From: an uncultured Holophagaceae bacterium
GTDB taxonomy: Bacteria; Acidobacteriota; Holophagae; Holophagales; Holophagaceae
Assembly: GCA_903937385.1 (NCBI GenBank)
Contig: CAIZZF010000028.1
Coordinates: 1-35,735, forward strand
DNA: 35,735 nt
Direction: 5' to 3'
Within the stretch, counting starts at the first letter, position 1, and every line of letters begins with the position of its first letter. Positions 1 to 35,735 of the stretch are shown piece by piece. The notes under the pieces were generated by a model that saw only the letters and a program-made list of their open reading frames with translations, had not been told where the DNA came from and did not search any database. The translations under genes were made by a program, and so were the position numbers.

Positions 1-233
1 CCGAGAGCCACCAGACCATCAAGGTCCCGCCGGGCACCCAGACCGGGGCCAAGCTCCGGCTCAAGGGCCAGGGCATGCCCATCCCGCGGGGTGCCCAGCG
101 GGGTGACCTCATCGCCGAGGTGATCGTGGTGACCCCCCACATCCAGGATGAGAAGAGCAAGGATCTCCTCCGGGAGCTGGCCGAGCTGAATGATGCCGAG
201 CTTCTGAAGCAGCGAGGTGCCGACCATGGCTAA
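1..233 (+). CDS. dnaJ: DnaJ-family chaperone, C-terminal part (5' end outside window)
   Basis: The reading frame is open from the first base and ends at TAA 231-233. The visible 76 residues match the last substrate-binding domain of DnaJ/CbpA co-chaperones: a TIKVPPGTQTGAKLRLKGQG stretch, then GDLIAEVIVVTP, then a short charged tail. In this family the domain presents unfolded clients to DnaK. The J domain and any zinc fingers lie upstream, so DnaJ and CbpA types cannot be told apart. The next gene, an HspR-like repressor, starts inside the last codons, an arrangement typical of dnaJ-hspR operons under heat-shock control. No terminator is visible between them. Confidence 0.88.
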   Translation, partial: ESHQTIKVPPGTQTGAKLRLKGQGMPIPRGAQRGDLIAEVIVVTPHIQDEKSKDLLRELAELNDAELLKQRGADHG

Positions 234-600
234 GGATCCCCGCATGGGCGCCTACATGATCGGGGTGGTGTCGATGCGCTACGGCGTGCACCCCCAGACC
301 CTGCGCCTCTACGAACGGGAAGGACTGCTCGCCCCCAGCCGCACCGAAGGGAAGACTCGCCTCTACAGCGACGAAGACCTGGAGCGCCTGGAGTTCATCC
401 TGAACCTCACCCGGGATCTCGGCGTGAACCTCGCGGGGGTAGAGGTGGTGCTGGGCCTGCGGGACCGCCTTCACCACATGCAGGAGGACCTGGAGCGGCT
501 TGCCCAGGTCCTGGAGGCGGCGGGACTCAAGGATGTGCCGCAGCCCACCTCGTCCACAGGCCTGGTGAAGCTGACCACTCACGGCTTGCGGAAGCGTTGA
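226..600 (+). CDS. hspR: HspR-like MerR-family heat-shock repressor
   Basis: A 124-residue protein with a single MerR-type DNA-binding domain near its N-terminus: GVHPQTLRLYEREGLLAPSR is the recognition helix and wing, followed by TRLYSDEDLERLEFILNLT and a short helical tail (VEVVLGLRDRLHHMQEDLERL). This layout and length match HspR, which in actinobacteria and others represses dnaK/clpB operons with DnaK as co-repressor. ATG 226 is chosen because GCGAGG (212-217) sits eight bases upstream; a GTG at 217 in frame is the alternative. It overlaps the dnaJ stop, so the two are probably translated together. No HAIR operator (CTTGAGT-N7-ACTCAAG) was found in the window, so its targets must lie elsewhere or upstream. 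Confidence 0.85.
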   Translation: MAKDPRMGAYMIGVVSMRYGVHPQTLRLYEREGLLAPSRTEGKTRLYSDEDLERLEFILNLTRDLGVNLAGVEVVLGLRDRLHHMQEDLERLAQVLEAAGLKDVPQPTSSTGLVKLTTHGLRKR

Positions 601-719
601 CACTTTGGCCCCACGCGAGCCTTTTTCCAAGGCGCGAAGGTCTGTCGAGTCAATTACCTGGACAGATGCCAAAGGGTGCCGAACGCTTGGTATGCTGATC
701 CTTCCCCCCAAGGAGCACC

Positions 720-1586
720 GTGCCCCTCCGGCATCTCGAAGAGCGCTCGCTCGATAAATACTTCGACTCCATCCGGCACCTGCCTCTGCTTACGGCAGAG
801 GAAGAGCGGATCAACGGTCGCTTGTGGCAGAACGACCGCAACCCGGAAGGCTTGCGGCGCCTGGTGGAGGGGAACCTCCGCTTCGTGGTCAAGGAGGCGC
901 GGAAGTTCGAGGGCATGGGCCTGGACCTGCTGGACCTGATCAGCGAGGGCAACCTGGGCCTCATCGAGGCGGCCAAGCGCTTTGACCCCGAGCGGCAGAA
1001 CAAGTTCCTCACCTACGGCTCCTGGTGGGTGCGGCAGGCCATCTTCCACGCGCTGGCCGAGCACGGCAACAAGATCCGCCTGCCCCAGAAGGTGGCGGGG
1101 CACCTGGTGCAGCTGAACCGGGCCACCCAGAAGCTGAGCCAGAACCTCGGCCGCGTACCCCTGCTGCAGGAGATCGCTGATGCCATCGGGCTGAGCGTCG
1201 AAGAGGTCGAGCGGCTTCAACTGCTCCAGCAGACCACCTCGACGGTGTCCACAGAGCAGGGGCTCGGGGATTCGGACCTCACCGTGGGCGACAGCCTGGA
1301 GCAGGAGGTGGAGCCCTCCGCCATGCACACCCTGGACCAGGAGGCCTTCCTCGAGCAGATCGAGGCGAGCCTGCAGTCCCTGACCGAAAAGGAGCGCCGG
1401 ATCATCGCGCTGCACTTCGGCCTCGGCGGCGAGGACCCCCTGACCCTCGAGCAGATCGGCAAGCAGTTCACGCCGCCCATCTCCCGGGAGCGGGTGCGCC
1501 AGCTGGAGGAGCGGGCCCTGGCCCGCATCCGCGAGCGCCGGCGCGAGGTGCTCGGCGGCTTCCTGCGCGGCGGGGATGGACCATGA
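720..1586 (+). CDS. RNA polymerase sigma-70 family factor (RpoD/group 2 type)
   Basis: A 288-residue sigma factor with regions in order: a short 1.2 (about 8-30), region 2 (45-115, with LISEGNLGLIEAAKRFDP and the core- and -10-binding FLTYGSWWVRQAI), region 3 (120-195, LPQKVAGHLVQLNRATQKL) and region 4 (218-275, LTEKERRIIALHFGL then SRERVRQLEERAL). Region 1.1 is absent, as in group 2 alternative sigmas. Region 4 has a few extra residues (TPPI) ahead of its recognition helix. The start is GTG 720, preceded by AAGGAG at 710-715; spacing is a little short. Its stop overlaps the next ATG (1583-1586), so the sigma factor heads a translationally coupled operon with an ATPase, an exporter and a methyltransferase. 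Which promoters it serves cannot be read from the sequence. Confidence 0.92.
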   Translation: MPLRHLEERSLDKYFDSIRHLPLLTAEEERINGRLWQNDRNPEGLRRLVEGNLRFVVKEARKFEGMGLDLLDLISEGNLGLIEAAKRFDPERQNKFLTYGSWWVRQAIFHALAEHGNKIRLPQKVAGHLVQLNRATQKLSQNLGRVPLLQEIADAIGLSVEEVERLQLLQQTTSTVSTEQGLGDSDLTVGDSLEQEVEPSAMHTLDQEAFLEQIEASLQSLTEKERRIIALHFGLGGEDPLTLEQIGKQFTPPISRERVRQLEERALARIRERRREVLGGFLRGGDGP

Positions 1587-2467
1587 AGGGTCGCCCCGAC
1601 TGCCCCCGCTGTCAGGGGCAGGGCCTGGTCTTCGATCCGGATCCCCTGAAGCCCGTGCGGGTCTGCGGCTGCACCGCGGACCTGGCGCCGGATGCCGAGA
1701 CCCTGGGCCTGCCCGCCCGCTACCGAGAAGCGGACTTCGCCCGCTTCTGGAAGTGGTGGAACAACGTCCAGGCGAGCACTGCCCGGACCCTGCTCAACCG
1801 CGTCGGCGAGCTGGAGGACCTGCTGGCCCGTCCCCCCGAGGAAGTGGGGGAGCTGGAGGGTAGGGATGACCTGGTGAAGCTGCTCGCCGCCCTCCGCAAG
1901 CGGCCCGAGCACGGCATCCGCCCCGCGGGCGCCGAGAGCCTGTCCCAGTGGGCCACGGCCGGCAAGCACAAGTTCCGGCATGGCTGGGAGCTGTGGTGGA
2001 TCCACGGCCCCGCCCAGAGTGGCCGCAGCACCCTGGCCGCCGCCGCGCTGCGGGCCTGGACCGAGCGCACAGGTCGGGGCGGGCGCTTCGTGTCCGTGCG
2101 CACCCTCAGTCAGGCCATCAAGGATTCCTACTACGACGTGCGTAGCTTCCAGAACCAGTCCTTCCAGAGCGTCCGCGATCTCATCGAGCCCCTGCAGGAG
2201 CCGGCCCTGCTGGTGCTGGACGACTGGGATCGCATGGACTCGGATCTTCGCGTCGCCGCGGCCCTGGCTCAACTGCTGGACCACCGCTACAGCGCCGAGC
2301 TGCCCACCATCCTCACGGCCGCCGGGCCGCCCGAGGCCATCGACCGCCGGGAGAACCATCCCCTGGCCCGCCTGGATGACAGCAGCCTGCTGGAGCGCCT
2401 GCGGGGCGCCGAGCGGGTGGAGATGGTGCCGGCCCTGAAGCCCTGGTTCGACCGCGTCGAGCGATGA
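1583..2467 (+). CDS. DnaC/DnaA-like P-loop ATPase with N-terminal zinc-ribbon cysteines
   Basis: A 294-residue protein. The N-terminus has a possible zinc knuckle (CPRC at 7-10 and CGC at 28-30). Residues 138-300 look like a DnaC/DnaA-type ATPase: WIHGPAQSGRST (139-150) at the Walker A position and ALLVLDDWDRMD (208-219) as Walker B. The invariant Walker A lysine is arginine here (GPAQSGRST), so ATP hydrolysis may be weak or absent. DnaC-like proteins load helicases; this one might instead be a regulator that uses the fold. It is coupled by ATGA overlaps to the sigma factor before it and the exporter after it. The family is recognised only at fold level; no specific function is assigned. Confidence 0.75.
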   Translation: MKGRPDCPRCQGQGLVFDPDPLKPVRVCGCTADLAPDAETLGLPARYREADFARFWKWWNNVQASTARTLLNRVGELEDLLARPPEEVGELEGRDDLVKLLAALRKRPEHGIRPAGAESLSQWATAGKHKFRHGWELWWIHGPAQSGRSTLAAAALRAWTERTGRGGRFVSVRTLSQAIKDSYYDVRSFQNQSFQSVRDLIEPLQEPALLVLDDWDRMDSDLRVAAALAQLLDHRYSAELPTILTAAGPPEAIDRRENHPLARLDDSSLLERLRGAERVEMVPALKPWFDRVER

Positions 2468-5013
2468 GAGCACTGCTCGCTGCGCTGCTCCGCCTGCATC
2501 TCGCCCGCGCCAGGGGGCTCTGGTTCCTGGGGATCGGCCTGACGCTGGTCCTGGGCTGGGGCACCCTCCGTGTCGAGCGCGCCCTGGACCTCATGAGCCT
2601 TCTGCCCGCGGAGCACCCGGCCGTGCGGGCCAACCTGGAGGCCGGCGTCGGCCAACAGGAGCTGCTCTGGCTCGTGGCCGAGGGCGGCGAGGCCGACCTG
2701 GAGGCCCGCCGCACCTGGGCCGAGGGCCTGGTGGACCGGCTGCTCACCGAGGGCAACCTGCCGCTGAACGGCCTGGCCGCGGAGGGCCGCCTGACCGAGC
2801 CCGTGCCGGTGCCGGGACCCGGCGGCTTGAGTCCCTGGCCGGCGCTCCTCGCGGTGGGTGCCATTGCCGAAGGTGACGCCGCCGTGGGCCGCCTCACCAC
2901 GGAGACCCTCTACACGCTCGCCCCGGCCTGGCTGGGCGACCGCCTCCAGCCACTGCTGGACCCCGCCGCGCTGCGTCTCCGGCTGCAGGCCACCGCCAAG
3001 GCCCTGGCCTCGCCCGAGCCCCTGCACGCGGCCCTGGCTCGGCTCGATCCGCTGGGCCTCCGCGACCTGGCCCCCCAGGAGGGCGAGGGCATGACCAAGG
3101 CCACGGCCCTGGGCCGGGCCTTCACCCTGCGGGTCCGCACGGGCTACTTCGAGACCAAGGATGGGCGCTTCGTGCTGCTGCCGCTGGTGGCCGGGTTCCC
3201 GGCCTCGGATGCCAAGGCCACCACTCGGGCCATGGCCTGGCTGGGGCGCGGCGCGGTCGGTCCCCTGCCGCCGAGCGCCAGCCTCCGGGAGGTCGAGGCT
3301 GCCCTCGCCCCCACGGCGGACCGGGCCTTCCCGCTGCAGGTCACCGGAGCCCACGCCATCACCGCCTGGGAGTCCCACCGCCTCACAGTGGAAGTGCTGC
3401 TCAGCCTGGGCTTCAGCTTCGTCCTCATCGGCCTGGTCTACTGGCTGGGGTTCCGGACTCTGGCGGGCTACGGCTTCGTCATGGTGCCGCTCCTGATCGG
3501 CATATTCTGGGCCCTGGGCCTCACCGGCTGGGTGCTGGGCCGGGTGAACCTCATGGCCGCGGGCTTCGGCGCCGTCCTGCTGGGCGTGGGCGACGACGTG
3601 GGCATCCTGCTCTTCAGCCGCTACCGGGACGAGCGCCGGGCCGGCCAACCCAAGGAGCGGGCGCTCCAGGCGGCTCTGCTCGGCACGGGCCCTGGGGTTG
3701 TGGCGGGTGCCCTGGCCACGGCCCTGGCTTTCCTGGCGCTGGCCTTCGCGCCCTTCCCGGGTATCCGGGACCTGGGCATCACCACGGGCCTGGGCTTGCT
3801 GGCCTGCCTCGTGGCCACCTTCCTGGTGCTGCCTGCGCTGCTGCTGGGTCTGGATCATGGCTCAGGCACCTTCGCTCCAGGCCCACCCCAGGCGCTGGCG
3901 CCTCGGCGCCGCTGGGCGCCCTGGGTGGCCCTCGCCGTGCTGGGGCTGGCCCTGATCGGGGCTCCCCGCACCCGCTGGGAGGAGGACCTGCGGCGCTTCC
4001 GTGCCCAGGGCAATCCCGCCCTGACCCTGCAGGAGCGGCTGACGAAGACCCTCGGCGCCAGCCTCCAGCCCCTGGCCCTGCAGATCCCCCTGGAGGATGT
4101 CGACCGCCTGCCCGCCCGCTGGAACAAGCTGAGTCCCATCCTCCGCGAGGCCGGTCTGCCTGTGCCCGACTGGCAGAGCCTGGATCCCGAGCTGCGGCAC
4201 GTGCTGGGTTCCGAGACTTGGCGGCATCAGGTGCTCGAAGCGGCGGCCAAGGCCGGGCTGGATCCCGCCGCCCTGGAAGGGCCCCTCTCGGCCCTGGCCG
4301 CCGCCGCCGCGGACCCAGCCCAGCCGGTGCGCGCCCTGCAGTCCCTGCTGCCCCGGAGCACCCCGCCGGAGGCCCACCATCCCTGGAACCTGTGGGACGG
4401 TTTCCGGCGCGGCCGGAAGCTCGCGCCCCTGGACCCAGCCCTGATCGTGCCGCTGCGGCTGGACGAGGCCTCCCTGGCGCGCCTCACGCCTCAGGTGGAA
4501 GCCGCCGGGGGGCGCTTCGTCGGCACGCAGCCGCTCTTCCGAGTGGTGAAGGGCATCGCCAAGGAGGCCGTGCAGCAGGCGGTGCTGCTGGCCCTGGCCG
4601 GGATCTTCGCGATCATCGCCTTCTTCGGCCGCAGCTTGCGGTTCGCGGTCTTTGCGCTGGTGCCCCTGGTGGCCAGCCAGGCCGGGGTCTTCGGTGCCCT
4701 GGGCTGGGGCGGGGAGCCCCTCACTTTCCTGTCGCTCATGGCCATCCCCATCGCGCTGGGCGTGAGTGTGGACACCGCCTTCAACCTGCTGCACCGCGCC
4801 CGGGGCGAGGCCGACGCGCCCCAGCGGGTGGCCCGGGTGAATGCCGTGTGCGCCGGCACCACCCTCGCGGGCTTCGGCGGGATGGTGTTCAGTGGCTACC
4901 GCGGCCTGCGCGGCCTCGGCCTCGCCTGCCTGGGTGGCGTGGCCCTTGCCCTCCTGCTCACCCAGTGGCTGCTGCCCGTGCTGCTGGAGAAGTGGCCCCT
5001 GGAGCGGAAATGA
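2464..5013 (+). CDS. MMPL/RND-superfamily exporter, 12 TM
   Basis: An 849-residue inner-membrane protein with the duplicated RND layout: one N-terminal TM (about 18-36), a large periplasmic loop, five TMs, a second TM-loop-five-TM unit and a C-terminal TM. The TM4 signature is GVGDDVGILLFSRYRDER (about 373-390) and its counterpart in the second half is LGVSVDTAFNLLHRARGE (about 763-780); the acidic residues are those that carry protons in this superfamily. Length and layout resemble HpnN-type hopanoid or lipid exporters and YdfJ/MmpL proteins, but no hopanoid genes are nearby, so the substrate is unknown. It overlaps both neighbours by ATGA and is clearly part of the sigma factor operon. Confidence 0.87.
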   Translation: MRALLAALLRLHLARARGLWFLGIGLTLVLGWGTLRVERALDLMSLLPAEHPAVRANLEAGVGQQELLWLVAEGGEADLEARRTWAEGLVDRLLTEGNLPLNGLAAEGRLTEPVPVPGPGGLSPWPALLAVGAIAEGDAAVGRLTTETLYTLAPAWLGDRLQPLLDPAALRLRLQATAKALASPEPLHAALARLDPLGLRDLAPQEGEGMTKATALGRAFTLRVRTGYFETKDGRFVLLPLVAGFPASDAKATTRAMAWLGRGAVGPLPPSASLREVEAALAPTADRAFPLQVTGAHAITAWESHRLTVEVLLSLGFSFVLIGLVYWLGFRTLAGYGFVMVPLLIGIFWALGLTGWVLGRVNLMAAGFGAVLLGVGDDVGILLFSRYRDERRAGQPKERALQAALLGTGPGVVAGALATALAFLALAFAPFPGIRDLGITTGLGLLACLVATFLVLPALLLGLDHGSGTFAPGPPQALAPRRRWAPWVALAVLGLALIGAPRTRWEEDLRRFRAQGNPALTLQERLTKTLGASLQPLALQIPLEDVDRLPARWNKLSPILREAGLPVPDWQSLDPELRHVLGSETWRHQVLEAAAKAGLDPAALEGPLSALAAAAADPAQPVRALQSLLPRSTPPEAHHPWNLWDGFRRGRKLAPLDPALIVPLRLDEASLARLTPQVEAAGGRFVGTQPLFRVVKGIAKEAVQQAVLLALAGIFAIIAFFGRSLRFAVFALVPLVASQAGVFGALGWGGEPLTFLSLMAIPIALGVSVDTAFNLLHRARGEADAPQRVARVNAVCAGTTLAGFGGMVFSGYRGLRGLGLACLGGVALALLLTQWLLPVLLEKWPLERK

Positions 5014-6071
5014 ATCCACTGAACGACATCCTCCAGGCCCGCCTCGCGGAAGGCCCTGTCCCCGCCTCGGAGGTCATGGCCCTGGGTCTCTACCACCGGG
5101 AGCACGGCTACTACCGGCGCGCGGAAGGTCCCTGGGGCTTCGAGGGCAAGGACTACTACACGGCCCTGGACCTGGGGCCGCTGCTAGGCCAGACGCTGGC
5201 CGTGCGCCTCGAGGCCGCCTGGGAGCGCCTGGACCGGCCGGCACGCTTCACCGCCCTGGAGCCCGGCGCCGGACGCGGCTGGCTGGGCCGGGATCTGCTG
5301 ACTGCGGTCTCGGGCCCCTTCGCCGAGGCCCTGGTCTACGTCCACCGCGACGACAACCCCGCGGCAAGGCAGGCCGCGGAAGCGGCCCTGGCGCCCTTCC
5401 TATCCGCAAATCGCGCGCGATTTGTCGCCGAAGCCGAAGCGCTGGAGCCGTTCGTGGGCGCGGTCTTCAGCAACGAGCTGTTCGACGCCCTGCCCGCGCA
5501 GCCCTGGCGCTGGGACGGCAGCCAGTGGACGCGGGAGGTGCTGACGACGGTCGGCCAGGAGTGGCAGGCGGCCGATCCCGGCGAGGCCGGGGCCTGGTTC
5601 GCGGCCCACACCGACGGGCTCGAGCTCCGGGACGGCAGCATCTGGTGCGAGGCCCTGCCCGGCGTGGTGCGCGAACTGGCGGCGCCCCTGGAGGCGGGCC
5701 TGTTCCTGGCGGTCGACTACGGCGAGGCTGCGGACCGGCTGCTGGCCAAGGGCGCGGACCTGCGGCGCTTCATGGCCCACAGCGTGGACGGCAAGTGGCA
5801 CGAGAACCTAGGCGAGGCGGACCTGACAGCGGATGTCGACTTCACCCGGCTGGCCTCCCTGCTGGAGGGCCAGGGTCTGACGGAGCTCTCTCACGTGGAG
5901 CTCAGCCGCTGGATCCGGGCCCACGCTCCCCTGGACGAGTGGGGCGCCGGGTGGCTCGCCCTGCCCACCCCCGAGCGCATGCGGCGCACCGAGAACCTCC
6001 TGCAGCTCACCCTGCCCAACATGATGGGCAGCCGGTTCCGCGTGCTCGAGGGCTGGAAAGCTCAGGGTTGA
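5010..6071 (+). CDS. MidA/NDUFAF7-family SAM-dependent methyltransferase (DUF185)
   Basis: A 353-residue protein. Family marks in order: YYTALDLGPLLGQ near residue 50 (the DUF185 N-terminal signature), the SAM-binding loop ALEPGAGRGWLGRDLL (about 85-100), SNELFDALPAQPW (about 152-164) and VDYGEAADRLL (about 233-243). In mitochondria the homologue NDUFAF7 methylates an arginine of a complex I subunit; bacterial members are annotated only as class I methyltransferases. The start ATG overlaps the exporter stop, making this the last gene of the coupled operon. The gene downstream is convergent, with about 50 bp between and no strong terminator hairpin. Its link to a sigma factor and an MMPL exporter is unexplained. 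Confidence 0.86.
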   Translation: MNPLNDILQARLAEGPVPASEVMALGLYHREHGYYRRAEGPWGFEGKDYYTALDLGPLLGQTLAVRLEAAWERLDRPARFTALEPGAGRGWLGRDLLTAVSGPFAEALVYVHRDDNPAARQAAEAALAPFLSANRARFVAEAEALEPFVGAVFSNELFDALPAQPWRWDGSQWTREVLTTVGQEWQAADPGEAGAWFAAHTDGLELRDGSIWCEALPGVVRELAAPLEAGLFLAVDYGEAADRLLAKGADLRRFMAHSVDGKWHENLGEADLTADVDFTRLASLLEGQGLTELSHVELSRWIRAHAPLDEWGAGWLALPTPERMRRTENLLQLTLPNMMGSRFRVLEGWKAQG

Positions 6072-6121
6072 TCGGAAACAGGCAGTCGGTTCACCCCGCC
6101 GGCTGACCCCCGCCCTCTTGT

Positions 6122-8026
6122 TCAGGGCCGGGGCCAGACGCCGACCTCCAGGGCGCTGGGCCGCGCGGCATCGTGGAAGACCGTGTGGGTGGCGGCCTGA
6201 TAGTCGCCGGGCTTCGCCTTGTTGATGTCAGTGAAGACCTGAGGATTGCGGTCCATGAGGGGGAACCAGCTGCTCTGGAGCTGCAGCATGATCCGGTGCC
6301 CCTTGCGGAAGGTGTGGCAGATGTCGTTCATGGACCAGGCCACGCGGGTAGGCCGCCCGGGGACGAAGGGCTGGGGGTGCTCCAGGCTGTCGCGGTACTT
6401 GCCCCGCATGACCTCGCCGCGGACCAGCTGCTCGTAGCCGCCCATGGGGTTGGGCGTGCGCTCCCATAGCGACCCGCCCTCCTTGAAGTCCGGGTTCCGG
6501 TAGGCGTCCGGGTGCACGTCGATGAGCTTCACCACCCAGTCCGCGTCAGTGCCAGTCGTGGCCACGAAGAGCTCCGGCCGCAGGGGGCCGGCGAAGGTGA
6601 GGTCCTCGGTCAGGGGGCCCGTCTGGAACACCAGCACGTCCCGGCGGCGCCCGGCGAAGCGCTGGTCGGCGGTCATGTACTCCCGGGGCATGCCGATGGC
6701 CAGCTGCTCGGTGAAGGGCACGGGCTTGGCGGGGTCCGAGAGAAAGCTGTCGGCGCCGCCGTCAGTGGGGGGCGGCTCGAAGGCCAGCAGCCCCTTCGGT
6801 TGGAGGAAGAGCCGGGCGGCGCGGACGGTCCTGGGGGGCCAGCTCTCCAGGCGATGCCAGTGATTGGCGCCGGTCTCGAAGACCGTGGCCTTGGTCAGCG
6901 CGGGGTCCGGAGTGCCCTTCAGGTGGTGCATGAAGAAAGGGAACAGCACCTCGGCCTGGAACCAGTCGGAGGTGGCCGCGCCGAACTGCACTGGGCCCAG
7001 GTGGTCGCCCCTGCCGCGCTCCCAGCCGCCGTGGAACCAGGGCCCCATGACCAGGTGACTGTCGGTGCCGGGGCTCTGGCGGTCCAGGGTCTTGGCCAGC
7101 TGGAGCGAGCCAAAGAGGTTCTCGGCGTCGAACCAGCCGCCCACGGTGAGCACCGCGGGCTTGACGCCTTTCATCTGCGGTCGCAGGTTGCGGCCCTGCC
7201 AGAAGGCATCGTAGTCGGGGTGGTCCAGCATCTCGTTCCAGAAGGCCACGTCCGCCGTGAACTGGCGGGTGGCGGCCGTGCTGCCCAGGCGCAGGAACCA
7301 GGCATAGCCATCGGAGGTGCCGTGCCGGAAGGGGGTCGGCCAGCTCGGGCTGGGGCCTTGGCGGGGCTTGCCGAAGTTCACCATGAAGTTGAACGCATGG
7401 GGCAGCCAGAGGGCACCGTTGCGGTGGAAGTCGTCGCCCTGGAACCAGTCCATGATGGGCGCCTGGGGCGAGACAGCCTTGAGGGCCGGGTGGCCCGAGA
7501 GCATGCCCACAGCGGCGTAGAAGGCTGGGTAGCTGATGCCCCACTGGCCCACCTTGCCGTTGTGGCGCTCGGTGTTCCGCAGCAGCCAGTCGAGGGTGTC
7601 GCTGGTGTCGGTGCTCTCGTCCACGGCGGCGCCGGTCACCTTGCGCTGGGGGCGCAAGTTCACGAAGTCGCCCTCGGACATCTGGCGGCCGCGCACGTCC
7701 TGGTAGACGAAGATGAAGCCCTCCTGCTGGAAGCGGGGTGAAGGCCCCAGCTGCGCGGGGAAGGCCTCGGCGCCGTAGGGCCCCACGCCGTAGGGGGTGC
7801 GCTGCAGGAGGAAGGGGTAGCTGTGCGTCAGGTCCTTCGGGGTGTAGATGGCCGTGAAGAGCTTCACGCCGTCCCGCATGGGGATCAGCACTTCGCGCTT
7901 GCTGTAGCGGTCGCGGAGTGGGGCTGTGGCCGCGACCGGGACCGCCTGCCGGGCGTGCAGAACAGGCGGGAGTCCGCCCAGCAGCAGCAACAGCAGGACA
8001 GCAGCGCGCAGGACGCGGAGCGGCAT
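6122..8026 (-). CDS. Secreted CocE/NonD-family hydrolase (X-Pro dipeptidyl-peptidase-like)
   Basis: A 634-residue protein with a leucine-rich signal peptide (residues 1 to about 25, ending LHARQA), so it is exported. The alpha/beta-hydrolase domain carries the nucleophile elbow QWGISYPAFYAA (Ser165), VGGWFDAENLFGS (Asp300) and the histidine in MGPWFHGGW (His332). The C-terminal part is the beta-rich domain usual for CocE/NonD and PepX enzymes (WVVKLIDVHPDA to MLQLQSSWFPLMDRNPQ). Family members cleave esters, beta-lactam acyl groups or N-terminal Xaa-Pro dipeptides; the substrate cannot be told from sequence. It is a single gene convergent with the operon on its right-hand gene side and divergent from aguA, which starts about 160 bp away. 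Confidence 0.9.
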   Translation of the reverse strand: MPLRVLRAAVLLLLLLGGLPPVLHARQAVPVAATAPLRDRYSKREVLIPMRDGVKLFTAIYTPKDLTHSYPFLLQRTPYGVGPYGAEAFPAQLGPSPRFQQEGFIFVYQDVRGRQMSEGDFVNLRPQRKVTGAAVDESTDTSDTLDWLLRNTERHNGKVGQWGISYPAFYAAVGMLSGHPALKAVSPQAPIMDWFQGDDFHRNGALWLPHAFNFMVNFGKPRQGPSPSWPTPFRHGTSDGYAWFLRLGSTAATRQFTADVAFWNEMLDHPDYDAFWQGRNLRPQMKGVKPAVLTVGGWFDAENLFGSLQLAKTLDRQSPGTDSHLVMGPWFHGGWERGRGDHLGPVQFGAATSDWFQAEVLFPFFMHHLKGTPDPALTKATVFETGANHWHRLESWPPRTVRAARLFLQPKGLLAFEPPPTDGGADSFLSDPAKPVPFTEQLAIGMPREYMTADQRFAGRRRDVLVFQTGPLTEDLTFAGPLRPELFVATTGTDADWVVKLIDVHPDAYRNPDFKEGGSLWERTPNPMGGYEQLVRGEVMRGKYRDSLEHPQPFVPGRPTRVAWSMNDICHTFRKGHRIMLQLQSSWFPLMDRNPQVFTDINKAKPGDYQAATHTVFHDAARPSALEVGVWPRP

Positions 8027-8184
8027 CAGGACCCCCGGGGATTGGGCCTCATGTTACGCGGTATTTTGCTCCGCGGTGGGCTTGACGGGGGCGCCGACCC
8101 CCATTCCGCTCGACGGGGCGCCCGGCTTTTGCTGAACTGGAGGGTGCGTCCCGCGTCGGGGCGCCGCGCCAGGAACCACCTCCC

Positions 8185-9210
8185 ATGACTCAAGCCACCG
8201 TGCAGCAGCCCGCCGAATGGGAACGTCACAGCGCCTGCTGGCTGGCCTGGCCCAGCCACGGCCACCTCTGGCAGGAGAACCTGGCTCCGGCCCAGGCCGA
8301 GTTCACGGGTCTCTGCCTGGCCATCGCCGAGCAGGGCGGCGAAGCCCTGGAGCTGCTGGTGCAGGATGCCGCCGCCGAGGCCCAGGCCCGCGCGGCTCTG
8401 GCTCCCGTGCTGGAGAAGGTGCGGTTCCATCAGGTGCCCGTGGGCGACATCTGGCTGCGGGACACGGCGCCGATCTTCGTGCGGGAGGGGTCCGGCGCCC
8501 TGGGGGCCGCCTGCTTCCGCTTCAACGGCTGGGGTGGGAAGTATGTCCTGCCCGGCGATGACCAGGTCGCAGGCCGCGTGGCCGCCCTGAGCGGCGTTCC
8601 GGCGCGGGTCCACGACTGGATCCTGGAGGGCGGCTCCATCGAGGCCGATGGCGAGGGCACCCTGCTCACCACGCGCCAGTGCCTGCTCAACCCCAACCGC
8701 AACCCGGGTCTGGACGAGGCTGGGATCGAGGCGGCGCTGCGCACGGACCTGGGCGCGGAGAAGGTGCTCTGGCTGGACGAGGGCCTGCTCAACGATCACA
8801 CCGACGGTCACATCGACACCCTGGCCCGGTTCGTGGCGCCGGGCGTGGTGGTCTGCATGGAGGCCCGCGAGGCGGACGATCCCAACGCCGCCACCCTGGA
8901 CCGGCTGGCAGCGGACTTGGCCGCCTGCACCGACGCCCGGGGCCGCCGCCTGCGGGTGCTGCGCATCCCCTCGCCCGGGGTGCTGCTGGACGACGAGGGC
9001 GAGCCGATGCCGGCCAGCTACGTGAACTTCTACCTGGGTAACCGCAGCGTGGTGGTGCCGACCTACGGCACGCCCTACGACGAGGCGGCCCTGGCCGCCC
9101 TGGCTCCGCTGTTCCCAGGGCGCCGGGTGGTGGGCCGCTCGGCCCGTGCCATCCTGAGCGGGGGCGGTGCCTTCCACTGCATCACCCAGCAGCAGCCGGA
9201 GGTCCCATGA
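8185..9210 (+). CDS. aguA: Agmatine deiminase
   Basis: A 341-residue enzyme of the guanidine-modifying fold that converts agmatine to N-carbamoylputrescine and ammonia. The active-site marks are present: DIWLRDTAP, LEGGSIEADGEG, NDHTDGHIDTLARFV (with the catalytic His) and the C-terminal GGGAFHCITQQQP, whose Cys332 is the nucleophile. The GGG(N/A)xHC(I)TQQ(I/Q)P ending is typical of AguA rather than protein-arginine deiminases. ATG 8185 has AGGA at 8171-8174. Its stop overlaps the start of aguB (ATGA, 9207-9210), so the two pathway steps are co-translated. No arginine decarboxylase is in the window, so agmatine is either taken up or made from genes elsewhere. Confidence 0.95.
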   Translation: MTQATVQQPAEWERHSACWLAWPSHGHLWQENLAPAQAEFTGLCLAIAEQGGEALELLVQDAAAEAQARAALAPVLEKVRFHQVPVGDIWLRDTAPIFVREGSGALGAACFRFNGWGGKYVLPGDDQVAGRVAALSGVPARVHDWILEGGSIEADGEGTLLTTRQCLLNPNRNPGLDEAGIEAALRTDLGAEKVLWLDEGLLNDHTDGHIDTLARFVAPGVVVCMEAREADDPNAATLDRLAADLAACTDARGRRLRVLRIPSPGVLLDDEGEPMPASYVNFYLGNRSVVVPTYGTPYDEAALAALAPLFPGRRVVGRSARAILSGGGAFHCITQQQPEVP

Positions 9211-10061
9211 GCCCGTCGAGCACCGTCCGCGTCGCCGCCACCCAGTGCGCCTTCACCGCCAGCCTCGAGGAGAACGTGGCCCGGGTGGAGGGCCTCGTGC
9301 GCCGGGCCGCGGCCCAGGGCGCCCAGGTGATCCTGCCCTCGGAGCTGTTCGAGGGCCCCTACTTCTGCCGTGAGGAGAAGGACGAGTTCTTCGACCTCGC
9401 CCGTCCCGTCGAGGGCCACCCCACCCTCGCCCGCTTCCAGGCCCTGGCCCGGGAGCTGGGGGTGGTGATTCCCGTGTCCTTCTTCGAGCGCGACGGCCAT
9501 GCCCACTACAACAGCCTGGCCATGGTGGACGCGGACGGCGCCCTGCTCGGCGTCTACCGCAAGAGCCACATCCCGGACGGTCCCGGCTACGAGGAGAAGT
9601 TCTACTTCCGTCCTGGCAACACCGGCTTCAAGGTCTGGCCCACGCGCTTCGGCCGCCTGGGGGTGGGCATCTGCTGGGACCAGTGGTACCCCGAGTGCGC
9701 CCGGGCGATGATGCTGCTGGGCGCCGAGATCCTCCTCTACCCCACGGCCATCGGCACCGAGCCCGAGACCCCGGAGCTGGATACCAAGGACCTGTGGCAG
9801 CGGGCCATGATCGGCCACGCGGTGTCGAACGTGGTGCCCGTCGTGGCCTCCAACCGCATCGGGACTGAAGGCGACCAGACCTTCTATGGCCACTCCTTCA
9901 TCGCCAGCCACCGCGGTGAACTGGTGGCGGAGCTGGGCCGCACCGACACGGGGGTCATCCTCGCAGACCTGGACCTGGAGGAGATCCGCCGCAACCGCGC
10001 CTCCTTCGGCTTCTTCCGGGACCGCCGGCCGGACCTCTACGGCATCCTGGCCGAGCGGTAG
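9207..10061 (+). CDS. aguB: N-carbamoylputrescine amidase
   Basis: A 284-residue nitrilase-superfamily enzyme that hydrolyses N-carbamoylputrescine to putrescine, CO2 and ammonia. The catalytic triad is visible: Glu46 in LPSELFEGPYFC, Lys119 in YRKSHIPDGPGYEEKFYF and Cys156 in GVGICWDQWYPE. The ELFEGPYFC and DGPGYEEKFYFRPG segments are specific to the AguB/plant NLP1 branch. It is coupled to aguA by an ATGA overlap. Length matches the family (about 290). A convergent chemoreceptor gene ends five bases after the stop, so the two transcripts must run into each other. Confidence 0.95.
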   Translation: MSPSSTVRVAATQCAFTASLEENVARVEGLVRRAAAQGAQVILPSELFEGPYFCREEKDEFFDLARPVEGHPTLARFQALARELGVVIPVSFFERDGHAHYNSLAMVDADGALLGVYRKSHIPDGPGYEEKFYFRPGNTGFKVWPTRFGRLGVGICWDQWYPECARAMMLLGAEILLYPTAIGTEPETPELDTKDLWQRAMIGHAVSNVVPVVASNRIGTEGDQTFYGHSFIASHRGELVAELGRTDTGVILADLDLEEIRRNRASFGFFRDRRPDLYGILAER

Positions 10062-10065
10062 TCGG

Positions 10066-11250
10066 CTAGACCCGGAACTGCCCCACCTGCTGGTTCTGGT
10101 CCTCGGCGACCCGGGCCAGCTCGGCGGCGGTGCGGGCGACCTCGGCCACGGTCTGGGCCATCTGGCCGGTGGCCGCGGCGTTGTGGGCCACCCGGTCCAG
10201 GTTCACATCCACCTGCTCAGCCACCTCGGCGCTGGTGCGGGCCTGCTCATCCGCGGCGGCGCCCACCTCGAGCAGTACCGAGGCCAGGCCCTGGATGCTG
10301 GACTCGATGGTGCCCAGGGCGGTGACCGTGGCGGCGACCATCTCGGCGCCCTGGGTCACGGAGGTGTTGCTGCGCTCGATGAGCTCTCCGATCTCGCGGG
10401 CCGCGGCGCCGCTGCGCTCGGCCAGCTTCCGGACCTCCTCGGCCACCACCGCGAAGCCCTTGCCCATGGCGCCGGCCTTGGCGGCCTCGATGGCGGCGTT
10501 CAGAGACAGCAGGTTCGTCTGTCGGGCGATGTCCTGGATCAGCCGCACGGCCGCCACCATGCTGGAGGTGGCGAGGCGGATGTCCTCCATGGCCTGGGCG
10601 CTGGCGGCTCCGGCCTGGGCGCCCTGCTGCACCGCAGCCACGGCGGACGCGGATTCCTGCCGGGAGCGCTGGAGGTTTTCCGAGACCTGCTCGATGGAGG
10701 CGGAAAGCTCCGTGACCGCCGCGGCGACCCGCTCGAAGGCGGCCCGCTGGGCCTCGGAGTTGCCGGCCAGGCTCGCGCTGGTGGCGGCCATCTGCTCGCT
10801 GGAGGCGGAGAGCTCGGTCGCGCCACTGGCCACGGAGCCCGAGGTGCTGATCAGGCTCTGGAAGATGCTCCGGATCCGCGCGTTGTAGCTGTTGAAGGCC
10901 GAAGCGACCGCGCCGATCTCGTCCTGGCTGTCGACCGGAAGCTGCAGGGTCAGGTCGCTTCGGCTCAGCCCCTCGGCGAGGGCCTGCAGGGGCCGGGTGA
11001 TCCAGAGGCTCACCCGGTAGACCACGGTGAAAGTGAGCATCCAGAGCACGAAAGAGATCAGGAAGTCGAAGAGGAAGGCCCGCCAGGGGCCCTTGGCGAG
11101 GTCGATCCCGCCCTGCAGCAGCCCCTGCTCCCGCAGCTGGCCATAGAGGGTCCAGGTCTCGTGGATGTTGAAGCAGGCGTAGCCCAGCACCGGGGGCAGG
11201 ATCATCAGCAGGAGCTTCCCGCGCACGCTCAGGCGACTGGACAGAGACAT
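10066..11250 (-). CDS. Methyl-accepting chemotaxis protein
   Basis: About 394 residues. Two TM segments lie near the N-terminus (roughly 13-35 and 58-80) with only a short loop between them, so there is almost no periplasmic sensor. A HAMP-like segment follows ([18 protein letters not shown]... [11 protein letters not shown]), then a long coiled-coil signalling domain whose hairpin tip is [34 protein letters not shown]. Such MCPs sense through the membrane, cytoplasm or a partner. ATG 11250 is preferred because CGGGAG lies six bases upstream; an in-frame ATG at 11292 adds 14 residues but has no visible ribosome site. No che genes are in the window. The C-terminus lacks a CheR-binding pentapeptide. 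Confidence 0.92.
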
Positions 11251-11319
11251 GGGGGCTCCCGGAGGGACCTCGAACCAGGCCCACTCTTTCATCGGATCTC
11301 AAGGGGGGTTACCTGATAA

Positions 11320-12492
11320 TCAGCCCAGCAGCTTCAGGGTGTCGTCCAGAATCCGGATCACGCTGAGGATATGGAAAGGCTCGACGACCAGGTAGTCCAC
11401 GGCGCCGGCGGCCATGGCCCGGTTCCGCTTGAGGTCGAACCCCTCGTCGGTGCCCGCCAGCAGGATGGGGAGGGGACACTTCTCCTGCTGGATCAGGCGC
11501 CCGCAGCGCTCCAGCGAGGTGCCGGCGCGCTGGCGATGGTGGATCAGCACCAGCTTGATGCGACCCCACTCGCCCTCCCCGGCGCCCAGCGCCGCCAGCG
11601 AGGGCAGCACGGGTCCCTTCATGAGGTCCAGGGCGGTGACGCCGAACTTCCGCCCGACGGCCTCCGCCAGCCGCGCTGGGAAGGCCTCCTCGCCCGCCAG
11701 GACCAGCAGCATCGGGTCCCGGTCCACGAGGATCTTCGGCAGGGCCGCCGGAGGGGCGGTCTCCCGGCGGGGGACCAGGCGGGCCGACTCCATGCCTCCC
11801 GGGACGAAACGGGACAGGTCACGCTGGGCTTGGTGGTGCTTGGCCTCCATGAGCCACTGCCGGTAGCGGCTCAGCCGCTTCTTGTCGGCGGACTCGGTGA
11901 TGCGCAAGCCCCAGACCCGATCGCCGAAGTAGGCCACCCGCATGGGCAGGGCCAGGTTCTCGCCGATGGCCGCCCGCAGCTCCACGGAGGTGGTCGCGTT
12001 CAGCCTCAGCATGTCGCCGAGGATCCGGGTGGCCTCGGGCGGCGCCAGCTCCAGGCCGTCCTCCCCAAAGGCCAGGGCGAAGCCATCTTGCACGTTGTTC
12101 TGCTGGTCCGCGAAGGGGCAGGGCACAGGTCGGTCGGGGGCGTATTCCGCCAGCCGGTGCGTGTCCAGGGCCCGGAGGAGGCGCGGCATGGCGACGTGGC
12201 AGGCCTCGGTGCCGTGGAACTTGCCGTGACCCTGCAGGTCCACCACAGCCTCGTAGGGCAGGCCCCGGTCCAGCAGGTGCAGGGTGACCCGGGAGCCCGG
12301 CTTCAGGCCCCACTGCCCCCGGCCCAGGTCGGAGATGCCGAGGACCACCCGGTCGGAAGCCTCGGCCAGCACCCGGAAGTCCCCGCGGAAGTGGCCGAAG
12401 ATCAGGCTGACCGTCCCCTCGTCCTCACACAGCCGCTGGAAGACCATGCGGATGGCCTCGTGCTGGTCCTTGTTGAGGCTCGTGGTGCCCAT
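11320..12492 (-). CDS. PilZ/YcgR-like protein fused to a degenerate receiver domain
   Basis: About 390 residues. The first half has the beta-rich pattern of YcgR/PilZ proteins (VSLIFGHFRGDFRVLAEA..., then FALAFGEDGLELAPPEATRILGDML), but the c-di-GMP-binding arginine motif RxxxR is not clear. The last 125 residues (from about ILVDRDPMLLVLAGEE) follow a CheY-like alternation, ending GAVDYLVVEPFHILSVIRILDDTLKLLG. At the phospho-acceptor position the strand reads LVLIHHRQ instead of LxLDxxMP, and the conserved lysine before PF is glutamate (VEPF), so it probably cannot be phosphorylated. ATG 12492 was chosen; an in-frame TTG at 12510 is possible. It lies downstream of meaB on the same strand with about 30 bp between. 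Role unknown; a c-di-GMP or protein-interaction role is only a guess. Confidence 0.7.
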   Translation of the reverse strand: MGTTSLNKDQHEAIRMVFQRLCEDEGTVSLIFGHFRGDFRVLAEASDRVVLGISDLGRGQWGLKPGSRVTLHLLDRGLPYEAVVDLQGHGKFHGTEACHVAMPRLLRALDTHRLAEYAPDRPVPCPFADQQNNVQDGFALAFGEDGLELAPPEATRILGDMLRLNATTSVELRAAIGENLALPMRVAYFGDRVWGLRITESADKKRLSRYRQWLMEAKHHQAQRDLSRFVPGGMESARLVPRRETAPPAALPKILVDRDPMLLVLAGEEAFPARLAEAVGRKFGVTALDLMKGPVLPSLAALGAGEGEWGRIKLVLIHHRQRAGTSLERCGRLIQQEKCPLPILLAGTDEGFDLKRNRAMAAGAVDYLVVEPFHILSVIRILDDTLKLLG

Positions 12493-12521
12493 GGCCGCTT
12501 CATCGGGCAAAGCCCCTGGAA

Positions 12522-13460
12522 CTATAGTTTGTCGAGGAGCTCCGCCACGACCGAGTAGGGGTCCCGGACCCGGTCGGCGATGGCCTGGATGCCCGCCTCC
12601 ACCCAGGGGGCGCCCACGCGGGCCTTGGCCCGACGCGAGGCGGCCTCGGCCAGGAGGGACTCAAAGCGCAACCGGGCCCGCTCCCGGGCCTTGCGCTCCA
12701 GTCCGCCGTGCGCCCGGAGCCACAGGCCGTGTTCCCGGATCCGGGCGATGAGCTCCGGGATGCCCTGGCCCTGCTGAGCCACCGTGCGCAGCACCGGGGG
12801 ATCCCAGGGCCGGACACAAGACAGGGACTTCATGGCCTCGATGCCCTGCTCCACCTGATCGGCCCCGTCCCGGTCCGCCTTGTTGATCACGAACAGGTCA
12901 GCCACTTCCATGATGCCGGCCTTGATGGCCTGGATCTCGTCGCCCATGCCCGGGACCAGGACCACGCAGCAGGTCTGGACGCAGCTCACCACGTCCACCT
13001 CGTCCTGCCCCACGCCCACGGTCTCGACCAGGATGGTGTCGTAGCCTGCGGCATCCAGCAGGTCGATGGCGTCCTGGGTGGCCCGCGCCAGGCCGCCGAG
13101 GGCGCCCCGGGTGGCCATGCTGCGGATGAAGATGCCCGGATCCGCCGCGCACCGGCCCATGCGGATGCGATCGCCCAGGATGGCCCCGCCACTGAAGGGG
13201 GAGGTGGGATCCACGGCCAGGATCCCCACCTTCTGGCCTTCGGCCCGCAGCGCCCGGGCCAGCTGGTCCGTCAGGGTGCTCTTGCCGGCCCCGGGGGAAC
13301 CCGTGATGCCGACCACGGCGGCCCGCCCCAGGTGCGGCCAGAGGGCGGACATGAGCTCCCGGGCGCCGGGGTGGCCGTTCTCCATCCAGGAGATGGCCCG
13401 GCCCAGGGCTCGGGCCTCGCCGCGGCGCAGGGGTTCGAGGAGTTCGGCACTGGGAGACAT
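12522..13460 (-). CDS. meaB: Methylmalonyl-CoA mutase-associated GTPase MeaB
   Basis: A 312-residue G3E-class P-loop GTPase. The Walker A loop is GITGSPGAGKST (51-62); the family signature VDPTSPFSGGAILGDRIRM follows, then SMATRGALGGLARA, VETVGVGQDEVDV (G3 region) and VINKADRDGADQ (the NKxD guanine-specificity motif). MeaB/ArgK proteins gate cobalamin loading and protect methylmalonyl-CoA mutase or related B12-dependent acyl-CoA mutases. The mutase subunits are not in this window. The start ATG 13460 faces the zinc-ribbon gene across a 106-bp divergent gap that should hold both promoters. Confidence 0.95.
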   Translation of the reverse strand: MSPSAELLEPLRRGEARALGRAISWMENGHPGARELMSALWPHLGRAAVVGITGSPGAGKSTLTDQLARALRAEGQKVGILAVDPTSPFSGGAILGDRIRMGRCAADPGIFIRSMATRGALGGLARATQDAIDLLDAAGYDTILVETVGVGQDEVDVVSCVQTCCVVLVPGMGDEIQAIKAGIMEVADLFVINKADRDGADQVEQGIEAMKSLSCVRPWDPPVLRTVAQQGQGIPELIARIREHGLWLRAHGGLERKARERARLRFESLLAEAASRRAKARVGAPWVEAGIQAIADRVRDPYSVVAELLDKL

Positions 13461-13566
13461 GCGCCCAGGATGCCAGACAAGGCCCCTGGGTCGGAGCGGA
13501 ACTCGCGCCCCGGGTCGGGTTGGGGTACCCTAGCCTCTCGGCACAGGCCGGACTGGAACCAACACC

Positions 13567-13971
13567 ATGAAAAAAGGGCCTCTTTCCATGAGCGATCCCG
13601 CGGCTGGGGATTCGGCTCCCGCTGCGGCCCCAAAGCCTGCACCCGTGCTTCTCACGAAGCGCGTCGCGGTCGCGCCGCCGGACCCCGCTGCCCCCCGGGA
13701 GAAGATCTGCTCCGAGTGCGGCGTGCACTTCCGCGTCGAGCAGGGCCAGAAGTTCTACCTCTGCCCGGACTGCTACCGGCGGTCCTTCGTCTACAAGCGC
13801 AAGGGCGGCCAGGAGACGGCCCGCATCCTGACCCACATCACCTGCGCCAGCTGTGGGGCCACGGAGTACCTGCCCTTCATCCCCGAGGACCCAGCCAAGG
13901 CCCTCTGCCGAGCCTGCTTCGCCAAGGCGCGCCCGGAACAAAAGCCCGCTCCCCGACACCCTCATCGATAG
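13567..13971 (+). CDS. CxxC-x17-CxxC zinc-ribbon protein
   Basis: A 134-residue protein with a disordered, Ala/Pro-rich N-terminus and two zinc ribbons: Cys48, 51, 66, 69 and Cys93, 96, 114, 117. The second has exactly 17 residues between its CxxC pairs (ITCASCGATEYLPFIP then ALCRACF), the layout of the CxxC-x17-CxxC domain family of unknown function. The linker YRRSFVYKRKGGQETA is basic, so nucleic-acid binding is possible but not shown. An in-frame ATG at 13588 (MSDPAAG) could be the true start. It is 13 bases upstream of the next gene, likely in one transcript. Confidence 0.72.
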   Translation: MKKGPLSMSDPAAGDSAPAAAPKPAPVLLTKRVAVAPPDPAAPREKICSECGVHFRVEQGQKFYLCPDCYRRSFVYKRKGGQETARILTHITCASCGATEYLPFIPEDPAKALCRACFAKARPEQKPAPRHPHR

Positions 13972-13984
13972 CTCCGAGGTTTCC

Positions 13985-15127
13985 ATGCGCCTGCGCCTTT
14001 TGCCCCTCCTGCTCGTCGCCACCTTCCTGCCTGCCCAGGCCCCGACCAAGGCTGCCCCCAAGGCGCCTGCCAAGCCTGCGGCTGCCAAGGCTGCCCCCAC
14101 CAAGCCGACCCCCGAGGCTGAGACCGCCCGCCGCGCCCTGCGGGAGACCCTCGACGCCATCGACGCCGCCTGGTTCGGCCAGGCCTACCAGGGGGTCACC
14201 TCGGTGGAGCTCCAGGGCACCCTGGGCATCGCCCTCAGCGGAGCCGCCGTGAACCAGAAGGTCGACAGCCTCAGCCAGGGCCTCGTGCAGGGCAACAGCC
14301 AGGGCGGCCAGACGAACCTCCGGGTCAAGAGCGTCTACTTCGCCAATGGCGATTTCAAGACGGACCTCGCGGGCGACTTCGGGACCATCCTCTTCACCCG
14401 GCGCGGCAACCGTGGCTTCCTCTACAGCAAGGAACAGAACGCCTACACCACCCGGGTGGACCTCCCCCCCCCCGATGCACCGCTGACCTACATGTCCTGG
14501 TTCCGCCAGACCCTGAATGACATCAAGGCGGTCTACATCGATGCCTCCACCTTCAAGCCCAGCCTGGCCGCCGAGGAGACCGTCGAGGGCCGCTCCCTGC
14601 AGCGCCTGGTCTTCACGGCCCCCACCGCAGCCTGGGATGCCAAGAAGCGGGAGCAGACCCTGGCCCAGAGCCTGGGCTTCTGGAAGCGCGGGAAGCTTGA
14701 GGTGGCCGTCGACAAGACCACCAAGCTGCCTGTGCGCCTCGAGTTCCGCAACGACGACCAGGGCGTGCACACCCGCATGGACTTCAGCTATGGCGAGAAG
14801 GGCCGCCTCCAGGCCGTCAACATCAGCAACTCCAGCCGGGGCTTCGAGGGACCGGGCTGGCTGCGCATCGGCTACGGCGGCGATGGCCGCATGTCCAACG
14901 TCGCCGGTGAGCTGAGCCCGGGCTCGGGCAAGCGCGTGTCCTTCGCCATGGACCTCGCCTGGTCCAAGACCCGCAGCGCCAGCGAGCTCGCCGCCGTTCC
15001 CCCCGCCGGCGCCACCAAGCGCGGTCGCGAGGACATGGAGACCCAGCTGGTCCTGGGCCTCGCCGCCAAGATCTTCGACCTCCAGCGCGCCGGCCTGAAC
15101 GTGCGCAGCGTCGTCATCGGCAAGTAA
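13985..15127 (+). CDS. Exported hypothetical protein with Ala/Pro/Lys-rich linker
   Basis: A 380-residue protein with a signal peptide (MRLRLLPLLLVATFLPAQA), then a low-complexity linker rich in KAAPKAPAKPA repeats (about 20-45), then a beta-rich body. The body has features of the LolA/LolB-like or DUF-type periplasmic lipid-carrier fold (AYTTRVDLPPP, GKLEVAVDKTTKLPVRLEFRN, THRMDFSYGEKGR-like strands), but I cannot name a family firmly. ATG 13985 has GAGG six bases upstream. It carries a run of ten C at 14464-14473 in the body (VDLPPPD); the frame is intact in this copy, but the tract could slip. The preceding zinc-ribbon gene is 13 bp away. Confidence 0.72.
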   Translation: MRLRLLPLLLVATFLPAQAPTKAAPKAPAKPAAAKAAPTKPTPEAETARRALRETLDAIDAAWFGQAYQGVTSVELQGTLGIALSGAAVNQKVDSLSQGLVQGNSQGGQTNLRVKSVYFANGDFKTDLAGDFGTILFTRRGNRGFLYSKEQNAYTTRVDLPPPDAPLTYMSWFRQTLNDIKAVYIDASTFKPSLAAEETVEGRSLQRLVFTAPTAAWDAKKREQTLAQSLGFWKRGKLEVAVDKTTKLPVRLEFRNDDQGVHTRMDFSYGEKGRLQAVNISNSSRGFEGPGWLRIGYGGDGRMSNVAGELSPGSGKRVSFAMDLAWSKTRSASELAAVPPAGATKRGREDMETQLVLGLAAKIFDLQRAGLNVRSVVIGK

Positions 15128-15160
15128 CCCGAAGGCCCTGCCCCGGCGAAAGGGGGCGTC

Positions 15161-15562
15161 ATGTGGCGAAGAGCTCTCGTCGTTTCTGCCGCCCTCGGTG
15201 GCTCCTTCTCCTGTCGGACGCTGCTCCTTTTCTCTCCTCCCCCGCCCTGGGTAGTCGAGGCCGAGGCCGAGGTGCGCCGCACCCGGCACGCCTTTTTTGA
15301 CCGGGCCAGCGAGCTTGTCGCGAACCTGGATGACCGGGTTTCGGATGCACCCAGCCTTGCCTTGGCCCTCACGAACGCCTGTGCGCCGGAATACGACGCC
15401 TACGCCAAGGCAAGGTCGGTTCTGGCAGGGCCGACGGATAGGCAGCGCGAAAGCAAGCGGCGGGCCTTGGACCACCCGAAGGAGAAAAGCAGAGCAGCCC
15501 TGCCCATCGTGCTGGCCCACCGGGCGGGCAAGCCGCTCAAGCGGAGGGACTACACAGGGTGA
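15161..15562 (+). CDS. Small exported hypothetical protein
   Basis: A 133-residue open frame with a hydrophobic N-terminus (MWRRALVVSAALGGSFSC...LLLF), possibly a signal peptide or anchor, and a helical charged body (VEAEAEVRRTRHAFFDRASELVANLDD, then ALTNACAPEYDAYAKARSVL). A GGGGG ribosome site lies just upstream of ATG 15161, and it follows the previous gene by 33 bp on the same strand. No family is recognised. Amino-acid composition of the central part looks like real protein, whereas the antisense frames are arginine- or serine-rich shadows. The region downstream decays into non-coding sequence, so this could also be the last gene before a rearranged zone. Confidence 0.5.
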   Translation: MWRRALVVSAALGGSFSCRTLLLFSPPPPWVVEAEAEVRRTRHAFFDRASELVANLDDRVSDAPSLALALTNACAPEYDAYAKARSVLAGPTDRQRESKRRALDHPKEKSRAALPIVLAHRAGKPLKRRDYTG

Positions 15563-15698
15563 TTGCCCGGCCCCCTGCTGCCCTCCAACCCTGCCGCCTG
15601 CGCTGCCTCTCAGGACTGTCTGGGCGTGGCGCTTCCTGGTAGCCATCTACTCAGGGATGGGTGGGTCCGGCTGCGGAGGTAGGCCTGGAGATCCTGGC

Positions 15699-15734
15699 GC
15701 CGCCGATGAGCGGGGTCAGGTTGATGTCCACCAT
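15699..15734 (-). pseudogene. ExbD/TolR N-terminal remnant
   Basis: On the minus strand the frame reads RRGAMVDINLTPLI and then GGARISRPT. MVDINLTPLI is the hallmark start of ExbD/TolR proteins, where it should run on into DVxLVLLIIFM; here the match stops abruptly and no TM segment follows. I read it as the stump of an exbD-type gene cut by deletion or rearrangement. The match is only ten residues, so chance is possible. Confidence 0.33.
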
Positions 15735-15858
15735 GGCGCCGCGTCTGGATCCTGGGGTGAAGGCCGTGTTGCTCCTGGGCTGAGGGTTTCAGCCTGACCG
15801 CAAGGCGGTAGCGGGAGGCGACGGTGAAGTTGGGGTTGCCATCGGTGAAAGGTGTGAT

Positions 15859-15883
15859 AATTTTTTGTCTACGACAAAAAATT
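15859..15883. promoter_or_regulatory. Perfect inverted repeat AATTTTTTGTC-TAC-GACAAAAAATT
   Basis: Two 11-bp arms (15859-15869 and 15873-15883) match perfectly around a 3-base spacer. It lies about 155 bp upstream of the triple-RidA start in the first AT-rich stretch after GC-rich host DNA. The TTGTC-N3-GACAA core has the look of a dimeric repressor operator (GntR/TetR-like); as RNA it could instead form an A/U-rich hairpin. No regulator gene is adjacent. Confidence 0.45.
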
Positions 15884-15904
15884 TTAGACACGCACCCTTT
15901 CCCG

Positions 15905-15914
15905 CCCCCCCCCC
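15905..15914. repeat. Homopolymeric C10 tract upstream of triple-RidA gene
   Basis: Ten consecutive C between the palindrome and the triple-RidA gene, about 125 bp before its start. Tracts of this length can change length by slippage and so vary promoter spacing; they are also a common place for sequencing error. Confidence 0.6.
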
Positions 15915-16039
15915 ACCCACAGGTCCCCATGAGCTAATCCCGCTAGGACATACGGGTCCTGATCCCCAGCACTTGCATCTCAGCATTTTTATTCTTTATT
16001 TTTTTCCATTAACTTCGAACTAACGAAGGAAAATCTTAC

Positions 16040-17311
16040 ATGAGTGGCTATAACGCAGTACTCGCCAGAAATACGGGAAAAGCTCCCAGGGGAATTGGTC
16101 CCTATTCTCAAACGGTAGCTTTCTCTCATTACAATAATCTCTCCGCTCAATTGCCGATCGATCCAAAAACCGGCAAAAAGGTGGCCGGTGGTATCAAGGA
16201 ACAGGCTGGGCAGTGTTTTAAAAATATTAAGGCAATTCTGGAGAGCATCAACCAGGCTATGAGCGACGTGGTCAGGATCAGTGTTTTCGTAAAAAACATC
16301 AAAGATGTAGAAGCCGTTGATGAAGTTTATAGAACCTTCTTTCCCTGCTATGTCCCCACCCGTACGGTGGTCGCTGTTGCAGCATTGCCCATGAACGCTT
16401 TGGTGCAGATCGAAGCTCTTGTCTCAAACGGTGTCGGCACCATTCCAAACGCACCCCAGGCAGGCGATCTCATCAAGCTCACAAACAACACGGCAAATGC
16501 ACCGATAAGCACGCTATCTACACAGGCGGTAGCCTTTTCTCATTACAACAATCTCTCAGCTCAATTACCTATCGATCCAAAATCCGGTAGAGTGGTCGCT
16601 GGTGGTGCAAAAGAACAGGCTGGACAATGCTTAAAGAATATCAAGGCCATTTTAGAAAGTATCGACGTTCCTATTGATGATATTGTTAAAATTAACATAT
16701 TTCTTAAAAATTTCTCGGATATTGAAACGATAAACGAAGTATATACAACCTTTTTCCCGGACTCGGCCATTGCCAGGGCCGCAGGCTATGTTCCTGCGCG
16801 GACAACCATTGCCGCTTCAGGTTTACCGATGGATGCTTTGGTGCAAATCGAAGCCGTGGTGTCCCACGGAGATGGCACACCCCCGCAAGTCCTTGAAGAC
16901 AGGCATCGGCTGGTCATGGAACCAAACAACACGAAAAATGCACCGAACTGTTCTCTCTCTACACAAACGGTGGCTTTTTCTCATTACAACCATCTTTCCG
17001 CCCAATTACCCTTGGATCCGAAAACGGGTAAAGTGGTCGCCGGTGGCGTAAAAGAGCAGGCAAGACAGTGCCTGAAAAACATCAAGGCCATCGTGGGAAG
17101 CATCGACCACCGCATGGATGACGTGGTCAAAGTGAATATCTTCCTTAAAAACATCGCAGATATAGATGCTGTCGACGAAGTCTACACAACCTTCTTCCCG
17201 GACGGTGTTCCTGCCCGCAGAACCGTTGGCGTAGCAGCCATACTTGAAGATGCCTTGGTCCAAATTGATGTGATTTTATCAAACGCTGAAAGCACCCCGC
17301 CAAAGGCGTAG
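16040..17311 (+). CDS. Triple-domain RidA (YjgF/UK114) protein
   Basis: A 423-residue protein made of three tandem RidA domains (about 1-131, 140-277, 290-415). Each has SQTVAFSHYNNLSAQLP-type opening, IDPKTG..VAGG.KEQ, then VFLKN..D...VDEVYTTFFP, then VPxRT.....LPMDALVQIEA. Single-domain RidA hydrolyses reactive enamine/imine intermediates; its catalytic arginine is kept in all three (Arg108, 254, 393/394). Only domain 1 keeps GPYSQ, and the usual SGQ strand is SAQ throughout. Single-domain RidA is about 130 residues and forms a trimer, so this chain could fold as a covalent trimer. RBS GAAGGA precedes ATG 16040. Codon use is AT-rich and unlike neighbours, which suggests transfer. Confidence 0.93.
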   Translation: MSGYNAVLARNTGKAPRGIGPYSQTVAFSHYNNLSAQLPIDPKTGKKVAGGIKEQAGQCFKNIKAILESINQAMSDVVRISVFVKNIKDVEAVDEVYRTFFPCYVPTRTVVAVAALPMNALVQIEALVSNGVGTIPNAPQAGDLIKLTNNTANAPISTLSTQAVAFSHYNNLSAQLPIDPKSGRVVAGGAKEQAGQCLKNIKAILESIDVPIDDIVKINIFLKNFSDIETINEVYTTFFPDSAIARAAGYVPARTTIAASGLPMDALVQIEAVVSHGDGTPPQVLEDRHRLVMEPNNTKNAPNCSLSTQTVAFSHYNHLSAQLPLDPKTGKVVAGGVKEQARQCLKNIKAIVGSIDHRMDDVVKVNIFLKNIADIDAVDEVYTTFFPDGVPARRTVGVAAILEDALVQIDVILSNAESTPPKA

Positions 17312-17398
17312 AGAAGCAGACTGCTGGACCCCCTGTTGGTGGACTTCACCCCATTCCACCGCAGGGGGTTTATGGTTCTTGGGTACCAGGAGGCTCCC

Positions 17399-17719
17399 AT
17401 GAAGCCAAGGCAGAACCTTGACGCCCTGATCGCAAAGCACCCGGAGATCTGCGAGGCCTACGCCCGGTTTGGGAAGGCGGTCCACGACCAGGGTGGGCCC
17501 CTGGACGAGAAGACCCGCTGGCTCGTGAAAGTGGCCGTGTCGGCCACGGTGGGCATCGCCAAGGCCCAGCTCACCCACATGATCAAGGCCCGGGAGGCGG
17601 GCTGCACGCCGGACGAGATCGAGCACACCCTCCTGCTCATCGCTCCAACAGCAGGCTTTCCCCGCATGATGGAGGCCATGGAGCGCTTCCGGGACTTCCT
17701 GAAGGAGTCCTCGACTTAG
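17399..17719 (+). CDS. Carboxymuconolactone decarboxylase (CMD/AhpD-like) family protein without CxxC
   Basis: A 106-residue all-helical CMD-family protein (LDEKTRWLVKVAVSATVGIAKAQLTHMIKAREAGCTPDEIEHTLLLIAPTAGFP, quoted in pieces: core 35-88). The redox-active members have CxxCxxxH; here those positions are Ile53, Ala56 and His60, so only the histidine is kept and peroxidase activity of the AhpD type is unlikely. AGGAGG sits five bases before ATG 17399; an upstream in-frame start at 17336 would add a poorly supported extension. GC-rich, host-like codon use returns here after the AT-rich RidA gene. Its stop overlaps a histidine-kinase scrap on the other strand. Confidence 0.8.
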   Translation: MKPRQNLDALIAKHPEICEAYARFGKAVHDQGGPLDEKTRWLVKVAVSATVGIAKAQLTHMIKAREAGCTPDEIEHTLLLIAPTAGFPRMMEAMERFRDFLKESST

Positions 17720-17787
17720 GCCTTTGGCAGGGCCAGCCAGAAGAAGGCCCCTAGACCCGGGCTGCTCTCCACACCAAGGCGCCTCGC
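17716..17787 (-). pseudogene. Sensor histidine kinase C-terminal remnant
   Basis: On the minus strand 23 codons read ARRLGVESSPGLGAFFWLAL then PKA and a stop, with an in-frame stop directly upstream. L(G)VxSxPGxGxxFWLxLP is the usual ending of the HATPase domain in sensor kinases (G2 box and last strand). Only this end survives, so it looks like the residue of a deleted kinase gene beside the tRNA insertion site. Confidence 0.42.
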
Positions 17788-18008
17788 CTATCGCCAGAGC
17801 AGCCGTGCACTCCTGATAATGAGATTGGCCGTCACGGGGGATCGCCTCGCGTCCGGTTGAAGAGAGGAGCGAAGAGAGGGGGCTAGAAAATCTGGCTTGC
17901 ATGGGTTTAATGCGCGGCGCCGTGAAGGCGGGTTGCGATAGGGTTGCTTTTCTCATGCGCAGCGTCGCCAGTGGCAAGTAGCCAGAAGGTCAACCCCGCC
18001 CTGTTTGC
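17788..18008. other. Gene-free stretch before tRNA-Pro
   Basis: About 220 bp without a supported gene between the kinase remnant and the tRNA promoter. It is GC-rich and host-like. An open minus-strand frame across it (up to 17977) is the shadow of the CMD gene and shows no family. Confidence 0.5.
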
Positions 18009-18014
18009 TATACT
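18009..18014 (+). promoter_or_regulatory. -10 box (TATACT) of tRNA-Pro, left copy
   Basis: TATACT ends 11 bp before the first tRNA base, a normal distance for a tRNA promoter. No clear -35 was found at 17 bp. This is host DNA outside the 85-bp repeat, so the left tRNA copy keeps the native promoter. Confidence 0.45.
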
Positions 18015-18018
18015 TCAC

Positions 18019-18103
<85 letters not shown>

Positions 18104-18509
18104 TATCACTAACGGGCACAGTCTATTGCGTGATGAACGCGAGTTGTCCGAAGAACCGCACTTCGCAGTTAAGTGCTGATTACATGATACCGCCGATGGT
18201 CCCGGTTATCACCCGGTTATCAGTAACCGGAGGTCCGTAGATCGTTGCCCCATCAAGCATTCAGAGCGTGTCACCACTACCCGGGTAGGTATTTCCCGGA
18301 GCGTGGTCAGCGGCACGGGAAAGGCACGGGGTGGTCAACCTTCATACCGACTTTCCGTCAGCAGTTACCCCGGGAGGGGTTTTCCTAGCACCGCCGCCTC
18401 GATCCAGATATGACCACGGGTGCCCGACCTACTAACCGAACCCTCCCGGCTGCCCCTGACTATCCGCCCCGGGGTTCGTGTCGCTGCCAGGAAAGACCCT
18501 TGAATCGAT
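18104..18509. other. Left-end non-coding region of the element (arm-site region)
   Basis: About 400 bp without a gene. It holds paired octamers (18204-18222), an inverted repeat CCGGTTA-TCAG-TAACCGG (18213-18230) and several GC-rich short palindromes such as CTACCCGGGTAG near 18277. This fits an integrase/excisionase binding region, and possibly a replication origin for the prim-pol, but no iteron array is seen. Confidence 0.5.
18202..18224 (+). promoter_or_regulatory. Left arm-type site: two GGTTATCA octamers, 11 bp apart
   Basis: The 23-bp string CCGGTTATCACCCGGTTATC + AGT occurs here and, with one mismatch, at 26033-26055 in the same orientation. Each holds two GGTTATCA octamers spaced 11 bp, about one helical turn. 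Such tandem octamers near both ends are typical of arm sites bound by the integrase N-terminal domain. Confidence 0.6.
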
Positions 18510-19949
18510 TTATACCCCCCCTAGGTAACTTAGCGAACATGGGGAGGCGGGGCAGATCCTATACCTATCCGTGTAAGAGCAGCTACTAGGGTCGTCACAC
18601 AGCCGCACCCTCAGTCCACGAACCACACCATCCTCTGATGTAATGCCGTCCTTCTTGAGCAGCTTTCCCAGTCGCTGCCTCGACACTGGGGATGATTCCT
18701 GGAACACAAGGGCACGGTTCAACGCATCCAGGAGTTCAGCGAATGGCAGGGCAGCTGAATCGTCCTCCTCGTAGTAGGTCCACAGGAACAGTCGGATGTT
18801 GGCGTAGTCCAGTTCTCTGTCCTTCTCCAGAGCAGCCATCTTCCGGGCATTGGATCGCTGGTTGCGCCTCTCCTCGTTGGCGAGTGCCTTGGTGATGTCC
18901 ACCTCGCCCCTGATGGCATCCATAGTCGAGTAGCTACCAGGCTGATGGGCAATCTCAATCGCCCACGCCACCTCGTGCTTGCGCCAGGGGTACCGTCCAC
19001 CACTGCGGTCCCGGCAGCGCGGGTTGAACTTGTCCTGGATGATCTGCCAGGTGTCCTCATCACTCATGCCGTAGTGGATGATGCAGTCCGCCGCCACCTT
19101 CAGCAGCTTTTTGCGGGGCTGCTTGCCTACCACTGACGGGTCGAGCCTCTCGGCATGGGTTCGGGCGTTGTTCTTCCTAACATGGTAGGGAATCCCGGCA
19201 TAACCCGGGTAAAAGGTCGCGGGGCGGGTGCTGGTGAACCGAACCCGCTTCCTGGGTGCTGGCGGGGCGGCAGGCGTGGCAGTAGTCGGTCCAGGGGCAG
19301 CCGTTGTGACTGTCACAGCCGGGTATCGCTCAGTCATGTCTGGCACCAGTACCCGTGGGTCAACCTCGGGCAGGGATGCCATCAAGGTGGTGAAGTCCCC
19401 GAAGAAAGCAGCGACAGTAGCCGGGTCGTCCGACACATCCCGACCATTGATGTGCAGCCGCTTGTCGGGACTCCAGGGCATCACCACGAGTCCAGAGACC
19501 TTGATATCGATTCTGGGTGACTGGAGCGTCTGGGTGTCCGTCTTCAGTTCCGGCACATGGGCAGGCATCCGGCAGATGATGTGTACGCCCCGCTTCCCGG
19601 TGACCGTCAGAGGGCTGGTAATACCCTTGGAGCGCAACCACGCCTCACCGTATTGGTCGTCACAGTCGAACACCACCAGCCGCCCGGGTGACTGCGGGAT
19701 GCGCTGATCCTGGTACCAGAGGGACAGTCCTACCGAGCCGCCATCGTCCAGGTGCTGCTCAAGGTCGTCCAAGTTGGTGATGACGCTCTGCCACCCATAA
19801 CGGGTTGCGATATGTTTACCGGGGTTGCGGCAGTTTTTACCCTCACGACAGAGGCACACCCCATTGGCGTCCACCTTGTGCAGTCGGAGCAGACCGAAGC
19901 CGTAGGACATCAAGGGTTCAAAATAGGCGCGGCGGGCGGAAGTCTGCAT
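18510..19949 (-). CDS. Bifunctional DNA primase/polymerase (prim-pol) with linker and winged helix, no helicase
   Basis: A 479-residue protein. The N-terminal prim-pol domain (1 to about 200) has the metal ligands in LVVFDCDDQYG (Asp95, Asp97), the nucleotide-binding GKRGVHI (118-124) and IDIK (147-150). A Pro/Thr/Ala-rich hinge (215-235) leads to the alpha-helical primase linker with FNPRCRDRSGGRYPW (308-322), and a winged-helix-like end (385-450, PVSRQRLGKLLKKDGITS). Related plasmid and satellite primases carry an SF3/D5 helicase between linker and winged helix; here it is missing. It should prime replication of the element after excision, with a helicase borrowed from the host. It is transcribed leftwards, divergent from the HTH gene. 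Confidence 0.87.
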   Translation of the reverse strand: MQTSARRAYFEPLMSYGFGLLRLHKVDANGVCLCREGKNCRNPGKHIATRYGWQSVITNLDDLEQHLDDGGSVGLSLWYQDQRIPQSPGRLVVFDCDDQYGEAWLRSKGITSPLTVTGKRGVHIICRMPAHVPELKTDTQTLQSPRIDIKVSGLVVMPWSPDKRLHINGRDVSDDPATVAAFFGDFTTLMASLPEVDPRVLVPDMTERYPAVTVTTAAPGPTTATPAAPPAPRKRVRFTSTRPATFYPGYAGIPYHVRKNNARTHAERLDPSVVGKQPRKKLLKVAADCIIHYGMSDEDTWQIIQDKFNPRCRDRSGGRYPWRKHEVAWAIEIAHQPGSYSTMDAIRGEVDITKALANEERRNQRSNARKMAALEKDRELDYANIRLFLWTYYEEDDSAALPFAELLDALNRALVFQESSPVSRQRLGKLLKKDGITSEDGVVRGLRVRLCDDPSSCSYTDRYRICPASPCSLSYLGGV

Positions 19950-20040
19950 AGAACTGGAACCTCATTGACGGAGTGAGAAAGGCGTTTGCCGAGGCGTGGA
20001 GGTACCTGGACGGGGCGTAATCGACCCCATACCGGGTAAC

Positions 20041-20102
20041 TACCACCCGTCCTCTGCAACCCCGTTCTCCGCGTCAAAGTCGTACTCAGATGACGGGTGG
20101 TA
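20041..20102. promoter_or_regulatory. Inverted repeat TACCACCCGTC...GACGGGTGGTA in divergent control region
   Basis: Perfect 11-bp arms at 20041-20051 and 20092-20102, 40 bp apart, in the only gap between the leftward prim-pol and the rightward HTH gene. It fits two half-sites, or a pair of oppositely oriented sites, for a regulator of both promoters; the HTH protein next door is the obvious candidate. A second hairpin (GGAGAG 20113-20118 with CTCTCC 20137-20142) forms just before the AAGGAG of the HTH gene. Confidence 0.45.
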
Positions 20103-20159
20103 ATTAGTTGGTGGAGAGCCTCGCTGAGAGATATCCCTCTCCAACAAGGAGTTAAAAAC

Positions 20160-20384
20160 ATGCTTAACCAAGCACTTACTGATAGCGGCGTCGCTCCGGC
20201 TGCCCGCTACACCCTGGAGCAGGTTGCCGCCATCCTCGGCTGCACCCCGGATCATGTCCGGTACTTGGTCACCCGGAGAAAGCTGCCTGCCCTGAAGGTT
20301 GGCGCTCAAACCTGGGGCACCGTCCGGCACGAGGACTTGGACGCCTTCCTGGTGTCCGTGAACAGGGAGGTCGCCCATGTCTAA
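20160..20384 (+). CDS. Small excisionase/AlpA-like helix-turn-helix protein
   Basis: A 74-residue protein, almost entirely a MerR-like winged HTH of the excisionase family: YTLEQVAAILGCTPDHVRYL (17-36) then VTRRKLPALKVGAQTWGTVRHEDLDAFL. Such proteins direct excision (Xis) or switch on satellite genes (AlpA). ATG 20160 has AAGGAG (20146-20151) eight bases upstream; the longer frame from 20097 has no ribosome site. Its last codons overlap the next gene start (20377). Lying at the divergent promoter with an inverted repeat, it may also control the prim-pol. Confidence 0.83.
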   Translation: MLNQALTDSGVAPAARYTLEQVAAILGCTPDHVRYLVTRRKLPALKVGAQTWGTVRHEDLDAFLVSVNREVAHV

Positions 20385-20694
20385 CCCCTACCAGGTGCCC
20401 CGCCCCATCCCTGTCGACCCTGAAATCTTCGATAACGGATGGACTCTGGACGACTACCTGACTCGCGACTCCCTGCGAAGCCTACTCAACAATAATTTCG
20501 ACTGGTTGACACATTCGCTCCGAACAAGCCGGGAGGTCTATTCCGCCCTGTTTCGGCATGTCGACCCATATGGTGAACGGTCCCGGGAGATCACCGAGTA
20601 CCTCAACGAGGCACTCCTCAATCTAGGGTTCACGACTCTTGGAACCTACGGGAACCCCATGAACCCGACTTGGGAATGGGTGGAGCCGAGTTAG
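20377..20694 (+). CDS. Hypothetical element protein
   Basis: A 105-residue acidic protein with no recognised family. It is rich in aromatic residues (NNFDWLTHSLRTSREVYSALFRHVDPYG, NPTWEWVEPS) and predicted helical in the middle. Its ATG overlaps the end of the HTH gene (ATGTCTAA), so translation is coupled, and the pair probably acts together in excision, replication or regulation. No signal peptide, TM segment or cysteine motif. Confidence 0.65.
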   Translation: MSNPYQVPRPIPVDPEIFDNGWTLDDYLTRDSLRSLLNNNFDWLTHSLRTSREVYSALFRHVDPYGERSREITEYLNEALLNLGFTTLGTYGNPMNPTWEWVEPS

Positions 20695-21068
20695 ATAACC
20701 GGACGCCTGGGGTGGAGTCCATACGACCCATCCCGGGCACAGCCGGAAGCAGCATTCTTCACGGAATGCAATCCGTGCCCACCCGGGTCTTTTGGGACCC
20801 GTGTGTCTATATATTGCCTAGTGTTTGTACTGCCTGATTTGCCGCTCTCACGGTCAAGGAGACGCGGTTCCTGGCAGGGGACATAGATACAAACCCAATC
20901 GGCATAAGCCCTTTAGACCACTTTGCGCCCGCTGCCCTCTGGGTAACCCTGCTGAACGCCCCGGCGCCATCGGTGACCAGGGCAGCGGCAACCAACCACA
21001 CCCGGTCCTTCCTTGGCACCCCGTCAGAGTGCGGTGGAGGGTGGATCGCCCTATCCCGAGGAATACCC
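20695..21068. other. 374-bp gene-free stretch with GC-rich hairpins
   Basis: No supported gene. Inverted repeats include CCCGGGCAC (about 20733) with GTGCCC..CCCGGG (about 20776-20789) and CGGGTC-TTTTGG-GACCCG near 20785-20803, followed by TATATATTG. Open frames on both strands (20825-21091 plus, 20807-21175 minus) are low-complexity or lack start signals. It could be a long structured leader, a small RNA or an origin. Confidence 0.4.
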
Positions 21069-21734
21069 ATGAACCTGCAGATCAGCACTGAAACCACACT
21101 CTCCGCCCTGCCCCGGAAGCGCAGCAAGCCGCCTAGGTGGGTTACGGCAACCGGGAGCCGCCAGACGCGCATCAAGAAGGCACGGCACTACCTGGGGAAG
21201 GTTGCATGGGTGCCAACCAACCCTCTGGAGCGCAACAACAGCCTGTTGATCGTGATGTGCAACCTGCGGCTCTACCTCCAGCTGCCCATCGAACTCGCCG
21301 TGGTTTTGGTCATGGAGTACTACAACCCACGCTGCCTGGATCAGTCTGGGAACCCGAATCCTTGGACTACCGATGAAGTCCGCACCAAGTACTCGCGAGC
21401 AGGCGACAGGGGTATGTATCCGACCCTCGGCGTCAGCGATCCCAAGGCAACCCAGAAAACAGCCGTGGAGAAGCTGGAGAAGGAAGTCAGGAGGTTTCTA
21501 CGCAAGCGCACCACGACTGGCGGCTGCTGCAACCCTACCGACCTTCGACACGCCTTCATTGCCTACCGTGGTGGCGTTGATGTGAACGCTACAGCCTTTG
21601 GTCGAGCCGTATTCGCTGCCAAGGGGATCAAGACCACTACCCCGTTTGGCAAGCGGGTCTATCGCGGCTTCCAGATTCTAGAGACAGGTTCGGGGTTAAC
21701 GAATACTACCCGTCACATGGTCAAGGCGGCATGA
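21069..21734 (+). CDS. Primase linker plus winged-helix protein without catalytic domain
   Basis: A 221-residue protein. Residues 32-115 match the alpha-helical linker of D5/prim-pol primases: RIKKARHYLGKVAWV, then helices, then YYNPRCLDQSGNPNPWTTDEV (84-104, quoted as the NPRC/PW signature). Residues 138-204 match the winged helix at the end of phage D5-type primase-helicases (EVRRFLRKR...DLRHAFIAY...VNATAFGRAVFAAKGI...KRVYRGFQIL). The same two parts occur in the prim-pol at 18510-19949, so the element carries a catalytic and a non-catalytic copy. ATG 21069 has GAGGA six bases upstream. The 3' end contains one copy of a 29-bp repeat. It may bind the origin or recruit a host helicase; that is inference. 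Confidence 0.7.
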   Translation: MNLQISTETTLSALPRKRSKPPRWVTATGSRQTRIKKARHYLGKVAWVPTNPLERNNSLLIVMCNLRLYLQLPIELAVVLVMEYYNPRCLDQSGNPNPWTTDEVRTKYSRAGDRGMYPTLGVSDPKATQKTAVEKLEKEVRRFLRKRTTTGGCCNPTDLRHAFIAYRGGVDVNATAFGRAVFAAKGIKTTTPFGKRVYRGFQILETGSGLTNTTRHMVKAA

Positions 21735-21769
21735 CCATCGGATTCTAGAGACAGGTTCAGGGTTAACGA
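21674..21769 (+). repeat. 29-bp direct repeat pair at the 3' end of the linker protein gene
   Basis: Copies at 21674-21702 (inside codons 202-211, ILETGSGLT) and 21741-21769 (just after the stop) differ at one base. Read in the gene frame the second copy would encode ILETGSGLTI and stop, that is an alternative ending of the same protein. Recombination between copies would delete 67 bp and swap the C-terminus. Confidence 0.75.
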
Positions 21770-21782
21770 TATAGGGCAGCGG

Positions 21783-22121
21783 TCACAGGAACTTGATCGC
21801 TACCACATACGCCTGTGCAGGCTGCTTCTGAGTCGGCAGCGTAGAACTCTTAATCACCACGGCATCAGCGCCCACCGCACACGCCTTCTCCTTGATGCTC
21901 GGCAGCATCCCATCAAGAGACACGGTAGCCGCCACATTCAAGATGCTAAGTTCCTCGTACTTCCGGTCAGTAGGCATCTGAGTCAGGACGAGGATTGTGC
22001 AGTCCTTTGACTTGGCGTCATATGACTTAGAACTTAACGGTACTACTTCAGTGTGTACATAAGCGCATCCAGTCAACGCCAGGACCGCAGCAGCCGTGAT
22101 GGTGGTTCGTACTAAGTTCAT
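21783..22121 (-). CDS. Small lipoprotein (element cargo)
   Basis: A 112-residue protein with a classic lipoprotein signal peptide (MNLVRTTITAAAVLALTGC, Cys19 as lipid anchor). The mature part has a DCTILVLTQMPTDRKYEELSILNV strand-rich core (about 40-63) and KEKACAVGADAVVIKSS, a pattern seen in small envelope proteins of the YbjQ/RcsF-like beta-alpha-beta type, where GADAVV follows a helix. The lineage is not assigned. ATG 22121 has AAAGGGG upstream. It is the last gene of the leftward cargo block; the 130 bp before it holds GGTTGA...TCAACC repeats that may be an operator. Confidence 0.78.
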   Translation of the reverse strand: MNLVRTTITAAAVLALTGCAYVHTEVVPLSSKSYDAKSKDCTILVLTQMPTDRKYEELSILNVAATVSLDGMLPSIKEKACAVGADAVVIKSSTLPTQKQPAQAYVVAIKFL

Positions 22122-22172
22122 AACACCCCTTTGCTACTGATGGTCGTTGAGTGGCGGCTTGAACTAACAGCT

Positions 22173-22202
22173 GGTTGACCCGTACTAATCAACCAAGGTT
22201 GA
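22173..22202. promoter_or_regulatory. GGTTGA/TCAACC repeat cluster upstream of lipoprotein gene
   Basis: GGTTGA (22173-22178) pairs with TCAACC (22189-22194), and a further GGTTGA follows at 22197-22202. The cluster is 50-80 bp upstream of the minus-strand start at 22121 and could be a repressor site or part of its promoter. No regulator is known for it. Confidence 0.25.
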
Positions 22203-22251
22203 AACGATATACCGCTACCGCATATGACCACTTGGCTCCTCAGTGGCTGTA

Positions 22252-22680
22252 TCATCGCCCAGCGATTAGGCGAGCAATCACTTGAACCACAAGCTGCCCA
22301 GTGAAGTTCCTCCCGGCAGAGGTAAATGAAACGGTCACATCGTATGAAATATCGCCGTTCTTGATGGTTAGCTTAAAGGGTTCCTTCGTCAGTGTCTTCA
22401 GACGATCCTTTTCGACCTTCCATTTAAGGATGGTCAAGCCGGAAATATCCTCCGCGACGATTTCCGAGGCAGTGCCGTCCGTGAAACTTGCTTTCCATGA
22501 CGATCCGCCTTCCTGCCGCTTGACACTCAGGGTGACGAGTGTCGTTTCTGGCTCCCCATACTTGATGGTGTCTCCAGACACACTCAACCCTCGTGGAGTC
22601 GAATGGGTGTATACCGCAGGGGCACATGCCAGCAGGAGGATCGGGATGCCTAAAATGCCACCGGTTCGAAACAGGTTCAT
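22252..22680 (-). CDS. Lipoprotein, hypothetical (element cargo)
   Basis: A 142-residue protein with a lipoprotein signal (MNLFRTGGILGIPILLLAC, Cys19) followed by a beta-rich mature part with strands such as TTLVTLSVKRQEGGSSWKAS, SGLTILKWKVEKD and GDISYDVTVSFTSAG. ATG 22680 was chosen over the longer frame (22743) because it starts a proper signal peptide and has GGAGG upstream. No family recognised. It lies 69 bp after the CxxC protein gene on the same strand and shares the same presumed transcript. Confidence 0.72.
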   Translation of the reverse strand: MNLFRTGGILGIPILLLACAPAVYTHSTPRGLSVSGDTIKYGEPETTLVTLSVKRQEGGSSWKASFTDGTASEIVAEDISGLTILKWKVEKDRLKTLTKEPFKLTIKNGDISYDVTVSFTSAGRNFTGQLVVQVIARLIAGR

Positions 22681-22749
22681 TAAGTGACCTCCAGGGTGAG
22701 GTGTGGCGATTGAGAAGCTACGCAGCTGCCTAATTCCCACCAATCACAG

Positions 22750-23196
22750 TCAGTCGTCGTACTCGCCAACTGCAATCTTCTGCATGACCTTGCCTATGTA
22801 AGGGTAGTACTCATTAGCGTCCGACATGGCGTCCCGAACCCCACCGTTGCCAAAGTGACCCCGTGCCTCCTCGTAGTGCGGGACATGAAGCCTTCGCACG
22901 AGGTCGACAAACTGGTCAATGTTGGCGACTCGCGGCTTTGTAGGGTGGTCAGGATTGGCGCGTAGGGGTCCATGTGACAGGAACGCCATCAAGTGCGACA
23001 AGCCGTCAGGACCGACTAGTTCAGGCAGGGCGATTGAGGATGGGTACTGACCGTTGTCGCACTTGCCGTTGTGAACAACCAGGAAGCCGTGGTCAAGGTG
23101 CTGCTCATCAACCTTCCATATGACATACCCGTCTTCAGCAGTGGCGATCTGATCACCACAGACATCGCAGTACCAGTTGGTTGGATTGGTGGGCAT
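22750..23196 (-). CDS. Cytoplasmic protein with N-terminal CxxC, hypothetical
   Basis: A 148-residue protein starting MPTNPTNWYCDVCGDQI: a CxxC pair (10 and 13) at the start of a small ribbon-like domain with a further cysteine (GKCDNGQ). The rest is mixed helix (ALPELVGPDGLSHLMAFLSHGPL, QFVDLVRRLHVPHYEEARGHF). It has no signal peptide, so it is the only cytoplasmic member of the cargo block. AGGAGG lies five bases before ATG 23196, and the upstream lipoprotein gene ends 14 bp away, so they are co-translated. Comparable proteins occur as orphan hypotheticals; no function is claimed. Confidence 0.7.
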   Translation of the reverse strand: MPTNPTNWYCDVCGDQIATAEDGYVIWKVDEQHLDHGFLVVHNGKCDNGQYPSSIALPELVGPDGLSHLMAFLSHGPLRANPDHPTKPRVANIDQFVDLVRRLHVPHYEEARGHFGNGGVRDAMSDANEYYPYIGKVMQKIAVGEYDD

Positions 23197-23210
23197 CTAT
23201 CCTCCTAATG

Positions 23211-23834
23211 CTATGGACAATCCATGAACCAGAATCCATCAGATCCAGTTTTATTAAAATTATCGATAGCATAGATAAGTGCCTTCATATCATTGTCAAA
23301 ATTGCCGGATGGATCATACATCCCAGTGTGACAATATCCAAATACCGTTTTATTCGATGTTTTGTCCACAAGCTTGAACATTAATTTGTAAGTATCAGCC
23401 GGTGGTCCAAATATTGCTATATGCCCTATGAATTTAATAAATGAGGATGGTTGATGTACTGTCCCAATTTTAAAGTATCCGATGATATCTGCATTGTTTC
23501 TATCTTGAGTTATATTCAGTGTTTTTATATTTTTATTGAAAATGCTATCCTTGGATTTGTTGTATTGACCTCTCATGTTTGCCTGAATTGATTCGCATGG
23601 TTGGCAGTCCTTAAGGATATCGAGGTCTATGTCTTCAAGATAAACAGACTTTCCAGCGTAATTCTCGACTCTGGTCCACGATCCAACACGCTTGACCTTT
23701 ACCTCAGGACCATACCAAGAAGATTTGTAGGAATCTTTGTTTGGTATCTCAACCCTGCAGACAGGTTTGCAACCAGTGGCGACACAAAGCAGTGCGACTA
23801 AACTCACAGACGCCATTAAGGAGCAAGATTTCAT
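23211..23834 (-). CDS. AT-rich lipoprotein, hypothetical (element cargo)
   Basis: A 207-residue protein with a lipoprotein-type signal (ending LLCVATGC, Cys22). The mature part has DADIIGYF-like strands (NADIIGYFKIGTVHQP), a hydrophobic stretch SSFIKFIGHIAIFGPPA (about 130-147) and TYKLMFKLVDKTSNKTVFGY, a layout like the beta-alpha-beta envelope proteins that assemble around LPS or secretion machinery, but no family is firm. Several cysteines (CQPC, 77-80) could form disulfides. AAAGGAG precedes the ATG. Codon use is clearly more AT-rich than the genes to its left, so it was acquired separately together with the CPBP gene upstream. Confidence 0.72.
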   Translation of the reverse strand: MKSCSLMASVSLVALLCVATGCKPVCRVEIPNKDSYKSSWYGPEVKVKRVGSWTRVENYAGKSVYLEDIDLDILKDCQPCESIQANMRGQYNKSKDSIFNKNIKTLNITQDRNNADIIGYFKIGTVHQPSSFIKFIGHIAIFGPPADTYKLMFKLVDKTSNKTVFGYCHTGMYDPSGNFDNDMKALIYAIDNFNKTGSDGFWFMDCP

Positions 23835-24006
23835 GGGTTGTCTCCTTTAAGAGTGCTGCTTTGAAACCGACCCAATGCGCAGAGACACAGAGTCAAGGTT
23901 GCGCTCAGTTCAGGTTACTAAACCCTAATATCATCAATAATGCAAATTGTTGATATGTTGCACTTTCCAATATTATAGCAATCCCACCCGCCTGACCAGA
24001 ATGCAT

Positions 24007-24666
24007 TCAGAGGAAGGTCTGGGATAAACCATTCACAAGCGCATGGGCGACCATGCTTGGAAGAATTGAGCGAGTTTTCCAGGCAGAGATGCCAAACATA
24101 AAACCCATAAGAAGGGTGCTGAACCAATTGCTATACATCCCTGGTGTGGCATAGTAAACGTGCCCTGCAAAAAACAGCAATGCTTGAATTATAAGAATTG
24201 CCCAATCTGGGCGTCCGAGGCGCTTTAGATAACCCCATAACAATCCACGGAATAGTGGTTCTTCAACGGTAGCTGCCACACAAAATTGAACAATAGGTAA
24301 TGCGAAAATATGAAAATACCAAACATCGCTAAAGTTAAGTGATCTATTGTGAAAATAGCAACGAATAAAAATATTAACTGCTGCAGCAACCAGTCCAAGT
24401 CCAAATCCCCATACCCATACATCCTTTTTAGATGGTATATCAAGATGATAATCAGATCGATTGTATTTAATATGTTTGATTGTAAAATAGGTAAATATAT
24501 AAGTTAATATTACGTACACCCAAAACACATGGATTCTTGGGTGAATGTGATTTAGTGGTTCATAAATTAGACTGAACCTCAGAAGAAGCAGGATCAACAG
24601 GAACCACTCAAGGCGCTGATCCTGATGCCGCGAATTGGGAGCCGATCCTGACGAGGTGTAACTCAT
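24007..24666 (-). CDS. CPBP-family intramembrane metalloprotease
   Basis: A 219-residue membrane protein with about six TM segments. The catalytic motifs of the CAAX-protease/bacteriocin-processing (CPBP, ABI) family are all present: EEPLFRG (Glu135-Glu136, Arg140), FFAGHVYY (His169) and VAHALVNG (His208, Asn212). Family members cleave membrane proteins or prenylated tails; in bacteria many give bacteriocin self-immunity, and others process peptides. As first gene of an AT-rich leftward block with lipoproteins, it may act on the envelope or give immunity/exclusion. The start codon is not strongly supported by a ribosome site. A 172-bp gap separates it from the next gene. Confidence 0.85.
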   Translation of the reverse strand: MSYTSSGSAPNSRHQDQRLEWFLLILLLLRFSLIYEPLNHIHPRIHVFWVYVILTYIFTYFTIKHIKYNRSDYHLDIPSKKDVWVWGFGLGLVAAAVNIFIRCYFHNRSLNFSDVWYFHIFALPIVQFCVAATVEEPLFRGLLWGYLKRLGRPDWAILIIQALLFFAGHVYYATPGMYSNWFSTLLMGFMFGISAWKTRSILPSMVAHALVNGLSQTFL

Positions 24667-24890
24667 GCTCTGTTTTCGGGATTAGGGACTATGAGGTTGA
24701 TTTATGCCAATTGCCCATAGTTGGCGGGGTGAATCCGAGAACCCGTCAAACGCCACTTCACAGCGCCCGCCGAGTTCATTTCTATAACGCTGTTGGGTTG
24801 CCAAGGGACAACGCTGGATGCCCCTAGGGGCGCTCCAGGGACTCAGGCGGGGCAGAACCCCACCAGAGTCCAATGAGGCGTGTAAGGCGC

Positions 24891-25958
24891 TTATACGGCT
24901 GCGGCAGCTGCGCTAGGTGGATCGACCATGAGTCCCAACCTGCGCCCCATGGAGTCCTGTGCCCGCCGCTTGTTCTCCAGCGACTGCTCCACATAGATCA
25001 TGGTCGTGGTGATGCTTAGGTGCCCGAGCATGCCCTGTATCTCGGTGATGGGTGTCCCGAACTCGGCATGGAGTGACGCGAAGGTCGCCCGGAGTCGGTG
25101 GGCACTGACTCGACCCAATCCCAGCTTGCCCGCTGCCCGCGCCAGGGGTTTGCGGAGGAAGGCGGGGCGATGCGGGGCACCATCCTCGGCGGGGAACACC
25201 CAGGGACTCAGGGTTCTCGGCATCTGATTGATGGACTCCCACAACCACTGAGGGACCGGGAGGGTACGCGAGGTTTTCGTCTTTGACTTGCCCACGCAGT
25301 AGGTCTGCTGGACGGGGTCGAACCACTCCCAGCGCATGCCCAAAACCTCAGACTCCCGCAACCCGAGACCGATGATGACCCGGATCATGACGGGGACATG
25401 GGGGTTGCGGCTGCGGTCCATCTCCGCCAGGTAGTCAGGCAGGACAGAGGCGGGGACTGTTGGGCGTGGTTTGCGTTGGACCTTGATCTGACTGAACTGG
25501 AAGGGGCGGGACTCCAGGTATCCCAGCTTGATGGCGAACCCCCAGAGGAGGCGGACGGTGCGGACCATCAGGTTGGCAGTCACCGGGGACCGTCCAGCGT
25601 CCAGAATTCCTTGACGGGCATCCAGCATGTCCTGGGTGTTGACCATATCTATCCGCCGATCCCCGAGGGAGGGCACCACCCAGAGGCGCATGCAGCCTTC
25701 CACGCTGACTAGGTGCTTGGTGCTGAATACGGTGCGGCGGACTTCCAACCATTGCGTCAGCAGTTCTCTGACCGTGGGCATGCGGTGGAACATTCCCCGC
25801 AGGGACAGGGCAACCTCCCGCCGCTTGTCTGCCAGTAGCTTCTCGGCGGTCGCATGGTCCGTGACATGGGTGCTGCCCCGAAAGACCTTGCCCTCCACCT
25901 TGAAGCAGTAGTGCCAATACCGCCCGACACGACCGAGACCGTTCCTGAACTTCGCCAT
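24891..25958 (-). CDS. int: Tyrosine-type integrase of the element
   Basis: A 355-residue phage-type integrase. An N-terminal arm-binding/SAM-like part (to about residue 160) precedes the catalytic domain with Arg201 (GLGLRESEVLGM), the HxxR box (SAHRLRATFAS, His287 and Arg290), His313 (MLGHLSITTT) and the nucleophile Tyr322 (MIYVE). ATG 25958 is taken because GGGAG sits upstream; the ATG at 26006 has no site. The gene lies just inside the right repeat, reading away from it, the standard arrangement for an integrase beside attR. It should act at the tRNA-Pro repeats. Confidence 0.95.
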   Translation of the reverse strand: MAKFRNGLGRVGRYWHYCFKVEGKVFRGSTHVTDHATAEKLLADKRREVALSLRGMFHRMPTVRELLTQWLEVRRTVFSTKHLVSVEGCMRLWVVPSLGDRRIDMVNTQDMLDARQGILDAGRSPVTANLMVRTVRLLWGFAIKLGYLESRPFQFSQIKVQRKPRPTVPASVLPDYLAEMDRSRNPHVPVMIRVIIGLGLRESEVLGMRWEWFDPVQQTYCVGKSKTKTSRTLPVPQWLWESINQMPRTLSPWVFPAEDGAPHRPAFLRKPLARAAGKLGLGRVSAHRLRATFASLHAEFGTPITEIQGMLGHLSITTTMIYVEQSLENKRRAQDSMGRRLGLMVDPPSAAAAAV

Positions 25959-26032
25959 GACCTTCTCCCTGGGTTGGGCGAAGGGCAGTTCTTGGGGGTC
26001 AGGCATCCCACGCAGGGGTCCCAGGAGCAGGT

Positions 26033-26055
26033 CCGGTTATCACCGGGTTATCAGT
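26033..26055 (+). promoter_or_regulatory. Right arm-type site: two GGTTATCA octamers, 11 bp apart
   Basis: Octamers at 26035-26042 and 26046-26053, same orientation and spacing as the left pair (22 of 23 bases equal across the two sites). They lie 22 bp inside attR and just upstream of the integrase start, so integrase or Xis bound here could also control int. Confidence 0.6.
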
Positions 26056-26077
26056 CGAGGGTCAGATAGACTGGAAA

Positions 26078-26162
<85 letters not shown>

Positions 26163-26178
26163 ATAGAATCAAGCACTT

Positions 26179-26209
26179 AGGGTTGCGGCTTCGCAGCCCT
26201 CTTTGTTTG
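26179..26209 (+). terminator. Rho-independent terminator of tRNA-Pro
   Basis: Stem AGGGTTGCG / CGCAGCCCT (9 bp, one G-T wobble) with loop GCTT, then CTTTGTTTG. It lies 17 bp after the right tRNA copy. No equivalent follows the left copy, which suggests that the original tRNA end and terminator are here. Confidence 0.7.
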
Positions 26210-26221
26210 AATGTGCTCCAT

Positions 26222-26632
26222 TCAACCGCCAGTCAACCGCGAGGTGCTTCTGGGGGTGCTCGTGACTCTCTGCGGCCAGGCCTCAGTTTCATGCCTCACG
26301 CATTGCGTGACTCCCTGCGTGGACCACTCCCTCCCGGCGATCCGGTCACTCATCCAGGTGGCCAGGATAGTGACCACCACGGCACCTATCCAGACGGTGA
26401 GAACATGACGGCGGGTAGGGTCCTGGGTCATGGGTTCACCTGGATGCCCCTGTTTTGCCCTTCCTGCCTTGAGCTCGTGCGAGGCAAGCGCAAGAGTCTG
26501 CTTCCATGCCCTCTGCAGGGCCCGGGAGGCGGCGGAGCTCCCATCATGGTGAGCCAGGAAGAGAGCGGCCTCCTGGGCCAATTCATTCCTCGGATAGCTT
26601 GTCCAGTCGTTCCACAAAGTAACTGGGCGCAC
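26222..26632 (-). pseudogene. Possible short or degraded membrane-anchored protein
   Basis: A 136-codon frame starting at GTG 26632 with no ribosome site. The first half (ELAQEAALFLAHHDGSSAAS) looks protein-like; the second half has a TM segment (HVLTVWIGAVVVTILATWM). An ATG at 26431 with AGGTGA upstream could start a separate 69-residue TM protein. Just upstream, another frame reads APSYFVERLDKLSEE and would join the first half if the tandem ATTCATTC (26581-26588) were one copy. So this may be a gene broken by a 4-bp duplication. No family recognised; weak evidence. Confidence 0.27.
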
Positions 26633-26695
26633 CGTATCGTGCTGACTTTTGACTGCAAATCGGGGGATAGTCGGGTAGCCTAGCTGACTCTTGAA

Positions 26696-26717
26696 CGATT
26701 CAAACCATTTCGAATCG
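26696..26717. promoter_or_regulatory. Inverted repeat CGATTC-N10-GAATCG upstream of STAS-like gene
   Basis: Arms CGATTCaAA and TTcGAATCG (8 of 9 paired) around CCAT, ending 10 bp before the ATG at 26728 and overlapping the ribosome site region. It could be an operator or an mRNA hairpin limiting translation. Confidence 0.33.
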
Positions 26718-26727
26718 AGGTGGCTGT

Positions 26728-27150
26728 ATGGGTATCGTCTACCGCGTTGATGAAGAGGCTGGGATTGTCTTCGCTACCTGGACCGGTGAAATCACGGCAG
26801 ATGTCTTGGGTGACTACCACCGTTTGGTGCTCAACGACAAAGCAGCCCTGAGAATTCGAAGGGACGTCACGAACGTCCAGGAGGCAAACCTCTTGTTCAC
26901 GGGAGAAGAGTTCGAGAGCCTTATCCGCACTTTCGTTATGCCCATATTAAAAGACTTGGGTTGGACCACTGCAATTGTGGTGAAGGAAAAGGACTTGGTG
27001 CAGTGGGGCGTTTCAAGGCAATACCAAGCCTTTGCACACCGATACAGCAAGGACTCCATCTTTACGGATGAAGCTTCGGCGATTGCCTACCTCAAGGGCA
27101 CGGAGAAGGCACCTTTGGCTACTTGTTCAACACCGCCCCCTGCTTCCTGA
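26728..27150 (+). CDS. SpoIIAA/STAS-like domain protein
   Basis: A 140-residue protein with the pattern of SpoIIAA-like (STAS/SEC14-related) domains: VYRVDEEAGIVFATWTGEITADVL at the start, RRDVTNVQEAN in the middle, TTAIVVKEKDLVQWGVSRQYQAFA and a final SIFTDEASAIAYLKG, where a D/E-A-xAxxYL ending is typical. Such domains often regulate through protein contact. A short Pro/Ser tail follows. ATG 26728 has AGGTGG upstream. It is monocistronic, 75-100 bp before the GH3 gene. Function unknown. Confidence 0.65.
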   Translation: MGIVYRVDEEAGIVFATWTGEITADVLGDYHRLVLNDKAALRIRRDVTNVQEANLLFTGEEFESLIRTFVMPILKDLGWTTAIVVKEKDLVQWGVSRQYQAFAHRYSKDSIFTDEASAIAYLKGTEKAPLATCSTPPPAS

Positions 27151-27251
27151 GCAACTGGCCCAGTTCTCGGAGCAACGCTCGGGGACTCCGCCGCCCCTTG
27201 TAGGCACTGCGCGATGACGCGGCCATGCCCCCTTCGATCTTGAAACCGCCC

Positions 27252-28385
27252 ATGAAAACCAGCAGCCAGCATCTTTATTACCCGATCGTCCTAAGCCTGG
27301 CTGGCCTGCTATTGGCCTGCGGAGGTGCTCGACCGAGTGAGGCCACCCTGAAGCACAAGGTGGGGCAGATGATGATGGTTGGCTTCAGGGGCACCGTGCT
27401 GGAGCCCACCAACCCTGTGATCGCAGATATCCGGGAGCAGGAGATCGGCGGCATCGTGCTCTACGATCGGGATGTGCCGAGCGGCACCTTCAACCGGAAC
27501 ATCTCCAGCCCGCCGCAGCTCAGCTCCCTGGTGCGCGCCTTGAAGGACGCCAACCCCGGCCCGGAGCCCCTGCTGATTTCCATCGACCAGGAGGGCGGAC
27601 TGGTGTCACGCCTGAAGGAGAAGTACGGCTTCCCGGCGCCCCCGCCCTCGGCCCAGAGCCTGGGGATCCTCGACGATGTCACCACCACGGCCCGCTGGGC
27701 GGACCAGACCGCCGCAACGCTGAAAGACATGGGGATCAACCTCAATTTCGCTCCGGTGGTCGACCTGAACGTTAACCCGGATTGTCCCGTCATCGGCAGG
27801 CTCGGCCGGAGCTACGGTCTGGAACCTTCACTGGTGGTGAAACACGCAGGTGTGACCCTGGATCGATTCCGAAGCCAAGGGATCCTGGGGTGCCTCAAGC
27901 ACTTCCCTGGACACGGCAGTTCCACAACGGATTCGCATCTCGGCTTCACCGATGTCACCAACACGTGGTCCGAGGTGGAACTCGAGCCCTATCGTCGCCT
28001 CATGGCACAGGGCAACTGCGACCTGATCATGACGGCCCACATTTTCAACGCACGCCTGGACTCCACCTATCCGGCCACCCTGTCCCGCAGCATCATTCAG
28101 GGGTTGCTTAGAGAGCGTCTGGGATGGCAGGGCGTCGTGATCTCCGATGACATGATGATGGGTGCCATCACGGACCAGTGGAATCTCGAAACGGCCATCG
28201 AGGCCTCCGTCAACGCCGGCGTAGATATTCTCATCTTTTCGAACAACAACACCGTTGGTTTCGATCCAGAGATCGGGGCCAAGGCTGTGAAGGCCCTGCT
28301 TCACCTGGTTGAGACCGGGCGCGTTCCTCAACAGAGGATCGATGAATCCTTTCATCGGGTCCTCGCGCTAAAAAGCAAACTGTAG
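27252..28385 (+). CDS. GH3-family beta-N-acetylhexosaminidase-like lipoprotein (NagZ type)
   Basis: A 377-residue protein with a lipoprotein signal (LSLAGLLLACGG, Cys23). The GH3 domain shows VGQMMMVGFRG, ISIDQEGGLVSRL (substrate binding), LGRSYG, the general acid/base loop KHFPGHGSSTTDSH and the nucleophile Asp in VVISDDMMMGAI. The KHFPGHG-ST-DSH loop is the mark of NagZ-type enzymes, which release GlcNAc from muropeptides. Cytoplasmic NagZ is about 340 residues; this one is envelope-anchored, so it more likely acts on wall fragments or chitin-like sugars in the periplasm. ATG 27252 is chosen for the signal peptide; an in-frame ATG at 27225 is possible. Confidence 0.88.
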   Translation: MKTSSQHLYYPIVLSLAGLLLACGGARPSEATLKHKVGQMMMVGFRGTVLEPTNPVIADIREQEIGGIVLYDRDVPSGTFNRNISSPPQLSSLVRALKDANPGPEPLLISIDQEGGLVSRLKEKYGFPAPPPSAQSLGILDDVTTTARWADQTAATLKDMGINLNFAPVVDLNVNPDCPVIGRLGRSYGLEPSLVVKHAGVTLDRFRSQGILGCLKHFPGHGSSTTDSHLGFTDVTNTWSEVELEPYRRLMAQGNCDLIMTAHIFNARLDSTYPATLSRSIIQGLLRERLGWQGVVISDDMMMGAITDQWNLETAIEASVNAGVDILIFSNNNTVGFDPEIGAKAVKALLHLVETGRVPQQRIDESFHRVLALKSKL

Positions 28386-28587
28386 GCATCCGGCCCCCTG
28401 GCATCTATTCGTGAGGACTCATGCGGCTGGGATTAGGTGCCGATTTGGGTTTTATCGTCTGCTTTCCCCGGCGGAGCGTGTGGGTAACTCTCCCTGGCAG
28501 CCATCGGCCGCGCCGGTGTTGTTCAAAGCTGTCCCTGCTGGGCCGTCCCACGTTGCTTGGTCCACAACGGAATGTCACGGAGGTCTC

Positions 28588-29049
28588 ATGCGCTCGTTTC
28601 TCATCCCCGTCCTGGCTGGCTTTGTATCGGTGGCCCTCTGCGCCCAGGAGGGTAAGGCCCAGGCCCAGGCCCTCGTGAAGGAAGGGGTCGCCTTCCTGAA
28701 GGCCAACGGCAAGGACAAGCTCCTGATGGAGATCCAGAAGGGGTCTGGCCGCTTCCATGTGAAGCCCGGGAGCACGCTCTATCTGGCGGCCTATGACGTG
28801 AACGGCACTGTCCTGGCGCACGGCGCTGATGCGGCCCTGCTTGGGCTCAACCGTCTGAATGTGAAGGACCCGGACGGGGTCCAGTACATCAAGCTGCAGA
28901 TCGCCGCAGGCCAGAAAAAGGGCGGCGGCTGGGTGGACTTCAAGCGCCTGAATCCGGACACCCGCAAGATGGAGGAGAAGACCTCCTACTGCCTGGAGGC
29001 GGAGGGGGTGGTCCTGTTCTGTGGCACCTACAAATCCAAGGCAAACTGA
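28588..29049 (+). CDS. Exported single Cache-domain protein
   Basis: A 153-residue protein with a signal peptide (MRSFLIPVLAGFVSVALCAQ) and one Cache-like sensor domain: helix (AQALVKEGVAFLKANGKDKLLMEIQ), then FHVKPGSTLYLAAYDVNGTVLAHGADA and GVQYIKLQIAAGQKKGGGWVDFKRLNPDTRKMEEKTSYCL. Cache domains bind small ligands such as carboxylates or amines and usually sit in chemoreceptors or kinases; free secreted ones may present ligands. GGAGG is upstream of ATG 28588; longer frames from 28411 lack one. It is convergent with the hydrolase gene downstream (20 bp gap). Confidence 0.78.
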   Translation: MRSFLIPVLAGFVSVALCAQEGKAQAQALVKEGVAFLKANGKDKLLMEIQKGSGRFHVKPGSTLYLAAYDVNGTVLAHGADAALLGLNRLNVKDPDGVQYIKLQIAAGQKKGGGWVDFKRLNPDTRKMEEKTSYCLEAEGVVLFCGTYKSKAN

Positions 29050-29069
29050 GACGAAAAAGACCAGCCGGT

Positions 29070-29891
29070 TCAGGAGTGCCCTGCCGTGTTCCGCTTCAGG
29101 AAGCCGCTCAGGGCCTCATTGAAGGCTTGGGCCTGCTCCTGCATCACGATGTGCCCTGAGTGCTCTATCACGCACCTGCAGCCCCAGTCGCCCAGCCCTG
29201 CCAGTAGGGTTTCGGCGTTCTGCAGCGGCCAGACCTGGTCCTCGCGGCCGTGGATGACCAGGGTGGGCACCTGGATCTCGGCCAGCCAGTCGTAGTAGGG
29301 CCGGGCGTCGAAGCAGGCCGCGAGCTGGGCTGCATAGGCATGGGGCGGTTGGGGGTCGAAGTCCTGGCTCAGGTAGAGCGCCCGCAGCTCGGGATGCTGG
29401 GCCACGAAGTCGGGGTGGTAGAAGATCTGAATGAAGGTGTCGACCTTTTCTTCAAGGGTCTGGCCCGGGTTCCGGAGCTTGGCCACGATGGCGGAGGAGG
29501 CGGGGGTGTAGTGAGGATCCCCGGCCGGAACGCCGGTGCAGGCGAGCACCAGGCGCTTCACCCGGTGGGGGTACGCGTGGATGAAGGCCTGGGCGATGAT
29601 CCCGCCCATGGACGCCCCCACCAGGTTGATGGGTTCGTGGATGCCCAGGTGCTCCAGCAGCTCATGGAGATCCCTGGCGAACAGGTCCATGGCGTAGGGT
29701 CCCGGCGGCTTGTCGCTGCGCCCGGCGCCCCGGTTGTCGAGGGAGAGGCAGCGATAGCCGGTCCTGAAGTGGGCGGTCTGCAGGGCCCAGAGCAGCGTGG
29801 CGCCACCCAGACCCGGCACGAAGACCAGGGGCTCGCCGGAGCCTTCCAGTTCGTAGTAGAGCTTGATACCGCTCACGTGGTCAAAGGGCAT
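29070..29891 (-). CDS. Alpha/beta-fold hydrolase
   Basis: A 273-residue enzyme with the complete triad: Ser94 in VGASMGGI, Asp218 in IHGREDQVWP and His247 in IEHSGHIVMQ. The oxyanion region is FVPGLGG. The overall pattern resembles 3-oxoadipate enol-lactonase (PcaD/CatD-like) and esterase families; no beta-ketoadipate genes are nearby, so the substrate is open. ATG 29891 is chosen (GGAGG six bases upstream); the frame extends to 30107 in arginine-rich non-protein-like sequence. The next gene (kinase) is divergent across 304 bp. Confidence 0.85.
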   Translation of the reverse strand: MPFDHVSGIKLYYELEGSGEPLVFVPGLGGATLLWALQTAHFRTGYRCLSLDNRGAGRSDKPPGPYAMDLFARDLHELLEHLGIHEPINLVGASMGGIIAQAFIHAYPHRVKRLVLACTGVPAGDPHYTPASSAIVAKLRNPGQTLEEKVDTFIQIFYHPDFVAQHPELRALYLSQDFDPQPPHAYAAQLAACFDARPYYDWLAEIQVPTLVIHGREDQVWPLQNAETLLAGLGDWGCRCVIEHSGHIVMQEQAQAFNEALSGFLKRNTAGHS

Positions 29892-30195
29892 GGCCGACCT
29901 CCCCGAAGTCCGCAAGCCCGGCTTAAGCGCCGGGTCGCCACGCCTCAAGTCTAGTCGGCGGGTCCATCGCCTTGCAGGGGTGGGGCGGCGCGGAGTGCGG
30001 AGAGCGGTCACCCCAGCCGAGTGGGACCGCGCGAGGTGTCGCGCTGGGCGGGTTGTGGGAAGTCTTGGTTTTTTCTGATCCCAAACCAATGGAGCCGTGG
30101 ATTTCAAGTTCCATGCAAGGATTTTGAAATAGCGGTATCAAGGTAAAGCAAACCGGCTTTCGGCCTGATAAGGTGCCAAGGAACCGAGGCGGTCC
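29892..30195. other. 304-bp divergent intergenic region
   Basis: No gene supported. It should hold the promoters of the hydrolase (leftward) and the hybrid kinase (rightward). A TTGAAA at 30124-30129 is a possible -35 for the kinase, without a good -10 at 17 bp. GAGG just before ATG 30196 is the kinase ribosome site. Confidence 0.4.
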
Positions 30196-31731
30196 ATGGA
30201 ACCGGGACAGGGCAGCAACCAGGCAATGAAGGACGGAGGAACCGCGCCTAGGCGGGTGCTCCAGCCTGAGCCGCTCAGGTCGATGCTCGACGCCACGCAC
30301 GACCTGATCTACGCCAAGGATGGGGATGGCCACTACCTGGCCTGCAACGCAGCTTCTGAGCGTCTGGTGGGTCTGCCGGAGGCCGAGCAGATCGGGAAGA
30401 CGGACCGCGACTTCTTTCCCCCGGAGTTCGCCCAGGCGGTGCTGGCCGAGGACCGCGCGATCATGGCCACCGGCCAGGAACAGCGGGTGGAGGAGTGGGT
30501 CACCTACCCGGACGGCACGAAGGTGCTGCTGGAGTCGGTCAAGACGCCCTTCTGTGGACCCGATGGCAAGGTCGCCGGGATTGTGGGCGTGTCGCGGGAC
30601 ATCACCGTTCGCAAGCAGGCGGAGGCGGAGCAGAAGCAGCTGCAGGCCGAGGTGGCGCACCTCCAGCGCCTCGAGAGCCTGGGACAGCTCGCCGGGGGCG
30701 TGGCCCATGAAATCAACAACGTCCTCGCCTCCATCATGGCGGCGGCCGAGGTGCTGTCGATGAGGGGGGGCGAAGCGGTCCCCCTCGCCGAGATCATCCT
30801 CAAATCGACGCGCCACGGCCGGGACATCGTGAAAGCCCTCCTTGATTTCAGCCGGAAGAACCTGACGGTCCCCGCCCTGCTGGACCTCAACGAGGTGGTG
30901 CGGAGTCAGGCGAAGCTGCTCTCCAGCACCACCCGCCAGAGGTTCCGGATCGAGGAGGTCTTCGAGGAGGGCCTGCCCCGGATTCTTGCGGAAGCTCCCG
31001 AGCTCTCCAGCGCCGTCCTGAACCTGTGTCTGAACGCGGTCGATGCCATGCCCGAGGGTGGCACGCTCACCCTGCGGACACTGAAGACCTCCGCAGGAGC
31101 TGTGCAGCTCTGCGTCGAAGACACCGGCCAGGGCATGACCGAGCAGGTCCGGCTCCGGGCGCTGGAGCCCTTTTTCACCACCAAGCCCTTCGGCAAGGGT
31201 TCAGGCCTCGGGTTGTCGATGGTGTTCGGGCTGGTCCAGGCCCATGGGGGGACGATCGAGATCGAGAGTCTCCCTGGCGTGGGCACGCGGGTCCTCCTGG
31301 CCTTCCCTGCTGCGCCAGAGCCAGACTTGGCCCCCCCTGGGATGACGGTTCCTTCAGCGGCGGCTCCCGCGAAGATCCGCAGGGTCCTCCTCGTCGATGA
31401 CGACGCCCTCGTGCGGGAGAGCATTTCCATCCTCGTGGAGTCCATGGGCCACCAGATCGAGGTGGCTTCCGGGGGCGCGGAGGCCCTCCGGCGCCTTGCG
31501 ACAGGGGCTGCCGTCGACTGCGTGATTCTTGACCTGAACATGCCTGGCATGACCGGGGAAGAGACGCTGCAGCGCCTCCGCGAGGCCCACCCCAGACTCC
31601 CCGTCATCATCGGCTCGGGAGAGACGGACCCTGAGCGATCAGAGCACCTCGTGGCCATGCCGGCGGTGACTCTGCTGCCCAAGCCCTATGGATTTCTGGA
31701 CCTTGAAGCGGCCTTGCGGAACCTTGACTGA
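30196..31731 (+). CDS. PAS-domain hybrid sensor histidine kinase with receiver
   Basis: A 511-residue soluble kinase. Domains: PAS (about 28-142, with a PAC-like end GIVGVSRDITVRKQAE), HisKA with phospho-acceptor His171 (LAGGVAHEINNVLASI), HATPase (N box Asn280 in LNLCLNAVDAM, G1 EDTGQGM, F box FFTTKPFGKGSGLGL, then GLVQAHGG) and a C-terminal receiver (393-511; acidic pocket DDD 401-403, Asp446 in VILDLNMPG, Lys496). No TM segment is present, so it senses a cytoplasmic signal, perhaps through the PAS domain. The HEINN H box belongs to the HPK4/HKATPase-4 group. No response regulator with an output domain is adjacent. Confidence 0.94.
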   Translation: MEPGQGSNQAMKDGGTAPRRVLQPEPLRSMLDATHDLIYAKDGDGHYLACNAASERLVGLPEAEQIGKTDRDFFPPEFAQAVLAEDRAIMATGQEQRVEEWVTYPDGTKVLLESVKTPFCGPDGKVAGIVGVSRDITVRKQAEAEQKQLQAEVAHLQRLESLGQLAGGVAHEINNVLASIMAAAEVLSMRGGEAVPLAEIILKSTRHGRDIVKALLDFSRKNLTVPALLDLNEVVRSQAKLLSSTTRQRFRIEEVFEEGLPRILAEAPELSSAVLNLCLNAVDAMPEGGTLTLRTLKTSAGAVQLCVEDTGQGMTEQVRLRALEPFFTTKPFGKGSGLGLSMVFGLVQAHGGTIEIESLPGVGTRVLLAFPAAPEPDLAPPGMTVPSAAAPAKIRRVLLVDDDALVRESISILVESMGHQIEVASGGAEALRRLATGAAVDCVILDLNMPGMTGEETLQRLREAHPRLPVIIGSGETDPERSEHLVAMPAVTLLPKPYGFLDLEAALRNLD

Positions 31732-31848
31732 GACCCCGGGCGAGGGAGGCGTGCCGGGCAGTGCGCGACCCGGGCACAGCGATGCGTCGCGAAGTCCGCC
31801 GCCCCCGCCTGGCCTCGTTGCGGGCACGCTGGCTCTTTTTGCCACTTC

Positions 31849-32061
31849 TTAGGCGACGGGCTCGAGCTCGGCTTCGTCCTCGACGTGCTCGACCATCACC
31901 CGGACCCGGGAGGCTTCGAAGGACCGTCGGGGCATGACCTCCAGGCTGTTGATCCGCCAGCCGAGCTGACCCAGGTGGTTGAGGCCCGACTCGATCTGCT
32001 CGGGCAGGGGCTTGGCTGAATTCAGGGGGATCTCGACCATGAGGTACTGGATGTGTGACAT
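31849..32061 (-). CDS. Small conserved-looking hypothetical protein
   Basis: A 70-residue protein (MSHIQYLMVEIPLNSAKPLP, then helix QIESGLNHLGQLGWRINSL, then RVRVMVEHVEDEAELEPVA). The beta-helix-beta pattern with GLNxLGxxGWxINSLE resembles DUF4177-type small proteins, which have W-containing sequence GWELV. ATG 32061 has AAGGAGGGG upstream; the longer frame from 32151 lacks a ribosome site. It lies on its own between the kinase and DUF488 genes. Function unknown. Confidence 0.7.
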   Translation of the reverse strand: MSHIQYLMVEIPLNSAKPLPEQIESGLNHLGQLGWRINSLEVMPRRSFEASRVRVMVEHVEDEAELEPVA

Positions 32062-32226
32062 GGACCCCTCCTTGCCTGAAGTATCGGTGGCGGGTGTAAC
32101 GTGCTTGTGTCTTTCCTGTCCCGTGTCTGCCACATGGAAAAGGGTTACCACATCGAAATCGGGCGCTCTGACCGCCGCCGAGGGACACCCCTCCTCTTGA
32201 GTCCCGCCCTCCTGCCGAGGTCTGCC

Positions 32227-32259
32227 ATGAACAAGCTGCTCTTCTTCTCGGTCTTCTGA
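32227..32259 (+). other. Possible 10-codon leader ORF (MNKLLFFSVF) upstream of DUF488
   Basis: ATG 32227 with GAGG upstream encodes ten residues and stops at TGA (32257-32259), whose last base begins the AGGAGG of the next gene. A ribosome ending here would sit on that site, so it could couple or regulate translation. Short enough to be chance. Confidence 0.25.
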
Positions 32260-32270
32260 GGAGGTCCCCC

Positions 32271-32663
32271 GTGGTCATGCGCATCGTCAGGCTGGGCACA
32301 CCGCGGGTTGCTGGAGAGGGTCTCCGCATTGGCACGGTGCGCCGTCCCCCCCGGGGCGTGCCCAAGGCCGAGTTCGCCACGCGGGACTTCTACGACGTCT
32401 GGCTGCCGAACTTGGCGCCGAGCGCCGAGACCATGAAGCTGGGCCAGGTCGCGGAAACGCCCGCCCAGTGGGCGGCCTTTACGAGACAATTCCGCGCCGA
32501 GCTGGCCACGCCCGAGCAAGGCCACCTGCTTGAGCTGCTGGCCGCCTTGTCCCACCGGAGCGACTTCTCGGTGGGCTGCTACTGTGAGGACGAGGCCCAC
32601 TGCCACCGGTCCGTGCTGCGCGCCCTCCTGCTTGAACGGGGCGCACGGCTGGCCGAACCCTGA
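32271..32663 (+). CDS. DUF488-family protein
   Basis: A 130-residue protein with the DUF488 signature: the N-terminal RIVRLGTPR and RRPPRGVPKAEFATRDFYDVWLPNLAPS, and the C-terminal VGCYCEDEAHCHRSVLRALL (CxxxxxxCHR box, residues about 101-121). DUF488 proteins are of unknown function; a nucleotide-processing or DNA-repair related role has been suggested from the conserved CHR box. GTG 32271 is chosen because AGGAGG ends six bases before; an ATG at 32277 is possible. It is followed, 51 bp later, by a thioesterase gene in the same direction. Confidence 0.82.
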   Translation: MVMRIVRLGTPRVAGEGLRIGTVRRPPRGVPKAEFATRDFYDVWLPNLAPSAETMKLGQVAETPAQWAAFTRQFRAELATPEQGHLLELLAALSHRSDFSVGCYCEDEAHCHRSVLRALLLERGARLAEP

Positions 32664-32714
32664 GGATCGGAAGCCACCTCTGCCCTTGCCATCGCTGATC
32701 CCTTCGAGGTTCCC

Positions 32715-33134
32715 ATGCTCACGCCAGACAGCTTCAACCAACGCGGAGCGGACTGTCTCCCGGGTCAGCTCGGCATGGTCATTACCCACGTGGCCAAGGG
32801 CGAGCTGCGCATTGAGCTGCCGGTCACCCGGAAGCTCATGGCGCCCAACGGCTTCCTGCACGCGGGCAGCGTGGTGGCCCTGGCGGACACGGCCGCGGGC
32901 TACGGCTGCATCGCCAGCCTGCCCGAGGGCGCGGCGGGCTTCACGACCATCGAGCTGAAGTCCAACCACCTGGGCACCGCCCGGGAGGGCACCCTCGATT
33001 GCGTGGCCAAGGCCGTGCATCTCGGCAAGACCACCCAGGTCTGGGACGCGGTGGTCAGCCACCGCGAGACGGGCAAGACCCTGGCCCTCTTCCGCTGCAC
33101 CCAGATGGTGCTGATGGCGAAGCCCAAGGCCTGA
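32715..33134 (+). CDS. PaaI-family hotdog thioesterase
   Basis: A 139-residue single hotdog domain. The helix motif APNGFLHAGSVVALADTAAGYGC (quoted in part: NGFLHAGSVVALADTA, residues about 44-60) places the catalytic Asp of the PaaI/YbgC-like acyl-CoA thioesterases, followed by IELKSNHLGTAREGTLDC and KTTQVWDAVVSHRETGKTLALFR. PaaI-type enzymes hydrolyse phenylacetyl- or hydroxybenzoyl-CoA and short acyl-CoAs. GAGG precedes ATG 32715. It ends eight bases before the convergent ABC gene. Confidence 0.86.
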   Translation: MLTPDSFNQRGADCLPGQLGMVITHVAKGELRIELPVTRKLMAPNGFLHAGSVVALADTAAGYGCIASLPEGAAGFTTIELKSNHLGTAREGTLDCVAKAVHLGKTTQVWDAVVSHRETGKTLALFRCTQMVLMAKPKA

Positions 33135-33141
33135 GCCGCCC

Positions 33142-33921
33142 TCACCAGAGACCGTAGCGGCCGTCCTCCCGCTCGACCCGCAGGGGCATCCCAAACAGCT
33201 TCGATAGCACCGGGGCCGAGAGCATCTCCTCGACGGGCCCGTCCCGGTGGACGCGGCCGTCCTTGAGCAGCACCGCCCGGGTGATCTCGGGAATCACGTC
33301 TGCGATGGTGTGGGTGACCATGACGATGGTGCGGCCCTCCCGGGCCAGCTTGCGGACGATCTCGCGGAACTCGTGGGCCGCCCGGAAGTCCAGGCTGTTG
33401 GTGGGCTCGTCCAGCAGCAGCGCCACCGGGTCGTGGACCAGCGCCCGGCCGATGAGCAGGCGCCGGGCCTCGCCCGAGGACATCTCCCGGATGGGCCGGT
33501 CCGCCAGGTGGGCCACCTCCAGCAGCTCCAGCACCGCCCTGGCCTTGGCCTCCATGGCCGGGGTGACCTGGTGGGCGGGCCAGAGGCCGATGCTGCTGAA
33601 GAAGCCGGAGAGGATGGCCTCGAAGGCGGTGATGGGCCGGGCGTAGGTGGCCTGCAGCTCGTTGGAGACCAGGCCGAAGCGGCTGCGGAGGTCGAAGACA
33701 TCCCAGACCTCCTCGCCGAAGCAGCGGCAGACGGTGCCTTCGGTGGCCAAAGGGTAGAGCTCCCTGGTGATCACCTTGATGAGCGTGGACTTGCCGGAGC
33801 CGTTGGGGCCGATGATCGCGAGGTGCTCGCCGCGGCGGATGTCCAGGTCCAGCCCGCGCAGACCGTCCTTCTCACCGCGCCGGACGGTGACATGGCGGAG
33901 TTCCAGGAGGAGGTCGGTCAT
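33142..33921 (-). CDS. ABC transporter ATP-binding protein (lone)
   Basis: A 259-residue ABC ATPase: Walker A GPNGSGKST (38-46), Q-loop region (FGLVSNELQ), signature MSSGEARRLLIGRAL, Walker B VALLLDEPTNSLD and H-loop VTHTIADV. The sequence resembles ModF/YlmA-like ATPases that lack a partner permease nearby. No membrane or binding protein is adjacent, so the substrate is unknown; one permease could be encoded elsewhere. ATG 33921 is used (GAGGG upstream); a GTG at 33942 has none. The divergent permease gene starts 243 bp away. Confidence 0.9.
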   Translation of the reverse strand: MTDLLLELRHVTVRRGEKDGLRGLDLDIRRGEHLAIIGPNGSGKSTLIKVITRELYPLATEGTVCRCFGEEVWDVFDLRSRFGLVSNELQATYARPITAFEAILSGFFSSIGLWPAHQVTPAMEAKARAVLELLEVAHLADRPIREMSSGEARRLLIGRALVHDPVALLLDEPTNSLDFRAAHEFREIVRKLAREGRTIVMVTHTIADVIPEITRAVLLKDGRVHRDGPVEEMLSAPVLSKLFGMPLRVEREDGRYGLW

Positions 33922-34164
33922 GGCGTATCCCTCATCATGCACGCGATAAGTGCATGAATCAAAGATGTTTCAATCCTATCGGGGGGTCTCAGTTGGGGCA
34001 AAGCTTAGACTGATTCTCAAGATAGAGAAAAATTTTTCACTCATGATAAAAAAATATTGCACATTTTCTCTTCCTTCCTTAAATTCTTACCCAGGCCATC
34101 CGCTATCTATCCGATCTTCCATCCCTCCTCCATTCCTCCAAACCTCTCCCCAAAGAAGGCCGCC
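33922..34164. promoter_or_regulatory. Divergent promoter region, AT-rich, with palindrome GAAAAATTTTTC
   Basis: 243 bp between the lone ABC gene and the purine permease. It has an AT-rich core (34020-34085) with a 12-bp perfect palindrome at 34027-34038 in an otherwise GC-rich region, as expected for promoters and regulator sites. No purine riboswitch consensus was seen. Exact -35/-10 boxes are not assigned. Confidence 0.5.
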
Positions 34165-35553
34165 ATGACCCGCCCGTCTAACGTGCATCCCGTTGATGAA
34201 GTCCTCCCCGCAGGCCGGCTGACCCTGCTCGGGATCCAGCACGTGCTGGTCATGTATGCCGGTGCCGTGGCGGTGCCGCTCATCATCGGTGGCGCCCTCA
34301 AGCTCCCCAAGGAGCAGATGGCGCAGCTCATCAACGCCGACCTCTTCGCCTGCGGCGTCGTCACCCTGATCCAGGCCCTCGGTTTCTGGCGCTTCGGCAT
34401 CAAGCTCCCGGTGATGATGGGCGTCACCTTCGCCGCCGTGGGTCCCATGGTGGTCATGGCCGGCAATCCTGAGCTCGGCCTGCTGGGCATCTACGGTGCG
34501 GTCATCGGCGCCGGCGTCTTCGGCATTCTGGTCGCCCCGCTGATCAGCCGCATGCTGCCGCTCTTCCCACCGGTGGTGACAGGCACCATCATCACGGTCA
34601 TCGGTGTCTCCCTCATGCGCGTCGGCGTGAACTGGGCCGCGGGCGGCAACCCGACGATCCCCAGCCCCACGGGCCCCATCGCCAACCCGGCCTACGGCGC
34701 GCCCATCCACCTCGCCATCGCCGCCTTCGTGCTGATCTTCATCCTGCTCATCACCAAGTTCGTGAAGGGCTTCCTGGCCAATGTGGCCGTGCTCGCCGGC
34801 ATCATCGTGGGGACGATGGTCGCCATGGCCCTGGGCAAGGTGAGCTTTGTCGGCATCCACGAGGCCTCCTGGGTGGCCATCGTGCGCCCCTTCCAGTTCG
34901 GCTTCCCCAAGTTCAACCTCGTGGCCACCCTCACCATGTGCATCGTGATGATCGTGGTCATGGTCGAGTCCCTGGGCATGTTTCTGGCCCTGGGCAACAT
35001 CACGGGCCGCACCATCAGCCAGCGGGATCTCTCGGATGGCCTCCGCGTGGATGGCCTGGGCACGTTGATTGGCGGCATCTTCAACACCTTCCCCTACACC
35101 TCCTTCAGCCAGAACGTGGGCCTGGTGGGCGTGACGGGTGTCCGCAGCCGCTACGTCTGCGTCGCCGGCGGTGTGATCCTCATGCTGCTGGGCCTCCTGC
35201 CCAAGCTGGCGGTGGTCGTGGCTTCGGTGCCCTCCTTCGTCCTCGGCGGCGCGGGCATCGTGATGTTCGGCATGGTCTGCGCGACCGGCATCCGGATTCT
35301 CGGCGGCGTCGACTTCCAGAACAACCGCTTCAACCTCATCATCGTGGCCATCAGCATCGGTTTCGGCATGATCCCCATCGTGGCCGAGAAGTTCTTCGCC
35401 CAGATGCCCAAGCCCCTGTCCCCCCTGCTCCACAGCGGCATCCTGCTGGCCTCCATCGTGGCGGTCCTGCTGAACCTGTTCTTCAACCAGATCAAGTCCC
35501 TGGAAGAGGCCGGGACCGAGTCCGCGACCGCCTCTGCAAGCAGCGAAGCCTGA
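34165..35553 (+). CDS. NCS2 nucleobase permease (xanthine/uracil type)
   Basis: A 462-residue 14-TM permease of the nucleobase:cation symporter-2 family that imports xanthine, uric acid or uracil with protons. TM1 has GIQHVLVMYAGAVAVPLI; the substrate-site residues sit in VMVESLGMF (Glu268), DGLGTLIGGIFNTFPY (Asp296) and FSQNVGLVGVTGVRSRYV (Gln316-Asn317), the arrangement found in xanthine/urate transporters such as XanQ and PbuX. The FSQNVGLV form with TGVRSRYV favours xanthine over uracil. ATG 34165 is chosen; the frame from 34057 is not protein-like. A ygeW-type gene follows 55 bp later, which supports a role in purine use. Confidence 0.9.
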   Translation: MTRPSNVHPVDEVLPAGRLTLLGIQHVLVMYAGAVAVPLIIGGALKLPKEQMAQLINADLFACGVVTLIQALGFWRFGIKLPVMMGVTFAAVGPMVVMAGNPELGLLGIYGAVIGAGVFGILVAPLISRMLPLFPPVVTGTIITVIGVSLMRVGVNWAAGGNPTIPSPTGPIANPAYGAPIHLAIAAFVLIFILLITKFVKGFLANVAVLAGIIVGTMVAMALGKVSFVGIHEASWVAIVRPFQFGFPKFNLVATLTMCIVMIVVMVESLGMFLALGNITGRTISQRDLSDGLRVDGLGTLIGGIFNTFPYTSFSQNVGLVGVTGVRSRYVCVAGGVILMLLGLLPKLAVVVASVPSFVLGGAGIVMFGMVCATGIRILGGVDFQNNRFNLIIVAISIGFGMIPIVAEKFFAQMPKPLSPLLHSGILLASIVAVLLNLFFNQIKSLEEAGTESATASASSEA

Positions 35554-35608
35554 CCTTCAACCCGCACCCAACCCTCACACCCCTTCTCACCCATTCAAGG
35601 AGCCCCAA

Positions 35609-35735
35609 ATGCCGACCCTCGCCGAGAACCTGAAAGCCTTCCAGGCCCTCAAGACCGACCTCTACCAGAAGGATTTCCTGCTGACGTGGCAGCACCCTGA
35701 GGAGGAGCTGCGGGCGATCGTGACGCTGGCGGACA
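35609..35735 (+). CDS. ygeW: YgeW-type knotted carbamoyltransferase, N-terminal part
   Basis: The first 42 residues are visible. The pattern KDFLLTWQHPEEELRAIV (about 21-38) matches the N-terminus of YgeW (KDFLLTW.....EL), a trefoil-knot carbamoyltransferase found with purine-catabolism genes (ygeX, ygeY, ssnA, xdh-type). AAGGAG lies six bases before ATG 35609. The gene starts 55 bp after the xanthine-type permease on the same strand. In known clusters YgeW is thought to act near carbamoyl phosphate release from purine-derived ureido compounds; its substrate is not settled. The remainder lies beyond the window. Confidence 0.75.
   Translation, partial: MPTLAENLKAFQALKTDLYQKDFLLTWQHPEEELRAIVTLAD

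Follow-up and report, generated by a model that had tools for sequence, protein, structure and literature searches.

In RidA the active clefts lie at the interfaces between neighbouring subunits (PMC1884159, PMC7311433). The locus examined here raises the question of what becomes of such clefts when three RidA domains are carried on a single chain. The window, the whole stretch of 35,735 nucleotides that was analysed, comes from an uncultured Holophagaceae bacterium, and on its forward strand, at 16040-17311, an ATG-initiated gene encodes a protein of 423 amino acids. A putative ribosome-binding site visible in the sequence, GAAGG (16025-16029, forward strand), ends 10 nt before the ATG, and a search of 15700-17500 for a consensus sigma-70 promoter found none.

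A gene with three RidA domains

The protein matches the Pfam family PF01042 in three stretches (E 3.1e-76; 253.6 bits against a cut-off of 27.3), and the gene contains a threefold direct DNA repeat of 281 nt, in which two copies share 64% and 75% of their bases with the third. These two observations bear out the proposal, made in a sequence-only reading of this DNA, that three tandem RidA domains occupy the 423-residue chain. At the protein level the domains are 63-68% identical to one another (81/120, 76/121 and 81/123 positions). Their cores, all on the forward strand, span residues 12-129 (16073-16426; bounds that we set around the PF01042 match), 151-274 (16490-16861) and 299-414 (16934-17281), with a first linker at residues 130-150 (16427-16489). 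When the genome was searched with PF01042, three matches fell within the 16040-17311 frame and one single-domain RidA was found elsewhere; the latter keeps both the motif glycine (TAGQ) and Glu120 (VEIE). As judged from the sequences, both the three domains and purifying selection are shown: dN/dS is 0.10 against L025 and 0.08 against both L026 and L063, values indicating purifying selection; the threefold arrangement itself is far beyond chance.

The architecture itself has been described before. Under the name "3x-RidA", Niehaus et al. (2015) gave EF_0115 of Enterococcus faecalis as an example and presumed a covalently linked trimer (PMC4433059), so that the covalent-trimer design has been in print since that year. 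The window gene shares this architecture and sits in an acidobacterial genome, and a copy from an E. faecalis plasmid matches the window protein at 66.4% identity over query positions 1-421. EF0115 is also among the genes tabulated for the E. faecalis pathogenicity island (PMC3084688), and an intergenic change beside it was recorded in one drug-adapted line (PMC6834293). In a literature search that covered few subscription papers, the name 3x-RidA was found only in PMC4433059 and no functional study was found. Thus, of the possibility raised by the sequence-only reading that this is a common variant with known function, the first half stands, the variant being widespread, while a tested function was not found. 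What the present analysis adds to the printed record is the changed active sites, the unequal retention of arginine, a linker motif, the chorismatase-like models and apparent transfer; changed sites, linker and transfers were not found in the passages of PMC4433059 that were consulted.

The reading closest to that of Niehaus et al. is that the chain is a RidA in covalent form, with three working clefts that act as general 2-imino-acid deaminases and a fusion that merely stabilises the trimer. Consistent with this, the protein scores 293.3 bits against the RidA model TIGR00004, well above the cut-off of 106.25.

Origin and spread of the family

Homologues were collected by scanning genomes with peptides taken from the window protein. 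Of 160 loci the 80 best were retained, a set biased to similar sequences; these are at least 76% identical to the 423-residue query and align over 418-424 positions. Together with the window they make 81 rows from nine named phyla: 60 Bacillota, 6 Pseudomonadota, 5 Bacteroidota, 4 Acidobacteriota besides the window, and 1 each of five others. The closest named relatives of the window protein are from Holophagaceae. On the family tree, which came from a short search and leaves 36 of 78 inner branches open, the Pseudomonadota need six changes and the Bacillota four; it should be emphasized that more than one change is by itself no proof of transfer. The gene is patchily present. In the window's phylum 2 of 149 genomes carry it and in the window's genus 6 of 37, the window's own counted in each case and one of the genus having two copies; in a phylum sample around genome G200 it was found in 6 of 199 genomes, G200 included.

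Base composition points the same way. The gene has a GC content of 0.478 (0.493 at third codon positions), against 0.642 for the window and 0.707 for window positions 1-15600. The gene also lies below its surroundings in other GC-rich hosts (0.454 versus 0.638 in four Acidobacteriota; 0.493 versus 0.680 in an actinomycete), and in the Bacillota it is close to them (0.398 versus 0.370). At the DNA level, eight Clostridium-Neobacillus pairs are among the 25 listed of 366 pairs; six of them are 86-88% identical, with 75-80% identity at fourfold sites, and the two that involve L103 are 80-81% identical. Composition, patchy presence and, more weakly in its detail, the family tree therefore support the horizontal gain that the sequence-only reading had suspected from AT-rich codon use. 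Within the window's group the same adjoining sequence lies beside the gene in five further genomes (L006-L010), and because of this shared sequence and the purifying selection we consider that gain of the gene probably preceded the split of these lineages and that it has been retained since.

A domain tree (132 columns) was built from 20 homologues cut into their domains and 45 single RidAs. A fully supported branch separates the 60 tandem-domain rows from the 45 single RidAs, and first, second and third domains each form a group of their own (support 78, 96 and 97); detail inside the groups means little, since the tree leaves 63 of its 102 inner branches open. The stem branch of the tandem domains is long, at 1.07 changes per column. 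The family fits one triplication followed by repeated horizontal transfer, and both the single origin and the transfer are supported by the trees and by composition, as the pseudo-trimer fold is by the predicted models described below. A single RidA-like match is also present in all 23 of the 3x-RidA genomes tested, which were chosen from the 80 loci, and the host's basic RidA task thus seems to be covered already. Both this last result and the length of the stem branch argue against a chain of three general deaminase clefts.

Site residues, linker and predicted fold

Site residues were tabulated in 20 homologues that we picked for host spread, giving 60 domain copies, and in 45 single RidAs (L001, L011-L024 and L109-L138), a non-random set made up of the best-scoring ones. 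Wider counts refer to the 81 homologues, which include the window and omit L006-L010; L006, L008 and L010 are second fetches of L025, L026 and L063, and L007 and L009 are additional copies that belong to the window's genus. With these five added, the 86 rows hold Arg at the Arg105 position in 79, 77 and 86 cases and Gln at the Glu120 position in 83, 86 and 86 (domains 1, 2 and 3, respectively).

The arginine that had been noted in each domain is indeed the equivalent of Arg105: R108 (16361-16363), R254 (16799-16801) and R393 (17216-17218). It is retained in 74 of 81 first domains, 72 of 81 second domains and all 81 third domains. Fourteen of the 81 homologues lack it in domain 1 or domain 2, L052 and L069 in both, and none lacks it in domain 3; if the 16 losses were spread evenly over three domains, the chance of finding none in the third would be about (2/3)^16 = 0.0015, a value that ignores kinship. 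In Arabidopsis RidA, replacement of this arginine by alanine left 2.2% of activity, and a change at the Glu120 equivalent left at least a quarter (PMC4960622); in Salmonella enterica RidA, alanine at Tyr17 or Glu120 had little effect (PMC4433059). From these mutant data, loss of Arg should silence a cleft, whereas exchange of Glu120 for Gln need not.

Other positions have changed as well. The Glu120 equivalents of the window protein are glutamines (Q123, 16406-16408; Q269, 16844-16846; Q408, 17261-17263), a feature that the sequence-only reading did not mention; Gln occupies this position in 59 of 60 tandem copies, whereas 44 of 45 single RidAs have Glu there. The small effect in S. enterica means that Gln here is by itself no proof of lost function, and that Glu120 is perhaps no strict requirement in RidA. 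The reading was right that SAQ replaces SGQ throughout, at residues 35-37 (16142-16150), 173-175 (16556-16564) and 320-322 (16997-17005): the alanine is present in 60 of 60 tandem copies, preceded by Ser in 59, while 44 of 45 single RidAs have Gly. A second motif, SHYN (residues 29-32, 16124-16135, in domain 1; 16538-16549 and 16979-16990 in domains 2 and 3), is found in all 60 copies; its place is taken in single RidAs by a turn of the Gly/Asn type and by hydrophobic residues. GPYSQ, correctly assigned to the first domain only, spans residues 20-24 (16097-16111) and includes Y22, the Tyr17 equivalent; this position is Tyr in 17/20 first, 0/20 second and 3/20 third domains. At the trimer salt-bridge position, third domains have Lys in 20/20 and second domains in 19/20 (Arg in 1/20), whereas first domains have Arg in 19/20 and Lys in 1/20. 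This is the position of the interface residue Lys136 of Arabidopsis RidA, whose replacement by Ala or Arg was among the most damaging changes (PMC4960622).

Similarity to single-domain RidA extends to the domain fold, Arg105 and the basic interface residue, at 34-41% identity over about one domain (best 14 loci, L011-L024). The differences are the three domains, the exchanges of Glu120 for Gln and of SGQ for SAQ, the SHYN motif, the loss of Tyr17 from domains 2 and 3, and a conserved linker and insert.

The linker joins domains 2 and 3, and its conservation is likewise a feature that the sequence-only reading had passed over. It carries the near-invariant motif SHGDGTPPQxxEDRH (residues 275-289, 16862-16906). 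Across 87 homologues, among them copies from Vibrio, Photobacterium and Enterococcus that are 60-66% identical, 15 of its 24 positions (residues 275-298) are at least 98.5% conserved, namely S275-Q283, E286-H289, N297 and T298. This near-invariant share, 0.63, is the highest in the chain; it is 0.24-0.35 in the domain cores (28/118, 43/124 and 32/116 positions in domains 1, 2 and 3) and 4/21 in the other linker. Mean conservation, however, is 0.892, equal to that of domain 2 and below that of the other linker (0.929). Domain 2 of the window protein also has an insert of eight residues that domains 1 and 3 lack (residues 242-249, 16763-16786), which lies within the conserved segment FFPDSxIAR. 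Such a motif would not be expected if the linker were merely a tie between three equal RidAs.

AlphaFold2 models were obtained for the window protein (pLDDT 71.5, pTM 0.80) and for the homologue L140, which is 66% identical to it (pLDDT 87.3, pTM 0.91); the five models of each vary, with mean pLDDT running from 71.5 to 50.3 and from 87.3 to 67.7, respectively, and parts of the domain 2-3 linker fall below 50 in both proteins. When the highest Foldseek chains were realigned and sorted by Z, the top match of either model was a chorismatase, over residues 29-414 of the window model (Z 24.9, rmsd 3.1, 288 aligned) and 27-413 of the L140 model (Z 27.6, rmsd 2.9, 290 aligned). Chorismatase is a single-chain pseudo-trimer of three RidA-like units. 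The entries 4bps, 5a3k and 5ag3, chains of 331-333 residues, match the models end to end over 288-291 residues (Z 24.6-27.6) at 12-14% identity, whereas single RidAs superpose on one domain only; in Foldseek's own order, among the best 50 of 1091, single RidA-family chains come first. Both predicted models thus match a chorismatase-like single-chain pseudo-trimer fold, and the single-chain trimer that had been suggested for this protein gains support from the pTM values and from the superposition over about 290 residues, from which we infer a ring arrangement. Among 40 PDB sequences at E ≤1e-10, all of them chains of 123-156 residues, no solved 3x-RidA structure was found.

In the L140 list sorted by Z, structures of FBXO22 rank between the chorismatases and the single RidAs; about 250 residues of the model superpose on 8ua3_C and 8s7e_B (Z 15.0, 7% identity), and the single-chain FBXO22 may be distantly related to the pseudo-trimer shape. 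Among viral proteins the best fold match is A0A2U7UCQ5, a YjgF-family protein of 387 residues from Pandoravirus neocaledonia (373 alignment columns, rmsd 11), perhaps another multi-domain Rid protein.

To what extent, then, are the three clefts still equal? The explanation that we favour, and that in our judgement has about an even chance of being right, is that 3x-RidA is an asymmetric, specialised single-chain enzyme of the Rid fold whose chief site is built on Arg393 of domain 3. It draws on the loss of Arg from domain 1 or 2 in 14 of 81 homologues and never from domain 3; on Arg in 19 of 20 first domains at the interface Lys position, an exchange that is damaging in Arabidopsis RidA; on the 15 near-invariant linker positions and the 59 of 60 Glu-to-Gln exchanges; and on the three PF01042 domains, the chorismatase-like models, the domain tree and the single RidA-like match in 23 of 23 genomes. 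The specialised sites proposed by the sequence-only reading find support in this domain-specific conservation. One RidA domain would have been triplicated once to give three copies in a chain that folds as a single-chain pseudo-trimer; the clefts would lie where neighbouring units meet, and would no longer be equal. The working cleft would use the domain 3 arginine, binding a substrate carboxylate as in RidA, and may be assisted by the near-invariant linker and by the insert of domain 2, while the two remaining clefts may have been weakened or given other tasks. As Glu120 is replaced and the Tyr17 loop is changed in domains 2 and 3, the substrate would most likely be a narrower or different carboxylate-bearing imine, enamine or 2-oxo-acid-like metabolite than that of ordinary RidA. 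In this role it would provide accessory damage control alongside the RidA that the host already has.

It could be argued, in contrast, that the clefts remain three equal general deaminases. The window protein retains all three arginines, a basic residue is kept at the salt-bridge position, and S. enterica RidA was little affected by alanine at Tyr17 or at Glu120. The asymmetric interpretation is further weakened by mean linker conservation that does not exceed that of domain 2 or the other linker, by the low pLDDT of parts of the linker, the variation among the five models and the bias of the homologue set to similar sequences, and by gene surroundings in which no substrate, partner or phenotype was found. 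Three equal clefts, however, fit poorly with Arg losses confined to domains 1 and 2, with Gln in 59 of 60 copies, and with the SAQ alanine and SHYN in 60 of 60. We therefore regard three working general clefts as rather unlikely.

A further alternative is that the fold has abandoned imine hydrolysis for new chemistry, as in chorismatase and cyanuric acid hydrolase, with SHYN and the polar residues of the linker (His, Asp, Glu, Asp, Arg, His) acting on another substrate. There is a precedent in AtzD/barbiturase, a likely concatenation of YjgF monomers that acquired a new function and whose Toblerone fold has its active site in the central barrel, with Ser-Lys pairs (PMC3758960); AtzD was not among the 50 fold matches listed. 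The chorismatase at the top of the Z ranking, the near invariance of the linker and the disappearance of Glu120 from nearly all copies would all be explained in this way. The Arg105 equivalents are mostly retained, however, the TIGR00004 cut-off is still exceeded and the gene context points to no other substrate, and we consider such a change of chemistry unlikely. As to chorismatase chemistry itself, Q408 may fall at the place of the active-site Glu of Hyg5, which we take to be the aligned entry, as judged from the ends of the aligned ranges and assuming no gap. In Hyg5 this Glu is Glu-334, and the equivalent change E325Q in Nat-hyg5 abolished products in vivo (PMC7170507). On these grounds 3x-RidA perhaps has the shape of a chorismatase without its catalytic residue.

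That the protein is no enzyme at all, and serves as a ligand sensor, chaperone or binding protein on the RidA fold, has a parallel in the chaperone activity reported for chlorinated E. coli RidA (PMC4284807). The invariance of Arg393, conservation of a site-like kind and the lack of a conserved neighbour as possible partner make this highly improbable. A bolder proposal, which we offer as speculative and rather unlikely, is that 3x-RidA is a third RidA trimer, beside chorismatase and AtzD, to have become an asymmetric enzyme of new chemistry: a mobile stand-alone gene with a site made of the domain 3 arginine, SHYN and the SHGDGTPPQ..EDRH linker, in which general imine deamination has been lost. 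To return to the asymmetric enzyme built on Arg393, the family looks like a natural example of a symmetric homotrimer that was joined into one chain and then lost its symmetry, and it offers three once-equal active sites that can be compared residue by residue.

Surroundings of the gene

No conserved partner gene was found among 573 neighbouring ORFs from 83 loci, the largest cluster of which joins six loci, and a same-strand neighbour within 100 bp occurs upstream in 2 of 80 cases and downstream in 3 of 81. These neighbours are crude longest-ORF calls that include antisense frames, and the 3x-RidA gene itself went uncalled in 2 of 85 loci. At E ≤1e-5, in raw counts from 87 of 147 listed neighbours, 134 Pfam families were matched and none recurred in more than 3 of 87; of ten PADLOC families each was found in 1 of 87. 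The apparent movement between phyla without a partner suggests a useful self-contained reaction. A match of 3x-RidA to the defence protein PD-T4-2_B (PADLOC), the best of three stretches of which covers profile positions 172-290 of 294, the RidA-like part, was set aside and is taken as general RidA similarity. A scan of 13 loci for an RNA leader showed no recurring Rfam family in the gene's vicinity; L031 alone has a match to group II intron domains D1-D4 about 260 nt upstream, together with several tRNA genes.

A noncoding 3' flank, about 85-225 nt long, is common to many copies, most of them from Bacillota (for example L036:6270-6357). Its core was matched at E <1e-5 in 47 of 81 loci, including those of Nitrosospira (L088) and an actinomycete (L094); it is missing from the window. 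Among 366 pairs whose two loci differ in the first word of their titles, the median identity of the flank (0.85) is close to that of the gene (0.88), and the flank therefore seems to travel with the gene. As a structured RNA it was a weak candidate (z -1.55, with 17 of 200 shuffles as good). In a Clostridium (L141:1849-1962; G197:C4, near 169367), a second flank core lies beside about ten RidA-like codons, 90% identical to a RidA domain over 10 residues (E 0.043), the rest of the gene being absent; this is perhaps the remnant of a lost copy.

On plasmid pHLC of Vibrio parahaemolyticus (L105:1793-8245), genes for an APC permease, agmatine deiminase and ornithine carbamoyltransferase precede 3x-RidA, and the opposite strand carries one for carbamate kinase; these neighbours are a possible hint at substrate. 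The E. faecalis plasmid copy is near genes of the aminotransferase and ornithine cyclodeaminase families. Related regulator-like genes, forming one cluster, lie upstream of and divergent from the gene in L042, L048, L050 and L053; MerR and GyrI-like drug-binding families were each matched in 2 of 87 neighbours, which we take to be the two of these four loci that were scanned.

The window gene lies just outside a probable genomic island. A tRNA-Pro(TGG) and its flanks are duplicated at 18019-18103 and 26078-26162, identical at 85 of 85 bases, and a phage-type integrase is encoded at 24891-26006 on the reverse strand, just before the second copy. For the 3x-RidA gene itself, no empty site was shown in the congeners L150 and L151, which keep the next gene and in which only that gene matches. 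In the relative L026, which is without the island, about 450 nt of other sequence leads from the tRNA to the counterpart of window position 28573.
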